A DNA stretch of 64,000 bases from a bacterium (GTDB lineage: Bacteria > CAIWAD01), in contig JAUIFJ010000005.1 in assembly GCA_030429345.1 (NCBI GenBank), forward strand, positions 118,838 to 182,837, in the 5' to 3' direction. The translations under genes were made by a program, and so were the position numbers. Below, one piece after another: positions 1 to 64,000 of this stretch. Under the pieces are notes generated by a model. That model did not search any database and had not been told where the DNA came from. It saw nothing but the letters and a program-made list of their open reading frames with translations. Positions within the stretch are counted from its first letter, which is position 1; each line of letters begins with the position of its first letter.

Positions 1-2757
1 TTGGCGCATGCCACTGTCGACAGGACGCACGATGGAGTGTGTTGTCATCGTGGCTTCTGTTTGCCATTCCTCGCTTGCATCCTTCCGTCCCTGAACCAAG
101 TACGCCGAATGAGCCGGATGATCCTCCCACTCCAGCAACAGCTGTCCATTGGCAAATCGGATGTCCAAGTGGATCGGATCATACATGCGTTTCAGCGCCA
201 GGATCTCCTCCTGCGAGAGGGCGCGATCATGAATTGTGATCTCATCTATCCTGCCCTCGAAGGGCACAGAGATACTGGAACAGGCGCCCAGTCCGCCACA
301 GCCGATGGTAAACCCAGTCTCGGACGAGATTGGCGTTCCCTCGGCGGGCGACAGCGCGTCAAGTACCCCATCGACATACAGGGCGACATAGTCGTTCTTC
401 TTGTACACCGCAGAGACAAACACCCACTCGTCCTCTATGAGAACCTGGTTGCCTGTGATCACCGGGGGATTCGACACAATTGTATCCGTATCCATTACGA
501 AGCGGAGAGCCCCGTTGGTATCGATGAAGAACCCCATGTTCCTGACGACGGAATCGCCCTTGCCGAGAAAGGCCATTTTCTGGGCCGGAGTCACCAGGTA
601 GGGACGGATGTAGGCGCTAAAAGTGCAACTTCCGGTCATGTTGAAGGCATCATTCTGGCTGGCATCCGACAGGAACAGAACATCTCCACCGCCGAACTCG
701 TAAGCGCCATCAGGAGTACCGGCATAGCCCGTCGCCAACTGCGCCCCATCCGTATCACAGTGGAATGCGTTCCCGCTGAGGTCGGAGGCGTTCCCATGAA
801 CGGGGTAGTATGCCAGTGGTCCGGCCGGATCATAGAGTTCACGGGCCTGGCACTGCGTGAACGCTCGATCATACAGGCGGACATCGTCGATGAATCCTTC
901 GAAGGGCACGGACTGGGAGTAGCATGCCCCATCGCCGCCGCAGCCGATCGCCAGCCCAACTGGGCTCAGCACGGGATCGCCGGCGGCCACATTGCTGTTG
1001 TCCAGTTCTCCGTTGAGATAAAGTGCAACAATCTGGTCCTTCCGATATACGGCCGTAACCTGAACCCACTCACCCGGCAACAGCTGTGATGCGCTTTCCA
1101 GAACAGGGGGGTAGTCACTGGCTTCCTGTGTATCGATCACGAGTCTCACCCGGCTGTCCGGTGTTATAAAGAGTCCGTAGTTGCGCAAGGCCGAATCACC
1201 CTTTCCGAGAATAGCCATTTTCATTCCCGGTGTGACCATGTCAGGACGGATCCAAACCGAGAGGGTCATGCTTCCCTCGAAATCAAGCAGGTGATCCTGG
1301 GTTACGCTACCATCGAGGCGGCAGTAGTCGGTTCCGCCAACCACGTATGCAGCTTGTTCATCCCCGAAACGTCCCGTCGCAAAAGTGCCCCCTTCCAGCA
1401 CGCAGTGCAGTTCATTGCCGGAGACATCCAGCGAGTTACCCGAAAAAGGATAGTGGGCGACCAAACCGCCAGGTTCGACGATCTGCATTATGTCCTGCTC
1501 CGACAACGGGGCATTGTAAAGGCGGATCTCGTCGATCTCCCCTTCGAAAGGCACGGAGAGGTTCAAACACTGGCCGACGCCCTGGCAACCGATAGCAGAC
1601 AAGGTTGCAGTGGGTTCGGGAAGGCCGCTAGCTACCATCAGGGTATCCAGCACACCATCGATGTAAAGCGCCATGTGGGAATCCACGTCGTAGACAAACC
1701 CCACATGCACCCACTCGCCGGCAGCCAGAGCACTGCGGCTGTTCAGCGTGCCCACATTGTCGATGACAAAACGCAGTCGACCGTCGGGTTGGACATATGC
1801 ACCATAATTCCTGTGTGCGGGATTCCCTTTGCCCAGAATCGACATCTTCTGCGGCGGTGTGACGTTCAACGGCCGGATCCAGGACAGCAGGCTCATGCTG
1901 TGAGACATGGACAACAGCGTGTCGGCATCCGAATCCGCCAGCCGCAAATGGGCTCCGCCGCTGAAACTGTAGGCGCCTTGCGGCTCGCCGTATGGCCCTG
2001 TCACGAGAGTGGCCCCGTCGGTGATGCAATGCAGGCCCAAGGGACCCGCATCGTCGGCATTGCCGGCTACGGGATAATACGCCAGAAGCCCGCCGGGCTG
2101 ATGGATTTCGTGCACCTGTGCTGCGGTCAGGGCTCGGTTGAAGAGTCGCACTTCGTCCAGGGCTCCGACATAGGGCTCAGAAAGATTGAAGCAGCTGCCG
2201 CTTCCCTGGCATCCCAGGGCAAACTGCTGCGAACTGGCCACAGGAAAACCGGTGGCAGTGGTCAGAGTATCCAGTTCGCCATTGATGTAGATCGCCATAG
2301 AATGATTGATTCTGTATACGAGACACACATCCACCCAGACATCAACCTCAAGAACGGCAGAACTGAACAACATCTCGCTCACACCGTCCACACTCCACTG
2401 AAGGCGTCCGTTCGGGGCAATAAAGAGAGCGTAGTTTCGCAGCGCACTGTCCCCCTTGCCAAGAACACCCATCTTGCCGGCAGGGTGGGTCACCTCGGGA
2501 CGAATCCGCGCAGAGAGTGACATGCTGTCGTACAGGTTGAAGACGTCGCTTTCAGGCATCACGATAGGAGCACCGCCCGAGAAGCGGGCAGCGGAATGGG
2601 GATTCCCATCTGCGTCCTCGACCCAGGTGACATCCCCACCACTTCCATCAAGTGCATTGGGTCCCTCATCGTTCGCATTCCCGTTCAAGGGGTAATACGC
2701 GAACTGGGCCTGAACGACCAAGGCATAGCACAACAGAATCAGAATAGTCGTCTTCAT
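1..2757 (-). CDS. Secreted tandem LamG-domain surface protein (3' end beyond window)
   Basis: The open reading frame runs from ATG at 2757 to the left edge without a stop, giving about 919 visible residues. The start follows a strong ribosome binding site (GAGGGAGGAG, 3 nt before ATG). Residues 1-17 form a typical signal peptide ending in VQA. Four modules of about 210 residues follow, at roughly 18, 226, 431 and 648. Each begins with a YYP..GNA.D..G motif, has a KM.(I/V/F)LGKG core and ends in F.G.(I/L)D(E/D)(V/I)RL. This is the LamG/concanavalin-like jelly-roll pattern of carbohydrate or surface binding proteins. After about residue 850 a fibronectin-III-like stretch begins (LEWEDHPAHSAYLVQG). 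The gene lies directly downstream of a kinase/sigma54-regulator pair and has its own -24/-12 type promoter. The role is inferred to be an adhesin or glycan-binding surface protein. Whether it ends in a sorting domain cannot be seen here. Confidence 0.85.
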   Translation of the reverse strand, partial: MKTTILILLCYALVVQAQFAYYPLNGNANDEGPNALDGSGGDVTWVEDADGNPHSAARFSGGAPIVMPESDVFNLYDSMSLSARIRPEVTHPAGKMGVLGKGDSALRNYALFIAPNGRLQWSVDGVSEMLFSSAVLEVDVWVDVCLVYRINHSMAIYINGELDTLTTATGFPVASSQQFALGCQGSGSCFNLSEPYVGALDEVRLFNRALTAAQVHEIHQPGGLLAYYPVAGNADDAGPLGLHCITDGATLVTGPYGEPQGAYSFSGGAHLRLADSDADTLLSMSHSMSLLSWIRPLNVTPPQKMSILGKGNPAHRNYGAYVQPDGRLRFVIDNVGTLNSRSALAAGEWVHVGFVYDVDSHMALYIDGVLDTLMVASGLPEPTATLSAIGCQGVGQCLNLSVPFEGEIDEIRLYNAPLSEQDIMQIVEPGGLVAHYPFSGNSLDVSGNELHCVLEGGTFATGRFGDEQAAYVVGGTDYCRLDGSVTQDHLLDFEGSMTLSVWIRPDMVTPGMKMAILGKGDSALRNYGLFITPDSRVRLVIDTQEASDYPPVLESASQLLPGEWVQVTAVYRKDQIVALYLNGELDNSNVAAGDPVLSPVGLAIGCGGDGACYSQSVPFEGFIDDVRLYDRAFTQCQARELYDPAGPLAYYPVHGNASDLSGNAFHCDTDGAQLATGYAGTPDGAYEFGGGDVLFLSDASQNDAFNMTGSCTFSAYIRPYLVTPAQKMAFLGKGDSVVRNMGFFIDTNGALRFVMDTDTIVSNPPVITGNQVLIEDEWVFVSAVYKKNDYVALYVDGVLDALSPAEGTPISSETGFTIGCGGLGACSSISVPFEGRIDEITIHDRALSQEEILALKRMYDPIHLDIRFANGQLLLEWEDHPAHSAYLVQGRKDASEEWQTEATMTTHSIVRPVDSGMRQ

Positions 2758-2799
2758 TGCTCCTCCCTCGATTGAAATCGTGTTTGCAATCGAAGGATT

Positions 2800-2815
2800 G
2801 GCAATAGGCGGGCCA
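2800..2815 (-). promoter_or_regulatory. Sigma54 (-24/-12) promoter for the LamG gene
   Basis: On the minus strand the sequence is TGGCCCGCCTATTGCC, with exact GG-N10-GC spacing and good matches to TGGCAC-N5-TTGC. Transcription would start near 2788, about 30 nt before the LamG start codon at 2757. The neighbouring upstream gene encodes a sigma54 activator. A perfect palindrome TCACGTGA (2859-2866) lies about 75 nt upstream of the predicted start and is a possible activator site. This is a motif match only. Confidence 0.6.
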
Positions 2816-2900
2816 ATTGGCCAGTAGCTTTGAAGACGCGATGGACGCCCGGGTGAAATCACGTGAACGTATCCACAGCACACGAAGATGTGGGAAAAGG

Positions 2901-4313
2901 CTACGAGTGAGGGGAGGACTGCCGTCTGTTTCGGAGTTCTGGCAGAACATCATAGAATTTCTTCCGGTGTACACCGGCGAGTTCTGCTGCTGTGGCAATG
3001 ATTCCATTTGCCTCTTCCAGCTTGGCTCGGAAGTAGCGCAACTCGATTTCGGCCTTGACTTCCTTCCAGGTCTTGTCCAGCGCAAAACCACTTTCGTCGG
3101 CGATGTCCGTTTCTTGACCCAGAAGACGCAGGTCCCAGTGCACCCGCTCTCTTTCGACCAGCCAGGACTGGATCTGTGACTGCTCCGCGTGAACACACAA
3201 CGCCTGAACGAACTGCATCAATTGGCGCACATTGCCTTCCCAATCGATCCTCGCGAGGGCCTCAAGGGCATCAGGCTGGATCATGACTGGTTGAGTATGC
3301 CTGGCTCGATTTCGAGCTTCCAGAACATGCCCGACAAGCAAAGGAATGTCCTCCAGCCTTTCCTGCAAAGGCGGTATACGGATGCGCAGCCCGCTAAGCC
3401 TGTGAAGCAGATCATCGCGAAAGGCACCCATTCGCACTTGCTGGAGCAGGTTTCGGTTGGATGCAGCTACCAACTGAACATCTGTGCGACGGATTTTCCC
3501 TTCTCCCAGCCGGGAGAAGGTTCCCGTTTCGAGAACCCTCAGGAACTTGCCTTGCACCTCCAGAGGCAGTTCGGAGATCTCGTCGACGAACAGAACACCA
3601 TTATTGGCATTTTCGAAAGCACCTGGCCTAGCCTTCCCGGCACCGGTGTATGCGCCGTCTACATGCCCAAAAAGTTTGGTTTCCGCCAAGGACACCTGGA
3701 TGTTGGTGCAATCCAAGACGGTCAATTCTTTGTGTGCTCGTGGACTCTGCCGGTGGATCGCTTCTGCGACGAGCTCCTTGCCAGTTCCCGTTTCTCCCTC
3801 GACTAGAATCGACAAGTCTTCCTCGCTTGCGTAGGTGCGGATCCGGGCACGCAACTCTTGCATGACCTGGCTTTGACCTAGTAATGGATCTTCCGCAGGT
3901 TCTTCTTCCCGGCGCCATGCGCACAGACTTTCCGCTTCCTTCAGGGCGGGTCGAAGATCGGCAGCTGCGGACTCCTTAACCACGTATTGAACCATGCCCA
4001 GGTTCGCAAAGCGATGGACCAGGCTCGTATTGCCACTCATGGTAATCACGATTACGGGAATCGCATGCCGATTCTGCCGCAGGTCCTGCAGTAAATGCAG
4101 CCCGCCGTTGACATCTCCGGGAAACTCATTATCCAGAAGCAGGACATCCGGCTTCCAGGAGTGGATCAACTCCTCGACAGATTCCAGATCCGGCGTCCAC
4201 TCCGCTTCGTATCCCCAGCGCTGCAGGTTCTTTCGGTAGAGCACTCCATACTCCTGCTGATCCTCTACAATCAGGACACGGTATTTCCGGTTGCCGGCTT
4301 GGCGTTCAGGCAT
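2901..4313 (-). CDS. NtrC-family sigma54-dependent response regulator
   Basis: The protein has about 470 residues. An N-terminal receiver (VLIVEDQQ; phospho-acceptor Asp in LLLDNEF; conserved Lys in YVVKES) is followed by an AAA+ domain. That domain shows Walker A GETGTGKE, the sigma54-contacting loop in the common GAYTGA variant, Walker B LFVDE, and the NVRQL segment. The C-terminus (IATAAELAGVHRKKFYDVL) resembles a Fis-type DNA-binding helix-turn-helix. The chosen ATG at 4313 has GGAG six bases upstream and overlaps the kinase stop codon. An ATG at 4325 and a TTG at 4328 are alternatives. It is the cognate regulator of the upstream kinase. The downstream LamG gene with a -24/-12 promoter is the obvious candidate target. 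Confidence 0.9.
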   Translation of the reverse strand: MPERQAGNRKYRVLIVEDQQEYGVLYRKNLQRWGYEAEWTPDLESVEELIHSWKPDVLLLDNEFPGDVNGGLHLLQDLRQNRHAIPVIVITMSGNTSLVHRFANLGMVQYVVKESAAADLRPALKEAESLCAWRREEEPAEDPLLGQSQVMQELRARIRTYASEEDLSILVEGETGTGKELVAEAIHRQSPRAHKELTVLDCTNIQVSLAETKLFGHVDGAYTGAGKARPGAFENANNGVLFVDEISELPLEVQGKFLRVLETGTFSRLGEGKIRRTDVQLVAASNRNLLQQVRMGAFRDDLLHRLSGLRIRIPPLQERLEDIPLLVGHVLEARNRARHTQPVMIQPDALEALARIDWEGNVRQLMQFVQALCVHAEQSQIQSWLVERERVHWDLRLLGQETDIADESGFALDKTWKEVKAEIELRYFRAKLEEANGIIATAAELAGVHRKKFYDVLPELRNRRQSSPHS

Positions 4314-6735
4314 GTGACACTCCATCAAGTAACTGTTCCTGCCGTACTAGCGGGAGCCGCAAGTAGACAGCTGCTCCACCGATCTCCTTGTTCCTGACAG
4401 TCAATTCCCCCCCGTGCTCATGGGCAATATGCCGCGAAAGAAACAGGCCGAATCCGGAACCTTCGTCCTTTGTCGTGAATCCCGGTTCCCAGATCCTGTC
4501 CAGGACATCCGGCGGAATGCCGGGACCATTGTCCTCGATGCGCAGAACAGCCATTTCTTCCTCCTGCTGCAACAGAAAGTGGAGCGTCCCTTTCCGGCGC
4601 ATCGCTTCCACGGCATTCCTCAGCATGCTCTCGATCATCGCCTGGACTGAAGCTGTGGCTACGTATACGGGAAGCAACTCCGCCTGACGGGAAGAGGTGA
4701 CATCGATTGTCGACATGGCATCCAATCCCAGATCCGTGCAGGCATTCTCGAGCAGCGTGCCCAGATCTACCGATTCCCGCTCCTCCCCTACTTTGATGAG
4801 GGCCAGAAAACGCTTGATCCGTTCCCGGCAGAACCGGTGGGCCACTTGCATTTCTTCAACTGCCTCACGGAAGCCAGAATCCTTCTCAAGGCCTGCCTCT
4901 TGGATCGACTCCTGCAGATTCACGACCGCGAATTCGGCAGGCAGCAGGGCCTTGCCCAGATTGTGGGTCAAGATCCCTGCAAAGCTTTCTAGCCTCCCCA
5001 AATGTTCCCTTGTCATTCGGTTCGTGTCATCAATTCCCTGAATGTACCACCCTATCCTGGAGGCTTGAATGTGTGTTTCCCGGGCAATCCAGCGAAACAG
5101 CCGTCCGTCCTGCCAGCTATCGATGAATCCCGATTCCCTGGCTCGGGCATGCCCGATCACGCGATCCAGCAGATCCCCTGGGACCAGTTCGCGAAATCGC
5201 GTATTTGCATAGAGCAACTCTCCCTGGTCATCTGTGAGTGCTGCTGCTGTCACTCCGTCAGACAGCATTCCGCTCAACACCCGCTCCTGGCGGCGTACTC
5301 TGTAGGACAGATACACCAGCAAGAGGACAAAGGACACAGCGAATGCTGGGGGGATCGCGGGATTCGCCATCAAGCGTGATACGAATGGAACATGACTGAT
5401 CGTGAAGGACTGCAACAACTGACCATCCGAAACATGAATGCGGCTGTTCTCAAGCGTACCGTCTACGGATTCCAGCAGGATCCGATTCTTATTCCCTGCA
5501 GTACTGATCTCGACCAGTGGTTGCCCCTCCGGGGAATAGAGCCTGTATCCGGTCGCGGGGCGGAATGCGAGCCAGTACGCCTCTTGGACAAGCCCGATCA
5601 GGATGCTGTCACGGAATCCACGCAGGTGCCCCGCCGGCACAAGTCTTCCTGAATCGAAAAAAAACTTGAATAATCGTCCGTCCTGGTTGACAAGGAGTGC
5701 GTGGTTCTGGCGGATCAGACAGAAGTTCTCCAGACCAGCCAAACGAGCCGAAGTAAGCACGCTGTCCTTCCAAGCATCCAGGACGACCAGGTTATGCGTC
5801 TCGGGAACGTCAACCCTGTCAAAGACCTGCTTGGTCTGCAGGTAGATCCGACGGCGGTCCTGCAGAACGTGGGCATTCAATGCCGTGTGCGCCATCCCCA
5901 TGCGAATCTGCTCGACAAAACCGGAATCGGGATCCATCAGAAACAAAGGTGCTTCCCCGTCGTTGACACCACCCAGTTCCCTGCCGTTGCGGGTGGCATG
6001 CCCACCCATTGCGTACAAGGAATGGCCATCGGGGGTCAGCAGCGTCTGATTTGAGTAGGGGGCTGGCGCAATGGCATTGGGAAACAAGTCAACGATCTGC
6101 AGCGATAGGGGATCGATGAGAACACCACCACGCCAGCCTTCAAAATGGCCGAACAGGGACAGGTAAAGCAACTCTCGCCCCTTGTGCTCCAGGCGATTCG
6201 CCTCAATGACCCATGGCGCTTCCCTTATTGAAACAGGCACCTGATCCGAGTGAAACAGCGGCAGGTCCGCTTCCTCAATCCCGCTGCCGAAGGGCCAGCG
6301 TCGAAGACACAAGTATACGGCGCTGGAGTCGCGTGTTAGCAGACACAGTGTCGGGGCCCCTGCAAGCGTATCGAAGAAATGGGGACGAAGAACAATCTCA
6401 TCCCCTGGAAAGTAGAGCTGCTTGGCCGGACGTCGCTGGAGCGGAGTATTGTACTCGATCGTCATCGAAGCGCCATGGAGCTTCGAGCGGGATTCGCGCA
6501 TTCGCTCGGCGAAACCATCTTGATCGATATCCCCGACCGCAACAAACCCCGCCGTCATGCTGGAGTCGAACCGTTGGATTCGGTGTGATACACCAGGTTG
6601 AAACCAGAATTCCATCGCGCACCCGATGAGCAAGGACAGGAGCACACAAAATGCGACACCGATCAATAGAGTCTTCTTGTAATGAACAAGGAAGCTGCGA
6701 CGATAGGGTAGACCCTTGTTGGCGACACCGAACAT
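4306..6735 (-). CDS. Membrane sensor histidine kinase with large extracytoplasmic domain
   Basis: The protein has 809 residues. A short cytoplasmic N-terminus leads into a membrane helix at about 22-40, then about 400 extracytoplasmic residues. Those contain an FG-GAP-like segment (VGDIDQDGF) and recurrent beta-strand patterns suggesting a propeller. A second membrane helix lies near 458-480. A PAS-like segment (ALTDDQGELLYANTRFRELV) follows, then a non-standard phospho-acceptor box around ILTHNLGKALLP. The C-terminal ATPase domain shows LRNAVEAM (N box), EDNGPGIP (G1) and GSGFGLFLSRHI (G2). The gene is the first of a two-gene unit whose end overlaps the sigma54 regulator. The periplasmic ligand is unknown. 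A possible sigma70 -10 element (TACAAT) lies upstream at about 6771-6776 on the minus strand. Confidence 0.88.
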   Translation of the reverse strand: MFGVANKGLPYRRSFLVHYKKTLLIGVAFCVLLSLLIGCAMEFWFQPGVSHRIQRFDSSMTAGFVAVGDIDQDGFAERMRESRSKLHGASMTIEYNTPLQRRPAKQLYFPGDEIVLRPHFFDTLAGAPTLCLLTRDSSAVYLCLRRWPFGSGIEEADLPLFHSDQVPVSIREAPWVIEANRLEHKGRELLYLSLFGHFEGWRGGVLIDPLSLQIVDLFPNAIAPAPYSNQTLLTPDGHSLYAMGGHATRNGRELGGVNDGEAPLFLMDPDSGFVEQIRMGMAHTALNAHVLQDRRRIYLQTKQVFDRVDVPETHNLVVLDAWKDSVLTSARLAGLENFCLIRQNHALLVNQDGRLFKFFFDSGRLVPAGHLRGFRDSILIGLVQEAYWLAFRPATGYRLYSPEGQPLVEISTAGNKNRILLESVDGTLENSRIHVSDGQLLQSFTISHVPFVSRLMANPAIPPAFAVSFVLLLVYLSYRVRRQERVLSGMLSDGVTAAALTDDQGELLYANTRFRELVPGDLLDRVIGHARARESGFIDSWQDGRLFRWIARETHIQASRIGWYIQGIDDTNRMTREHLGRLESFAGILTHNLGKALLPAEFAVVNLQESIQEAGLEKDSGFREAVEEMQVAHRFCRERIKRFLALIKVGEERESVDLGTLLENACTDLGLDAMSTIDVTSSRQAELLPVYVATASVQAMIESMLRNAVEAMRRKGTLHFLLQQEEEMAVLRIEDNGPGIPPDVLDRIWEPGFTTKDEGSGFGLFLSRHIAHEHGGELTVRNKEIGGAAVYLRLPLVRQEQLLDGVSHA

Positions 6736-6978
6736 GAACCGAGACCCCTACTGCTGCGGATGTTGTACCTGGTTCGCACAAGATTGTACCCTTTTCCCAC
6801 ACATCATTCCATTCAAGGTGGGCTTGGGCGGGCACAAGGAATCAACAGCAATCTACATGCCTGCTGAAACAGCCGCTCCGTGTAGGCAGCGTCCACTCCG
6901 AACTCTGGCTCGAGCGCGAGAGCCAGGACCCGGAGAAGGGGCTCAAGCGCTAGGGGCGCGTCCGGTACAGAGAGCGGA

Positions 6979-7012
6979 AAGGTCCCGCCCCGGCATTGAG
7001 GGGCGGGCCCTT
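6979..7012 (-). terminator. Intrinsic terminator after the VIT/VWA gene
   Basis: CCCGCCCC (6984-6991) pairs with GGGGCGGG (7000-7007) across an 8-nt loop. The stem extends four more pairs beyond one mismatch. Read on the minus strand it is followed by TTTCC. It lies just 3' of the gene ending at 7033. The rest of the 6736-7032 gap holds no convincing gene. Confidence 0.7.
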
Positions 7013-7032
7013 CTCTTGATGCCTCACCGTGC

Positions 7033-9111
7033 TTATTTGATCAGCGTCATTCTATCGGCCAGCAGGCCTCTGCCGAAATCGACCACATAGATGTAGGACC
7101 CGCTGGCGGCCGGACGACCCGCCTCCGTCAGGCCGTCCCAGCGCACCTCGTAGAGTCCGGCCCCGCCGACCTCCATGTGCAACACGCGCACCAGCTGGCC
7201 CAGGGTATTGTAGATGCGCACCTCGACCAGGCGGTCCAGGGCAACCCCGGTCCGGAAGCGGATTCTTGTGCTGCCGTTGAAGGGATTGGGCAGGTTGCCG
7301 GGTAGCTCGAAAAGCACGGGCAGGATCTCGCCTTCCGTGATCCCTTCGTCCTCGATGTCCGTCTCGCCCGAGAAACTGGTGAAGGGACTGAGCACGCCAT
7401 AACCCTGGCTCAGGGCGATGATCTGCTCCATGAGTTCGTCCGCCTCCTGGGACTCCGGATCCAGGCTGTAGTACGCGACCGCCAGGTGCTCGATCTTCTG
7501 CTTGGCCCAGATCTTCGGCAGGAAATGCCGCTCGGGATCCAGCGCGTCCGCCACCGGGAGCGTATACTCGTAGGACACGGGCTGTCCGAAGGCTGTTCCA
7601 TGCAACACGATCTGCAGGGGCTCCGGCTGGCTGTAGCGGCCGCTGACGATCATCTGGCTGCCGAGATACAGGTTGGGAAGCGGATCCGGGTAGACTTCGC
7701 TCACGCCTTCCGTCAGGAAATTGATCTGGGTGTCCAGCAGGACCGGGTTGTTGATGCGCAGGAAGAAGCTCGTGATCCGTTCCTCGAGCTCGTCGTTTCC
7801 CAGGAACTCGCAGAGTCCGTCGTGTTCGCTGGCCAGGCGGACCAGCAGCTGCTCGTTGACATGCGCCCCGATGCCGAAAGTGAAGATCAGGGTCTGCGCC
7901 TCGTTCTGCTGGTCCAGCTCCTCCACCAGTTCCAGAATGCCATCCGTGCTGCTTTCGCCCACATTGGCCAGGCCGTCGGTGAAGAAGACGAGAATGTTCG
8001 CCGTCGTGCCGTCGGCTGCCCCGAACTGGGGAATCGCCTCCTGGAAGGCCCCGGCAACGTTCGTGCTGCCGCTGGCGTACAGGGATTCGATGTACTCGTG
8101 CGCCGCCTGGCGGTTCGCGGCTGTCGCCTCGACATGCCCGGGGCGAAAGCTGTGGACGCTGCTGGAGAAGCTGACCAGGTTGAAGCGGTCCGCCGGGTTC
8201 AGGTTGTCGACGATGGTGGAGGCGGCCCCGCGCGCCTGGACGATCTTCTGGCCGGACATGCTGCCGCTGCGGTCGATGACAAGGGTGAAGACCTTCTGGA
8301 TCACATCCGTCGTCTGCGAGGGATCCGGCTCGGCGACGAAGGCGAAATAGCCGTTGCCGCCCGCATCGGGCAGCAGCGAATCCGGCAGCAGCGTGCTGAA
8401 GCCGAAGAGGCCCAGCTCTTCCGGATCGAGCTCGTAGCTCAAGTGAAAGTCGTGATCCGCCGGCTCCTCGATCTCGTCGTGGAAGAGGTATGCGAAGTGC
8501 GTTCCGGCCACCAGCGAGTCCACTGGAATGCCCGTGTGATCCAAATCCAGGATCGTGCGCTCCGATTCGAGCGTGAATGCGAATTCCTGCCGGTCCAGGG
8601 GCGCGGCCTGGATCAGCGAGTAGTCTGCGGGAAAGTCGAAACCGACACGCCCGAAGTCGTAGGGCAGAAGCTGCACGTAGCTCAATTCGACCACCAGCTG
8701 CGAGTCGGGCAGGACGGCCTCCTCCAGATCGTAGTACAGCGGCGTATTCCCCAGGTGCTGGCGCAGGGAGGGGTGCGCCGTTCCGCCGCCGGGCAGCGTC
8801 GTGTCCGCGGGCGCCGCGGCGATGCCCGCCTCGTGCCACACGCCATCCTGCCTCCAGCGCAGGCGTGTCGCACTGGCGTCCTCCGCGAGCGGAAAGCCGT
8901 ACTTCACGATGCGGGGCGTTTCCCCCAGGTTCCGGAATTCCTGTCTTGCAACCACCTGGGACACCTGGTTCTCGACGAGCGCGTTCACGCGACTCGCCTC
9001 CAGGTGCAGGCACTCGAGGTTTCCGGCATCGGCAATGGCAACCCCGTTGGCTGGGGCCGTATTGACCAGGAGCAGCGTATACAATGGAACCAGGAACAAG
9101 CGGGCGTTCAT
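7033..9111 (-). CDS. Secreted VIT and von Willebrand A domain protein with C-terminal sorting module
   Basis: The protein has 692 residues. A signal peptide (about 1-22, ending APANG) is followed by a VIT-type domain at about 30-170 (VNALVENQVSQVVARQEFRN). A von Willebrand factor A domain spans about 275-450, with an intact MIDAS metal site (DRSGSMSG; later FFTDG). The last ~85 residues form a type IX-like sorting module (LPNPFNGSTRIRF, IYNTLGQLV, ASGSYIYVV) ending in Lys. VIT plus VWA is the architecture of inter-alpha-trypsin-inhibitor heavy chains and of many bacterial surface proteins that bind partners through Mg2+. A ligand-binding surface role is inferred. The gene has its own terminator and appears monocistronic. 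Confidence 0.9.
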   Translation of the reverse strand: MNARLFLVPLYTLLLVNTAPANGVAIADAGNLECLHLEASRVNALVENQVSQVVARQEFRNLGETPRIVKYGFPLAEDASATRLRWRQDGVWHEAGIAAAPADTTLPGGGTAHPSLRQHLGNTPLYYDLEEAVLPDSQLVVELSYVQLLPYDFGRVGFDFPADYSLIQAAPLDRQEFAFTLESERTILDLDHTGIPVDSLVAGTHFAYLFHDEIEEPADHDFHLSYELDPEELGLFGFSTLLPDSLLPDAGGNGYFAFVAEPDPSQTTDVIQKVFTLVIDRSGSMSGQKIVQARGAASTIVDNLNPADRFNLVSFSSSVHSFRPGHVEATAANRQAAHEYIESLYASGSTNVAGAFQEAIPQFGAADGTTANILVFFTDGLANVGESSTDGILELVEELDQQNEAQTLIFTFGIGAHVNEQLLVRLASEHDGLCEFLGNDELEERITSFFLRINNPVLLDTQINFLTEGVSEVYPDPLPNLYLGSQMIVSGRYSQPEPLQIVLHGTAFGQPVSYEYTLPVADALDPERHFLPKIWAKQKIEHLAVAYYSLDPESQEADELMEQIIALSQGYGVLSPFTSFSGETDIEDEGITEGEILPVLFELPGNLPNPFNGSTRIRFRTGVALDRLVEVRIYNTLGQLVRVLHMEVGGAGLYEVRWDGLTEAGRPAASGSYIYVVDFGRGLLADRMTLIK

Positions 9112-9516
9112 CGGTCTCTCCTTTCCGTAGGGGGAACGGGGGCTTCCCGTTGTGTAAGAAAGTCAAGACTGCCGATCGATAGTCTGGAAAGCCTGATCCG
9201 AATCCCGCGACACACGGCTTCGAATCCACGTGTAGGCTTGCTGCCCATCGATCAAGCAAGAACAATGCCATGATTGCGTATGCCTTGCGACCTCCGCCTA
9301 CCTTTTTTCACAGCAGCGCCCTCGAGGTGATCGATTAAATGGTGCTGCCGACGCGGATTAAAGATCGACGAACCATGCACCGATAGAACCCCATGCACCA
9401 ACTGCGTCAGGAGTCCCCCCCAGCAGGCGGCAGCATACACCCAGTACTGGCTCGCCAACGGATTCGCACCCCGCACGTTTCCCGGAGCCGCAGCAGAAGT
9501 ACATCCGAAGGAGTGC
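9112..9516. other. Divergent intergenic region without a convincing gene
   Basis: About 400 bases separate the divergently transcribed VIT/VWA gene and the PAS/GAF gene. An 88-codon minus-strand frame (9252-9518) crosses it but lacks a ribosome binding site and recognisable composition. A TTGACT element on the minus strand near 9170 could be a -35 box for the VIT/VWA gene, but no clear -10 accompanies it. No strong hairpin or repeat was seen. Confidence 0.5.
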
Positions 9517-11454
9517 ATGTCCGTGGATCCCGATACCGGCTGGAAAGCCCGTCTACTCCTAAAATCAATCCTGGGAGCCGCCGCAGGAATCGGGCTTCTG
9601 GTGCTGATTCAGGTTCATCTTGTGCTGAAAGACTTCACCCCCCTGATGCTCTGGTTGCCCGCAACGATCTCCGTGGCCCTTGGGAGCCTGTTCGCCATGG
9701 TTTTGATCGGGAAAAGGCGGCAGGAGCTGGCGCTGTCCGACACCCGCTCCACTCTGCGCCGCCTGGAGGATATCGCGAACATCTCGGCCGACTGGATCTG
9801 GGAAGTGGACGCGGAAGGGCGCTTTACCTATGTATCCAAAAGGATCGAGGAGATCCTGGGTTTCACTTGCGAAGAAGTGCTGGGAAAGAGCGCTTTCGAC
9901 TTCATGCCAGAGGATGAGGCGCGCCGGGTCAGGAAGATTTTTTCTCGACTCGTCGCGGAAAAAGCGTCGATGCGCGCCCTGGAGAACTGGCATCTGAGTC
10001 GGCACGGGTCCAGGATCTGCCTGCTGAGCAACGGCATGCCGATTCTGGACGATCAGGGTCGTCTGCTGGGCTACCGGGGAGCGGATCGCGACATCACGCT
10101 GCTCAAGCGCCAGGAGGAACTGGAACACCTGCTGGCGGAGATCGAGCTGCAGCCCGACTCCTGCGATCGAAGGGAACTGCTGGAAAGGCTTCTGCGAGCC
10201 TGCCGAAAGCTGTGTGACAGTCCCTTCGGCTTCCTGCTGGAATCCGACCCCTCCAGCGGGCGCTTCTCCTGCCGCTCCTGGTCCGGCCGGAGGGAGATCG
10301 CCCCGGGCTGGATCACGCAGGAACTGGAAGACCCTTCCTTCTGGGCCGACTGCGAACGGAGCCGGAAGCCCCTGCAGCGCGAGACCCCGCACGCGGAGGC
10401 CGGACACCTGGGCCCCCTGCTGACCCGCGTCCTGATGATCCCGATCCTGGAAAAGGGGCGTGTCACAGCCATCCTGGGCGTCAGCGGCAAGGCGCGCCCG
10501 TATACGGAGGTCAACCGGGACCTGCTGCAGGAGGCCGCGGAGAAGATCTGGCATCTGCTGGCACGCAAGGACAACTCGCTCACGCAAAAGGAAACCGAGG
10601 AGCGCCAGGCGGCCCTCTACCACCTGCTCATCGACCTGAACCGCTGCCAGACCCTCTCGGAGGCGGCGCCCTACCTGTGCAACGCCGGAACAAGGGTCAC
10701 CGGCCTGCGGCAGAGCGGGCTTCTTCTCCTGGACCGGGACGAGGCGCATCTCGTATACGACAGGGACCTGCCCGCCCCCCTGGCCGACCTGCTGCAGGAC
10801 ATGCCCCGCGCGAATCCGGCCCTTCAAAGGGCGGAACAGGGGGCGGACGTGATCGACCTGCTGCAACACAGCGACGAGCTGCGGAACCGCTCCGGGGCAT
10901 GCCTTGTGCGACGGGTCTTCCTGGCCCCGATCGGCACCGGCAGCGAGATCGTCGGCTACCTGGTCCTGGCAAGCCAGGAAAGCGGGGAACTGGACAGCGT
11001 GCAGCTGAACTGGCTCTCCCTGCTGACCGCGAATACGGAAAGCGCCCTCGAGCGCATCCAGCAGCAGCAGCAGCTGATGCTGCAGTCGGCGCTGCTGGAT
11101 CACGTGGACGAGGCCGTGCTCGCGCTGGATCGAAAAGGCCAAGTGATACTCTGGAACGAGGCCGCCAGCCGGATCTATGGCCTGGAGGGGCAGCAGGCGA
11201 TCGGCCGGAAGGTCAGGGACCTGCTGCCTTCGCCCATGGATCCGACGCAGATCGACGAGATCCGCGAGACCATCAACCGCAAGGGCGAATGGACACGCCG
11301 CGTGAAGCAGCATAGGGTGAACGGAGAAGCCTTCGACTCGGACTGGCGAGTGACACAGGTCCGCGGAGCCAACGGCATGCTGCTGGCCTACGCCAGCATT
11401 GTTCGCGAGCTGAAGACGAAACGCCTGCCCGGGGGAAAGACCCGCAGGTCCTAG
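9517..11454 (+). CDS. Membrane PAS-GAF-PAS sensor protein lacking an output domain
   Basis: The protein has 645 residues, and the start ATG has AAGGAG six bases upstream. Two membrane helices lie at about 13-32 and 40-63 with almost no periplasmic loop. A PAS domain follows at about 85-200 (DWIWEVDAEGRFTYVSKRIEEILGF, then GYRGADRDIT). One GAF-like domain (about 225-350) and a second GAF-like region (about 370-510) come next. A final PAS domain (about 525-635) contains AVLALDRKGQVILWNEAASRIYGL. No histidine-kinase, GGDEF, EAL, phosphatase or helix-turn-helix segment follows the last PAS. It may therefore deliver its signal by protein contact with a separate kinase. Its stop codon overlaps that of the convergent gene within a shared CTAG. 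Confidence 0.8.
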   Translation: MSVDPDTGWKARLLLKSILGAAAGIGLLVLIQVHLVLKDFTPLMLWLPATISVALGSLFAMVLIGKRRQELALSDTRSTLRRLEDIANISADWIWEVDAEGRFTYVSKRIEEILGFTCEEVLGKSAFDFMPEDEARRVRKIFSRLVAEKASMRALENWHLSRHGSRICLLSNGMPILDDQGRLLGYRGADRDITLLKRQEELEHLLAEIELQPDSCDRRELLERLLRACRKLCDSPFGFLLESDPSSGRFSCRSWSGRREIAPGWITQELEDPSFWADCERSRKPLQRETPHAEAGHLGPLLTRVLMIPILEKGRVTAILGVSGKARPYTEVNRDLLQEAAEKIWHLLARKDNSLTQKETEERQAALYHLLIDLNRCQTLSEAAPYLCNAGTRVTGLRQSGLLLLDRDEAHLVYDRDLPAPLADLLQDMPRANPALQRAEQGADVIDLLQHSDELRNRSGACLVRRVFLAPIGTGSEIVGYLVLASQESGELDSVQLNWLSLLTANTESALERIQQQQQLMLQSALLDHVDEAVLALDRKGQVILWNEAASRIYGLEGQQAIGRKVRDLLPSPMDPTQIDEIRETINRKGEWTRRVKQHRVNGEAFDSDWRVTQVRGANGMLLAYASIVRELKTKRLPGGKTRRS

Positions 11455-12158
11455 GGCCGCTCTTTCCGGATCAGCTCCAGGACGTGCTCGATCCCCTCGT
11501 CCAGGCGCAACAGCCTGTCGCGCATCTGCTCGATGCGGTCCAGTTTTCGCCAGGCCACGGTGGGCACGGCCGTGTCCTGCAGGAAGCCCTGCAGGTCCCC
11601 GATGAACCATTCGGGCTCCGCCATCTCTCCCGTGCTGCGGTACTGGAAATAGGTATACAACAGCGGCAGGGCGCGCTGGCGCGTGAAGTCGTTGAATTCC
11701 TGCTCGATGAACCAGGCCATGCGCGGAATCCGGTAGTCGTAGAGATCGATCAGGGCGATCCGCAGCCCCGGCTCGCGAATCGTGTCCAGGCCGCTCGAGC
11801 GCAGGGTCTCGTAGGGCGCGGTCCGGGTCTCGAAATGCAGCTGCCAGGTGCAGCGGCGGAAGTGCATGGCCCAGGCTTCGTCCCGTTCTCCGGACCCGCC
11901 CGCCTCCAGCCCGTCCACGAAAAGCCGGACAGACTGCTCCATGTGCTCCAGGCGCGCCAGGCGCCCCTGGATATGCTGGCGATCCTCCAGCAGGGCCGCC
12001 CGCACTTCGCGCAGGGCCTCGTTCTTGAAGGTCGAGCGCTTGCGCTCCGTGTTCCAATTCTCGATCTGCAGGGCGAAAAGAATGCCGATGACGATGAGGG
12101 AGAGCTCGCGCAGGTAGGATCCGAAACCGGGGCGCTTCTGCAGCCGGGGCCAATTCAT
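11451..12158 (-). CDS. Membrane-anchored DUF6090-like protein
   Basis: The protein has 235 residues. A short basic N-terminus leads into a helix at about 18-36 containing ELSLIVIGILFALQIENWNTER. The (V/I)IGIL.ALQI..WN signature is the hallmark I associate with the DUF6090 family, frequent in Bacteroidota. The remainder is soluble and helix-rich, with a predicted coiled coil near 45-80 and repeated aromatic/acidic helices. Function is unknown. It ends within the CTAG shared with the convergent PAS/GAF gene. A GTATAC palindrome lies 18 nt upstream of its start. Confidence 0.7.
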   Translation of the reverse strand: MNWPRLQKRPGFGSYLRELSLIVIGILFALQIENWNTERKRSTFKNEALREVRAALLEDRQHIQGRLARLEHMEQSVRLFVDGLEAGGSGERDEAWAMHFRRCTWQLHFETRTAPYETLRSSGLDTIREPGLRIALIDLYDYRIPRMAWFIEQEFNDFTRQRALPLLYTYFQYRSTGEMAEPEWFIGDLQGFLQDTAVPTVAWRKLDRIEQMRDRLLRLDEGIEHVLELIRKERP

Positions 12159-12273
12159 AGCATTCCACCTATCTTGTATACACTGCCGGTCGTCGGCGTA
12201 TTCCCCGACAGCAGGGCCGCCGCGACTCCCGGCGTCCCCCGGCGTCCCCGCGTCGGGAGTATGCTAAAACGGA

Positions 12274-12297
12274 AACGGGCACCCAAGGGTGCCCGTT
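12274..12297 (-). terminator. Strong hairpin terminator after the beta-helix gene
   Basis: AACGGGCACCC (12274-12284) and GGGTGCCCGTT (12287-12297) form an 11-bp perfect stem. The minus strand continues TCCGTTTT and the plus strand CTCGTTTT, so it could act in both directions. It sits between the 3' end of the beta-helix gene (12320) and the start of the DUF6090-type gene. Confidence 0.8.
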
Positions 12298-12319
12298 CTC
12301 GTTTTCCATCCGCGTGATC

Positions 12320-15127
12320 CTAGCGGTCGTTGTCCTGCCGCAGAAGGTCTTTCACCCGCCGTTCCCAGCGGACGCGGTCGCCGTGTGACGCGGCCGCCAG
12401 GTTGGCCCGCACCACGTAGAAGGCCTTCGCGTCGGCCGAAGGCAAGGGCAGGGTCGCCTGGGTGTCCGTCGTGTTGAGTGTCGGACTCAGGCTGTCGATG
12501 TCCTCCCAGGGAGTGCTCAGCGTATAGAGGTCGTAGGAGGTCGCGCCGGCCACCGGACACCAGACCAGTTCGATCTCCGTGTCCGTGGTCTCGATGAAGG
12601 CGTAGAGGAAGTCGCCCTCGCCCAGCGGAAGCACGAAGGCCTCGCCGACGGAGGGATCATCGTCCACATCCCAGATCCGCGCGGACAGGGGCGTGCCGTC
12701 GACCGAGCAGAAGTCGTTGTAGCGCGCGTATACGTCACCGCTTCCCAGCACCTCCAGGTCGTAGGCTCCGTTGTTCGCCAGGGTACTGGTCCAGGCGCTG
12801 CTGTCGCCGATGGCGCAGTCCACCGTGTTCTGCACCTGCACGCCCGACCCGCCCGAGAACAGGAAGGCGCTGCTCTGCACGGTCGGCGTGGCCTCGAAGA
12901 GCTCCAGCGCGTTGTCGCGGCTGTAGACGAGCTCGCAGTACTGCAGGGCGGGCTGGTCGGTCTCTTCGCAGCGAAGACCGTCCTCGGCGTACTCCACCCG
13001 GCACCAGTTCATGGTGCTGGTCGATCCGTCCGTGTCGCTTCCCGTGCGGAAGCGGAGTCCGTCCCAGGCCTCTCCCGTACTCGGCCCCGTGAAGACGATC
13101 AGGCTGTCCGCCGTGCCGACGGCCTCGAGGCGGCCGGCATTCGAACTGCTCGAAAGGCCCCCGCCGATCTGGAGTTCCGCATGAGCGTCGAAATGCAGCA
13201 CGCTGCCGGGCGAAAGGCTCAGGCGGGCCGAGCCAAGGCCGTAGACCCAGGTGGTTTCGCGGAAGACCACGGGGTGGGGGTAGGCCGGGAGGTCGAAGTG
13301 CACATCCTGGACAATATGTCCCGTATACTCCAGCTCGTCGCCGCCGTTGCCGCTCATCCCCAGATTCGAGCTTTCCACCAGGTCTGCCCCTTCGCAGCGC
13401 ATGGCGGGCCCGGCATTGTCCAGCAACTGGCAGTCCACCAGGACGGAAGGCGGATAACACTGGTAGAAGGAGACCCCGGCATCGGTCGAATGTTCGAAGA
13501 CGCAATCGGAAATAGCGGCGGGCTGGCTCGTGGATTCGGAACGCAGGTTGAAGTCCTCTCCCTGTCGCACGACGCACCAGGCCATTTCGCTGGTGGCGCC
13601 GTCGAAGTCGCTCGCGTTGCGGAACCAGAGACCGTCCCAATCGCCGTCCAGGCCGCTGCGCGGCTGCAGCGTGATCAGGCTGTCCGCCGTGCCGACGGCC
13701 ACCAGCTGGCCGCGGTTGCTCTGCGCGCCGTCCAGGGTGCCGCCGATGCGCAGGCTGGCCCCGCTCTCGAACTCGAGCGTATTGCCCGGAGGAATCGTCA
13801 AGGTCGGTACCGAGTTGTCCTGCACGCTGACGATTCCGTCGAAGTAGACCGGATGCGGGTAGGACAAGAGGTCCAGCTCCACGTCGCCGGTGATGTTTCC
13901 GTTGTATACAATCTCCTCCGCGCCGTTGCCGCTCCAGCTGAGGTTCTCCGTCTCGACCAGCGCCGATCCGGCGAGCTCGATGGCAACGTCCGCGTTGTCC
14001 TCGATCGTCACATCGACAAGCCGGGAAGGCGGATAGCACTGGTAGAAGCTCAAGCCGTGGCCCGTCGCATTCTCGAAGAGGCAATGGGCAATGCTGTCCG
14101 GCTGGCTCGTCGTTTCTGCGCGCAGGTTCCAGTCCTCGCCCTGTCGTACGACACACCAGGCCATGCTGCTCGTGGCGCCGGAAAGATCGCTCGCCGCGCG
14201 GAACCAAAGGCCCTTCCAGTCGCCGTCGACGCCGCTGCGGGCCTGCAGCGTGATCAGGCTGTCGGCGCTGCCGACGGCGTGCAGCTGGCCGCGGTGGGAG
14301 TTGGCGCCGTCCAGGGTGCCGCCGATGCGCAGGCTGGCCCCGCTCTCGAACTCGAGCAGGGAGCCGGGAGCAAGCGTCAGGGTCGGTACGTCCACGCCCA
14401 GGACTGCCGTCAGGCCGCTGAAGTAGACCGGAAGGGGATAGCCGGCGGGATCCAGCGTGACATCGCCGCTGATGGTTCCCGTGTACTCCACTTCCTCGAC
14501 CAGGTTGCCGCTTGTGCTCACTCCGTTGAGCACAGGCAGTTCCGCGCCCAGGGACAGCAAAGGCTTGGCGCCGTTGTCCACGATCGAGCAGTCGATGAAC
14601 TCCGCGGGCGGGTAGCACTGCTCGACGGTGACGCCGTAGCCGGCCGCCTCGCGGAAGACGCAGTCCTGAATGGTCGCCGGCTGGGTGGTCTGGCGCAGGA
14701 TCAGGTTCTGGTCATCGGCCTTTTCGACGATGCACCAGTCCAGCATGCTTTGCGAGCCATTGACCTGGCTGCCGGCATTGAAGCGCAGGCCTTCCCAGTC
14801 TCCGCTTGCGCCACTCTCCGCCGTGAAGAGGATCGGCAGGGAGGAGGTCCCCTGGGCGACCAGTTCTCCGGCGTGGCTGTTGGTGTTGAGTGTGCCTCCG
14901 ATCACCAGGCCGGCACCGCTGACGAAGCGGACTTCCACGCCGGCTTCCACGGTCAGCCGCGGGACAGAGGAACCAATGACGGTCAGGGTTCCCTGCACCT
15001 CATAGGGGCTTCCGGCCAGATTCCAGTTGGTATCGGTCGTGATTAATCCTCCGGGCACAACTGTCTGGGCCTGGAGCGGAAGAGCGCAGACCAGCGCCGC
15101 GAGCAAGCAAGCTGCAGTTCGTTTCAT
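12320..15127 (-). CDS. Secreted beta-helix protein made of ~194-residue repeat modules
   Basis: The protein has 935 residues with a signal peptide (about 1-20, ending LQAQ). The body consists of about four modules. Each contains a strand-rich (L/V)EFESGASLRIGGTLD..., a GDW.GL(W/R)F segment, M.WC(V/I)V..., and a ...QCYPPS... segment. This is the pattern of right-handed parallel beta-helix proteins related to pectin lyase/CASH repeats. The second and third modules are nearly identical in places. The last ~130 residues carry a fibronectin-III-like segment (LVWCPVAGATSYDLYTL). There is no terminal sorting module, unlike the other secreted proteins here, so it may be exported differently or exposed by another route. 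A candidate -24/-12 promoter lies upstream. Confidence 0.85.
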   Translation of the reverse strand: MKRTAACLLAALVCALPLQAQTVVPGGLITTDTNWNLAGSPYEVQGTLTVIGSSVPRLTVEAGVEVRFVSGAGLVIGGTLNTNSHAGELVAQGTSSLPILFTAESGASGDWEGLRFNAGSQVNGSQSMLDWCIVEKADDQNLILRQTTQPATIQDCVFREAAGYGVTVEQCYPPAEFIDCSIVDNGAKPLLSLGAELPVLNGVSTSGNLVEEVEYTGTISGDVTLDPAGYPLPVYFSGLTAVLGVDVPTLTLAPGSLLEFESGASLRIGGTLDGANSHRGQLHAVGSADSLITLQARSGVDGDWKGLWFRAASDLSGATSSMAWCVVRQGEDWNLRAETTSQPDSIAHCLFENATGHGLSFYQCYPPSRLVDVTIEDNADVAIELAGSALVETENLSWSGNGAEEIVYNGNITGDVELDLLSYPHPVYFDGIVSVQDNSVPTLTIPPGNTLEFESGASLRIGGTLDGAQSNRGQLVAVGTADSLITLQPRSGLDGDWDGLWFRNASDFDGATSEMAWCVVRQGEDFNLRSESTSQPAAISDCVFEHSTDAGVSFYQCYPPSVLVDCQLLDNAGPAMRCEGADLVESSNLGMSGNGGDELEYTGHIVQDVHFDLPAYPHPVVFRETTWVYGLGSARLSLSPGSVLHFDAHAELQIGGGLSSSSNAGRLEAVGTADSLIVFTGPSTGEAWDGLRFRTGSDTDGSTSTMNWCRVEYAEDGLRCEETDQPALQYCELVYSRDNALELFEATPTVQSSAFLFSGGSGVQVQNTVDCAIGDSSAWTSTLANNGAYDLEVLGSGDVYARYNDFCSVDGTPLSARIWDVDDDPSVGEAFVLPLGEGDFLYAFIETTDTEIELVWCPVAGATSYDLYTLSTPWEDIDSLSPTLNTTDTQATLPLPSADAKAFYVVRANLAAASHGDRVRWERRVKDLLRQDNDR
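12800..15010 (-). repeat. Internal tandem modules of the beta-helix gene (~583 bp period)
   Basis: Sequence around 13715-13785 recurs at about 14298-14368 with very few differences, an offset of about 583 bp. Both copies encode GASLRIGGTLDGA with almost the same codons. More diverged copies lie to either side. High nucleotide identity in an in-frame repeat suggests recent duplication of a protein module. Confidence 0.7.
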
Positions 15128-15171
15128 GCCAATCCTCGAAATTGATGTGTGCTATGCAATCAGGAGTTCCC

Positions 15172-15187
15172 TGCAAAATGGGTACCC
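15172..15187 (-). promoter_or_regulatory. Candidate sigma54 (-24/-12) promoter for the beta-helix gene
   Basis: The minus strand reads GGGTACCCATTTTGCA, with exact GG-N10-GC spacing and a strong TTTGCA -12 half. The -24 half is weaker (GGGTAC versus TGGCAC). Transcription would begin near 15160, about 33 nt ahead of the start codon at 15127. It is a weaker match than the site upstream of the LamG gene. The rest of the 15128-15367 gap shows no gene. Confidence 0.4.
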
Positions 15188-15367
15188 GCCTAATTCCAAT
15201 GGAAACAGGCCTCGCACCCTCCGGTCCCTGGGCACCAGTGTGCAGGGCGACCGAATTCTGCACAGCAGACGGCCAACCGGACCCGCACTTGTCCGGCGCT
15301 TCTGTTTCACGGGGGATTTGCGACCTTGGCGGGTTCATTTCCTTTAGAGGGAGACAAAGGCAGGGAC

Positions 15368-16504
15368 ATGGCATTTGAAGCGCTTTGTGGACAGGACCAC
15401 CTGAAAAAGCTTCTGCTGCGGGCCGAAGCGGGCGAACACCTGGCCTCCGCCTACCTGTTCCATGGCGAAGAGGGACTGGGCGCCGGTTGTGCCGCGCTTG
15501 AGCTGATGCGCCTGCTGCTCTGCGAGGCGGAAGAGGGCAAGCGCCCTTGCGGCCGCTGCCCTGGCTGTTTCAAGTCCGCGGCCCTGGATCATCCGGACCT
15601 GAACATCCTCTTTCCCTTGCCCAGCCTTCCGTCGGGAAAGGCTGAGGACGATCCGGCCGATCATTCGGCAGGGGCGATCCGGGAACAGCTGGAACTCCTG
15701 GCCAGGGATCCCTGGCATGCGCCGAAAATCACCGGGGCAAGACAGATTCTCGTCGCCCAGATCCGCTTCCTGAAAAAGTGGGCAGCGCTAAGAAGCTACC
15801 AGGGGCGCTATCGGGTCATCGTGATTTACGAAGCCCAGGCGATGGGGGACCAGGCGCAGAACGCGCTGCTCAAGCTGCTGGAAGAGCCTCCTCCGCAGAC
15901 AATCCTGCTCCTGTGCGCGGACCGGCCGGACAATCTGCTGCCGACCATTGTCAGCCGCTGTCAGCAGGTTCCGCTTTGGCCCGTGCCCGAGGAGCAGCTG
16001 CGCGCCTGGATGCAGTCCCGCCCTGAAGCGCTGCAGCTGGACGCGGAAGCCTTGGAACACCTGCTGGCGCTCAGCGACGGCAATCCGGCGCGCGCACGCC
16101 AGCTGCTGGAAGGAAGCCTTCCGGAAGCGGTCGCCGACTTCATCGCCGATGCGATCCTCCAGAATCCGAAGGCCATTGTGGAACGAATGCAGGCCGTCGA
16201 GAAGATCAAGGACAAGGAGGAAGCGCGGGAGGTGGTGCAGCAGTGGATCCGGCAATGCCGCAGCTGGCTGCAGGATGTCCGCCTGCTGCAGCAGGATCCG
16301 CAGGCCATCGACCGTGTCCGCTACCGAAATGAACTGGAGCGCCTCAAGGGCTTCGCCGCGAAAATGGCCGTGCGGAACCCGGACCTCCTCGACCAGAAGA
16401 TGGAACGCCAGCTGCGACTGATCGAACGCAACGTCCAGCTGTACAGCGTCATGATCACCCTGATGCAGGACCTGCGCGAACACATCACGCGCGAGGCGGC
16501 ATAG
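15368..16504 (+). CDS. holB: DNA polymerase III delta' subunit
   Basis: The protein has 378 residues from the ATG at 15368. An in-frame start at 15326 would add 14 residues with no family support. The N-terminus matches clamp-loader delta' (FEALCGQDHLKKLLLRA, then YLFHGEEGLGAG, a degenerate P-loop typical of delta'). A zinc-module cysteine cluster follows (C...PCGRCPGC). NALLKLLEEPP and the SRC sensor region (TIVSRCQQ) are diagnostic. The C-terminal third is the helical collar domain. The product stator-links the sliding-clamp loader during replication. It is followed 54 bp later by ricT and then metG, an order related to the B. subtilis holB-yaaT-metS region. Confidence 0.92.
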   Translation: MAFEALCGQDHLKKLLLRAEAGEHLASAYLFHGEEGLGAGCAALELMRLLLCEAEEGKRPCGRCPGCFKSAALDHPDLNILFPLPSLPSGKAEDDPADHSAGAIREQLELLARDPWHAPKITGARQILVAQIRFLKKWAALRSYQGRYRVIVIYEAQAMGDQAQNALLKLLEEPPPQTILLLCADRPDNLLPTIVSRCQQVPLWPVPEEQLRAWMQSRPEALQLDAEALEHLLALSDGNPARARQLLEGSLPEAVADFIADAILQNPKAIVERMQAVEKIKDKEEAREVVQQWIRQCRSWLQDVRLLQQDPQAIDRVRYRNELERLKGFAAKMAVRNPDLLDQKMERQLRLIERNVQLYSVMITLMQDLREHITREAA

Positions 16505-16558
16505 GAAAGTGGATCACGCAGACAGGCCGTCTCACGGCCAGGATGGAACGGAACAACC

Positions 16559-17749
16559 ATGAGCACCTATATCGAAGTGCAGTTCAAGGGCAATCGCCGC
16601 CTGCCCTATCTCAACCCGATGGCCTTCCCCGTCCGCCTGGGCGACACGGTGATCGTCGAGGCCGAGAAGGGCGAGGACATCGGCCGTGTGGTACAGATCA
16701 CGGAGGTCGACCGCATCAGCAGCGAGGATTCGCGGGAAAGCGTCCCTTCCATCCTGCGCAAGGCCGGCCCCCACGACCACCAGCGCCTGATGCGCAACGA
16801 GGAACGTGAGACAAAGGCCGAGGAGACCTGCCGCGAGTTGATCCGGGAGCACCGCCTGCGCATGAAGCTGGTCAACGTGGAGTTCCAGCTGGACGGCAAG
16901 AAGGTGACCTTCTTCTTCACCGCCGAGGGCCGCGTCGACTTCCGGCACCTGGTCAAGGACCTGGCCTCCCGCCTGCGGACACGCATCGACCTGCGCCAGA
17001 TCGGCGCGCGCGACGAGGCGAAGAAGTTCGGCGGCTACGGCCCCTGCGGGCAGAAGCAGTGCTGCAGCAGCTTCCTGCCGCGCTTCGATCCGATCACGAC
17101 CTCCATGGCCAAGGCCCAGAACCTGCCGCTCAACCCGACCAAGCTGTCCGGCAACTGCGGCCGGCTGAAATGCTGCCTGCGCTACGAGCTGGATTTCTAC
17201 AAGTCCGAGTTCGCCCGCTACCCGAACATCAACACGGCGGTCGAGACCCTGAAGGGCCTGGCCTTCGTGGACAAGATCGACATCTTCCACGAGGAAGTCG
17301 TGATACGCTACAAGGACGGCGACATGGACAGCATCAGCCGCCAGGAGCTGATGGACCTGCTGGCCTTCAAGCCGGGCGCCATGAACTGCAAGTCCGGCTG
17401 CGGGGCGAAGCACGAACGAAAAGCGCCCGAAGGGGCGGACAACCGCCCGGCGCCTTCCGAGGAGAAGGAGAAGCGCCCCGAAAGGCGCAGCTCCGAGAGG
17501 CGCGAGGCCGAGCGCCGAAGCGAGGAGCGCCGTGTCGGACAGGAGGATTCCCGGGAGAACCCCGAGGAGCGCCGCCAGGAGACACGCCGCGGCGAGGAGC
17601 GCCGTGCGCGGGATCGCCGGGGCGAGCGTGGCCGACGGGGTGGATCACGACGCGGAGGACGGCGCGGAGGACGCAACCGGAGCCCCCGAAGCGGCGAGGG
17701 ACGTTCCGCGGACCGCGGGCAGCGCGGCCAGGGCAGAGCCGAGGAATAG
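16559..17749 (+). CDS. ricT: RicT/PSP1-family protein with long arginine-rich tail
   Basis: The protein has 396 residues. The first ~270 match the PSP1/RicT (YaaT) family. Key features are the conserved GYGPCGQKQCCSSFL and SGNCGRLKCCLRYE cysteine motifs, which in B. subtilis help bind Fe-S clusters in the RicAFT complex that affects RNase Y and development. After about residue 285 the sequence becomes a low-complexity tail of about 110 residues dominated by Arg, Glu, Gly and Ser. It ends in RRGG repeats like RNA-binding RGG boxes. The tail is unusual for the family and suggests nucleic-acid contact. The gene sits between holB and metG, with metG starting 2 bp after its stop. Confidence 0.9.
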   Translation: MSTYIEVQFKGNRRLPYLNPMAFPVRLGDTVIVEAEKGEDIGRVVQITEVDRISSEDSRESVPSILRKAGPHDHQRLMRNEERETKAEETCRELIREHRLRMKLVNVEFQLDGKKVTFFFTAEGRVDFRHLVKDLASRLRTRIDLRQIGARDEAKKFGGYGPCGQKQCCSSFLPRFDPITTSMAKAQNLPLNPTKLSGNCGRLKCCLRYELDFYKSEFARYPNINTAVETLKGLAFVDKIDIFHEEVVIRYKDGDMDSISRQELMDLLAFKPGAMNCKSGCGAKHERKAPEGADNRPAPSEEKEKRPERRSSERREAERRSEERRVGQEDSRENPEERRQETRRGEERRARDRRGERGRRGGSRRGGRRGGRNRSPRSGEGRSADRGQRGQGRAEE

Positions 17750-17751
17750 CG

Positions 17752-19632
17752 ATGAAGCGCTTCTACATCACGACCCCCATCTACTACGTCAACGCGAACC
17801 TGCACCTGGGCCACGCCTACACGACCGTCCTGGCGGATGTGCTGGGAAGGTATCACGCCCTGATGGGCGACGAGGTCCGCATGCTCACCGGCACCGACGA
17901 GCACGGCCAGAAGGTGCTCGAGGCCTCGCGCAGGCTGGGCACGGACCCGCGCGCCCACGTGGACGGCCACTCGGCCCGCTTCCGCGAGGCCTGGGACCGG
18001 CTCAAGATCCGCTACGACCGCTTTATCCGCACCACGGACGAAGACCACGTGAGACGCGTCCAGGAGGCCCTTGTGCAGCTGCACGCGAACGGCCACCTCT
18101 ACGAGAAGGATTACGTGGGCTGGTACGACGTGAAGGAAGAGCGCTACTACACGGAGAAGGACCTTGTCGACGGGCGCAGCCCGGACGGCAACGAGGTCGC
18201 GGAACTGCGCGAAAAGAACTGGTTCTTCCGCATGTCGGCCTTCCAGGACTGGCTCGTGGAGCACATCGAGAGCACTCCGGGCTTCATCCAGCCCGACAGC
18301 CGCCGCAACGAGGTGCTCGGCTTCCTGCGCCGGCCGCTGGAGGACCTGTGCATCAGCCGGCCCAAGTCGCGCATGGACTGGGGGATCGAGCTTCCCTTCG
18401 ACCGCGACTTCGTGTGCTATGTCTGGGTCGATGCCCTGCTCAACTATGTCACGGGCTCCGGGGATCCGGGACGGAAGGAGATGGCCGGCGAGTGGTGGCC
18501 GGCGAGCACGCACCTGATCGGCAAGGACATCCTGACCACGCACTGCGTCTATTGGATCACGCTGCTCAAGGCCCTCGACATCGCGCCCCCCGACAGCCTG
18601 CTGGCCCACGGCTGGTGGCTCGTCGACGAGAAGAAGATGTCCAAGTCCGACGGCAACGTGATCGACCCCATGGCGATGATCGAGCCCCTCGGAGTGGACT
18701 CCTTCCGCTTTTTCCTGATCCGCGAGATGGTACCCTGGAACGACGCCAACTTCGGCCTGGACAGCATTGTCAAGCGGCTCAACACGGACCTGGCCAACGA
18801 CCTGGGAAACCTGCTTTCCCGTGTGACAAACCTCGCCGACAAGAACTTCGGCGGCCGCCTGCCTTCCCCGGGCGAGGCGGAGCTGACCGGCCTGCGCGGC
18901 GGCTGGACCTCCCTGCTGGAAGGCTGGCAGGAGCGCGTCCGCGAGAACGATCTCTATGGGCTGCTCGAGGAGCTCTTCCGCCTGGTGCGCGAAGCCAACC
19001 GCATGATGGAAAGCCACGCCCCCTGGAAGCTGGTCAAGGAGGATCCGGAGAAGGCGGCCCTCGTGCTGGCCGAAATGGCGGAATCCCTGCGGCTGAGCGC
19101 GCTCCTGCTGGAGCCGGTCATGCCCGACAAGAGCCGGGAAGTCCTGGAACGCCTGGGCTGCTCCGCGGATGGGGTTCTGGACTGGCAGGCCGAGGCCCGC
19201 CAGCTGCAGCATGGCAAGCCGGTCTTTCCGCGCATCGACGCCAAGGACCTGCGCAAGACCCTGGAGAATAAAAGCGGAAAAACGCCCCCCCCGGCGAAGG
19301 TCGAGGAAGAGGGCCTGGTCGATTTCGAACACTTCTCGGCCCTGCGCATAGTGGCGGCGCGCATTGAACAGGCCGATAAGGTGGAAGGGGCCGACCGCCT
19401 CCTGAAGCTGATCCTGGACGATGGAAGCGGCAAGCGACAGATCGTTGCGGGAATCGCCTCCCACTACAAGGCCGAGGAGCTGTCCGGCCGGATGATCTGC
19501 GCGGTGGTCAACCTCAAGCCGGCGACCATTCGGGGCGTGGAAAGCCACGGCATGCTCCTGGCGGCCAAGACCCGCAAAAAGCTGACGCTGGTGTCACCCG
19601 GAGAGGTGGCTCCCGGCACGCCGATCGGCTAG
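17752..19632 (+). CDS. metG: Methionyl-tRNA synthetase with C-terminal tRNA-binding domain
   Basis: The protein has 626 residues from the ATG at 17752, two bases after the ricT stop. Longer in-frame starts inside ricT are shadows. The class I signature appears as NLHLGHAY and the second as KKMSKSDGN. TGTDEHGQK and YVWVDALLNY are diagnostic of MetRS. The anticodon-binding helical domain spans about 390-500. A Trbp111-like OB-fold (about 525-626; RIVAARIEQADKVEGADRLL, GVESHGMLLAA) completes it and usually mediates dimerisation and tRNA binding. The enzyme charges tRNA-Met in the cytoplasm. Confidence 0.95.
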   Translation: MKRFYITTPIYYVNANLHLGHAYTTVLADVLGRYHALMGDEVRMLTGTDEHGQKVLEASRRLGTDPRAHVDGHSARFREAWDRLKIRYDRFIRTTDEDHVRRVQEALVQLHANGHLYEKDYVGWYDVKEERYYTEKDLVDGRSPDGNEVAELREKNWFFRMSAFQDWLVEHIESTPGFIQPDSRRNEVLGFLRRPLEDLCISRPKSRMDWGIELPFDRDFVCYVWVDALLNYVTGSGDPGRKEMAGEWWPASTHLIGKDILTTHCVYWITLLKALDIAPPDSLLAHGWWLVDEKKMSKSDGNVIDPMAMIEPLGVDSFRFFLIREMVPWNDANFGLDSIVKRLNTDLANDLGNLLSRVTNLADKNFGGRLPSPGEAELTGLRGGWTSLLEGWQERVRENDLYGLLEELFRLVREANRMMESHAPWKLVKEDPEKAALVLAEMAESLRLSALLLEPVMPDKSREVLERLGCSADGVLDWQAEARQLQHGKPVFPRIDAKDLRKTLENKSGKTPPPAKVEEEGLVDFEHFSALRIVAARIEQADKVEGADRLLKLILDDGSGKRQIVAGIASHYKAEELSGRMICAVVNLKPATIRGVESHGMLLAAKTRKKLTLVSPGEVAPGTPIG

Positions 19633-19650
19633 GACGACAGCAAAGGGCTC

Positions 19651-22380
19651 ATGGATCCTTCATCCCTGCTTCATCAGCTCTTCATGAAACGCAACCGGGC
19701 CCGTCTGGTCTTTCCGCGGGATCCGGGAGACGGCCCCATGCTGGCCAATGAGGCCTGGCTGCGCCTCTGCGGCCTGAAGCAGGAAGCGTTGCACTCGCTC
19801 ACTCCCGAGGATCTCCTGCGTCCTCTCCCCACGGAAGAGGGCGAATGCCTGCTCCAGATCCGCAAGGGCGAGAGCTGGCTGGAGCAGATCTGCGAAGTGC
19901 GCGGCTGCGGGGAATGGCTGGAGGTGATCCGGCTGGATCGTCCCCCCGGCGAACCCGGACCGCGCGAAATGGCCGACCGGTTGCGCACCATCCTGCACAT
20001 TGCCCGCGACCTGCGCACCAAGGGCGAGGTCGAGGAGATCATCCAGGAGATCGGCCACAGCTGCAAGCGCATCGCCAAATCCCTGCGCACCACGATCTTC
20101 ATCACCAATTCCGACGAGACGCTGAGCCCGATCTACACGGATGACGAGGAATTCCGCGAGGTGATCCTTTCCATGCGGGTGGAAAAGGGGGCCGGACTGA
20201 CCGGGCAGGTGGTCAAGAGCGGAGCCGCGCGCATCGTCAATGATCCTTTGCACAGCTCGGTGGTCAAGCAGATTCCCGGAACGCCCGTCGTCGAGGAGTC
20301 CCTGCTCAGCGTTCCGATGCTGAGCGGCGAAAGGGTGCTGGGGGCGATCACGCTCAGCCGAGAGATCCATCATCCCTTCAACGACTCGGACCTGGAGATC
20401 ATGTCGATCCTGGCGCACCAGGTCTCGGAGATCCTCGCCGAGCAGGAGCTGATCGGCAAGCTGGCCGAGTCGGAGCTGAAGTTCCGTTCGCTGGTCCGCA
20501 ACGCAGAGGCCGGCCTCTTCCGCCTGGACAAGGACGGCGACCTGCTGGAGATCAATCCCTTCGCGCTGCGTATCTTCGGCATTCCGGAAGACGAGAAGCC
20601 GCACCTGCAGGACATCTGGGGCAGCGAGGACAACCACGCCCGCTTCCTGCAGGCGATCAACCGCCACGGGCGCGTGTCACAATTCGAATGTCGCACATTG
20701 TCCCGCGACGGGCGCGTGCTGGAGCTGGAGTTCAGCGGACGGATCTTCGCCGAGATGGGCTACGTCGAGGGCGTCGTATACGACCGCACGGAAGAGAAGC
20801 ACCACGAGACGGAGAGCCGCAACCGGCTCAACTTCCTGGAGAACCTGGTCAACCAGACGCCCCAGCCCCTGTTGATCCTGCGGGCCGACGGCGACCTCGT
20901 GAGACTCAACCCGACCTTCGAGCAGGTCTTCGAGATCGGGCGCCGCGAGCTGATGCTCGGCAGCCAGGGCCGCGGTCCGCTGGACCAGCTCTGCGAGCTG
21001 ATGCCGGAGGTGCGCGAGATCTGGCAGCGCTGCCTGAAGGGCGTGACGGTCAGCGAGGAGCTCAAGGTGAGCCAGGCGCGCTTCAAGGGGCGCGAATCGG
21101 ACCTGCACCTGATCCTGAGCGCATTCCCGATCCACAACCGCATCGGCAACCTGACGGACATCGTGCTCCAGTTCCAGGACATCACGCGGCGCGCCAACCT
21201 GCAGCGACAGCTGATCCGCGCGCAGAAGCTGGAATCCATCGGCAGCCTGGCGGGCGGCTTCGCGCACGACTTCAAGAACATCCTCGCCGGCATCCTGGGC
21301 AACGCCAACTATCTGAAGCTGATCCTGCAGGACAATCCGGAAGCCGTGCGCATCGCGGAGACCATCGAGCGTGCGACAGGCAAGGCCGACAGCCTGACCC
21401 GCAAGATGCTGGGCATGGCGCGCCAGGGCGGAGAGGAGCGGGAACCCCTGGACCTGAACGCGCTTGTCGGACAGATGCAGCGCCTGGTCGAGCGGGGCAT
21501 CTCCAAGCAGGTCGAGCTGTCTGTAATACAGGAAGAGAAGCTGCCGCTGATCCAGGGCAACCTGGAGCAGGTCGAGCAGGTGCTGCTCAACCTGGTGCTG
21601 AACTCGGTGGACGCCGTCGGCGAGAAGGGCGGGATCTTCGTCCGCACGCGCAGCCTGCGGCTGAACCCGGTCACGCTGACCCAGGCCATCGAGGGCGACC
21701 CCTTCATCGAGATCGAGGTTCGTGATACAGGCCATGGCATTCCCGACGACCTGCAGGTCAAGATCTTCGACCCCTATTTCACCACCAAGCCCGAGGGCAA
21801 GGGCACGGGCCTGGGACTGGCCATGGTCGACGCCATCGTGCGCAGCCATGGCGGCCGTGTCGAGCTGGCCAGCCGGGTCGGCGTCGGCACGCGCTTCCGC
21901 GTCTACCTGCCGGTCAGCGACCGCGTGCCGGATGTCCGCCCGCGGGAAGTGCAAGGCGAACTTGCCCGCAGCAGCGGCAACGAGCACATCCTGGTCATCG
22001 ACGACGAGGATGTGATCCGCGACATGGTCACGCGCATGCTGGGGAACATGGGCTACACCTCGGAGGCCTTCAGCCGCGGCAGCGAGGCGCTGGCGTACTA
22101 CGAAGAGGATCCCTCGCGCGTGCAGCTGGTCGTGCTCGACATGATGATGCCGGAGATGAGCGGCCTGGAAGTCCACGAACGCCTGGTGGCGCTCAACCCG
22201 GATGTGCGCATCCTGATCTGCTCGGGCTACAGCGAGGAGGACTCCGCGACTCTGCTGGCCATGCCCTCCATCTACGGCTACCTGCGCAAGCCCTTCTCCA
22301 TCGCCACCTTCAGCCAGACCCTGCGCAACATCCTCGACGCCCCGGCGAAGATCGCGGGCGCTTCAAAAGAGACCCAATAG
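19651..22380 (+). CDS. Soluble hybrid histidine kinase (GAF, PAS, kinase, receiver)
   Basis: The protein has 909 residues with no membrane segments, and starts 18 bp after metG. The order is an N-terminal PAS-like segment (1-110), GAF (about 125-275), PAS (about 285-380), PAS (about 395-520) and a HisKA domain with the phospho-acceptor His in GGFAHDFKNILAG. The ATPase domain follows (LNSVDAVGE, DTGHGIPDD, GTGLGLAMV). A C-terminal receiver spans about 775-895, with VIDDEDV, phospho-acceptor Asp in VVLDMMMPEMSG and Lys in YLRKPFS. It probably senses a cytoplasmic ligand or redox state. The output partner is not in this operon, though two NtrC-type regulators lie elsewhere in the window. Confidence 0.9.
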   Translation: MDPSSLLHQLFMKRNRARLVFPRDPGDGPMLANEAWLRLCGLKQEALHSLTPEDLLRPLPTEEGECLLQIRKGESWLEQICEVRGCGEWLEVIRLDRPPGEPGPREMADRLRTILHIARDLRTKGEVEEIIQEIGHSCKRIAKSLRTTIFITNSDETLSPIYTDDEEFREVILSMRVEKGAGLTGQVVKSGAARIVNDPLHSSVVKQIPGTPVVEESLLSVPMLSGERVLGAITLSREIHHPFNDSDLEIMSILAHQVSEILAEQELIGKLAESELKFRSLVRNAEAGLFRLDKDGDLLEINPFALRIFGIPEDEKPHLQDIWGSEDNHARFLQAINRHGRVSQFECRTLSRDGRVLELEFSGRIFAEMGYVEGVVYDRTEEKHHETESRNRLNFLENLVNQTPQPLLILRADGDLVRLNPTFEQVFEIGRRELMLGSQGRGPLDQLCELMPEVREIWQRCLKGVTVSEELKVSQARFKGRESDLHLILSAFPIHNRIGNLTDIVLQFQDITRRANLQRQLIRAQKLESIGSLAGGFAHDFKNILAGILGNANYLKLILQDNPEAVRIAETIERATGKADSLTRKMLGMARQGGEEREPLDLNALVGQMQRLVERGISKQVELSVIQEEKLPLIQGNLEQVEQVLLNLVLNSVDAVGEKGGIFVRTRSLRLNPVTLTQAIEGDPFIEIEVRDTGHGIPDDLQVKIFDPYFTTKPEGKGTGLGLAMVDAIVRSHGGRVELASRVGVGTRFRVYLPVSDRVPDVRPREVQGELARSSGNEHILVIDDEDVIRDMVTRMLGNMGYTSEAFSRGSEALAYYEEDPSRVQLVVLDMMMPEMSGLEVHERLVALNPDVRILICSGYSEEDSATLLAMPSIYGYLRKPFSIATFSQTLRNILDAPAKIAGASKETQ

Positions 22381-22657
22381 GCGCGACAGTTTCCGCATGT
22401 ATCACATGAGGCTAATTCTGGTCGGCCGTTGCACGGCCGTCTGACTATAAGATCTGCCGGCAGGCAGTGCGCTGGCGGTGGACATGGGGAGTCGTTTGCC
22501 AATCGTGATCTGGCACTGGCTTGGAGCCTGTTGAGGGCAACATGGCAGGCGATGGTTTGTCCAGATCGAGGGTCTGATTCTTGTGGGACTAGCGATGTGT
22601 CTCGGCCCTGGATACCGCTCCTTAATGGCAGAGTGTCCAAGGGCGCGTCCATTTCTC

Positions 22658-22708
22658 GGGACTGATTTTTGTGGCAATAAAGCCGTGCACTGTGAGTAGG
22701 AGCGTGTA
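22658..22708 (-). repeat. Interspersed repeat family 2, copy 4 (diverged)
   Basis: Read on the minus strand it begins CACGCTCCTACTCACAGTG and continues through GCTTTATTGCCACAAAAATC. It matches the copies at 50821, 51032 and 53668 over about 38 bases with two substitutions, then diverges. It lies in the convergent gap between the hybrid kinase and the beta-helix gene. Confidence 0.75.
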
Positions 22709-22832
22709 AGACCAAATCACAATCCACCCCCGTCCACACCCCCATCCACAAATCCGTCCACCCCACCAGACACACCCGCAGATCCACTAGCACAGCCCTG
22801 CCCGCACGAGAGCGCCGGTCCAAAAACCACAA

Positions 22833-22880
22833 CCGGCCGCGAAGCGGCCGATGAATCGAAGCCGCATGTGAAACATGCGG
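22833..22880. repeat. Interspersed repeat family 1 (REP-like double hairpin), copy A
   Basis: Two hairpins lie 11 bases apart. The first is CGGCCGC-GAA-GCGGCCG (22834-22850). The second is CCGCATGT-GAA-ACATGCGG (22862-22880). The second hairpin is identical to that in the copy at 40701 and nearly so to the one at 30026. The first hairpin keeps the fold but not the exact bases. Confidence 0.75.
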
Positions 22881-22907
22881 TCAAGGGATCCCCGACCAAT
22901 TGCCCCC

Positions 22908-22957
22908 CTTTCGCCGCGAAGCGGTGAAAGGAGAGGGGCCGGCAGCGGCGAAGCCGC
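22908..22957. repeat. Pair of GAA-loop hairpins downstream of the beta-helix gene
   Basis: CTTTC-g-CCGC-GAA-GCGG-t-GAAAG (22908-22930) and GCGGC-GAA-GCCGC (22945-22957) lie just 3' of the gene ending at 22969. They share the GAA loop with repeat family 1. They may act as transcript-end structures, but no T-run follows on either strand. The rest of the 22381-22968 gap holds repeat copies and no convincing gene. Confidence 0.5.
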
Positions 22958-22968
22958 GGGGGGTCGCG

Positions 22969-25338
22969 TTATTTCAACAACAACACCTTCCCCGTCCGCA
23001 CCTCTCCCAGCGCCGCCAGCCTCAGGAAATACACCCCGCTGGCCAGCCCTTCCGCCTGGAACACAACCTCATGCCTGCCTGCCGGCAGCAGGTCATGAAC
23101 CAGCGTATGCACCTTTTGCCCGCGCAGGTTGTATACAGCCAGCGTGACCGGCGCACTGTTGGGCAGGTCGAAGGCGACCGTCGTTGCCGGGTTGAAGGGG
23201 TTCGGCCAGGCCGGATGCAAGGCGATGCTTGCCGGCAGGGCCGGGGTTTCCTTCGGTGTGACAGAGACCTGTGGATCCTGCTCCCGGGCGCCCGGGCCGC
23301 CGGTGTAGCCCATGTCATTCCGCAGGCCACCCTGGCTGGGCCAAAGAGCAAAGCCGGGGGATTCGGGGTCCTCCACATCATTGTAGACGGGGTCCGGATT
23401 GCCGGCATCGATGGCGGGGGAGGCGGGGGATAGGTAGGGGATGCCTAAGTCTACGTCGAAGAGGGGGTCCTCAACCAGGCAATCTTCCCCTTCCATCCCC
23501 ACTTGAAGTACAGAGTTTTGAAAACTGGGCAAGTCCCAATCCGGATCCGCGAGCGTCGTATACTCGTTTCCCCAGAGAATCGAATTGTGGAAATCAAAGC
23601 CGCCGGTAAACAGTTTGGACATGGTGCAGTTCACTAGAGTCACGTTGTCCAAACTCGAGACTCCATTGTCCAGTCCGGCAATCAGTGCGGCTTGATAGGA
23701 ATCATCGTACGGGTAGGGTAGGTGATTGTCCTGTTCAGCGATCTCCTCGAACACGCAATTCTGAAGGGATAGGGTATCCGGGCCGACAATGCTCAGACCG
23801 AATCGATTGGTGCGGCGTATGACGACCTGGTTCATGAAGATCGAGTCAAATCCATCGCGCAAGGCGATCCCACCGTCATCGCAATCTTCCATCAGGACAT
23901 TGTCCAGTTGGTAATGTACCAGTCCGCCACCTACAAATTCCACCGTGCTGCCGACGCTGCGATGCCAGAGATCCATCCCCGGCCATTCCGGCGCGTGGTT
24001 GGGTTGGCGGTTGTTGCGGAAGACGCAGTCCCGCAGTTCTGCATATTCTCCATAGCAGGCGTGGTACAAGGCACGTCCCTTATTGGGCCAAGGGTTTTGG
24101 AACTGGGTGTAGTCGTCCGGATCGTGCAGGTAGTTGTCCTCGAAACGGCAGTTGATGAAGCGGGATGTGTCTAAATGGGACGAATAGGCTACAACGGACC
24201 CACCCCACATGGCTTGCTCTCCGTCCACAGGACCATTCAAGACTGTGTTTCGGCTGAACTCGCTGTCGAGGACATCAGCATATCCAATCGAGAGGATATG
24301 TCCACGCGCTACCGGCTGTAAAGAGTCGCCGACGATGTTGTCCGTCACATGCAAATTGCGGATCGTGCCGTCGCCATTGATGGTTCCAGCCCCATCGCCC
24401 TGAAAGAGCACACGATTGCGTTGGATGTACAGACTGTCCATGTCCAGAATGGAGCTGTTGAAGGTGTTTCGATTCCCTCTTCCTGCTCCGTCATTGAGAT
24501 TGTCCGTAATGTGCACATTGCGGACGATAAGGGTGTCCCCTTCAAGACCTAGAACCCCGCTATCCTCGTTGTGGCAGTTGCGAATAGTTATGTCCCGTGC
24601 ACTCGTTAAACCTTCACTCTTGAAGATTACCAAGTGATGTCCCGTGTCAGTTCCGTCAACCATTGTCACACGAGACACCTGGATTCCGGCATCCGCAAGG
24701 AAGTTGCAGACATTCTGTCCATTGTTTTGGGCTATGACAAGATCCTCAACGATCCCCAAACCATACATGTAGATGCGCATGCATTCTTCCATACCTTCAG
24801 CATCCAGTAGCACATTGTCATGGATGTGGATTCGCTGAAAGCTGAAGTTTCCTTCTCGACTGATGGATCCTTCCTGATCCAGTATGGGCGCCGCACGATC
24901 ATAGCCACGGTTGTATCGAAAAACGAGATCCTGGAAGTTGATGCTTACATCCGGATGCAGCTGAATTGCACCCGCACGCATGTCCCAGCTGTTATTGAAG
25001 TATCCTTCTCCGTTCTGCACCGTGAATCCCTGCAGGTGGAGTACGGCTGGGGTTTGGGTGAAAACCTCCAGGACGGTCCCTTGATAGTCTCCATCCAGAA
25101 TCGTCTCCTGAATGTCAGTGGTGTCCTGGGTGAACATGTAGTGCGAAGCCAGAGTGACTCCCCAGGAGGGCGTTGCTAGAAGCTCCACATAGGTCCCTCT
25201 GGCCACCAGAACAGTATCCCCTTCGCTGGTCGCATCCAGGGCCTGTTGGATGCTGGAGTACTCCGAGGGTACATGGAGCTGGCTTGCCCGCGCAAACGTG
25301 CAGAAGCATAGCAGACAAGCCAGCATCCAGAGTTTCAT
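22969..25338 (-). CDS. Secreted parallel beta-helix protein with sorting module
   Basis: The protein has 789 residues with a signal peptide of about 18 residues (ends FARAS). It opens with VPSEYSSIQQALDATSEGDTV, the SIQ.A.D.A..GDTV entry strand characteristic of pectin-lyase-like right-handed beta-helices. The helix runs to about residue 690 with many N.F.D-type turns. A region naming paired outcomes such as IRNLHVTDNIV recurs. The last ~85 residues are a type IX-like module (PNPFNPATTVAF, VYNLRGQKV, ASGVYFLRL, ending LLLK). It starts 16 bp after the glycoside-hydrolase-like gene and is probably cotranscribed with it. Base composition is AT-richer than the housekeeping genes. A polysaccharide-binding or cleaving role is possible; no catalytic residues could be assigned. 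Confidence 0.87.
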   Translation of the reverse strand: MKLWMLACLLCFCTFARASQLHVPSEYSSIQQALDATSEGDTVLVARGTYVELLATPSWGVTLASHYMFTQDTTDIQETILDGDYQGTVLEVFTQTPAVLHLQGFTVQNGEGYFNNSWDMRAGAIQLHPDVSINFQDLVFRYNRGYDRAAPILDQEGSISREGNFSFQRIHIHDNVLLDAEGMEECMRIYMYGLGIVEDLVIAQNNGQNVCNFLADAGIQVSRVTMVDGTDTGHHLVIFKSEGLTSARDITIRNCHNEDSGVLGLEGDTLIVRNVHITDNLNDGAGRGNRNTFNSSILDMDSLYIQRNRVLFQGDGAGTINGDGTIRNLHVTDNIVGDSLQPVARGHILSIGYADVLDSEFSRNTVLNGPVDGEQAMWGGSVVAYSSHLDTSRFINCRFEDNYLHDPDDYTQFQNPWPNKGRALYHACYGEYAELRDCVFRNNRQPNHAPEWPGMDLWHRSVGSTVEFVGGGLVHYQLDNVLMEDCDDGGIALRDGFDSIFMNQVVIRRTNRFGLSIVGPDTLSLQNCVFEEIAEQDNHLPYPYDDSYQAALIAGLDNGVSSLDNVTLVNCTMSKLFTGGFDFHNSILWGNEYTTLADPDWDLPSFQNSVLQVGMEGEDCLVEDPLFDVDLGIPYLSPASPAIDAGNPDPVYNDVEDPESPGFALWPSQGGLRNDMGYTGGPGAREQDPQVSVTPKETPALPASIALHPAWPNPFNPATTVAFDLPNSAPVTLAVYNLRGQKVHTLVHDLLPAGRHEVVFQAEGLASGVYFLRLAALGEVRTGKVLLLK

Positions 25339-25354
25339 TTCCAGGGCCCTTCGA

Positions 25355-28300
25355 CTATTTCAGCAGGAGCATCTTGCGATGCTGAACCCCAAATTCGGAC
25401 CGTGCGGTGACGATGTAAACGCCGCTTGCAAATGCGCTGCCATCGAAAGCCAATGTATGGCTTCCCGCTTCCAACTCCTCTTCCAGCAGCGTCATCACCT
25501 TTTGACCTAGCAAATTGTAGACCAGAACGCTCGCCTTCCCTTCCTTCGGCAGCTCGAGGATGATCGTTGTGCTGGGATTAAAGGGGTTCGGGTAGACATT
25601 GGCGATCCGGAACTGTGTCGGCAGTCCCGGCTCTTCTTCCAGATCTCCGGGAATTGTCTGTACCATCTCGTAGTGCAGGAATTCGTGGGCCGCTTCACTC
25701 TCCTCCAGGATCCGGGAAGGTGCGAAACTGGCTGTTCCAGCCGCGGACATCCCGCCGGGCGGGGGTGGATAGGCCTGGATTTCAAGTTTGGCCAGCTTGA
25801 TGGTGTTGTAGTTGATGGGATCCGTCTCGGCCATCTGCATACTGTCCAGTAGGCTCAAAATCTCCGTGCGGCGTTGCCAGCGTGCTTCCACGCACCAGCC
25901 GGAGCATTCCTGCAACATGGCCTGATGGATCACGCCAAGGGCCAGACTGCTGTCCGAGGCCTGGAAGAGGTCCGTCTGAAGGGCCGAGAAGTTCAGCTCT
26001 CCGTAGGCTTTGTCCAACCCAAGGGCTTTCAGTTTCAGCGAGGCTTCATTCGCCTCCGGATCTTTCGTGTAACTGAGGACGACAGCGCGGTAGTGTCCTT
26101 GGGCCGTTGCCAGATCCCCCAGATACTCCGCATCCTTGCCGGCCTTCAATGTGACGAGGGCCGTCATTTCGTCGTATGGACAAGTATCCGGATACAGGAT
26201 CGGGCAGGATCCCAGATTGTACTCCAGTTCCGCCCAGAAGGGAATGGCCCACTCGGATGTGTCAGCTGGTGTGATCGCGCTGGTCGGAATGGAATCTGTG
26301 CAGCTCTCTCCCCAGAAGTTCTTTCTCCACGTACGAGTATTCAAGGGAGGTGAAGAGCTCGTATACGAGACGAGATCGATGTTCAATCCACCAAACTGCG
26401 GTGAAACAAACGAATTGTATCCACAGTGCAAGTCCAAGTAGCAGTCTCCGACCATTCGGACCAATGACTGAGTCAATCCATCCTCAGTGTGATCATACCC
26501 TATAAACCGATTCATCGCGCCTTCATTCATGTGTACTGTGGAATTGGTCTCTTGGCTCAACGCGGGCACGACGCAATCGACGAACTGGTTCCCCCTGAGC
26601 TCTGCGACTCCTTGGCGCACCAGAACGGGCGGCAGCAGGGAGTCCGCATCTTGTCCCTGAAACAGGAAGGTGTTGTCTTCCAGCAAGGGTATGCCGCCGA
26701 CGGGGGTTCCTTCGACTTTGACCGACCAGCTGGCATCCTGGAAATTGGGAATGCCGAAGGTGCAGTCCTTGACGCGCAATTCGGTACTATACAGTGTCAG
26801 CTGTTTCGGCGTGGGAAAGTCCTGGAAGAATCTTGGGGGAACTCCTTCCTTATACCTGATGTCATAGCCGCTGAACTCTCCTTCGCAATGCATGAAGTAC
26901 AGTTCCGCCTCGCCGTAGTTGTGAAAGCTCACCAGTTCCGGGCGCAAATCCAGCCCAGTCAGGGAGCCGAACTGCAGCCAGGGGCGTGTGCCGGCATAGT
27001 TCGCTGGATAGTTGAAGAGCACCCCCTGCAGAGCTCCGGCCTTATCCGTTGTCACACCGACGATGATGGCGTTGGCTGGCGAACCGTCCGGTGCCTCCCG
27101 TCCCACAATCGCTGTCCGCTGGCCTGCAACGTCGCCGATGCTCAGGTCGTCGCCTCCCTGGATGATCAGGGTCTTGCCGGCGGCTACCCGGATGCTCGTG
27201 CCCGCAGGAATGTCCGTCTGAATGACGGCGGCTGCCCCTTCCACTTCGTACCAGCCTGGCTCAAGGCAGTCGACGGTCAACTGCAGCTGCTTCACCGCAT
27301 ATTGCGGCGTGTATCCGATGTCCGAGGTCGTCAGGTCGAAGTCCACAATCTGAGGGTCGCCTTTGTCCAGGCACTGGCTGTCGTGGCGTAAGGCGTAGTC
27401 GGGAGTGTACTTGACAAAATCAGCAGAAGCCGAGATGGGAAGCACCAGATTCTTGCCCGTCTGCGACGTGTCAATGAATGCGTATCCATCCGTCAGCCAC
27501 CAAATGGATTGGTCGAAGAGAGAATGCTTCACAGTCAGATTGGGGCCGGCAGTGCCAGCGATCGATTCACAGAGGCCGGCATTTGTACTCTCTGGATCGT
27601 GCGAATTCGTGAACAGGCAGTTGGTGATCTCGACAGCGGCATTTTGATGAAAGGACATCGTCGCAGCGTCCGACGGCTGCGTGATACCGCGATCATGATG
27701 GAAAGTGCAGTTCGTGATGGTGGCTGAGGACAGCCAATCCACATTCACATCCAGACCGGAAATGATGGCCGAAGCTGTTCCCCCCAGGTTCTCAAGGAAC
27801 AAGGAATTGGTCACCGTAGCCTTGGAACCATTTGTCAGGTAGACCAGTCCATACTCAGGCATGCCTGATTGAGCGCCGCGCCAGCTGTAGTTCTCAATGA
27901 AACTGCAGTTTTCCGCCAATAAATCAGAATTCTGGACCCAAAGGAATGGGCTTCCCGAGGAATAGCCGTTCCTGAAAACCGTATTGTACAGGTCCAACGA
28001 AGCGTCTTGCGCCTTCATCAGCACATTGTTGCTTGAGCAGTCCTCGAAGGTCACATCGCGGATCTCTGCATCACACTCCCTGAACTCCATCGGTCCGTGC
28101 AGGGACATGCAGGACAAGCGAACGGCTCCCTCTTCCGCGGGTTCAAATGCTTCCGGCGTTCCCGTTACTCCTTGAATCGAGATTGAGTCGACATCCGTGA
28201 ACGCCCAACCTCCGAAGAAGTACTCATTTGGATTCTCGTAGAGATAGATCCTCCAAGAGTCGAACCAGTCCGAGTTTTCGTGGATGTAGTCGATCGCATC

Positions 28301-29755
28301 ATCCAGGTTCTCGAAGTCGAACTCTTCCCCAATTCCCACATGAACTTCCGATTTCAGTTGGCTTAGCTGGAGCCACTTCGTATACGCCGGCTTTGGTGTT
28401 CCATCGGGATGCATGGCTCCCCAACCCACGTGATCCGGATCGTTGCCCAGTTGCTCCCTGACATTCCACCACATCAAGGGGCCGGCAAATTCCCATTGCC
28501 GCCATTGCTCCAGGTAAGCCTGAGCCCAGAAAGCCTGCAGTTCTTCGCTGTTCAATCCATGCGTCTCGTATACGACTGTGGAATCCCAACACACAGTGTC
28601 GCCCGTCAAGGAGTCTATGGCGCAGAAAGTTTCGACACGGGACCAAGTTGTATCAATCGCGGGACCGCATTCGGTTCCCCAGATCTTCTTGGACGACTCT
28701 CCTTCTTCGCACATGATTGCGTAGAGTTCCTGAGTATGCATGAAACTGCTCATGGGGCTGATTCCCGTCAGACGACTCGGGTCGGCAACGATAACCCTCG
28801 GATCTGCCCGCAGTTGCTCATAGCTGATCGTGGACCCCAAAGCAAGCAGCTCCAGGGAATCGTGCACCGCTGCGGTCCCCTTGCCCACACCGAAGGGACC
28901 ATAGGGATGATATCCCACTGCATCAAAAAGAGTCGAATCCCCGATGGAGTGACTATAGGCATACATGTGCTTTAAGAACTGATCCGGGGTATAAGCCGTT
29001 GTATCCGGGGGCGAGTACAAGCTCGTATCCTGTGTCACCGTCCACCTTCGCGGCACCATTCCTCCTGAAAGCACAGTTAAAGGCGGAGAGCCCGGGTTCG
29101 ACTGCTGATACAAAGCCGCCTGTTCGTGCATTGAATCATAGGCAATTTTAAGATACTCAGGATACTCTACGATGCCGGGGATCTTAGCGGTCGGCCAGCC
29201 GCGATCATCCGTAAAGAATCGCTGATAGTATCTATTCGTGTTCGGTTCATTCCCGATCTCGAAATGAGTGACATCCGGATAGTAGCGTTCGATGACTGTG
29301 CGGCAAAAGTCGGCCCATTGGTTTTTCGCTACATCCGTATCCTTGAGCGCGATGTAGCTGCTGGCAGGTGAGCCGTCCATGTCGAAGGGTGCCGGACGGG
29401 CAAATGGCGGTACGGTGAAAACCTGCATGATGACATTCAGACCGATGGCCTGAGCTACGGTGAACTTGGCTTCCACATTCGTGAAATCAAGGGGGCCGCC
29501 AGGATAATCCCCCGCTACATCCCACCAACCGACACCAACGACTGTCCAATCTCCAACCTCAAAGGCTGCGGAAAAGAAATCTGCTGCATTGTCGGTGATG
29601 TAATCATCCGTACCCGCGAAATAAACATGAAACCCCATCCGCTCCCGAAGGGCCTCGCCGAAAGCCTGACTGCACAACAGCAGCACCAACACGAGCAGGA
29701 ACGAACTGCGCCGGTGACTGTGCCAACTCATAACAGATGACTTCAAGGGGATCAT
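25355..29755 (-). CDS. Very large secreted glycoside-hydrolase-like/beta-helix protein with sorting module
   Basis: The protein has 1466 residues from the ATG at 29755 (AGGAG upstream). A TTG-initiated frame from 29809 lacks a binding site. A signal peptide ends near SQAFGEA. Residues ~40-500 look like a clan A (beta/alpha)8 glycosidase: HFEIGNEPNTN is a candidate acid/base Asn-Glu pair, and KKIWGTECGP a candidate nucleophile strand. GFHVYFAGTDDY marks the first strand. A beta-helix region with SIQ/NCTF-type turns follows to about 1200, then a helical stretch (AQGHYRAVVLSYTKDPEANEA) resembling a TPR-like linker. The protein ends in a type IX-like module (YPNPFNPSTTI, VYNLLGQKV, ASGVYIV, final LLLK). 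It is probably a surface polysaccharide-degrading enzyme; the substrate cannot be told. Confidence 0.82.
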   Translation of the reverse strand: MIPLKSSVMSWHSHRRSSFLLVLVLLLCSQAFGEALRERMGFHVYFAGTDDYITDNAADFFSAAFEVGDWTVVGVGWWDVAGDYPGGPLDFTNVEAKFTVAQAIGLNVIMQVFTVPPFARPAPFDMDGSPASSYIALKDTDVAKNQWADFCRTVIERYYPDVTHFEIGNEPNTNRYYQRFFTDDRGWPTAKIPGIVEYPEYLKIAYDSMHEQAALYQQSNPGSPPLTVLSGGMVPRRWTVTQDTSLYSPPDTTAYTPDQFLKHMYAYSHSIGDSTLFDAVGYHPYGPFGVGKGTAAVHDSLELLALGSTISYEQLRADPRVIVADPSRLTGISPMSSFMHTQELYAIMCEEGESSKKIWGTECGPAIDTTWSRVETFCAIDSLTGDTVCWDSTVVYETHGLNSEELQAFWAQAYLEQWRQWEFAGPLMWWNVREQLGNDPDHVGWGAMHPDGTPKPAYTKWLQLSQLKSEVHVGIGEEFDFENLDDAIDYIHENSDWFDSWRIYLYENPNEYFFGGWAFTDVDSISIQGVTGTPEAFEPAEEGAVRLSCMSLHGPMEFRECDAEIRDVTFEDCSSNNVLMKAQDASLDLYNTVFRNGYSSGSPFLWVQNSDLLAENCSFIENYSWRGAQSGMPEYGLVYLTNGSKATVTNSLFLENLGGTASAIISGLDVNVDWLSSATITNCTFHHDRGITQPSDAATMSFHQNAAVEITNCLFTNSHDPESTNAGLCESIAGTAGPNLTVKHSLFDQSIWWLTDGYAFIDTSQTGKNLVLPISASADFVKYTPDYALRHDSQCLDKGDPQIVDFDLTTSDIGYTPQYAVKQLQLTVDCLEPGWYEVEGAAAVIQTDIPAGTSIRVAAGKTLIIQGGDDLSIGDVAGQRTAIVGREAPDGSPANAIIVGVTTDKAGALQGVLFNYPANYAGTRPWLQFGSLTGLDLRPELVSFHNYGEAELYFMHCEGEFSGYDIRYKEGVPPRFFQDFPTPKQLTLYSTELRVKDCTFGIPNFQDASWSVKVEGTPVGGIPLLEDNTFLFQGQDADSLLPPVLVRQGVAELRGNQFVDCVVPALSQETNSTVHMNEGAMNRFIGYDHTEDGLTQSLVRMVGDCYLDLHCGYNSFVSPQFGGLNIDLVSYTSSSPPLNTRTWRKNFWGESCTDSIPTSAITPADTSEWAIPFWAELEYNLGSCPILYPDTCPYDEMTALVTLKAGKDAEYLGDLATAQGHYRAVVLSYTKDPEANEASLKLKALGLDKAYGELNFSALQTDLFQASDSSLALGVIHQAMLQECSGWCVEARWQRRTEILSLLDSMQMAETDPINYNTIKLAKLEIQAYPPPPGGMSAAGTASFAPSRILEESEAAHEFLHYEMVQTIPGDLEEEPGLPTQFRIANVYPNPFNPSTTIILELPKEGKASVLVYNLLGQKVMTLLEEELEAGSHTLAFDGSAFASGVYIVTARSEFGVQHRKMLLLK

Positions 29756-30025
29756 CTTGCTGCTCCTCTGCACTGCGAAACAAACGATTCGACTCGCCAA
29801 GAAGCTCAACAGTTTTGTTCACCCCCCCCCCTTGATCTGTATCAACAACTGAAATTCCTTTCGGAAGACAACAAAGCGACAAATCCCCAACCGAGTCCGC
29901 TGATCAGGCCTTCACAACGGAATTCGGTGAACTCCCCGGAATGCGCTTTCCGGCGCCGGAAGGAGGAGCCCCAGACACTGGATTGCAGTAGTACTCCCGC
30001 TTTCGTGGGAATGGCGAGCTCCGAT

Positions 30026-30077
30026 CCATGCGCCGCGCAGCGGCGGACCAACCAAAGCCGCCTGTGAAACATGCGGA
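30026..30077. repeat. Interspersed repeat family 1 (REP-like), copy B
   Basis: CGCCGC-GCA-GCGGCG (30031-30045) is followed by the spacer GACCAACCAAAG and a second hairpin, CCGCcTGT-GAA-ACATGCGG, with one stem mismatch. The spacer is nearly identical to that of the copy at 40701. Confidence 0.8.
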
Positions 30078-30169
30078 GACAGAGGAGTATCCGAACCGCC
30101 CCCATTCGCCGCGCAGCGCCGGGATGCGCGAGGGCGGCGTCGATGTATGCGCGGAGATTGCACGGATGC

Positions 30170-30195
30170 AAAAAGGGCGACCCACCGGGTCGCCC
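30170..30195 (-). terminator. Intrinsic terminator of the lon operon
   Basis: GGGCGACCC (30175-30183) and GGGTCGCCC (30187-30195) form a 9-bp stem with a 3-nt loop. On the minus strand the stem is followed by TTTTT (complement of 30170-30174). It lies about 60 bases after the lon stop. Confidence 0.88.
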
Positions 30196-30255
30196 TTCTA
30201 TCAATTGAATTCTTCTCCGTGCTCTCCGTCTCCTCCGCGCCCTCCGTGCGAGCTC

Positions 30256-32634
30256 TTAATTGCTAAGCGCCGCCTCCAGCATCATCGGGGATTGCTCGAG
30301 CGCCAGGGCCAGCACCTCGTCGATGTGTGATACAAGCACCAGCTCCATGCCCTCTCGCACCTCCGCCGGGATGCCCTCGATGTCGCGGCCGTTGTCCTTG
30401 GGCAGCAGGGCCACGCGGATGCCGGCGCGGTGGGCGGCCATGATCTTCTCGCGCAGGCCGCCGATGGCCAGGACCTTGCCGCGAAGGCTGACCTCTCCGG
30501 TCATCGCCAGGTCGTGACGCACCTTGCGACGCGTCAGCAGGCTGACCAGGCTGGTGATCAGCGCGATGCCCGCCGAGGGCCCGTCCTTCGGGGTCGCCCC
30601 TTCCGGCAAATGGATGTGCAGGTCGTTGTTCTTGAAGAGGCCGTCGGGAATGCCGAAGTCCTCGGCGTGGCCGCGGATGTAGGACAAGGCGATTTCCGCG
30701 CTCTCGCGCATCACCTCTCCCAGCTGGCCCGTCAGCTTGAGGCGGCCGCTGCCCGGCATGCGCGAGCTCTCGATGAAGAGGATCGCCCCGCCGACGGGCG
30801 ACCAGGCCATGCCGGTGGCCACGCCGACCTCCGCCTCGCGTCCCGCCATTTCGGGAATCACGCTGTCGGGTCCGAGGAACTCGCGGGCGCGGCTTTCCGT
30901 GATGCGCACACGCAGGTCCTCCCCTTCGGCCACGCGGCGCGCGATGCGACGACAGATCGATCCGACACGCTGTTCGAGGCGTCTCACGCCGGCTTCGCGC
31001 GTATACTCCTCGATCACGGTCCGCAGGCCATCGGTCTGGAAGCCGAGGTTCTTCTTCTCCAGCCCGTTGGCCTCGATCTGCCGCGGCACGATGAAGCGCC
31101 GGGCGATCTCGATCTTCTCCGTGACCAGGTAGCCCGGCAGGTGGATCACCTCCATGCGGTCGCGCAGGGGGCCGGGAATGCGTTCAATCTCGTTTGCCGT
31201 GGCAATGAAGAGCACCTGGCTCAGGTCCAGCGGCAGGCCCAGGTAGTGGTCCTGGAACTTGTCGTTCTGCGCCGGGTCCAGCACCTCGAGCATCGCCGAG
31301 GCCGGGTCGCCCTTCATGTCGGCGGCCATCTTGTCGATCTCGTCGAGCATCATCACCGGATTCATGCATCCTGTCTCACGCAGCTTCTGCGCGATGCGGC
31401 CCGGCATGCTGCCCACATAGGTGCGGCGGTGTCCGCGGATCTCGCTCTCGTCGTGTACGCCGCCCAGGGCAATGCGCGCGAAACGGCGTCCCAGGGCGCG
31501 GGCAATGCTCTGCCCCAGGCTGGTCTTGCCCACTCCCGGAGGCCCCGCGAAACAGAGGATCGGTCCCCGCCCGCTGCTGGTCAGCTTGCGCACGGCCAGG
31601 AATTCCAGGATGCGCTCCTTGACCTTTTCCAGCCCGTAGTGGTCCGCGTCGAGCACACCGGCGGCGCGTTTCAGGTTCAGGCTCTCGCTGTCACGCACGC
31701 ACCAGGGCAGCTCGACGAGCCAGTCCAGGTAGGTGCGCGCCACCGTATACTCGCTGGAGGCCGTATTCATGCGCGCCAGCCGTTTCAGCTCGCGGATCGC
31801 GGCCTCGCGGACGGCATCCGGGTAGTCCTGCTCCAGGAAGCGCTGGCGAATGTCCTCCAGCTCGACGGCCGAGTCCTCCTCGTCGCCCAGCTCCTTGTGG
31901 ATCACGCGGAGCTGCTCGCGCAGGTAGTGCTCCTTGTGGCTCTCCTCCATCGAGCGGTTCATCTCGTCCTGGATCTTGCGGGAGAGCTCGTTGAGCTTCA
32001 GTTCCTTGTAGAGCAGCTCCAGGACCGCTTTCAGCCGACCGGCATTGGTCGTTTCCTCGAGCACGGCCTGGCGGTCTTCCAGGCCGAAGTTGAGGTTGGC
32101 GCAGATCAGGTCGGCCAGCTTGCCCGGCTCCTTGACCGTGCGCACGTTCTGTCGCATCTCGTCCGTGACCCAGCTGTTCTCGGCGACGAAATCCTCGAAA
32201 GCCTTCAGCAGCTCCTTGCGGTAGCCATCTGTTTTCAGGCTCTGACGCTTGTCGTCCTCGATCACGCTGCATCCCACCGACAGCAGCGGCTCGCGGCCCT
32301 CGATCTTCTCGAAGCGTATACGGCGCAGTCCCTGCAGCAGCAGGCCCATGCTTCCGTCGGGCACGGTGAACATCTTGAGAATGCGCACGGCGGTGCCGAT
32401 CTCGAAAAGGCGACGGCCGTCCTCTTCCCCGTCGTCCTTCTTCAGGAAGACCGCCAGCATGCGATTGCCGGCGAGCACCTTCTGCAGCATCGAGATCTGT
32501 CGTTCGTCGCTGACGACCTGCGGGTAGACGACTCCGGGAAAGATCACGGCATCCGTCACCGCCAGCAGGGGCAGCTCCGCGGGAATCGGCAGGGCGGCGG
32601 ATTCTTCCGCCAGGTCATTGAGGCTGCGGTCCAT
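30256..32634 (-). CDS. lon: ATP-dependent protease Lon
   Basis: The protein has 792 residues, the normal length for LonA. The N-terminal substrate-recognition domain spans about 20-215 (LPLLAVTDAVIFPGVV). The AAA+ domain has Walker A GPPGVGKTS, MMLDEIDKM and the AATANEIERIPGPLRDRMEVI segment. The Ser-Lys proteolytic domain carries the catalytic Ser in PKDGPSAGIAL and the Lys in REKIMAAHRAG. It degrades misfolded and regulatory proteins in the cytoplasm. Its ATG overlaps the TAA of the small heat-shock gene (TAATG), so the two are translationally coupled. Pairing a holding chaperone with the protease suggests a common protein-quality operon. Confidence 0.97.
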   Translation of the reverse strand: MDRSLNDLAEESAALPIPAELPLLAVTDAVIFPGVVYPQVVSDERQISMLQKVLAGNRMLAVFLKKDDGEEDGRRLFEIGTAVRILKMFTVPDGSMGLLLQGLRRIRFEKIEGREPLLSVGCSVIEDDKRQSLKTDGYRKELLKAFEDFVAENSWVTDEMRQNVRTVKEPGKLADLICANLNFGLEDRQAVLEETTNAGRLKAVLELLYKELKLNELSRKIQDEMNRSMEESHKEHYLREQLRVIHKELGDEEDSAVELEDIRQRFLEQDYPDAVREAAIRELKRLARMNTASSEYTVARTYLDWLVELPWCVRDSESLNLKRAAGVLDADHYGLEKVKERILEFLAVRKLTSSGRGPILCFAGPPGVGKTSLGQSIARALGRRFARIALGGVHDESEIRGHRRTYVGSMPGRIAQKLRETGCMNPVMMLDEIDKMAADMKGDPASAMLEVLDPAQNDKFQDHYLGLPLDLSQVLFIATANEIERIPGPLRDRMEVIHLPGYLVTEKIEIARRFIVPRQIEANGLEKKNLGFQTDGLRTVIEEYTREAGVRRLEQRVGSICRRIARRVAEGEDLRVRITESRAREFLGPDSVIPEMAGREAEVGVATGMAWSPVGGAILFIESSRMPGSGRLKLTGQLGEVMRESAEIALSYIRGHAEDFGIPDGLFKNNDLHIHLPEGATPKDGPSAGIALITSLVSLLTRRKVRHDLAMTGEVSLRGKVLAIGGLREKIMAAHRAGIRVALLPKDNGRDIEGIPAEVREGMELVLVSHIDEVLALALEQSPMMLEAALSN

Positions 32635-33077
32635 TATTCCTCCGCTTCCGCTTCGAGGATGATCTTGGCTCCAGGCATGCGCGCGATATGGATCACAAGA
32701 AAGCCATCCCGGTAGTTGGCATCGATATCGTCCGTATCCAGGCCCGCCGGCAGGGTGATCCGCCGTTCGAACTCGCCGAAACTGAGCTCCATGCGGAAGA
32801 AGCGTTCCACCTCCTGCGGCACGGGACTGCGGCGTGTGCCCTGGATCACGAGCTCGTCCTCGACCAGTCCGAGCTGTACATCACGACGTTCTACTCCGGC
32901 CAGCTCGACGATCACGGTAAGCCTCGTCTCGCCGAGCATCATGTCCACGGGAGGAAGAAAACCGCGGGGAAGGGTGTCCTCGCCCGAGCCCCCGTTGATC
33001 AGCTGCTGGAAGCCCCGCCTCAGCTCGGACTGCGTGTCCTCCATCTCGTCGATCATCTTGCGGTCCAGAAAATACAT
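32634..33077 (-). CDS. Hsp20-family small heat-shock protein
   Basis: The protein has 147 residues. The alpha-crystallin domain spans about 43-140 (PPVDMMLGETRLTVIVELAGV, LVIQGTRR, ERFFRMELSFGEFERRITLP, ANYRDGFLVIHI). The terminal motif normally I.I appears as AKIILEA. The start is backed by AAGGAGG. It binds unfolding proteins without ATP. It is placed directly before lon (one-base overlap) and after the HDOD gene (44 bp), so it probably belongs to the same transcript. Confidence 0.92.
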   Translation of the reverse strand: MYFLDRKMIDEMEDTQSELRRGFQQLINGGSGEDTLPRGFLPPVDMMLGETRLTVIVELAGVERRDVQLGLVEDELVIQGTRRSPVPQEVERFFRMELSFGEFERRITLPAGLDTDDIDANYRDGFLVIHIARMPGAKIILEAEAEE

Positions 33078-33121
33078 CCCGTTCCTCCTTGACCCGTCGC
33101 CAGTCGCGCGGGTTTCCAGTG

Positions 33122-34000
33122 CTAGTTGAGCGAATCGAGTATCGAGCGGATCGCGTCGCCCGCCCTGCCGACCGCGTTGAGCAGCAGCCTGGGTTCGAAC
33201 TCCCGGCCGGCAATACGATTCATTTCTTCCCAGCTCAACCGGCTGTCACTCCAGAACACCGCCTCGGATCCGGGCTGTTCCGGAGTCTCCTGGTGGCTGA
33301 ACTCGTTGGCAAATGCGACACAGCCGACCAGGGGGGCGTATTCCCCGGCCGCGTCGAAGGAGTGATGGTCCCGAATGGCGGCCAGAATCGAGTCCGGCAG
33401 ATGCCACTGCGAGGCCAACCAGGCCCCGACTTCGCTGTGATCCGTTCCAAGAACCTGGCGCTCGGCGTCGATGCCGGACAGGTCTTTGTGTTTCAAAAGC
33501 CCGCAGGCCTGCTCGTATTCCGCCGGGAAGAAATGGTCGAGTACGATCTTGCCCACATCGTGCAGCAGGCCCGCCGTATACGCCTCCCCCGTGTGTCCCA
33601 GATGCAGCACGCGATCCAGCAGCGAGGAAAGAACGGCGGTCGAGATCGAGTGGATCCAGAACTGCTCGCGTCGGCCGCTGCGGTCGGGCAGCCCTTCGTT
33701 GAATCCGCGAAAGACGGAGACCGTGGTGACGATCTTGTATACCTCCTGCTCGCCCAGGTAGACCAGGGCCTGGCTCAGGTCTGAGACCGGCCGGGAAAAC
33801 GAGAACCAGGCCGAATTGGCCAGTTTCAGGAAGCGCGCCGCCAGACTTGGATCACGCAGGATGACTTCCGCCAGATCGTTCGCCGAATGCTGCGGATCGG
33901 CCATGCGGCCCATCAGTTCCGTGAGCACGCTGGGAATCGTCGGCAGGTCGCGAATGTCCTTGTGGTTTTCCAGCAGGGCTGGTGGGGAAATCGCATCCAT
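33122..34000 (-). CDS. HDOD-domain signalling protein
   Basis: The protein has 292 residues from the ATG at 34000, four bases after the preceding regulator's stop. A longer frame to 34078 overlaps that gene and is not favoured. The HDOD domain occupies about 10-210: IRDLPTIPSVLTELM, SLAARFLKLANSAWFS, AYTAGLLHDVGKIVLDHF. It keeps an HD-like pair (HDVGK), but the family usually lacks metal hydrolase activity and works by protein contacts in c-di-GMP or stress signalling. The last ~80 residues are a separate helical tail. Coupling to a receiver-domain protein suggests a regulator/HDOD partner pair. Confidence 0.9.
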   Translation of the reverse strand: MDAISPPALLENHKDIRDLPTIPSVLTELMGRMADPQHSANDLAEVILRDPSLAARFLKLANSAWFSFSRPVSDLSQALVYLGEQEVYKIVTTVSVFRGFNEGLPDRSGRREQFWIHSISTAVLSSLLDRVLHLGHTGEAYTAGLLHDVGKIVLDHFFPAEYEQACGLLKHKDLSGIDAERQVLGTDHSEVGAWLASQWHLPDSILAAIRDHHSFDAAGEYAPLVGCVAFANEFSHQETPEQPGSEAVFWSDSRLSWEEMNRIAGREFEPRLLLNAVGRAGDAIRSILDSLN

Positions 34001-34004
34001 GGGC

Positions 34005-35219
34005 TCACCCGGCCAGTTTGGACTTGACAAGGGAATCGACGGCTGCGAGCTCGAAAGGCTTCTCCAGGAACTCGGCATCGTTGATCTTGTAGGACGCCAT
34101 GTCCTTCGCGGCTGAATTATAGCCGGTAATCAGCACGACCGGGACTTCCGGCCAGTTGTTGTGCACTTCCATGAAGAGCTGGAATCCGTTCATGCGCGGC
34201 ATGTAGATGTCGGAGATCAGCAGGTCGACTTTTGTCGCACGCAGAACCTTCAGCGCCTCGCGGCCATCCCCCGCCTCCAGGCAGACATAGCCGCTCATGT
34301 CCAGGAACTGGACCAGCATGTGTCGCACAGCCACATCATCGTCCACGACCAGAATCGTCGGCGGGGGAAGCGGCTCGGCCAGCTCGCCGGCCGGGGTCCC
34401 GGGAGCGGGGGTCTCGCCGGAATCGGCATCTTCCTTCTCCTCGCTGCTGCTGTCGAGGAGCTCGGACAGACCGGCGAAGTCCTCTTCGCTTTCCGGCAGC
34501 GCCAGCAAGTGGGATACGAAGGTCGACTGGCGCTTGCTCCAGAGCTGCAGCTGCTCCTGCGGCACCAGCATCAGAATCGTGACGGAAGGAAAATGCCGGG
34601 AAGTCTTCTCCAAGGTGCCCAGACCATCGCCCAGCCCGCGGGGATCCATCAGCACAATGTCCGGCGTTTCATCGAGGAAAGCCCTGCATAGGGATTCGAT
34701 GTCCGGAACCTCGGCCAGGGTCCGGCCGGTGCGAGAGAGGTGCTTGCGGAAAGTGTAGTTGCGATTGCGGTCGTTGAGGAAGAGCAGGATGTTCTGCTCT
34801 TTCGCGGCAGGCTGCTCCTCGCGGCTTTGCACGAAGAGCGCTCGCCGCATCAGGCGGGACAGGTCCTGGCGATCATGGTCCTTCGGCAGTGAATCCTGAA
34901 TGCCCAAACCTTCCAGCAGGCCCTGCTCCTCTTCCAGGCCGTCCTCTTCCGACCCGTAGCTGGAAACGGCGATGGCGGCAAGCCGGGCCAGAGGTTTCTT
35001 GGCGCCCATCAGCACGGGCAGGATCTCCATCACTCCCGGCTTGTCGTCGACCAGATCGAAGAAGACCAGGTCAGGCGGAGAACTCCAGAGAGCAGTCATA
35101 GCTCGAGGAGCGCTGTCGAGGACTGTTATGAAGGAAAGGCCATACTCCTTGGCCTCCTTGCGAATGAGGTCGATGAACGCTTCGCGCCGTGAAACGACCA
35201 GTACTTTTTCGTTGCGCAT
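34005..35219 (-). CDS. Response regulator with one canonical and two degenerate receiver domains
   Basis: The protein has 404 residues. The start at 35219 has AGGA six bases upstream. The first segment (1-125; KVLVVSRREAFIDLI, DLVFFDLVDD) and second segment (about 145-260; NILLFLNDRNRNYTF, DIVLMDPRG) fold like receivers but lack parts of the acidic pocket. After an acidic, Pro-rich linker the third (about 290-404) is canonical, with ILVVDDDVAV, Asp in LLISDIYMPRMNG and Lys in FLEKPFEL. There is no DNA-binding output. The next genes encode the HDOD protein, Hsp20 and Lon, so the regulator may work by protein contact within a stress-signalling module. Confidence 0.85.
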   Translation of the reverse strand: MRNEKVLVVSRREAFIDLIRKEAKEYGLSFITVLDSAPRAMTALWSSPPDLVFFDLVDDKPGVMEILPVLMGAKKPLARLAAIAVSSYGSEEDGLEEEQGLLEGLGIQDSLPKDHDRQDLSRLMRRALFVQSREEQPAAKEQNILLFLNDRNRNYTFRKHLSRTGRTLAEVPDIESLCRAFLDETPDIVLMDPRGLGDGLGTLEKTSRHFPSVTILMLVPQEQLQLWSKRQSTFVSHLLALPESEEDFAGLSELLDSSSEEKEDADSGETPAPGTPAGELAEPLPPPTILVVDDDVAVRHMLVQFLDMSGYVCLEAGDGREALKVLRATKVDLLISDIYMPRMNGFQLFMEVHNNWPEVPVVLITGYNSAAKDMASYKINDAEFLEKPFELAAVDSLVKSKLAG

Positions 35220-35388
35220 CCCTGATCCTGCAATTGGCTGCCGGGACGCATCCGTGTGCGCCACTAGTTCCAGAACGACTATCGTCGCCTACCGAAGGCA
35301 AATCAAGCTGGCGCATTGAAAATGTCCCTGGTTTCAAAGGGAAGCGGGGGAGCGGCAAGGCCTTTGTTCTGGATGCAGGAAAGGGCGG

Positions 35389-36798
35389 CTACCCCCGGGG
35401 TCCCGGACGGGAGGGGCGGTACTCTTCGGCTTTCAGCCCATGCTTTTTCAACTTTGCCAGCAGGTTCTTGCGGGCAATGTCCAGCCGACGGGCGCAAGCG
35501 CTGACGTTCCCCTGCTCGCGCCGCAGGGTCTCGTCCAGGAGTTGCCGCTCGACCGCGTCCCGGGCCTCCTGCAGAGTCATCTTCATCAGGTCTCGTGACA
35601 GGGACGGGCTTTTCGAATCCTGTTCAATGAAGGAAGCCGGAAGGTAGCGCCGCTGCAGGCCTTCCTGGCCATTCAGCACCAGCAGGTTCTCGACCAGATT
35701 CTCCAGCTCGCGAATGTTGCCGGGCCAATCGTGGTGCCGCAGGGCATCCAGGAAGTCCTCTTCCACTCGCGGAGGGTCCAGGCCGCGCGCGCCCGCAATG
35801 CGCGCCGACAGCCCGCGGACCAGATCCGGCAGATCTTCCAGTCGATCGCGCAGCGGCGGCAGGCGAATCTCGATCACGTTCAATCGGAAATACAGATCCC
35901 TTCGAAAGCGCCCCGCTTCCACTTCCTCCTTCAGGTCGCGATTGGTGGCGCTGACCAGCCGGAAATCCGCCTTCTCCAGCCGGTTGCTGCCCAGGGCACT
36001 GAACTCGCGCTCCTGCAGCACGCGCAGCAGTTTGGCCTGCAGGTCCAGGTCCATCTCACCGATCTCGTCGAGAAGGATCGTTCCGCCGTGCGCCTGGGCA
36101 AAACGCCCTTCCCGCTCGCGTCCCGCCCCGGTGAAGGCGCCTTCCACATGGCCGAAGAGTTCGCTTTCGATCAGGTTCGGCGGCAGGGCGGCAATGTTGA
36201 CCTTGACCAGCGGATGCTTGCGGCGCGAGCTGTGGTGGTGGATCAGGTCCGCCAGCAGCTCCTTGCCCGTTCCGGATTCGCCGCTCAGGAGCACGCTGGC
36301 GCCGGAATCGGCAATGCGCCGCACGGTCAGTTCGTAGATCGCCTGCATGCGCGGATTGCGACTGGCCCGCCCACTGTCCGGGCTAAGCATGCGCCGCAGC
36401 AGCTCTCCGCCCTGGCGCGTCAGGGACTGTTCCCGCTGCAGGGCTTCCAGTTCCTTCCGCAGCTGGCCGTAATCGAGAGGCTTCTCGATGTAGCCGTGAG
36501 CGCCCAGCTTCATGGCTTCAACGGCGCTGTCGACGGTGCCGAAACCAGTGAAGAGCATGATGCGCACCAGGGGAAAATGCCGGTGCACTTCCCGCAGCAG
36601 CTGCATGCCGTCCATATGCGGCATGTAGATGTCGCTGAGGATCAGGTCGATCTCCTCGGAACGGAGGATGGAGAGGGCTTCCATTCCGTCGGAGGCCGTG
36701 CGACATTCGTGTCCCCAGCCGCGGATCAGCTCGCCGGAGATCGAGAGGATGTCCTTTTCGTCATCGACGACCAGGACGCGCAGGCGGCGCTCACTCAT
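35389..36798 (-). CDS. NtrC-family sigma54-dependent response regulator
   Basis: The protein has 469 residues. The receiver has VLVVDDEKDI, Asp in LILSDIYMPHMDG and Lys in GYIEKPLD. The AAA+ domain has GESGTGKE (Walker A), canonical GAFTGAG, ILLDEIGEM (Walker B), NRDL and WPGNIRELENLVENL. The Fis-type helix-turn-helix at the C-terminus reads NVSACARRLDIARKNLLAKLKKHG. No kinase gene is adjacent, so it is an orphan within this window. It starts 170 bp upstream of the three-receiver regulator and is divergent from a small gene at 36835. The plausible -24/-12 promoter at 38435 is the nearest candidate target. Confidence 0.93.
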   Translation of the reverse strand: MSERRLRVLVVDDEKDILSISGELIRGWGHECRTASDGMEALSILRSEEIDLILSDIYMPHMDGMQLLREVHRHFPLVRIMLFTGFGTVDSAVEAMKLGAHGYIEKPLDYGQLRKELEALQREQSLTRQGGELLRRMLSPDSGRASRNPRMQAIYELTVRRIADSGASVLLSGESGTGKELLADLIHHHSSRRKHPLVKVNIAALPPNLIESELFGHVEGAFTGAGREREGRFAQAHGGTILLDEIGEMDLDLQAKLLRVLQEREFSALGSNRLEKADFRLVSATNRDLKEEVEAGRFRRDLYFRLNVIEIRLPPLRDRLEDLPDLVRGLSARIAGARGLDPPRVEEDFLDALRHHDWPGNIRELENLVENLLVLNGQEGLQRRYLPASFIEQDSKSPSLSRDLMKMTLQEARDAVERQLLDETLRREQGNVSACARRLDIARKNLLAKLKKHGLKAEEYRPSRPGPRG

Positions 36799-36834
36799 CT
36801 AAATCCCCTTCCCCGCGATTCCGATAGCGGAAAC

Positions 36835-37143
36835 ATGTCGATCAGGTCCTCGAAACTGCGGCCTTTGCCGCTGCGCATCTTCGCATGGAATCCCTACCGC
36901 TTCCATTGCTACGGCGAACCTCCGGGAGATGGCCACGAAGGCGGCATCTTCGTCGCCGACCTCTTTCCGGGCTGGATGATTCCGGGACTCTGGTTCCACG
37001 AGTGGATCGAGCTCCACACCGGCAGCCACCGCCTGGGCGTCTGCGGCGAGATCCTGCTCTACAACCTCCTCTGGCCGCTGTATCACGCCGTCTACCTGCG
37101 CACCGTCCGCGACTATCCGCTGGCCCCGGAGATCATGGAGTAG
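36835..37143 (+). CDS. Small hypothetical protein
   Basis: The protein has 102 residues and no family was recognised. The sequence is rich in aromatic residues and Pro (IFAWNPYRFHCYGEPPGDGHEGG, then LFPGWMIPGLWFHEWIELHTG), with a final amphipathic segment (LLYNLLWPLYHAVYLRTV). It shows normal codon bias and starts 37 bases from the divergent NtrC-type gene. An upstream GCGG stretch is a weak ribosome site. A longer frame reaching back through the regulator gene is antisense shadow. Its compact globular look and composition support a real gene, but conservation is untested. Confidence 0.5.
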   Translation: MSIRSSKLRPLPLRIFAWNPYRFHCYGEPPGDGHEGGIFVADLFPGWMIPGLWFHEWIELHTGSHRLGVCGEILLYNLLWPLYHAVYLRTVRDYPLAPEIME

Positions 37144-37187
37144 GCCTCCATCCGCGAACACGATTGTCGTACACACCTTTCCGCCTG

Positions 37188-37282
37188 CCGTCATTCCGCG
37201 GCTTGACCGCGGGATCCTGATCCGCGTCGCAGACCGGAGCCTCCTGCCCGGATCGTGTTCCCCGCATGCGCGGGGATGACGG
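37188..37282. repeat. Extragenic palindromic element with nested hairpins
   Basis: Outer arms CCGTCATTCC and GGGATGACGGG enclose two inner hairpins, CCGCGGcttgaCCGCGG and CCCCGCATGCGCGGGG. The outline resembles the CGTCATTCC/GGATGACGG class of extragenic palindromes seen in many Gram-negative genomes. It lies in the convergent gap after the small gene and after the J-domain gene. Confidence 0.65.
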
Positions 37283-37307
37283 GCCATGTTGCGCGACGCG
37301 TTCACCC

Positions 37308-38162
37308 TTATTCCAGCCCCAGCATCGAGATCAGCTTCTCCGCCAGGCGCCGCGCGCGGCCTTCGGGAATCGGCGGGATCGCGACCTGGATGTGACACAC
37401 CAGGTCCCCGTCCCCCGGGCGCGCCGGCAGGCCTTTCCCCTTGAGGCGCAGGGTCCACCCGTCCGCGGTGCCCGCCGGCAGGTTCGCGGCGAAGGAGCGG
37501 CCGTCCGGATGCGTCACACGCACCTTGCCGCCCGCCGCGGCACGCAGGGCATGGACAGGCAGCACGCAATGCAGGTCCGCCCCCTCGGCGAAACAGCCCT
37601 CCGGCAGATCGACTTTCAGCTCCAGGCTCAGGCTTCCGGCGGCGCCGCCGTTCCTGCCCGGATGTCCCTGCCCCGGAAAGACCATCTGCGAGCCGGGCAG
37701 CACCGGATCCGGCAGCTGGATCACCAGTTCGCGGCGCAGATGCTCCAAGGGCACCCGGAAGGAGCCGCCGCCTCTCATGCGTTTCAATGGAATGGATACG
37801 CTTCGCTCGACATTCCGCCCGCGAACGGGCGCGGGACCGGAAGAGCCGCTGTCCCGCCGGGAGGCGCTCGAAGCGGCTCCACCGGCTCTTCCCGTGGATC
37901 CTGCGGCCTGTTGGCGCCGGGCACGGGGAGTGCCGAATACGCGGCGATAGTCCCGGTCATAGGAACGCCGCTTGTTCTCGTCGGACAGGACCTGGTAGGC
38001 CTCGTTGAGCAGGGAAAAGCGCTTTCCGGCAAATTCGTCCCCCTGATTTCGATCCGGATGGTGCTCCTTGGCCAGTTTTCGCCAGGATGCCTTGATTTCA
38101 GCCGGAGTCGCCAAAGGATCGACCTGAAGCAGCTGATAATAGTCCTGCAGTTCACTGCTCAT
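37308..38162 (-). CDS. CbpA-like J-domain co-chaperone
   Basis: The protein has 284 residues. A J domain covers 1-70 ([33 protein letters not shown]) with the essential HPD triad. A Gly/Ser/Arg linker runs to about 115, then two DnaJ C-terminal peptide-binding beta domains: [13 protein letters not shown] and [37 protein letters not shown], then [18 protein letters not shown]. The zinc-finger domain of true DnaJ is absent, as in CbpA. It stimulates DnaK ATPase. It is divergent from the 97-residue gene, sharing a 320-bp regulatory gap with twin palindromes. Confidence 0.9.
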
Positions 38163-38394
38163 GTGCGACTCACTGTGGAGGTGGGACAGGCGGCCGGGAC
38201 GAAGCTTGCCGCCAGGCGCCGGAGCGGATGGGAAATTTTTACATCCGCCTGAATATACAGGACTTGCGCGATCAATGGATGGCGCCCTGTTACGAAAAGG
38301 TACCAGCTACCAGCGCATTCTGCCAGCCACCAGCGACTGCCATGGCATCCCAGATGACTGCGAAGAGGAACCCGCCCTTGTTTTTCAAGGGCTT

Positions 38395-38425
38395 GAACTC
38401 GGCAAGTTCTGAACTGAGCAAGTTC
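38395..38425. promoter_or_regulatory. Twin palindromic operator-like sites GAACT-N5-AGTTC
   Basis: GAACTCGGCAAGTTC (38395-38409) and GAACTGAGCAAGTTC (38411-38425) are two perfect 5-bp inverted repeats with the same spacing, separated by one base. Their centres are 16 bp apart, about 1.5 helical turns. They lie just upstream of the predicted -24/-12 promoter and between divergent genes. They could bind an activator or repressor dimer pair. A separate hairpin GCCCTTG-TTTTT-CAAGGGC precedes them at about 38374-38392. Confidence 0.6.
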
Positions 38426-38434
38426 CTCGGCAAC

Positions 38435-38450
38435 TGGCCCTTCCTTTGCA
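38435..38450 (+). promoter_or_regulatory. Sigma54 (-24/-12) promoter for the 97-residue gene
   Basis: TGGCCCTTCCTTTGCA has exact GG-N10-GC spacing and matches TGGCAC-N5-TTGCA closely. The start would be near 38461, giving a leader of about 22 nt that contains the strong AGGAGG site before ATG at 38484. This is a motif match only. Confidence 0.6.
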
Positions 38451-38483
38451 AAATAAGGGACAGGCAACGAACAGGAGGAAAAT

Positions 38484-38777
38484 ATGTCCAGTAGCCAGCA
38501 GATCCACATCAGTGAAACCCTTCGCAGTTTCAAGCTCCACAAGCGCGATTTCGAGAAGCGCATGTCGGAGGTACGCAAAGAGCGTGACGATCTGCGTCAC
38601 CTGGTGGCCCTGCCCGTCAATCCGCGCAGCAAGCAGATTTCCCTGAAGGACTCGGAAAAAGATTCCCGCCTGGTCGAGATCTTTGATCGGGTCGAGGATG
38701 GTCGCTACTACCAGAAGGAAATGGCCGAAATGGTCAGCGAGCGGATCATGTCCAAGCTCTGGAACATCAACTTCTAG
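38484..38777 (+). CDS. Small charged protein, FlgM-like only weakly
   Basis: The protein has 97 residues, with ACAGGAGGAAAAT just before ATG. The first half is a highly charged helix (LRSFKLHKRDFEKRMSEVRKERDDLRHLV) likely to form a coiled coil. The second half has SRLVEIFDRVEDGRYYQKEMAEMVSERIMSKL. The pattern of a helix, then G.Y, then a helix ending in the last residues loosely recalls the anti-sigma factor FlgM, but the resemblance is too weak to name it. It is flanked by a sigma54-type promoter with twin palindromes upstream and a strong terminator downstream, so it is a single-gene transcript. Confidence 0.8.
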   Translation: MSSSQQIHISETLRSFKLHKRDFEKRMSEVRKERDDLRHLVALPVNPRSKQISLKDSEKDSRLVEIFDRVEDGRYYQKEMAEMVSERIMSKLWNINF

Positions 38778-38839
38778 AAGAATTCACTTGCCGCCGGGTT
38801 TTCCCCCTTGAGCCCCGCGGCTTCGCGCACGACGCGTTG

Positions 38840-38867
38840 AAGGGACTCGCCGACAGGCGGGTCCCTT
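38840..38867 (+). terminator. Intrinsic terminator after the 97-residue gene
   Basis: AAGGGAC-t-CGCC (38840-38851) pairs with GGCG-g-GTCCCTT (38856-38867) across GACA and is followed by TTCTCTT. It is 62 bases after the stop of the small gene. Confidence 0.8.
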
Positions 38868-38942
38868 TTCTCTTGCCCGGGAATGGGATCCGGCACCGGG
38901 TGTGGAAGTTGTCGAGGAAGCAGGCTTTCCACCAATTCCGTC

Positions 38943-39051
38943 GCCCCCGCGAAGGCGGGGGCCTATCTTTTGGGAGCGCGGAACCTCTTGCGTGCGGGAA
39001 CCGTCTCCGCGGGAGGTGGAACCTCTCGCGTGGGGGGAACCGTCTCCGCGG
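38943..39051. repeat. Palindrome plus two tandem ~33-bp units in an intergenic gap
   Basis: GCCCCCGC-GAAG-GCGGGGGC (38943-38962) is followed by two tandem units starting at 38980 and 39018 (38-bp period). Each runs GGAACCTCT.GCGTG, then GGGAACCGTCTCCGCGG. The gap (38778-39201) otherwise holds the terminator and the leader of the outer-membrane gene. Frames reading through it are repeat-driven. Confidence 0.6.
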
Positions 39052-39201
39052 ATTGGCACCCGCGGCTACTATTCTGTCGCCGCATTGCGGCCTTTGCGCT
39101 TGGGTTCATTTGTAGTTGTTGGGACACCGCGTAGTCTGCGGATTCCTTTCTGGCCATGGTCGCACTTCATACTTTGTGTCATCCAATCCAGAGGGAGACT
39201 C

Positions 39202-40671
39202 ATGAAGACCTTGATCCACTTTTGCCTGTATATGCTCCTGGCCATGCCCGCTATGGCGCAGGATCCCGCCAGCCTGCCGTCCGGGAATGAAGATGAAACG
39301 CGCATGCGCACCAGCCTCGGCATTGGGGCGGTGACCATTGACGGCAAGACCTGGCAGCAGGTCAGCCTGCGCCCGGAAATTCCGATCGGCAAGCTGGGCA
39401 TCGCCCTGGACCTGACGCTCTATTTCGACGAAGAGGGCAACCTCCGCGAGGAGGACTGGGATGAGGTGGGCGACATCCTGGACAAGATCTACTACGTGCG
39501 CTGGGGGCACAAGGGCGATCCGCTGTACATCAAGGGCGGCAGCCTGGACAATGTGACCATCGGCTACGGGCTGCTGGTCAAGCGCTACTCGAATGCCGTC
39601 GAATATCCGCAGGTGCGTCGCACGGGCTTCGAGTTCGACGCGCGCCCGGGAAAGATCCAGCTGGAAGGCCTGCTGGCCAACATTCGCGAGCTGAATGGTC
39701 CGGGCCTGCTCAGCCTGCGCGCCAGTTATCCCGTGATCGGCAAGCTGCGCGCCGGGGCGATGATCGCAATGGACGGCAACGCCTACGCCGGCATCGACGA
39801 CCAGGACGGCGACCGCGTGCCCGACCAGCTAGACCGCTACCCGGACGCCGACGACGCCACCCAGCAGACATCCTGGCGCACGCTGCACGACAGCTTTCCC
39901 GGTGTGGTCGAGGGCCTGGCCGACTACCCGGGCAACGACTGGGTGCTTGGCGACCTGCCGGACTACCGTGATACAGAAGAGGACATCTTCGCCTACGGCG
40001 TCGATCTTGGCTACGAACTGCTGCCCAACCTGGATCTCTACTTCCAGTACGCCGGCTTCAGCGACTACGGCAGCGGCATCGCGCCCGGCATCCGCTGGCG
40101 GCCCCTGCACTGGCTAAGCGCCGGCCTGGAGTACCGCGACTACGGCGACGAGTTCATCGGCGAGTTCTTCGACCGCAGCTACGACCTGGAGCGGACCTAT
40201 TTCAGCGCCAACGGCGATACGCTGTATACGAAAGAGGAGCTGCTGCGCACGGCCCCGGCCATGAGCGGCTTCTACGCCGACGCCCACGCCAACCTGTTCA
40301 ACATCCTCAACCTTTTTGCCGCGTATACCAGCATGAAGCCCAAGGAGCAGACGATCCTCGTGGACGGCGCGGCCATCCAGACCGTGGATTCCAACAGCCT
40401 GCGCGCGGTGGCCGGGCTGAACATGGCGCGGATTCCCAAGCTCAGCGAACTCAGCGCGTATTACCAGCAGACGAATGTCGAGAAGCTCTTCGAATTGAAG
40501 ACGCCCTCCGCCCTGCACGGCGTACGCCTGGGCTACGAGATGGCGCCCGGCGTCAGCCTGCTGCTGCACTGGCGCACCAACTACCAGGATGTCAACGGCG
40601 ACCACGAGATCAAGGGCGACGAGGAGACCGTGCGCACCTTCCTCGTCGAGACGATGTTCCAGCTGAACTAG
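39202..40671 (+). CDS. Outer-membrane beta-barrel-type protein with calcium-binding loop
   Basis: The protein has 489 residues. The ATG at 39202 follows GAGGGAGACTC; a longer frame from 38902 runs through repeats. The signal peptide ends MPAMA. The body alternates short amphipathic strands typical of a barrel (KLGIALDLTLYFDEEGN, YFQYAGFSDYGSGIAPGIRW, LSAGLEYRDYGDEFIG). It includes a thrombospondin-type-3-like acidic loop (DDQDGDRVPDQLDRYPD) that usually binds calcium. The final residues (VETMFQLN) end on a hydrophobic strand, though not the classical terminal Phe. Function is unknown. It may be a porin-like or structural protein. Confidence 0.75.
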   Translation: MKTLIHFCLYMLLAMPAMAQDPASLPSGNEDETRMRTSLGIGAVTIDGKTWQQVSLRPEIPIGKLGIALDLTLYFDEEGNLREEDWDEVGDILDKIYYVRWGHKGDPLYIKGGSLDNVTIGYGLLVKRYSNAVEYPQVRRTGFEFDARPGKIQLEGLLANIRELNGPGLLSLRASYPVIGKLRAGAMIAMDGNAYAGIDDQDGDRVPDQLDRYPDADDATQQTSWRTLHDSFPGVVEGLADYPGNDWVLGDLPDYRDTEEDIFAYGVDLGYELLPNLDLYFQYAGFSDYGSGIAPGIRWRPLHWLSAGLEYRDYGDEFIGEFFDRSYDLERTYFSANGDTLYTKEELLRTAPAMSGFYADAHANLFNILNLFAAYTSMKPKEQTILVDGAAIQTVDSNSLRAVAGLNMARIPKLSELSAYYQQTNVEKLFELKTPSALHGVRLGYEMAPGVSLLLHWRTNYQDVNGDHEIKGDEETVRTFLVETMFQLN

Positions 40672-40700
40672 GAAGTACTCGCGCGGAGAGCCTTTCAATC

Positions 40701-40752
40701 CATCCGCCGTGCAACGGCGGACCAACCATAGCCGCATGTGAAACATGCGGAC
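40701..40752. repeat. Interspersed repeat family 1 (REP-like), copy C
   Basis: CCGCCGT-GCA-ACGGCGG is followed by the spacer ACCAACCATAG, then CCGCATGT-GAA-ACATGCGG. The second hairpin is identical to the one in the copy at 22833. It lies between the outer-membrane gene and the PNPOx-fold gene. Confidence 0.85.
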
Positions 40753-40774
40753 CAAAATCGAATCGCATCATCCC

Positions 40775-41329
40775 ATGGCCAAGTTCATCGAGAGTATCAC
40801 AGCAGACCTTCGCGCCTTCATCGAGGCGCAGCAGGTCTTTTTCGTTGCCACCGGAATGGCCGAGGGGCGAATCAACCTCAGCCCGAAAGGCCTGGACAGC
40901 CTGCGCGTAGTCGACGAACGAAGCGTGCTCTGGCTCAACCTGAGCGGGAGCGGCAACGAGACGGCGACTCACCTGCGCGAGGACGGACGCATCACGCTCA
41001 TGTTCTGCGCCTTCGAGGGACGCCCGAAGATCCTGCGCCTCTATGGCACGGCAAAGGCCTGGCACCCGGACGAGCCGCGCTGGGCCGAACTGCGCCCGCA
41101 GTTGCCCGAGACTCCCGGGGCGCGGCAGGTCATCGAGATGCAGGTCGAATCGCTGCAGACCTCCTGCGGCTTCGGAGTTCCCGAGTACACCTTCCAGGGC
41201 CAGCGCGAAATGCTCTTCGATTGGGCCGAAAAGAAGGAGGCGGGTGACGGTCTGGAGCACTACTGGCAGACAAAGAACCACACCAGCATCGATGGCCACA
41301 AAACGGGAATCCTTCCGGAGGATCGCTAG
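40775..41329 (+). CDS. Pyridoxamine 5'-phosphate oxidase-fold protein
   Basis: The protein has 184 residues from the ATG at 40775. An earlier ATG at 40745 would start inside repeat copy C and is not favoured. The pattern fits the PNPOx-like flavin-binding split barrel: FVATGMAEGRINLSPKG, VLWLNLSGSGNETATHLREDGRITLMFCAFEG and PKILRLYGTAKA. The family includes FMN-, F420- and heme-binding enzymes, and the cofactor cannot be told here. The C-terminal part (SCGFGVPEYTFQGQR, then SIDG) is shared with general stress-type members. It is separated from the next gene by a convergent gap. Confidence 0.88.
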   Translation: MAKFIESITADLRAFIEAQQVFFVATGMAEGRINLSPKGLDSLRVVDERSVLWLNLSGSGNETATHLREDGRITLMFCAFEGRPKILRLYGTAKAWHPDEPRWAELRPQLPETPGARQVIEMQVESLQTSCGFGVPEYTFQGQREMLFDWAEKKEAGDGLEHYWQTKNHTSIDGHKTGILPEDR

Positions 41330-41484
41330 GGCCCAGGGGCCTATGGCGGTGCCAGGGTTGCAGCTCTCTCGTATTGCTCTCGCGCCGCGGGCTTACGACC
41401 GCGGCTATTCGCTTGATCCAGCCCTTGCCAAACAACCTGCGCCCGCCCGCACACCCACTTCATACTTCGTACTTCAACCTTATT

Positions 41485-42240
41485 CTATAGCCCCTTCAGC
41501 TTCGTCACCACCCAGGTACCGCCGCGCTCCTTGTCGCGGTGGGCGTCGAGCACGCCGTGTTTCATGGCGTCCTCCAGCAGTTCGCCGAAGTTGGAATAGC
41601 CGTAGCCGCTCTCGTTGAAGGAGGGGTTCTTGCGCTTGATGGTGTCCTTGACCATCGAGGCGTAGAGCACTTCCTGGCCCTCGCGGATCAGGGCGTTGAT
41701 CGCCGTGACGACGGCCTTGAAAGCGGGCAGCTTCTCCTTCGGCAGGCGGGTCTGACCCTGCTTGCCTTCGCTGCGCTTCAGCTCCTCGCCCAGCTCCTCG
41801 TAGTACAGGAACTCGTCGCAGTTCTCGACCAGCAGCACGGACGTCGAATCCTTCATGCCGATGCCGACGACCATCTTGTTGTTCTCCCGCAGCTTCCCGA
41901 CGAGGGGGCTGAAGTCGCTGTCGCCGCTGACGATGACGAAGGTGTTGATGTGCGTATTGGTGTGACACAAATCCAGGGCGTCGACCACCAGTCGAATGTC
42001 CGCGCTGTTCTTGCCGGTCACGCTGCGCTTGGGAATGTCGATCAGCTCGATGGCGTGCTGGTGCAGGGCGGCCTTGTACTTGTCGTAGTACTTCCAGTCG
42101 GCGTAGGCCTTCTTGGCGATGATGCGGCCTTTTTCCAGCAATCGGTCCAGCACGAGCCGGATCTCGAAATTGTTCTTCTTGCCCTTCATGCCGATGGCGA
42201 TGTTGTCGAAATCGATGAAGAGGGCCAGGTTCTGTTCCAT
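41485..42240 (-). CDS. NYN-domain ribonuclease with C-terminal LOTUS-like domain
   Basis: The protein has 251 residues from the ATG at 42240. The longer frame to 42291 has no binding site. The NYN (LabA/DUF88) nuclease fold covers about 1-150, with acidic metal-site residues in LFIDFDNIA, KNSADIRLVVDALDL and VSGDSDFSPLVGKL. The C-terminal ~75 residues (FKAVVTAINALIREGQEVLYASMVKDTI..., GTWVVTK) fit an OST-HTH/LOTUS RNA-binding domain. The combination suggests RNA turnover. It lies 90 bp downstream of rluD and may share the transcript. Confidence 0.9.
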   Translation of the reverse strand: MEQNLALFIDFDNIAIGMKGKKNNFEIRLVLDRLLEKGRIIAKKAYADWKYYDKYKAALHQHAIELIDIPKRSVTGKNSADIRLVVDALDLCHTNTHINTFVIVSGDSDFSPLVGKLRENNKMVVGIGMKDSTSVLLVENCDEFLYYEELGEELKRSEGKQGQTRLPKEKLPAFKAVVTAINALIREGQEVLYASMVKDTIKRKNPSFNESGYGYSNFGELLEDAMKHGVLDAHRDKERGGTWVVTKLKGL

Positions 42241-42330
42241 TGGGGGATTGCTTTCGTTTTCGGTGTCACGCGGTCCCTCAAGACCTCGCACGGAGGCGCA
42301 GAGGAGACTGAGTACACGGAGAGATACTTG

Positions 42331-43440
42331 TCAGTCGGGGATCCGCCAGTCGAAGACGGACCCGGTCAGGGCGGCCGGTTGCCGGCCGCCTTCCTTGCAT
42401 TCGGAATCGATGATGGCCTGCATGTCCTGCGGCAGCGGGGCCTCGAACTCCATCCGCTTCTGTGTCACGGGGTGGACGAAGCCCATGCGCCAGCTGTGCA
42501 GGGCCTGGCGGTCCAGGCCGGCCAGGTAGCGCTTCGCCCGCGGCACCCGGTCGCCGACGAAGCCGGCGCGCTTCTCGTCGCGGCCGCTGTATACGGGATC
42601 ACCGAAGACGGGATGCCCGAGGGCCTCCATGTGCAGGCGGATCTGGTGCGTGCGTCCCGTCTCCAGCTTGAGCTCCAGCAGCGAGAGGAAATCGTAGCTC
42701 GCCGCCGTACGATAATGTGTCACGGCCCGCCGTCCCCGCCCTTCGTGGACGATGGCCATGCGCAGACGGTCGCGCAGGTCGCGGCCGATCTCCGCGTCGA
42801 TCGTTCCGGCCAGGCTGCGCGGCCGGGTCCAGACAATGGCCCGGTAGAGGCGATGGATCGTTCGGTCATGAAACATCTTCGACAGGCCGCGCGTGGCCTC
42901 CGGCGTCTTGCCGACGACCATCAGCCCCGTCGTGCCGCGATCCAGGCGGTGGACGATTCCGGGCCGGAACTGCTCGTCCGCCTCTTCGGGCAGATCCTCC
43001 AGGTAGGCCATCAGGGCATTGACCAGCGTGCCCGTGTAGCAGCCTCTCGCCGGATGGATCACCATCTCCGCGTCCTTGTCGATCACCAGCAGGTGCTCGT
43101 CCTCGTGCAGGATGTCCAGGGGAATGGTTTCGGCGCGGACGACGGGTTTCGGCATGCGGGGAATGCTCAACCGCACGACCTGGCCCGGCTGGACCTTCTC
43201 CGAAGGGCGTGATACGGCGCGTTCGTCTACCGTGATCTGTCCCTCCTCGATCAGCCCCTGGATGCGGCTGCGGGACACGAAGCCGATCTGCCGCGCCAGG
43301 AAGACATCGATGCGCTCCATGCGCTGGTTCGGGCCGATGGCAAGCTCCAGATCCTCGATGTACTCGACTCCCGCAGGTCTTTCCTCCGGCGCGTCTCCGG
43401 AAAGAAAAGTCACACGGTTGCGTCGTTTGCTAGGACTCAT
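42331..43440 (-). CDS. rluD: RluD-type large-subunit pseudouridine synthase
   Basis: The protein has 369 residues from the ATG at 43440, which lies inside the end of lspA (11-base overlap). An S4 RNA-binding domain (about 35-95; RIDVFLARQIG, RSRIQGLIEEGQITVD) precedes the catalytic domain. HRLDRGTTGLMVV holds the essential Asp. LLELKLETGRTHQIRLHM and HPVFGDPVYSG follow the family pattern. It isomerises uridines in helix 69 of 23S rRNA or a related site. Its position after lspA matches ylyB in B. subtilis. Confidence 0.94.
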   Translation of the reverse strand: MSPSKRRNRVTFLSGDAPEERPAGVEYIEDLELAIGPNQRMERIDVFLARQIGFVSRSRIQGLIEEGQITVDERAVSRPSEKVQPGQVVRLSIPRMPKPVVRAETIPLDILHEDEHLLVIDKDAEMVIHPARGCYTGTLVNALMAYLEDLPEEADEQFRPGIVHRLDRGTTGLMVVGKTPEATRGLSKMFHDRTIHRLYRAIVWTRPRSLAGTIDAEIGRDLRDRLRMAIVHEGRGRRAVTHYRTAASYDFLSLLELKLETGRTHQIRLHMEALGHPVFGDPVYSGRDEKRAGFVGDRVPRAKRYLAGLDRQALHSWRMGFVHPVTQKRMEFEAPLPQDMQAIIDSECKEGGRQPAALTGSVFDWRIPD

Positions 43441-44005
43441 CGCCCGCGGCTCCGCCCGGGTTGGTCGGCAGGGGCACATCGTCCAGCTTGCCCGCCATGG
43501 ACAGGCCGATAATCAGCAGCATGCCCACGAAAATGAAGCTGTCGGCAATGTTGAAAACCCACCAGCGGTCCAGGAAGAAGCCCCCGAAGTCAATCGGGCC
43601 CAGCTGGAAGGCGGGAATGGCAATGTCGGGAATGTCTACATCCAGCATGTCGGTGACCGCGCCCAGGAAGAGCCGGTCGATCAGGTTGCCGAGCGCGCCA
43701 CCGATCACCCAGGGCAGGATGCGGGCCATGATGCGGTTGCCCGCCGGTTCCGGATCGGCGATCAGGCGCAGCAGCCACCAGCCCAGCCCGATCACGGCGA
43801 TGATCGATACTCCCGTCAGCACCGGCATCGAGAACAGCCCGATACCCATGACGGCGGCCCGGTTCTCGACAAAGGTCAAGCGGAAGAACTCACCGATCAC
43901 GGCGTGGGATTCCCCCGGCACCATGGATTGTCGTACAAGCCACTTGACCAGCTGGTCCACCAGGACACAGGCAGCAATGATGAGAAGGGCGATCCGTCGT
44001 GTGAT
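43430..44005 (-). CDS. lspA: Lipoprotein signal peptidase II with apparent ATC start codon
   Basis: The protein has about 191 residues if read from ATC at 44005. It has the four-helix LspA layout and catalytic aspartates in GNLIDR and FNIADSF, with ENRAAVMGIG equivalent to the usual N.GAAFG loop. It cleaves prolipoprotein signal peptides at the membrane. A GTG at 43960 is the only usual start, but it would delete most of the first membrane helix (IALLIIAACVLVDQLVKWL). Between that GTG and the upstream TGA there is no ATG, GTG or TTG. AAGGA lies seven bases before the ATC, so ATC is the best candidate. The frame is continuous with the upstream DksA-type gene except for its TGA. Confidence 0.85.
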   Translation of the reverse strand: MTRRIALLIIAACVLVDQLVKWLVRQSMVPGESHAVIGEFFRLTFVENRAAVMGIGLFSMPVLTGVSIIAVIGLGWWLLRLIADPEPAGNRIMARILPWVIGGALGNLIDRLFLGAVTDMLDVDIPDIAIPAFQLGPIDFGGFFLDRWWVFNIADSFIFVGMLLIIGLSMAGKLDDVPLPTNPGGAAGDES

Positions 44006-44008
44006 GAC

Positions 44009-44377
44009 TCAGTCCTTGTGCTCGATGCAGGTCTTGGCGGTCGGAACGGCCTTCAGCCGGCCCACGCCGATCGGCGAACCGCATACCGCGCACTGGCCGT
44101 ACTTGCCGGAACGGATGCGCTCGAGGGCCGCTTCCAGGTTCTTGATGAACTTGCCCTGTCGCTGGGCGAACATCATCATTTTTTCGCGTTCCTGGGCGTC
44201 GGTTCCCTGGTCGGCCATGTGGAGCGAATAGGTGCTGTTCTCGCCGGAGGAATTGGACAGGCCCTCTTCCAGCTCCTTTCGGCTGTACTCCAGCTCCTCG
44301 CGGGCGTTGTACAGCTTCTTCTCGAGCACGGCTTTCAGCTCGTCCAGTTCCTGTTGGCTTAGAGGTTGTGCGTTCAT
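44009..44377 (-). CDS. DksA/TraR-type zinc-finger protein
   Basis: The protein has 122 residues. A long N-terminal coiled coil (1-85; LSQQELDELKAVLEKKLYNAREELEYSRKELEEGL, DAQEREKMMMF) precedes the zinc module CAVCGSPIGVGRLKAVPTAKTCIEH. The fourth ligand is His instead of the usual Cys. The family binds RNA polymerase's secondary channel and modulates initiation, or in Firmicutes (YlyA) assists sporulation sigma factors. It starts by ATGA overlap with ileS and ends just before lspA, as ylyA does in B. subtilis. Confidence 0.88.
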   Translation of the reverse strand: MNAQPLSQQELDELKAVLEKKLYNAREELEYSRKELEEGLSNSSGENSTYSLHMADQGTDAQEREKMMMFAQRQGKFIKNLEAALERIRSGKYGQCAVCGSPIGVGRLKAVPTAKTCIEHKD

Positions 44378-47300
44378 GGGGTCTCCCCGACGGCCTTCTC
44401 CAGGCCGATCGCAGCTTCCTGCTCGTTCAGGCGGACGCCCTTCAGCGATCCCGCCTCGTCTTGCAGTTCCAGTCGGAGCGCCAGCGTTTCCCGGCAGATA
44501 TACTCCCTGTATTCCTCGACGGCGGCACGGACGGAGGCATCGCCGTAGACATCCAGGCGAATGCGGTCCGTGACCTCCAGTCCCTCGTCCTTGCGCAGGT
44601 TCTGCACGCGGTTCACGAGCTCGCGGGCCAGGCCCTCGCGCAGCAGGTCCTCGTCGAGTTCCGTGTCCAGGGCCACGGTGAAGCCCTGTTCGCTGATCAC
44701 GACCAGGCCCTCGCGCTCGCTGCGCTGGATCTGGACGCCTTCCAGGCTTACAGCCTCGCCGAGCACATCGATCGTGCCTTCGCGGTCCAGCTGCTCCAGC
44801 TCATCCACGCCCCAGGCGGCGATCACCTTGGCCGCCTCCGGCATGCGCTTGCCGAAGACCTTGCCCAGGGTGCGATAATTGGCCTTGACCGAAAGGGTCA
44901 CCAGGTCCTGCTCGCGGCGACTGATTTCAACCTGTCGCACATTGAGCTCCTCGCGGATCAGGTCCTCCATGCGGTGCACGAAATCGTCGTCGCTTTCCCT
45001 GCCGACGACCAGCAGCAGCTTGCGCAGGGGCTGGCGCACCTTCAGACCGTGCTTGGCCCGCAGGCTGCGCCCCAGCGAGACTGCGTGATACACCAGGCTC
45101 ATCTCGCGCTCCAGGTCCTCGTCGCGATGCATTCCCTGCCCCTTCGGCCAGCGGCAGAGATGGATGCTCTCCGGCAGGTCGGGCTCGGCCTTGCGCAGCA
45201 GGCGCTGGTGGACGGTCTCCGTGACGAAAGGCAGGAAGGGCGCCAGCACCAGGGTCAGCTCGCGGATCGCCGCGTAGAGGGTGGCGAAGGCCGCCTGCTT
45301 GTCCTCGCCGTCCTCGCTCTTCCAGAAGCGCGCCCGGCTGCGGCGGATATACCAGTTGGAAAGCTCTTCGATGTACTCGCGGATCGCCGTCGAGGCGCTG
45401 AAGACGTCGTAGTCGTCGAGGGCGGTCGACACCTGTGATACGACACGCGTCGTCGCGCTGCGGATCCAGCGGTCGAGTTCCCCGTCGGCCTTCACGGTAG
45501 GCACAGGAGTCCAGTCGTCGACATTGGCGTAGGTGATGAAGAAGCCGACGATGTTCCAGTAGGGAATCAGGATCTCCTTGACCGCGTCGCGCACGGCCTC
45601 CTCGCTGTAGCGCTTCTGGCCCCAGGGCTGGCTGTTGAAGAAGGTCCAGCGCACGGCGTCGGCACCGAACTTCTCCATCAGCTCCATGGGATCGACCACA
45701 TTGCCGAAGGTCTTCGACATCTTGCGGCCGTCCTTGTCGGCGATCAGGCCGGTGCAGATCACATTCTTGAAGCTGCTGCGGTCGGTCAGGATCGTCGAGA
45801 TCACCAGCAGCGTGTAGAACCAGCCCCGTGTCTGGTCCAGGCCTTCGCAGATGAAATCGGCCGGGTACTGGTTCTCGAAATGCGTCTCGCTGCCATCCTT
45901 CGCCGGGTAGCCGTACTGGCCCCAGGGCATCAGGCCGGCGTTGTACCAGCAGTCGAGCAGGAAGGGTTCGCGCCGCATGCGCGTAGTACACTTCGGGCAG
46001 GGAAGCTCGACGTAGTCGATCCAGGGAGCGTGCAGGTCCATCTCCGGATCCAGCGGCTTGCCGGCCAGCTGCTCGAGTTCCTGCTTCGAAGCCACACAGA
46101 CCTGGTGCTCGCAGTCGGGACAGCTCCAGATGGGCATCGGGCTGCCCCAGTAGCGGTCACGGCTGACGCTCCAGTCGACGTTGTTCTCCAGCCAGTTGCC
46201 GAAGCGGCCGTCGCGGATGTGCCCGGGGTACCAATGGATCTCGGAGTTGGCCTGGAGCAGCTCCTCTCGAATGGCCGAGGTGCGGATGAACCAGCTCGTC
46301 CGCGCGAAGTACATCAGCGGGTTCTCGCACTTGTAGCAGTGCGGATAGCTGTGCGTGTGCTTCTCCTTGCCGTGGAGCAGGCCCCGTGAGACAAGATCCT
46401 TGAGGATCTCCACGTCGAGGCCCTCTTCCTTGAAGTAGCGCCCCGCAAAGGCGCCGCAGCCCTCGATGAAGTGCCCCGTCTCGTCCACGTGCTGGATGCG
46501 GGGCAGGTCGTGGGCCTTGATCATGCGGTAATCGTCCTCGCCGTAGAGGGCCAGGTGCACGATGCCCGTACCGTCTTCGGCGGTGACGAAGTCTCCCATC
46601 AGCGTGCGGTGGGCCTTGCGGCCTTCCTCGTCCGGGGCGGCGAAGAAGTCCCAGAGCGGCGTATACTCCAGGTTGTCCAGTTCGCGGCCCTTGACCCGCT
46701 TGAGGATCTCGTGTTCGCCCTCGCCCAGCACCTTCGCCAGCAGCGCTTCCGCGAGCACCACCGTGTCCTCGCCGTCGCGCACGAAGACATAGTCCAGGTC
46801 CGGATTGAGCGCCAGGGCCGTGTTCCCGACCAGGGTCCAGGGCGTTGTCGTCCAGGCGAGGATGTAGGTCCTCTGCTCCCCCTTCAGGGGAAAGCGCGCG
46901 GTCAGGGTCAGGTCGACCACGTCCTTGTAGCCCTGCGCCACCTCGAAGCTCGAGAGGGCCGTGCCACATCGGGCGCAGTAGGGACTGATGCGGTAGTCGC
47001 GGTAGAGCAGGCCCTTTTCCCAGATCTGCTTCAGGACCCACCAGTCGCTCTGGATGTAGTCGTTGGAAAGGGTGGCGTAGGGGTCGTCCAGGTCGAGGAA
47101 GCGCCCGATGCGGCGGATGCTCGTCTCCCACTCGTCCTTGAAGCGGTATACGGTGGAGCGGCAGTACTCCATGAACTTCTCGACACCGTACTCGGGGATC
47201 CTGCTCTTGTCTTCTATGCCCAGCTCGCGCTCGGCCTTGAGCTCCACGGGCAGCCCGTGGGTGTCCCAGCCGGCCTTGCGTACGACACGGAAACCCTGCA

Positions 47301-47541
47301 TGGTCTTGTATCGCGGCCAGAGGTCCTTCAGCGCGCTCTGCAGCATGTGGCCGATGTGCGGCCGCCCGTTGGTCCCCGGAGGGCCGTCGTAGAAGACCCA
47401 GTCGGGGCAGCCCCGGCGCTCGTCGATGCTGCGCTGGAAGACCTGTTCACGGTCCCAGAAATCCAGGATGCCCAGTTCCAGCTCGGGGAAGCGGACCGCT
47501 TCCTCGTGAGGCGTATAGCGATGCGTGTTCTCGGGTGTCAC
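44374..47541 (-). CDS. ileS: Isoleucyl-tRNA synthetase, type 2 (eukaryote-like)
   Basis: The protein has 1055 residues from a GTG at 47541 that overlaps the stop of the upstream phosphorylase gene (GTGA). A longer ATG-type frame is an artefact. The class I motifs are GRPHIGHML and [18 protein letters not shown] and its length (about 1050 rather than 930) are typical of the type 2 enzymes found in eukaryotes, many FCB bacteria and mupirocin-resistant strains. [16 protein letters not shown] marks the editing domain. It charges tRNA-Ile. Low mupirocin sensitivity would be expected from the class, not shown here. Confidence 0.96.
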
Positions 47542-48401
47542 AATGTCTCCACCAATGCCGCGACCAGGGCCGTCATCCCCGGTTCGGCCTTCGCCGCGGT
47601 GGCGAGGATTTCCGCAATGTCGACTTCCTTGAGGGCCTCCGGGAAGCACTCGTCGGTGACGACGCTGATGCCGAAGACGCGCAGGCCCATGTGGCGTGCG
47701 ACAATGCATTCGGGCACCGTGCTCATGCCGACCACGTCCGCTCCCATGACACGCAGCATGCGGTATTCGGCGCGTGTCTCGAGATTCGGCCCGGCCACAG
47801 CCACGTAGACGCCCTTCTGCACGGGGATCCTGTGCTCCAGGGCCAACTCCTCGGCCTTGCGGATCAGCGCGCGGTCGTAGGGCGCGCTCATGTCGGGAAA
47901 GCGCGGCCAGACGGGTTCGGTGTCCGGGTTGTCGATGTTGGGGCCGATCAGCGGATTGTCGCCCAGCAGGTTGATGTGGTCTTCCATGATCATCACGTCG
48001 CCGGCGCGATACTGCGGATTGACGCAGCCGCAGGCGTTGCTGACCAGCAATGTGTCGATGCCGAGGCGCTGCATCACGCGGACCGGAAAGGTCAGCTGCT
48101 GCATGCTATAGCCCTCGTAGTAGTGGAAGCGTCCCTGCATCACGAGCACGGTCCGTCCGCGCAGCCTGCCGAAGAGCAGCCTGCCGTGATGGCTTTCCAC
48201 GGTCGAAACGGGAAAGTGCGGGATGTCGTCGTAGACGAGCTCCCGGACATCCTCCAGCTCGCGCGCCAGGCCGCCCAGGCCCGTGCCCAGGATGATGCCC
48301 GCGTCCAGGGCCGCTCCTCCGGTGAAGGAGCGCACACGCGCGGCGGCCTCCTCGATCCTGTCCAGGTGGACGGCGGCTTCAGTTCTGTGATCCATCCTCA
48401 T
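47538..48401 (-). CDS. punA: Purine nucleoside phosphorylase
   Basis: The protein has 287 residues. The PNP class II signature is present: [93 protein letters not shown]. It phosphorolyses purine nucleosides to base plus ribose-1-phosphate. An ATG at 48395 is an equally possible start. The gene overlaps divIVA upstream and ileS downstream. It is an insertion relative to the conserved divIVA-ileS order known from Firmicutes. Confidence 0.94.
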
Positions 48402-48945
48402 CCCTGTAGAGCGGGGCCTGCCGGCCCTCGTTGTCGGAATCTTTCTTCTTTTCCTCCGTCGTACGGGGCGAGGCGGGCGCTTCCGGCTCCTCGACCCTTG
48501 CCGCAGCCAGCACTTCCAGCAGGTCCAGCTGCCCCTTGAGCAGGGCGCGAATCCGTGTCACAAAGGAGGTACGCTGGGCCTCGACGCCGACAAGGTCCGC
48601 CCGCAGGGCGGCCAGCTCCTCGCGGCTCCGGCGCTGGATCTCGGCGGCATCGACTTCCGCCTGCTTGAGGATCAGCTCGGCCTCGCGCCGGGCCTGCTCG
48701 CGGGTTTCCTGTGTCGAGTTCTGCACGGCCATCAGCGTATCCCGCAGGCCGTCCTCCATCGACTTGTAGTTGCGGACCTGGCTTTCCAGCTCCTCGATGC
48801 GGGCGCGGGCGCTTTCGAGTTCGCGCTCGCGCTCCTCGGCCTGCTCGGCGACCGTGTCGAGAAAGGCCTGGACCTCTTCCGTGTCCAGTCCTCGCATGGC
48901 CTTGGTGAAAGTGGTCTTGCGAATGTCGTTCGGACTCAGGCGCAT
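48379..48945 (-). CDS. divIVA: DivIVA-family coiled-coil polarity/division protein
   Basis: The protein has 188 residues. The N-terminal lipid-binding signature is clear ([34 protein letters not shown]), followed by a continuous coiled coil to about 145 and an acidic/Lys-rich disordered tail. DivIVA proteins recognise curved membrane at septa and poles and recruit partners. A gene of this family in an FCB-like genome next to yggT is notable, since it is best known from Gram-positives. It starts 8 bp after yggT and overlaps the phosphorylase gene. Confidence 0.92.
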
Positions 48946-48953
48946 AGGATGTC

Positions 48954-49223
48954 CTACAGGATGAAGAAGAGGATCCTCTTGGCCACGTGGACCAGCAGGA
49001 TCGCGATGATCGGACTGATGTCGACCGGCAGCTCGTTGACAGCCGGCAGGTAGCGGTCGGAGGCGCTGCGGATCGACTGGAAGAGGGGCTGCGTGATCCG
49101 TTCAATGCCCTGGACAACCTGGTTGTCGCCGCCGATGCGCATCCAGCTCATCACGGCCGCGGCAATGATCACGACGATGTAGGCCTGCGCCAGCAGTTGA
49201 ATGATGTTCTCCATGGGAGACAT
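48954..49223 (-). CDS. yggT: YggT-family membrane protein
   Basis: The protein has 89 residues from the ATG at 49223 (AAAGGA upstream). Two hydrophobic helices (QLLAQAYIVVIIAAAVMSWM and PIIAILLVHVAKRILFFIL) flank the family motif of the loop (ERITQPLFQSIRS). The family is linked to division and osmotic tolerance (YlmG). Longer frames to 49265 are less likely. It lies between yggS and divIVA as ylmG does in B. subtilis. Confidence 0.9.
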   Translation of the reverse strand: MSPMENIIQLLAQAYIVVIIAAAVMSWMRIGGDNQVVQGIERITQPLFQSIRSASDRYLPAVNELPVDISPIIAILLVHVAKRILFFIL

Positions 49224-49270
49224 ATCGGATCCTTTCCTTGTCCGGAGCCCACTACCGGGCCCCACTGGAC

Positions 49271-49966
49271 TTATGCATACAACAGCCGTCCGATGCGCAA
49301 CAGGGTCGCGCCTTCCTCGACGGCCACCTCGAAATCGCCGCTCATGCCCATGGACAATTCGGGCAGGGGATGTCGTTCGTCGGCCAGGCTTTCGCGCAGC
49401 TCATGCAGACGACGGAACGCGGGGCGGGCCTCCTCCGCGGGACCGGCGGCGGCCATGCCCATCAGGCCTTCGATGGCCAATCCCGGCAAACTCCGCAGTT
49501 CGGGCCACAGTTCCTTCAGGTCTTCTGCCGCAAAGCCCTGCTTGTTCTCCTCGCCGGAGATGTTGACCTGCAGAAGGATCCGCTGGACCAGGCCCGCTGC
49601 CCGGGCTCTTCGATCCACCTCCTGCGCCAGCGGCAGACTGTCGATCGCGTGCAGCAGGGAAAAGGCGCCGACCAGGCGGCGTACCTTGTTGCGCTGGATC
49701 GGGCCGATAAAGTGCCACTCCAGGGGACGGCATTCCGCAGGCTGCTGACCGAAGAAGTCCAGTTTCGGCAAGGCCGCCTGCATACGGTTCTCGGCGAAGA
49801 TCTCCAGTCCGCCCTGGCGCAGCTCGAGCATCTGCCCGGCTTCCAGGTACTTGGTCACACCGACAATGCGAATCTCATGACGACGGCCGCCGCGCTCCAT
49901 GGCGTCGCGTATGGTGGAATGGACTTCCTCCAGCCGCCTGCGCAGGTCCTCGGCACCGGTCTTCAT
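49271..49966 (-). CDS. yggS: YggS/PLPBP-family pyridoxal-phosphate-binding protein
   Basis: The protein has 231 residues from the ATG at 49966 (AAGGGG upstream). The PLP lysine is in VGVTKYLEA. HFIGPIQRNKVRRLV and LLQVNISGEENKQGF are family hallmarks, and LSMGMSGDFEVAVEEGATLLRIG closes the barrel. It has no catalytic reaction of its own and tunes vitamin B6 and amino-acid homeostasis. It is the first gene of the chain running down to rluD. Confidence 0.94.
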   Translation of the reverse strand: MKTGAEDLRRRLEEVHSTIRDAMERGGRRHEIRIVGVTKYLEAGQMLELRQGGLEIFAENRMQAALPKLDFFGQQPAECRPLEWHFIGPIQRNKVRRLVGAFSLLHAIDSLPLAQEVDRRARAAGLVQRILLQVNISGEENKQGFAAEDLKELWPELRSLPGLAIEGLMGMAAAGPAEEARPAFRRLHELRESLADERHPLPELSMGMSGDFEVAVEEGATLLRIGRLLYA

Positions 49967-50031
49967 CGAATCCCCTTTGTCGGAAACCTTATAATATAGG
50001 GAAGGCGCGTCCAAGTTCGGGCGGCAAAAGC
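49967..50031. promoter_or_regulatory. Short divergent promoter region
   Basis: In the 65 bp between yggS and the membrane-protein gene, TATAAT at about 49990-49995 is the only strong -10-like element on the plus strand. The same AT-rich stretch gives TATATT on the minus strand. No well-spaced -35 box accompanies either, so assignment to one strand is uncertain. Confidence 0.4.
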
Positions 50032-50745
50032 ATGGGAGACGGCGTGGACAGACCTTTTCAGCACGGACTCAGCCTGTTGGGCGCCGCCTTTCGCGTATGG
50101 CAGCAGGAAGCCCTGCGCTTCGTGCTTTTCGGCGCTTTCATGACCTTCGTCGTGCTGATCAGCGGGCAGGTTCCCCTGCTGGGAATTCCTCTTTCGGCGG
50201 GGCTGCAGGGGCCGCTTGAGGCCGGGCCGGTCTACGCGACCCTGAAAATCCTGCGGGGCGGGCGGCCGGATACGACCGAGTTCCTAGGCGGCTCACGCCT
50301 GATGGCGCCTCTCTTCCTGGTCTCTCTTCTGGCCAATATGGCGGGCTTCGTCGGCCTGTTCCTCTTCGTGATTCCCGGGCTTCTCATCAGCACCTGGTGG
50401 CTGATGGCGATCGCCGAGATGGCGGTCAAGCCGCAGGCGTCCTTGTGGAACGTGATGCAGGAAAGCGGTGCCAAAATGAAGCCGGTCTTCTTTACCGGAT
50501 TCCTGCTGGTGTTCATTTTCACGATCCTCGAGGCCGTTGTCACACTTCCGGCTCTGCAGAGCATGCTCGAAGACAACACGCCCGGCGCGCAGGCAATTTT
50601 CCCGGTGTTCCTGGCCCAGACCCTTCTGACGCCAATCGGCGGAATTGCCGTGACCCTGCTCTTCATCGAACGCAGTCCCGACGTGGCTGCCAAGCTGAAT
50701 CTGGCGGCGAAGGGGCCGGATCCAGACGAGGAAGCGGCCGGCTAG
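50032..50745 (+). CDS. Polytopic membrane protein of unknown function
   Basis: The protein has 237 residues. Four or five hydrophobic helices are visible (about 30-52, 92-120, 155-178, 200-220). The pattern FRVWQQEALRFVLFGAFMTFVVLI and LFLFVIPGLLISTWWLMA, with a repeated helix unit, resembles the DUF975/glycerophosphoryl-diester-phosphodiesterase membrane-domain type, but no family is certain. An acidic cytoplasmic tail follows. It is divergent from yggS and is followed by a convergent gap with two family 2 repeats. Confidence 0.8.
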   Translation: MGDGVDRPFQHGLSLLGAAFRVWQQEALRFVLFGAFMTFVVLISGQVPLLGIPLSAGLQGPLEAGPVYATLKILRGGRPDTTEFLGGSRLMAPLFLVSLLANMAGFVGLFLFVIPGLLISTWWLMAIAEMAVKPQASLWNVMQESGAKMKPVFFTGFLLVFIFTILEAVVTLPALQSMLEDNTPGAQAIFPVFLAQTLLTPIGGIAVTLLFIERSPDVAAKLNLAAKGPDPDEEAAG

Positions 50746-50820
50746 CGCAATCCGCCCTTCAAGCCGGAATGTGTCGGCGGTGAGAGGGTATTGGCGTGTA
50801 GGGAAGGGTGTGCGGGGAGG

Positions 50821-50875
50821 GTGTGCACGCTCCTACTCACAGTGCACAGCTTTGTTGCCACAAAAGTCCCTAACA
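50821..50875 (+). repeat. Interspersed repeat family 2, copy 1
   Basis: The 55-bp unit begins TGTGCACGCTCCTACTCACA and ends AGTCCCTAACAC. TGTGCAC and GTGCACA at its start can form a 7-bp stem around a 13-nt loop. It is identical over 55 bases to the copy at 51032. A more variable GGACA-containing segment follows each copy. Confidence 0.9.
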
Positions 50876-51031
50876 CGACTTCCCGCTCACTGGACAGATA
50901 GCGCTAAATGGGCAATTGCACCGTATTGTCCTCTCCGCGGGTCAATCAGGATGTATACCTCTTTGACCAGAATGCGGGTGCGGATCCGCCTCCCCTCGCC
51001 GTGAGGGGCAGTGGTGGGAGTGTTGGGTGAG

Positions 51032-51086
51032 TGTGCACGCTCCTACTCACAGTGCACAGCTTTGTTGCCACAAAAGTCCCTAACAC
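51032..51086 (+). repeat. Interspersed repeat family 2, copy 2
   Basis: Identical over 55 bases to copy 1, 211 bp away in the same orientation, in the gap between convergent genes (50746-51169). The bases flanking the two copies are unrelated. The gap holds no gene. Confidence 0.9.
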
Positions 51087-51169
51087 ATATTCACCCATTC
51101 CGGACAAAATGCGCCAATCCTGCAGAAGCAGAACTCTGTCCAGCCATTCGGGCATGTGAAGACGTGCTG

Positions 51170-52330
51170 TCACTTCAACAACAGCACCTTCTGCGTCTCC
51201 CCCAACCCGGAGGCGTGCACCAGGTGTACCAGGTATAGTCCACCAGGCCATGCCCCTGCGTCCAGGTGCAGGCTGTGCTCGCCGGCCCCCTGATCCCGTA
51301 TCACATTCATCCGCAATCCCCCAGAGATGTCATACACCAATAGGCGGATTTCCCCCGGGGTCGCCTGCCGCCAGCGTATGCGCGTCGCGGGATTGAAGGG
51401 ATTCGGGGCGGCGGGCAGCAGCTCGATGACGCCCGGCAGAGTGTTGTCGTTCCTGCCGGATACGGAAACCTGCTCCAATCCAGTGATCACGCGGACACGG
51501 TCGGTGCTGGCCAGGGTCTCGATCACGAAAAGCGTATCCCCTTCGGACGAGGCGCAGATGCCGTTCGGGTGGCGAAATCTCGCTTCCAGGGCGGGGCCAT
51601 CCAGCTGCCCCTGTGTTCCCGTGCCGGCAAAGACCTCCACCTCGCCATCCGGTGATACACGGTATACGCGGTGGCCGCTCAAGGCCGTGGCATAGATGAA
51701 GCCGCCGGCAAGAGCCATCTGGCCGATCTTGTACTGGCCGACCGAGGGGATGGTGGCGAAGGGTTCATGGGTACCGTCCGGCGAAATGCGGGTGATCTGT
51801 CCGTCATAGACGTTTCCCGCGTAGACGAAGCCTTCCGCGTCCCGCACCATTCCGCCAGGCCGGTTGATGCTGCCGCCCGATGCCCAGATCTCCTGGCTGC
51901 CATCCGGTCGAAGACGGCGAATGTCTCCCGCCGAGCTGACCGGATTCCGCGACACGAGCAGATCCCCGTTCTCCAGGCGCAGCAGACCGTGCGGCCCGGT
52001 ACCGGCAGGGCGCGTGTCGAGCACATCCCCTTCCGGCGAGACCGTGCTCAGCGAGTTCCCGCTCCAGTTCGTCACATACAGCGTGTCCTCTTCGCCGAAC
52101 ACCGGCTGAATCGGCCCTCCGAGCCCGGAGGCATGCACGGATCTGGATCCATCCTGGGTGATCCGGTGGATCTGGCTCCGGTTCCAGCCGCCACCGCAAT
52201 ACAGAGCGCGATCCGGCCCCTGAATCAGTCCATCCATCTCCACGTTCTCTTCAAGCAGGATCGAACTCACCTGCTGCCCCCGGACCGGAGCGATCACGGC
52301 CATGCCCAGCAAAAACAACCAGATCTTCAT
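51170..52330 (-). CDS. Secreted NHL/SMP-30-like beta-propeller protein with sorting module
   Basis: The protein has 386 residues. A signal peptide ends near PVRGQ. Repeated strands (DGLIQGPDRALYCGG, LYVTNWSGNSLSTVSPEGDV, HGLLRLENGDLLVSRN, PGGMVRDAEGFVYAGNVYDG, NGICASSEGDTLFVIET) form a six-bladed propeller to about 295. The last ~85 residues are a sorting module (APNPFNPATRIRW, VYDISGGLR, PGGLYLVHL, end VLLLK). Propellers of this type bind sugars or lactones; the ligand is unknown. The gene starts 76 bp after the AraC-type gene and may be its target or operon partner. Confidence 0.87.
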   Translation of the reverse strand: MKIWLFLLGMAVIAPVRGQQVSSILLEENVEMDGLIQGPDRALYCGGGWNRSQIHRITQDGSRSVHASGLGGPIQPVFGEEDTLYVTNWSGNSLSTVSPEGDVLDTRPAGTGPHGLLRLENGDLLVSRNPVSSAGDIRRLRPDGSQEIWASGGSINRPGGMVRDAEGFVYAGNVYDGQITRISPDGTHEPFATIPSVGQYKIGQMALAGGFIYATALSGHRVYRVSPDGEVEVFAGTGTQGQLDGPALEARFRHPNGICASSEGDTLFVIETLASTDRVRVITGLEQVSVSGRNDNTLPGVIELLPAAPNPFNPATRIRWRQATPGEIRLLVYDISGGLRMNVIRDQGAGEHSLHLDAGAWPGGLYLVHLVHASGLGETQKVLLLK

Positions 52331-52406
52331 GAAGCCTCCTTGTTTGATGCTTCAAGAAAGGCTGCGCGAAGGTCTGAATCGTCCGATTGGATCGAATGAG
52401 ACCTCT

Positions 52407-53624
52407 TCAGGGCTGATGCGTGATGGGGTTTCCATTGTCGGAGGCGGAAACGCTCTTGCGGTAGGCGCCGGGAGTCAAGCCGGTTTCCTTGCGGAAGATG
52501 CGGTTGAAGGTGCCCTTGTTTCGGAACCCGCATTCGTTGGCAATCGCCAGGATGCTCCAGGAAGCATGCCGCGGATCCGTGAGCAGGCGTTGGCAGGCAC
52601 TGACGCGCCAGGAATTGACGAAGTCGAAGAAGCTCTGCCCCAGCTCCTGATTCAGGAGTCGGCTCAACTGATGAGCACTCAAGTCGCAATGCTCCGCCAG
52701 TTCGGCGAGGCGCAGGTCCTCCTTCCGATACAACCCCTCTTCCATGGCGGCGTCGAGACGCTGACGAAGTTCCCGCACCTCTTCCAAAGAGAAGGGGGAT
52801 GGCACCTTGCTGCGCGCAACGGTTTCGGGCACTGGATCGATGGGAGGCGCAGGGTCCTCGATCGGGTTGTTCCCGGCGGTAGAAAACGAGTCCGGTTGCT
52901 GGATGGCGGCATAGCCGATTGCGTGGATCGTCAAGGAGAGCAACAGAAGCCAGATCCGGTCGATCTCCACGCCGTAGCCACCAAAACCAAGAAGTGCGAG
53001 CAACAACAGGAAGTAGATCCCGCAGTAGAGGCTGAAGCCCTGGCTCATGCGACGAAGCCAGCGCAGTGATGCGGCAGTGGCCGTATCCGCGCTGCCTGCG
53101 CGGTGCCGGCGCTCCCCCCTCCGCAGCAGGCGCACCGACAGCGCAGCGTATACGGACAGTTGCGCCGCATGGAAGAGGATCACGAGAGCCAGGGATAGCG
53201 AGATCTCAGTAGTCTCCCAGGGCGGGTGCGCCATCATGTAGCCGGCCTTGATCGAAGGCGTCAATGTGAGCCATGGCCACACCGTATACAACAGATACAA
53301 CGCAGGCACGGCATGCAGCGCCGTGTGCCAGCGAAAGGGTGCCGGGATGCCAAGGGAACGTCTCACATAGAGATAGAACAGGGGGCCGATCAGGTAGATC
53401 AACGGCCAGGTGCTGCCGCCCAAATGGGGAAAGCGCCAGGCAAGACCGTTGATCGCCAGCAGGATCTCGCCCAGATGCAGCGCAAGAATGGCCAGGATCA
53501 GCGCCAGCGTGCGATTGGCGGCGCGGTTTCCCCGGCGGTAGAAGACGAAGACCCCCGCCAGAAACAAGCCGTGGAATACACCGAAGAGGATCCCCAGGCT
53601 GAGCAGTTCCTGGAAGAGCGTCAT
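52407..53624 (-). CDS. Membrane-anchored AraC-family transcriptional regulator
   Basis: The protein has 405 residues. Seven or so hydrophobic helices fill 1-245 (LGILFGVFHGLFLAGVFVFY, LALILAILALHLGEILLAI, WPLIYLIGPLFYLYV, ...LLLLALLGFGG). A linker runs to about 285, then a C-terminal AraC DNA-binding domain (about 300-395; LRLAELAEHCDLSAHQLSRLLNQELGQSFFDFVNSWRV, then ILAIANECGFRNKGTFNRIFRKETGLTPGAYRKS). This is the seven-helix-plus-AraC layout known from Bacteroidota. It probably senses an envelope signal directly. The propeller gene downstream is the likely target. Confidence 0.92.
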   Translation of the reverse strand: MTLFQELLSLGILFGVFHGLFLAGVFVFYRRGNRAANRTLALILAILALHLGEILLAINGLAWRFPHLGGSTWPLIYLIGPLFYLYVRRSLGIPAPFRWHTALHAVPALYLLYTVWPWLTLTPSIKAGYMMAHPPWETTEISLSLALVILFHAAQLSVYAALSVRLLRRGERRHRAGSADTATAASLRWLRRMSQGFSLYCGIYFLLLLALLGFGGYGVEIDRIWLLLLSLTIHAIGYAAIQQPDSFSTAGNNPIEDPAPPIDPVPETVARSKVPSPFSLEEVRELRQRLDAAMEEGLYRKEDLRLAELAEHCDLSAHQLSRLLNQELGQSFFDFVNSWRVSACQRLLTDPRHASWSILAIANECGFRNKGTFNRIFRKETGLTPGAYRKSVSASDNGNPITHQP

Positions 53625-53667
53625 CTACACCCCCACAATGGCGACACTCCTGGCAGGGCTGGGCAAT

Positions 53668-53722
53668 CCTGCACGCTCCTACTCACAGTGCACAGCTTTG
53701 TTGCCAAAAAAATCCCTAACAC
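53668..53722 (+). repeat. Interspersed repeat family 2, copy 3
   Basis: Matches copies 1 and 2 over 55 bases with about four substitutions (TTGCCAAAAAAATCCC). The pairing arms at its start are partly lost (CCTGCAC). It lies between the AraC-type start and the methyltransferase end. Confidence 0.85.
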
Positions 53723-53802
53723 TTATTCCAGGATATCAGACAGTATTCCACAGTTCCGCCAATCCGCAGCTATGTCCAGGCTGCGGTACAGTCCTTCACG
53801 CC

Positions 53803-55275
53803 CTAGCTCTCCCCGTCGTCCGCCACTTCGGGCGAGTTGCGGTCCTTCTGCAGCACGGCAACGAAGGTCCCGTCGTGGTCCCCGTCCTGGGGATGGAAGG
53901 TCAGCAGGCCCTCGAAAGTGCCGCGACCGTCGAGCGGATCCTCGATCGTCACCGGTCGGAACTCGGGAAAACGCTCGAGAAAGGCGGACACGACCTCCTC
54001 GTTCTCCGCCGGCAGCAGGCTGCAGGTGGCGTATACGAGTTTCCCTCCCGGCTTGACCCGCGAGGCGGCCAGGTTGAGCAGGCGGGCCTGCAGCTCGTTC
54101 AGTTCGTCGAGTCTCACATCCGGACGGATCCAGAGATCCGGGTTGCGGCGCAGCGTGCCCGAATTGGTGCAGGGAGCGTCGACCAGCACGCCATCGAAGG
54201 CCGGCCCCTTCGGGGGACGATCCCCCTGCCAGTGCCGGGCCTCAAGGTTGTGGCGTCCCGCGGCGGCCAGCCGTCGGCGCAGTTCGCGCAGGCGCCCCTC
54301 GTGGGTGTCCGTGGCAATGACGACCCCGCGGCCGTCCATGGCGTCACACAACTGCAGCGTCTTGCCCCCCGCGCCCGCGCAGGCGTCCCACCAGCGCTCG
54401 CCGGGCAGGGCTCCGCAGAGGCGGCCGATGGCCTGGCTGGCCGGATCCTGGATCACGAAGTCGCCCTGCTTGTAGGCGTCCGTGTAGTACAAGTCCTTCT
54501 TCGTTTTGATCGAGGCCGCGTCCGAGAGGCTGGCATGGGCGCGCAGGCTGCCGCCCTCCTCCCCCAGCTCCGCCGCCAGCTTCTTCAGCGGCACGCGCGT
54601 GCGCAGCCAGAGTCGCGCCGGAAGGAGCAGCGCCGTGGCCGTCTCCACCGGGTTCGCATCCGCAGGCAGGCCGCCGGCCAGCCAGCGCGGAAGGGCCCTC
54701 TCCACGGGAGGAATGCGCGTTCCCGGAAACTGCCTGGACAACCACTGCAGGCGCTGTTCGACGGGCGGCAGGGCCTTGGCCTTCCACAACGGCGTGCGCA
54801 GATCGACCTGCCGCTTGTCCGGCGTCTTCAGCCCGTCCAGCAGGCAGGCCCAGTCCAGGGCCTCGCTGAAGCGCAGGGCTTCCGGCAGGAAGAAACGCCA
54901 GCGGAACAGCGCCTGCGAATAGCCGATCAGCTTGAGCCGCTCCTTGGGCGGAAGCTTCTTCTCGCGAAAGACCTGGGACAGGTGGACATCGGCGCGCTCG
55001 CCGGCTTCCGCTTTCTTCCAGGCGCCTTCAAGGATGCGGTAGATGTCGAGCCGCGCGCCGGCCTTCTTCTTCGGGCGGGACGTCGCACGCGAATCCTGCC
55101 GTCGCCGGTTGCCGTCGACATGCTTCTCCGGGCGGAGGCGATTGCCGTCTACAAAGGATTCCTTGTGGAGACGATTGCCGTCGACTTCCTTCTCCGGCCG
55201 GATGCGGTTGCCGTCCACCGGCGCATCGGAAGCGCGACGATTGCCCCTGGGGGGCTTTTTCCTGCCGTGATTCAT
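53803..55275 (-). CDS. RsmB/NOP-family SAM-dependent RNA m5C methyltransferase with repeat tail
   Basis: The protein has 490 residues from the ATG at 55275, which overlaps the SDR stop (ATGA). The first ~60 residues are a basic disordered extension with four 11-residue repeats. A NusB-like/RsmB N-terminal helical region follows (LDIYRILEGAWKKAE...). The catalytic domain has the SAM motif DACAGAGGKTLQL and the two cysteine motifs typical of the family: DAPCTNSGTLRRNPD (motif IV) and VYATCSLLPAENE (motif VI). It methylates cytosine in rRNA or tRNA; the exact target cannot be assigned. Longer frames toward 56070 are SDR-gene shadows. Confidence 0.9.
   Translation of the reverse strand: MNHGRKKPPRGNRRASDAPVDGNRIRPEKEVDGNRLHKESFVDGNRLRPEKHVDGNRRRQDSRATSRPKKKAGARLDIYRILEGAWKKAEAGERADVHLSQVFREKKLPPKERLKLIGYSQALFRWRFFLPEALRFSEALDWACLLDGLKTPDKRQVDLRTPLWKAKALPPVEQRLQWLSRQFPGTRIPPVERALPRWLAGGLPADANPVETATALLLPARLWLRTRVPLKKLAAELGEEGGSLRAHASLSDAASIKTKKDLYYTDAYKQGDFVIQDPASQAIGRLCGALPGERWWDACAGAGGKTLQLCDAMDGRGVVIATDTHEGRLRELRRRLAAAGRHNLEARHWQGDRPPKGPAFDGVLVDAPCTNSGTLRRNPDLWIRPDVRLDELNELQARLLNLAASRVKPGGKLVYATCSLLPAENEEVVSAFLERFPEFRPVTIEDPLDGRGTFEGLLTFHPQDGDHDGTFVAVLQKDRNSPEVADDGES
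55087..55218 (-). repeat. 33-bp tandem repeat encoding VDGNR motifs
   Basis: Four in-frame units encode VDGNRIRPEKE, VDGNRLHKESF, VDGNRLRPEKH and VDGNRRRQDSR. The shared GTC/GTG-GAC-GGC-AAC-CG core makes an exact 33-bp period. It codes for part of the N-terminal tail of the methyltransferase. Confidence 0.85.
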
Positions 55276-56051
55276 TTGCGGAAGTCCCCGCGATGGATCG
55301 TGTGCGCGCTGCCCTGGCAGGTCGGGAAGAGCACCATTTCCGCCACCTGCACGTGCGCCGGCCGTGTCAGCGCCCAGCGGACGCTTTCGGCGATGTCTTC
55401 CGGCGTGAGCGGTGTCATGTTCTCGTATACGGCGCTGGCCGCCTTCTCGTCGCCGCCGAAGCGCACCTGGCTGAACTCGGTCTCGACCATGCCGGGGTCG
55501 ATCGTTGTCACACGCACCGGCGTGTCCGCCAGCTCGATCTGCAGCGTCCGGGTCAGGCTGAGCAGGGCCGCCTTGCTGGCGCAGTAGACAGCGCCGCCCC
55601 TGTAGGGCTGTCTCCCCGCGATCGAGCCGATGTTGACCACGTGCCCGAAGCCCTGGCGGACCATCGGCGGAATCAACTGGCGGCACAGGCAGAGGGAGGC
55701 CCGCAGGTTGGTGTCGAGCACCGTTTCCCACTCCTCCGCGCTGCTGTCGCACAGGGACCCGAGTCCCAGCGCCAGGCCGGCATTGTTGACCAGCAGGCTG
55801 ACCGGCCGCAGTTCGGAAGGAATCTCGCCCAGGGCGCGCAGCAGCATCTCGCGGTCCCGCAGATCCACGTCCAGCAGGTGGCAATCCACGTCGAAGCGGT
55901 CTTTCAGTTCCGCCTCCATCAGCAGCAGGCGCTCGCGGCGCCGGCCACCGAGAATCAGCGAGCAGCCGAGATCCGCCAGCTGAAAAGCGATCTCGCGCCC
56001 GATGCCGGAGCTGGCTCCGGTGATCAGGGCGGTGCGGTTTTGCAGGTCCAT
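55272..56051 (-). CDS. Short-chain dehydrogenase/reductase (YdfG-like)
   Basis: The protein has 259 residues. The Rossmann signature is ITGASSGIGREIA, with LDVDLRDREML and VNNAGLALGL. The catalytic Ser is in IGSIAG, and Tyr and Lys are in AVYCASKAALLS. DPGMVETEFSQVRF matches the YdfG/serine-3-dehydrogenase group, which uses NADP(H). It forms a two-gene unit with the overlapping RNA methyltransferase gene. The substrate is unknown. Confidence 0.93.
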   Translation of the reverse strand: MDLQNRTALITGASSGIGREIAFQLADLGCSLILGGRRRERLLLMEAELKDRFDVDCHLLDVDLRDREMLLRALGEIPSELRPVSLLVNNAGLALGLGSLCDSSAEEWETVLDTNLRASLCLCRQLIPPMVRQGFGHVVNIGSIAGRQPYRGGAVYCASKAALLSLTRTLQIELADTPVRVTTIDPGMVETEFSQVRFGGDEKAASAVYENMTPLTPEDIAESVRWALTRPAHVQVAEMVLFPTCQGSAHTIHRGDFRK

Positions 56052-56257
56052 CAGATCTCCAGGGTTCCACCGGTCTTCGGGACCGGGTGTTTGGCCAAGC
56101 CGAGACGATTTATTTACTAATTGGGTTCAGTACAATCCGAATGCGACCGCGCCGCAATGGCTGCCTCGCATCCTACCGGAAGCCGCGATCCAAGGACCGC
56201 CCGTTTCCTCACCTCTATCCAGCCCGGCTGGAACGGAACAAATCCTCAGGAGCCCCG

Positions 56258-57760
56258 ATGAGCGAGACTCTCTCCGTCTTGAAGGAAAAGCTGGCGACGA
56301 TTCATGACCTGAACGCCGCCGCCGCCGTGCTGGGCTGGGACCAGCACACCTACATGCCCAAAGGTGGCATTGCCTGCCGCAGCCGCCAGATGGCCACCCT
56401 GTCGCAGCTGGCGCACGAGTTCTTCACCAGGCCCGAGATCGGCGAATTGCTGGACAGGATCGAGCAGAGCGGCACCCTGGAAGAAGGCAGCGAGGACTGG
56501 GCCTATGTCCGCGCCTGCCGACGGGACTACAATCATGCCGTCAAGCTTCCTTCGGAATTCGTCGTCGAGCAGTCCGAAGCGGGATCGCAGAGCTTTGACG
56601 CCTGGGCGCGCTGCAAGCCGGAAAGCAATTTCGAAGGCTTCCGCCCGCACCTGGAGAAGATGGTCGAGCTGAGTCGCCGCGAGGCCGAGTACCTGGGCTA
56701 TGAAGAGCAGATCTACGACGCCCTGCTCGACAAGTTCGAACCGGCTCTGCCGACCCGGGAGGTGGCTCGCGTCTTCGGCGAGGTCAAGGACGAGCTGGTG
56801 CCCTTCTGCAAGCAGCTCTTCGAAAAGAAGGATCTGGTCGAAGACAAGTTCTTCTTCACGGACTGGGATCGCGACAAGCAGTGGGAGCTGACGATCCAGG
56901 TCCTGAAGGACATGGGCTACGATTTCGACCACGGCCGCCAGGACGAGAGCCCGCACCCCTTCACGACGGATTTCGGCATCGGGGATGTGCGTGTGACCAC
57001 ACGCATTCATCGCGACCAGTTCAAGGCCGGGCTCTACGGGACCATCCACGAGGGCGGGCACGCGCTCTACGAGCAGAATGTCAACCCGGCCTATGACCGC
57101 GGCTCGCTGGCCGGCGGCACCAGCCTGGGCATCCACGAGAGCCAGAGCCGGCTCTGGGAGAACCTGATCGGCCGCAGCCGCGCCTATTGCCGGCACTACT
57201 ATCCGCAGGTCTGCAAGCTCTTCCCGCACAACATGAAAGATGTCTCGGAGATCGACTACTATCGGGCGATCAACCGCGTGCAGCCCTCGCTGATTCGCAT
57301 CGAGGCCGACGAGGTGACCTACAGCCTGCACATCTTCCTGCGCTTCGAACTGGAACTGGCCCTGCTCTCGGGCGATCTGAAGGTCAAGGACCTGCCGGGC
57401 GCCTGGAACGAGAAAGTCGAAGCCTACCTGGGCATCCGCCCGGGCAACGATGCCGAAGGCTGCATGCAGGACATGCACTGGTCGGACGGCAGCTTCGGCT
57501 ATTTCCCGACCTACGCGCTGGGCAATCTCTACGGCGTCTCCATTCTGAACACGGTCCGCGAAAAGGATCCGGCCTGCCTGCAGGCGGTGGAAGAGGGCAA
57601 CTTCCTGCCGCTGAAGGAACGGCTGAGCGACTGGGTCTACCAGCACGGTCGGCGTTACACGGCGCTCGAGCTGATGGAGCGGATCACGGGGCGCGGCCTG
57701 GAAGCGGGTCCCTTCGTGAGCTATATCAAAGCCAAGTACTCCGGGATCTATGACCTATAA
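56258..57760 (+). CDS. M32-family metallocarboxypeptidase
   Basis: The protein has 500 residues from the ATG at 56258 (AGGAG six bases upstream). The zinc site HEGGHALYEQ (HExxH) is followed by GTSLGIHESQSRLWEN, which supplies the third ligand; DQHTYMPKGG, FTTDFGIGDVRVTTR and WNEKVEAYLGIRPGND are M32 hallmarks (Taq/Pfu carboxypeptidase). It removes C-terminal residues from peptides in the cytoplasm. It has a 200-bp upstream gap and is followed 78 bp later by ilvE. Confidence 0.95.
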   Translation: MSETLSVLKEKLATIHDLNAAAAVLGWDQHTYMPKGGIACRSRQMATLSQLAHEFFTRPEIGELLDRIEQSGTLEEGSEDWAYVRACRRDYNHAVKLPSEFVVEQSEAGSQSFDAWARCKPESNFEGFRPHLEKMVELSRREAEYLGYEEQIYDALLDKFEPALPTREVARVFGEVKDELVPFCKQLFEKKDLVEDKFFFTDWDRDKQWELTIQVLKDMGYDFDHGRQDESPHPFTTDFGIGDVRVTTRIHRDQFKAGLYGTIHEGGHALYEQNVNPAYDRGSLAGGTSLGIHESQSRLWENLIGRSRAYCRHYYPQVCKLFPHNMKDVSEIDYYRAINRVQPSLIRIEADEVTYSLHIFLRFELELALLSGDLKVKDLPGAWNEKVEAYLGIRPGNDAEGCMQDMHWSDGSFGYFPTYALGNLYGVSILNTVREKDPACLQAVEEGNFLPLKERLSDWVYQHGRRYTALELMERITGRGLEAGPFVSYIKAKYSGIYDL

Positions 57761-57838
57761 GGGTCTTTCAAGAAAGTGAAATAGACATCCCGTTCGTGAA
57801 GCCCGACCCCAGGGACGTGCTTCGATGCTGGAGGATTC

Positions 57839-58906
57839 ATGGAACGATTTCCCGTCACGCGCGCTTCAACCAGCCGCTACGACAGCATAGACTACGGCAA
57901 CCTGCGCTTCGGTCGCTACTTCTCGGACCACATGTTCCAGATGGATTTCGAGAACGGCAGCTGGGGCACTCCGCAGATCGTGCCCTATGCTCCCATGGCC
58001 ATCGAACCGGCCAACCTGACTTTCCATTATGGACAGACCGTCTTCGAGGGACTGAAAGCCTATCTCCATCCCACCGGCGCCGTCTCCATGTTCCGCCCCG
58101 GAAAGAATCTGGAACGGATGACGCGCAGTTGCCGCCGCCTCTGCATTCCGGACTTTCCGGAAGACCAGGTGCTGGAAGGCATGAAGCAGGTGATTGACCT
58201 GGACAGGAAGTTCATTCCGACGGAAGAAGGCCACAGCCTCTACATCCGTCCCTTCGCCTTTGCCATGGATAACCTGCTGGGCGTGCAGGAAAGCACCCGC
58301 TATCGCCTGCTGGTGATCACCAGCCCGGTGGCGGCCTACTACCCGGAAGGCATCAAACCCGTCAAGCTGGATGTGCCCGGCGATTACATCCGCTGCGCCC
58401 GTGGCGGAACCGGCACGGCGAAGACCGCGGCCAACTACGCCGCCAGCCTGCTGCCGGCCAAACTGGCTCGCCAGGCCGGCTACACCCAGGTCCTCTGGCT
58501 GGATGCCGACGAGCATCGCTACATCGAGGAAGTGGGCACCATGAACATCTTCTTCGTGATCGGCGATGAAGTCGTCACGCCGGCGCTCTCCAGCGGCACG
58601 ATTCTCGAGGGCATCACCCGCATGACGGCCATCGAGCTGCTGAAGGACTGGGGCTACACGGTCCACGAGCGGCGCATCACCATCGACGAGGTCTGCGAGG
58701 CCCAGAGCGCGGGGCAGCTGAAGGAAGTCTTCGGCACCGGCACCGCCGCGGTGATCAGCCCCGTCGGCGAGATCCACTACATGAACCAGACGATGACCAT
58801 CAACAACTTCGCCATCGGCGAGGTCGGCCAGCGCCTCTACGACGAGATCACCGGCATCCAGTACGGCACGCGGGAAGACACGCGCGGCTGGAATGTGATG
58901 ATCTAG
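57839..58906 (+). CDS. ilvE: Branched-chain amino-acid aminotransferase
   Basis: The protein has 355 residues; GGAGG precedes the ATG. It belongs to the larger (type II) BCAT class: FHYGQTVFEGLKAY, YIRPFAFAMD, GGTGTAKTAANYAASLL with the PLP Lys, EVGTMNIFFV and GTGTAAVISPVG. It catalyses the last step of Leu, Ile and Val synthesis and the first step of their breakdown. The transcript ends at the strong terminator 22 bp later. Confidence 0.95.
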   Translation: MERFPVTRASTSRYDSIDYGNLRFGRYFSDHMFQMDFENGSWGTPQIVPYAPMAIEPANLTFHYGQTVFEGLKAYLHPTGAVSMFRPGKNLERMTRSCRRLCIPDFPEDQVLEGMKQVIDLDRKFIPTEEGHSLYIRPFAFAMDNLLGVQESTRYRLLVITSPVAAYYPEGIKPVKLDVPGDYIRCARGGTGTAKTAANYAASLLPAKLARQAGYTQVLWLDADEHRYIEEVGTMNIFFVIGDEVVTPALSSGTILEGITRMTAIELLKDWGYTVHERRITIDEVCEAQSAGQLKEVFGTGTAAVISPVGEIHYMNQTMTINNFAIGEVGQRLYDEITGIQYGTREDTRGWNVMI

Positions 58907-58928
58907 GCGCGGATTCCAGCACATGAGA

Positions 58929-58957
58929 AGAGCCGGCTTCTGCCGGCTCTTTCTTTT
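58929..58957 (+). terminator. Intrinsic terminator of ilvE
   Basis: AGAGCCGGC (58929-58937) and GCCGGCTCT (58942-58950) form a 9-bp stem with a TTCT loop, followed by TTCTTTTTT. It lies 22 bases after the ilvE stop and also faces the convergent gene at 58990. Confidence 0.93.
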
Positions 58958-58989
58958 TTCGACTTCTGGAGTGCTATACTTGGGTGAGG

Positions 58990-60291
58990 TCAACGAGCAA
59001 TTGTGGCCGTCGTAGGTTGGACATGGACTAGCAGACCAAAAGCGCCATTCCCGTCATAGCCCGTTTCGACAGACTCGATGTCTACATCCAGCACAAGTAC
59101 ACCACCATCTCTAAGCAAATTTGCCTGCTCGGCCAGAGTTTCCGCTGAGGCACTCAATCGGAAGTGCTGGAGTGATTCTCCATGAACCAGAAACTGAATC
59201 GGCACGGGTACACCCGCTGAGTCGTTCAGGTCAAGCCGATAAAGGTCATCCGGAACTACTGTTGACCATGTCCAGGAACTCTGCTCCCTTTTTCTCTCGT
59301 CTTGCTCTTCCGTATATCCCCACGGGTTCAAGACCTTTTGATGGCGAGTTTCCTTCAGTTTCTCATAGCCTTCATCATTCAGCTTTGCCCAGTTCCATAC
59401 GTTGTTGTTCCATTTCAAATCTACTCGAGGCAGAATGTAGCCGTCATCTGGTGTTGGAATCCCTGGATCTGGAACAGCAATCGTTTTCGGAAGTCCCAGG
59501 AGCGGGCCTCGAGCCAAGCCGAAAGGGCGCGAATGGAGGTGTAGTCGTGTGGTTGCACCCAGTGCCTTCTCGAGCCAGTCCCGCCATGCGAAAGCTGTTT
59601 CCTTGGACCACCGTTCTCGTGGACGATTGTTTTTGTGGCCAACCTCGGGCTCCCAAAGTGGCAGTGTGCTCACTCCCGGGCTCTTCCGAGTAAGAAAGGC
59701 GGACACGCTTTCCAGCGTCTCGAGAGAACGGGTTTCCAGCCCGTTCCACTCGAATGAAGGCGACCTTCCAATGTCCTCCCGGCTGCTGCGTGCTGGACTC
59801 TTCGACATTCCCTCAAGAAGTTCGATTGGGAAATCCAGTCCGTCCTGTTGTGACAGTCGACGAAGCTCACGCATGCTCTTTCCATGTCCTACTGCAACAC
59901 CAAGATCGAACAGTCGAGCAGCGCGCAACCCGACCCGCGCACCAATCCGTGCACTTGCCAATTCATGTGATACACGATCCTCCGCCCCGAAGTAGACTCT
60001 CCCTGAGGGCGGGGCGTCTCGAAGTCGTTCCATGGATTCATCGACCAGGTTCCCCAGTTCCAGCCTTTTGCACTCGCCCCGCAGGTCGGTTGTATTCGGT
60101 TGTACAAGGTCTGCAACGACCACCTGTGTTGCGAAATCCCAGACTGTCTTAAGCGTGTCCGCAGGGAATGCTGCGTGTACAACTCCTTTGATGGGAAGCA
60201 GCGGATACATCAGCATCACAAGCAAAGTCAAGAGTTTTCTTGTGATTCCGAGCGGTTTCACCCTGTTTGCTTCGTGTTTTGTTCTAGTCAT
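58990..60291 (-). CDS. Hypothetical membrane-anchored or secreted protein
   Basis: The protein has 433 residues and no family was recognised. A basic start and a hydrophobic segment at about 18-40 (LGITRKLLTLLVMLMYPLLPIKGVVHAAF) act as a signal or anchor. The rest is soluble with charged, Trp-rich segments (WNNNVWNWAKL, WSTVVPDDLYRLDL). A C-terminal VLVLDVDIESVETGYDGNGAFGLL region looks like a beta domain. Its start overlaps the stop of the 115-residue gene (ATGACTAG). Base composition and use of AT-ending codons differ from ilvE next door. Confidence 0.75.
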   Translation of the reverse strand: MTRTKHEANRVKPLGITRKLLTLLVMLMYPLLPIKGVVHAAFPADTLKTVWDFATQVVVADLVQPNTTDLRGECKRLELGNLVDESMERLRDAPPSGRVYFGAEDRVSHELASARIGARVGLRAARLFDLGVAVGHGKSMRELRRLSQQDGLDFPIELLEGMSKSPARSSREDIGRSPSFEWNGLETRSLETLESVSAFLTRKSPGVSTLPLWEPEVGHKNNRPRERWSKETAFAWRDWLEKALGATTRLHLHSRPFGLARGPLLGLPKTIAVPDPGIPTPDDGYILPRVDLKWNNNVWNWAKLNDEGYEKLKETRHQKVLNPWGYTEEQDERKREQSSWTWSTVVPDDLYRLDLNDSAGVPVPIQFLVHGESLQHFRLSASAETLAEQANLLRDGGVLVLDVDIESVETGYDGNGAFGLLVHVQPTTATIAR

Positions 60292-60631
60292 TCACAGTTC
60301 CCTTTCCACCGCATGCAGGACATGGCCACCGGAAGCGGCTTTCCTCGAGTCTTGAACCACTCGCTTTCGAACCCAACGCTGTAGTACCGGAACCTGCGCA
60401 TTGTGTGCAGATTCTTCTGGATCGCAACCCCTCGCCGGACCGGAACTGAAATCGCCCGAGCAGACGGAAGAGTACGAGCACCAGAAAAAGACCGATCACG
60501 ACCAGTCGCCCCCAGTCTTCCGGCAGGATGCTGGAACCAGTCGATTCCTCCACCAACGGTCCAGCGGACATGTCGAATGACTGGGCGAGTGTCTTGCACA
60601 GACCTATTGCATGAAACAACACTTGCAGCAT
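60284..60631 (-). CDS. Small membrane protein with DnaJ-like zinc motif
   Basis: The protein has 115 residues from the ATG at 60631, or three more from a TTG at 60640. One membrane helix lies at about 43-62 (LVVIGLFLVLVLFRLLG). The cytoplasmic or periplasmic C-terminus has two CxxCxGxG units (CTQCAGSGT, CPACGGKGT) like those of the DnaJ zinc domain. These usually bind zinc and unfolded or thiol substrates. There is no J domain. The gene overlaps the next one by eight bases. A similar CxxCxGxG pair ends the adjacent upstream protein. Confidence 0.75.
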   Translation of the reverse strand: MLQVLFHAIGLCKTLAQSFDMSAGPLVEESTGSSILPEDWGRLVVIGLFLVLVLFRLLGRFQFRSGEGLRSRRICTQCAGSGTTALGSKASGSRLEESRFRWPCPACGGKGTVND

Positions 60632-60679
60632 GTTATTCAAGACCTCTTCTCGAGTAGTGGCTCAGCTGAATGCCCGAAC

Positions 60680-62044
60680 CTACCAGGGCCATGCTTTTTT
60701 CTTGCCTGTGCCATTGCAGGATCTACAGGTTCCCATGCCTCCTGTTCCTATGCCAAAGCACTTGTCGCATGTCTCGGAAAGCAAGTCGATGGCTGCGTTT
60801 GCGTATGTGCTTGAAAGGGTGGATTTATTCCCATTCTGTGAAATGACCAGGAAATATCCTTCGCCGGTATAGTAACCCTGAGAAGGCAGATGCACTTCGC
60901 GGGTCTCTATGGCCTCCCCCCTGCCAGCTGCAATGCGAACATCGGCCAGATCAAGAGACTTCCCTCCAGTAGAGCTTCTCGAGTCCTCTTGAGTCGCATA
61001 TCCGCGATTGCGGATGACGGAGAGTTCTACTCCGTCGGCAATGATCAACTCGGGACATTCTGAACCTTTTCCAGGAGTCAGGGTCAAACTCTTGAGGGAC
61101 TGCATTAGCTGATTGTTGTGCGACGTGTAACTGAAGTGAACCGGCAAAAAGCATGCCGCCGCTTCCCCGCGCACCTTGGGATGGCAGGATGCGTCCAGAG
61201 TAATGTTGACTTTACTCGCAGGCACTCGAAGAGCCTCGTGGCTACGAAGAACGCCGTAGACATGTTTCTTCTTTGAAGCAACAACATAGGTGATCCTCTC
61301 ACCCCGCACTCGCTTACCCCAAGCAACAAACGCTCCCAATAGCGTTCTGGAACTCGTTGGGCACAATAGTGTCCCATTATCAGAGAATGCGAATAGATAA
61401 ACATCGTCATCTGAGGGCGTGATCGCTGCCCATCGAGGTGCCGATGATAAGAGTGTCCAAGAGTATACAGTGTACTGCAGGGATCCAGATTTTCTTGCTA
61501 GCTGAACATCCAATTCCTTTTCGCCCTCTCGTCCAAGGAGTTCGGGGTTTCGCAAGTCGAAATCGAAGAATTCAAACTCTCTCACGACAATTTCGAACTT
61601 GTCCTGATCATCCGGATACTCAGGTAGGACAGTGAGTATGATCTCACTGCCCGCCTCTTCAACCCAGTTCAAGTACACGGAGTTATACCCGGGCCTAGGG
61701 CTCCATGTGCCCAAGTCCTCGCCATTCTGTTGAAGGGACAATTTCGGCCGATAGCCTTTCTCGCCCTTCGAGGAAAGGCGAAGCTTGTATCGGCATCCAG
61801 CTTTTACATTGAGAATCAGCTCATTACTGTGTGGCCCGTAACGGCTTCGCGCATGGCTGTCTTCGTATACCCCTGTCAGCGTATCGATTCGACTGCACAG
61901 CTCGACTGTACCAACGGGAACCTGGTTGGCACATGGTCCAGTCTGGAAGTACATCATCGTACATAAAGCAAAAATGAAGGCTCTCGGGATGGATCGCCAA
62001 AGTTTCCCGTAATAGCCGTGTTGATCGATTCGCTGAGTAGACAT
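60680..62044 (-). CDS. Secreted protein ending in DnaJ-like CxxCxGxG motifs
   Basis: The protein has 454 residues from the ATG at 62044 (GGAGGAG upstream). A signal-like segment lies near 19-38 (SIPRAFIFALCTMMYFQTG). The next ~120 residues are beta-rich (ELILNVKAGCRYKLRLSSKG) and similar to pre-peptidase-type or jelly-roll domains. The last ~30 residues hold CDKCFGIGT and CRSCNGTGK. No family was recognised. It lies 48 bp upstream of the small zinc-motif gene in the same direction and probably acts with it. Confidence 0.72.
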   Translation of the reverse strand: MSTQRIDQHGYYGKLWRSIPRAFIFALCTMMYFQTGPCANQVPVGTVELCSRIDTLTGVYEDSHARSRYGPHSNELILNVKAGCRYKLRLSSKGEKGYRPKLSLQQNGEDLGTWSPRPGYNSVYLNWVEEAGSEIILTVLPEYPDDQDKFEIVVREFEFFDFDLRNPELLGREGEKELDVQLARKSGSLQYTVYSWTLLSSAPRWAAITPSDDDVYLFAFSDNGTLLCPTSSRTLLGAFVAWGKRVRGERITYVVASKKKHVYGVLRSHEALRVPASKVNITLDASCHPKVRGEAAACFLPVHFSYTSHNNQLMQSLKSLTLTPGKGSECPELIIADGVELSVIRNRGYATQEDSRSSTGGKSLDLADVRIAAGRGEAIETREVHLPSQGYYTGEGYFLVISQNGNKSTLSSTYANAAIDLLSETCDKCFGIGTGGMGTCRSCNGTGKKKAWPW

Positions 62045-62113
62045 CTTCACTCCTCCGGAATTTCGACTGCTTGCGTGGCGCTGGATGTCATTCTGGATTA
62101 TGTTCAGTCAGAG

Positions 62114-62869
62114 TTACTTTGATTTTCCTAGAGGTCCTTTTGGATCAACCAGGAGCTGTAGCGCAGACAAGGGCAAGGTGTGCTGAAAACCGTCATTGGG
62201 CAATTGGATGGTAATGCCCTCATTGCAGAAACTGAAATCGAAATTGTCAATTGACTCCGGTGTCATGCGGTCCCGAATCACAGATCCATCACCATTCTGT
62301 TGGGACTCGATCAGATTGATCAATTGGAATTCGTAGTCTTTGGTCAGCAGGTCATCCAAATCAATGCTTCTCCCAGATGCAAGGTTCAGACTTTTGAAAG
62401 TGCTGTTCTTCTCGATCGAAGCAGAGTCATTCTTGATTTCCCTGTCAAAGCGTACACTCAGAAACTGCTTGTCCATGTAGAGAATCTCGAAGTCGCAAAC
62501 AAGATCGGGCGTACGAATCGAGCTGGCCGGAACGATGTAAGCCAGTTGATCTTCAAGCATCTGTCGTACAAATTCGAACTCGGGCGTTCCCGATCGTGCG
62601 AGAGATCGATTCGCTCTCCTGGAAGCTTTCTTGGCCGGCAAATGAGTAAGCTCAGGATATCGAATGATCATCGACCAACTCCGATCTGCCAATTCGATGC
62701 CAATAGAATGCACTCGAAGACCTTCTAACACTTCCGCCTGTTCAGCCAGGTGTTTCCGAGTCTTCTTGTATTCCTTCTTGGATGTGATGTATCCCAGAAT
62801 ATCCTGCGCCTGGAGCTGACTCGCGCACAGGAAAAAACCTGCCCATATCAGAATGCTGATTGCCTTCAT
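62114..62869 (-). CDS. Secreted DUF3298/RsiV-like protein
   Basis: The protein has 251 residues. A signal peptide ends SQLQA. The middle (LVCDFEILYMDKQFLSVRFDREI, then STFKSLNLASGRSIDLDDLL) follows the DUF4163/DUF3298 pattern of periplasmic proteins such as the extracytoplasmic part of RsiV, which binds lysozyme. The C-terminus (FSFCNEGITIQLPNDG) supports this. It lacks a transmembrane helix beyond the signal. The gene is 69 bp upstream of the zinc-motif secreted protein and in the same direction. Confidence 0.7.
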   Translation of the reverse strand: MKAISILIWAGFFLCASQLQAQDILGYITSKKEYKKTRKHLAEQAEVLEGLRVHSIGIELADRSWSMIIRYPELTHLPAKKASRRANRSLARSGTPEFEFVRQMLEDQLAYIVPASSIRTPDLVCDFEILYMDKQFLSVRFDREIKNDSASIEKNSTFKSLNLASGRSIDLDDLLTKDYEFQLINLIESQQNGDGSVIRDRMTPESIDNFDFSFCNEGITIQLPNDGFQHTLPLSALQLLVDPKGPLGKSK

Positions 62870-62960
62870 TCGTCTTCTCTCCTTGTGTGCTATTGATTGA
62901 GCTCATCTGCTCGAATTCTTCTGGCGAGTTTTCCGCATATAACTTGCTGGTTCAGGTCAA

Positions 62961-62989
62961 AGCCAGGAAGCCACGAATCTCGCCTGGCT
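62961..62989 (-). terminator. Possible terminator after the small outer-membrane gene
   Basis: AGCCAGG (62961-62967) pairs with CCTGGCT (62983-62989) around a 15-nt loop. On the minus strand TTTGACC follows. It lies just 3' of the gene ending at 62996. The loop is long and the T-run short, so function is uncertain. Confidence 0.45.
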
Positions 62990-62995
62990 GCTGTA

Positions 62996-63517
62996 CTAGA
63001 AAACCTTGGCCAAACCGACCATAATATTGAACTGGCCTGCATCGCCTGTGTGAAGTACGATCTCTGCCGTCGCGACTAGCGAGTCGTCTATCTCGTACTG
63101 TGCACCACCACCCAGCTGAAGGCCGATCTCATTGCGCTTTGCCTCTGCACCCAGTGCTTCAACGGATAGAAAGTGAAGGGCAACACCACCCAATGCATAC
63201 GGCAAAATCTCTGAATCGCCCAGGAAGTACTTTGCGGTCACACCAACTGCCAAGTCCGTGGTTGTCGCGGTACTAGTAAGGAAGATGTTTCCAATCTCCT
63301 GTTCGGCTTTCCAATAGAGAAGACTGCCCTCCAACTCCATGTTATCTCTGGTCGCGATGGGGCAGAACAACTGAATTCCAAAAGTACTGTCCAGATTATC
63401 CGGGTTCACAATGCCCACTCTTGCCCCCATGTCGATCTCGAACTCGAAGTCATCCAGAGCAGAAACGCTGCCAGTCATCATGGAAACAGCCCCAAGCAGA
63501 ATCATCAGTTTCTTCAT
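62996..63517 (-). CDS. Small outer-membrane beta-barrel protein
   Basis: The protein has 173 residues with GAGG nine bases before ATG. A signal peptide ends GSVSA. Alternating strands fit an eight-stranded OmpA/OmpW-type barrel (FEIDMGARVGIVN, LEGSLLYWKAEQE, DLAVGVTAKYFLG, NEIGLQLGGGAQYEI, VATAEIVLH). The chain ends on a Phe (FNIMVGLAKVF), the usual BAM recognition residue. It is the first gene of the AT-richer block. Confidence 0.85.
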   Translation of the reverse strand: MKKLMILLGAVSMMTGSVSALDDFEFEIDMGARVGIVNPDNLDSTFGIQLFCPIATRDNMELEGSLLYWKAEQEIGNIFLTSTATTTDLAVGVTAKYFLGDSEILPYALGGVALHFLSVEALGAEAKRNEIGLQLGGGAQYEIDDSLVATAEIVLHTGDAGQFNIMVGLAKVF

Positions 63518-63997
63518 TTGGTTTTCACCTCACTTCATCAATGTTGATTGAATAGCTGACTGCACTTCCATGGTACTCGGCATCATTCGTGCAGTCCTTC
63601 ATTGCTCACAACACTGGTTGCTCCGAAATAGAGATTGTGACAGTATGCGCTTGGGAAAAGCAGTATCTGGTTCTGCGGTTCTCGGTAGTAGTCAAGGGCT
63701 CAAGGTATGCCCGTTCCGGAATGGCGCGGCAGCCAGGGATTATTCGCCATTCAAACAGAAGCGGTTCTCGAATCATAATTCATCCTATTCCCACCTGGAC
63801 TCAGCAGATATACACCAGCAAAGAGGCTACATTCTTCAATTCAATAGGTGAGGTTCGCTTCACAACGGATAGCTGGATAAAGAACTACTACGAAGGGTTG
63901 AGTCCGTAGATTTGTGCAAAAGCAGCTAAGCCCTTGAAAAAGGAAGGGCCATGGCCTTCTTTAGTGGTGCATAACCAAATCACTAAGGAGGAAAACC
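63518..63997. other. Intergenic region upstream of an incoming gene
   Basis: These 480 bases separate the outer-membrane gene and a gene starting at the window's end. Two overlapping ~100-codon frames on the plus strand have no binding site and no protein-like composition. An interrupted palindrome AAGGGCCATGGCCTT (63944-63958) lies about 40 bases before the next start. No convincing promoter pair was identified. Confidence 0.5.
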
Positions 63998-64000
63998 ATG
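63998..64000 (+). CDS. Start codon of a gene continuing beyond the window
   Basis: The window ends on ATG preceded by AAGGAGG at eight bases, an almost ideal ribosome binding site. The product is out of view. Confidence 0.6.

Follow-up and report, generated by a model that had tools for sequence, protein, structure and literature searches.

A membrane sensor kinase and a sigma54 activator next to a probable sigma54-dependent gene for a secreted LamG protein

A sensor histidine kinase, a sigma54 activator and a secreted protein with tandem LamG domains are encoded, in that order, on one strand (minus) of the 64-kb stretch of DNA analysed here (the window), as read from its open reading frames. 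Together they probably make up an AtoSC/NtrBC-type two-component system that acts through sigma54 on an adjacent gene, the LamG gene, a target specific to this lineage.

The kinase (4306..6735, minus strand) has 809 aa arranged as a first transmembrane segment (TM1, residues ~23-46), an extracytoplasmic domain (~47-459), a second transmembrane segment (TM2, ~460-483), a PAS-like linker, an H-box (H591) and a HATPase_c domain (Pfam, E=1.5e-19). With two apparent transmembrane segments and an external part of ~413 residues, ORF 6735-4306 bears out the membrane kinase with an external domain of ~400 residues that had been proposed in a preliminary description of this DNA. All the features of histidine kinases are present (H-box, N, G1 and G2 boxes and the HATPase domain), H591 and the N and G boxes being invariant when the protein was aligned with its two orthologs from G001, a genome of a sister genus in the same family, and a HisKA match was present in an ortholog. 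For the external sensor, no Pfam family was found above threshold, and an AlphaFold model of the sensor alone had a mean pLDDT of 34; its C-terminal part was matched by phmmer to the designed protein Ika8 (6g6o, E=0.001), which we take to be a beta-propeller design, a match to be read as a hint only. This domain was found at three loci in 241 genomes, outside the present genome only in the two pairs of G001, and a scan of the genome contigs returned relatives of the kinase core only. The external sensor thus appears so far confined to this bacterial family and does not fall confidently into a known domain family.

The kinase stop codon overlaps the start of the regulator gene by 8 nt (ATGCCTGA, 4306..4313, minus strand, by direct reading), the regulator ATG at 4313 falling within the last codons of the kinase gene, in agreement with the overlap described previously. 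The regulator (2901..4313, minus strand; 470 aa) was assigned by Pfam and ortholog alignment to the NtrC/AtoC-type response regulators and sigma54 activators. It consists of a receiver (Response_reg, 1.6e-18) whose D61 and K113 are invariant in three orthologs, an AAA+ domain (Sigma54_activat, 7.5e-56) followed by a lid domain and a Fis-like HTH region; for the latter, HTH_8 was matched in both orthologs (1.3e-7 and 3.4e-7), without a Pfam match in the window protein itself. The AAA+ motifs, which include Walker A and B and the sigma54-interaction loop, are GETGTGKE, GAYTGA and VLFVDE. The second of these had earlier been read as GAFTGA, a reading that the sequence corrects; the orthologous regulators have GAFTGA and GSFTGA at this loop, and a tyrosine in this position occurs in known activators (PMC7057263). 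These sequence tests place the regulator in the NtrC/AtoC class, as a canonical sigma54 activator. A single rpoN gene and about 17 activator domains of full length are encoded in the genome. A second sigma54 activator is present in the window (35389-36798), and a near-consensus -24/-12 motif (TGGCCCTTCCTTTGCA, at 38435) lies ~1.6 kb from it, 49 bp before a gene for a 97-aa protein (38484-38777).

The LamG gene begins 143 bp after the regulator gene, and neither a sigma70-like promoter nor a terminator was found in this interval. The protein (1..2757, minus strand, ATG at 2757) has 927 aa in full, as completed from the genome sequence, since its coding sequence extends 24 bases plus the stop codon beyond base 1 of the window. 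The tandem LamG gene of the preliminary description was rightly placed, with four Laminin_G_3 domains in its product (Pfam, 1.5e-84; 38-47% alike), but the open reading frame on which that description relied is incomplete, being cut at the window edge. The protein starts with a signal peptide judged by eye (MKTTILILLCYALVVQA) and ends in a short C-terminal domain, and its Pfam matches included no sorting tail. A role in glycan binding or adhesion would be a guess based on the LamG fold. As the gene beyond is convergent, the LamG gene is monocistronic by position. The GC content of the kinase, activator and LamG genes is 0.56-0.57, compared with ~0.64 around them, and may reflect late arrival or relaxed composition. 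Along the window, GC falls to 0.48-0.60 at 1-7000, 24000-30000 and 58000-64000 and is ~0.64 in most of the remainder. The kinase gene is preceded by a gene for a secreted VWA protein (9111-7033), with a weaker -24/-12-like site upstream of it (TGGCATTGTTCTTGCT, 9255-9270, minus strand).

A putative sigma54 promoter precedes the LamG gene at 2801..2815 on the minus strand (TGGCCCGCCTATTGC, TGGCCCG-CCTA-TTGC). The exact spacing claimed for it earlier was confirmed from 2815 to 2801, with GG and GC 10 bp apart (GG-N10-GC) in a TGGCMC/TTGC context. The 15-bp motif ends 43 bp before the start codon. At sigma54 promoters transcription is expected to start 12 nt downstream; the predicted start is at ~2788, giving a 31-nt leader, and the ATG is preceded by GGGAGGAGCA, with a Shine-Dalgarno-like GGAGG. 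A loose form of the motif is unremarkable, with 21 matches in the window at two mismatches against 31 expected. The strict form has a background of at most ~1e-6 per position, and therefore a chance of ~1e-4 or less of occurring in the right orientation within the 143-bp gap.

Genome-wide, the strict pattern TGGCMCGN4TTGC gave 15 matches in 4.24 Mb, compared to two for the reversed pattern and a mononucleotide estimate of 8.4. Ten of the 15 stood at the starts of genes, correctly oriented, and five inside genes, called genes occupying about 83% of the sampled DNA. The genes behind strict sites include those for FlgM-like, sorting-tail and beta-helix proteins, a Glu/Leu dehydrogenase gene located with a kinase-activator pair, and an outer-membrane efflux gene behind another such pair. 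In three genomes of the same family, a slightly looser motif outnumbered its reversed form by 37 to 2, 43 to 5 and 25 to 5. This class of -24/-12 motif thus looks functional across the genome, and flagella, nitrogen and the envelope are gene classes tied to sigma54 (PMC3162934). At another activator locus of the same genome (L071), a kinase-activator pair is followed by two strict motifs (at 6039 and 6609), one before a gene for a 127-aa secreted protein and the other before the outer-membrane efflux gene of an efflux operon.

Related genomes were searched for the kinase-activator-LamG order, as the preliminary description had proposed, and no relative found has all three genes. G001 carries two orthologous kinase-regulator pairs (loci L067 and L068), in which the kinases share 27-30% and the regulators 32-35% identity with their counterparts in the window, the catalytic and phospho-acceptor residues being conserved. 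At L067, a -24/-12 motif (TGGCACATGTTTTGC, at 11206) is found 48 bp past the regulator stop, followed neither by a LamG gene nor by any intact gene. What follows is a structured stretch of ~165 nt (z -2.2; L067, 11206-11400), closed by a strong hairpin and T run of the terminator type, with convergent genes beyond. No match to this stretch was obtained in Rfam, tRNA or Pfam searches, and no DNA relative in ten other genomes, a 39-bp piece recurring elsewhere in G001 only; it is a candidate small RNA or the relic of a lost target. At L068, neither a -24/-12 motif nor a LamG gene was found behind the regulator. Upstream of the kinase of this second pair, at 5605-5650, there are four to five tandem repeats of ~11 bp of the form TGGCACC-N4. 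In eight related genomes, no relative of the LamG protein was detected beyond its short C-terminal domain. From the G001 loci and this search, the kinase-regulator pair is a conserved unit, the promoter trails it at two of three loci, and the LamG gene is peculiar to the genome of the window. It is conceivable, though rather speculative, that kinase, activator and promoter make up a cassette with an exchangeable target slot, occupied here by the LamG gene, in which case the ~165-nt stretch of L067 might even specify a small RNA under sigma54 control.

Candidate binding sites for the activator were sought as repeats shared by the regions upstream of the LamG and kinase genes. An 18-mer at the regulator stop codon (TCGTAGCCTTTTCCCACA, 2889..2906, minus strand), located between about -101 and -118 relative to the predicted start of LamG transcription, is identical at 16 of 18 positions to one upstream of the kinase gene (TTGTACCCTTTTCCCACA, 6784..6801, plus strand), as good a pair being obtained in 7 of 3000 paired shuffles. 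A second tandem copy, 78% identical (TTGTACCTGGTTCGCACA, 6763..6780, plus strand), is 21 bp from the first, about two helical turns. Activator sites are expected 100-150 bp upstream (PMC7057263), and the position of the 18-mer before the LamG gene suits such a site. No place in the rest of the genome was within two mismatches of the shared 18-mer; as the pattern was derived from its two sites, the information lies solely in the lack of further ones. The same comparison showed no shared site at L071, used as a control, and none at the G001 locus, so the 18-mer, known from one genome, stays a candidate. That it serves a different regulator or arose by chance is a real, if lesser, possibility: the true sites could be other palindromes, such as CCGGTGTACACCGG (2964-2977) and GTTCTGGCAGAAC (2936-2948) in the 3'-terminal part of the regulator gene, both perfect and some 150-190 bp ahead of the predicted LamG start, whereas the dyad symmetry of the 18-mer is weak. 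Against these palindromes, both fall in the part of the gene that encodes the HTH region and its tail, and neither figures in the list of repeats before the kinase gene.

The preliminary description had predicted that the target of the regulator is its immediate neighbour. The -24/-12 motif, its counterpart at L067 and the shared candidate site speak for this prediction; the lack of conservation of the LamG gene, the absence of a motif at L068 and the other activators of the genome, which could act on the promoter, count against it. A promoter that is truly sigma54-dependent could be driven mainly by one of these activators, the pair serving other genes and the adjacency being incidental. We consider this unlikely: there are indeed about 17 activators for some 10 strict sites at gene starts, and no LamG gene lies behind the orthologous regulators, but a -24/-12 motif directly follows the regulator in two genera, and the 18-mer is common to the LamG and kinase upstream regions only. 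Transcription of the LamG gene by read-through from the kinase-regulator genes or from an unrecognised housekeeping promoter, with the motif there by chance, is very improbable despite the common strand, the short gap in which no terminator was found and the third of strict matches that sit within genes, given the low chance of a strict match in that gap, its correct orientation and spacing, the short leader with a ribosome-binding site and the recurrence of the motif at L067.

For the two-component system with a local sigma54 target, the following course of events may be proposed. The external domain of the kinase would detect a periplasmic or envelope signal, and the kinase, judging from its domains and conserved residues, would phosphorylate the overlapping NtrC-type regulator. 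Once phosphorylated, the latter would bind the candidate site at 2906-2889, ~100 bp upstream of the promoter, oligomerise and remodel the sigma54 polymerase, leading to transcription of the gene for the secreted tandem-LamG protein. More tentatively, the regulator might also control its own operon from the similar sites before the kinase gene.

In Escherichia coli, atoSC directly precedes atoDAEB. In that system, a kinase and a sigma54 activator control a target operon under a sigma54 promoter, the activator binding ahead of the target's start (PMC3118216). The arrangement described here likewise joins a kinase and a sigma54 activator to a putative sigma54 promoter with a candidate activator site before it, but the target encodes a secreted LamG protein instead of fatty-acid catabolism, the kinase has a large, unrelated external domain, and the candidate site is an 18-mer in place of the 40-bp inverted palindrome of AtoC. 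The regulator resembles NtrC in its receiver, AAA+ and Fis-type HTH regions and as a predicted activator of -24/-12 promoters, differing in its GAYTGA loop (GAFTGA in NtrC), whereas NtrB is a cytosolic kinase and the window kinase lies in the membrane with a large external domain. The surface, secreted and flagellar-regulator genes preceded by sites in this genome fit the control of the cell exterior attributed to sigma54 (Francke et al., 2011, PMC3162934). The word laminin is absent from that article, which does not seem to deal with tandem LamG targets, and no paper joining LamG and an NtrC/AtoC-type regulator surfaced in a literature search.

The locus is a well-supported instance of a familiar regulatory design, coupled to a sensor not seen outside the close relatives of this bacterium. 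In a lineage that has received little study, it offers a compact sigma54 circuit, open to testing, for the control of a secreted LamG protein, adding to the view of sigma54 as a controller of the cell exterior, and the ligand of its external sensor could be sought by means of a single reporter promoter.
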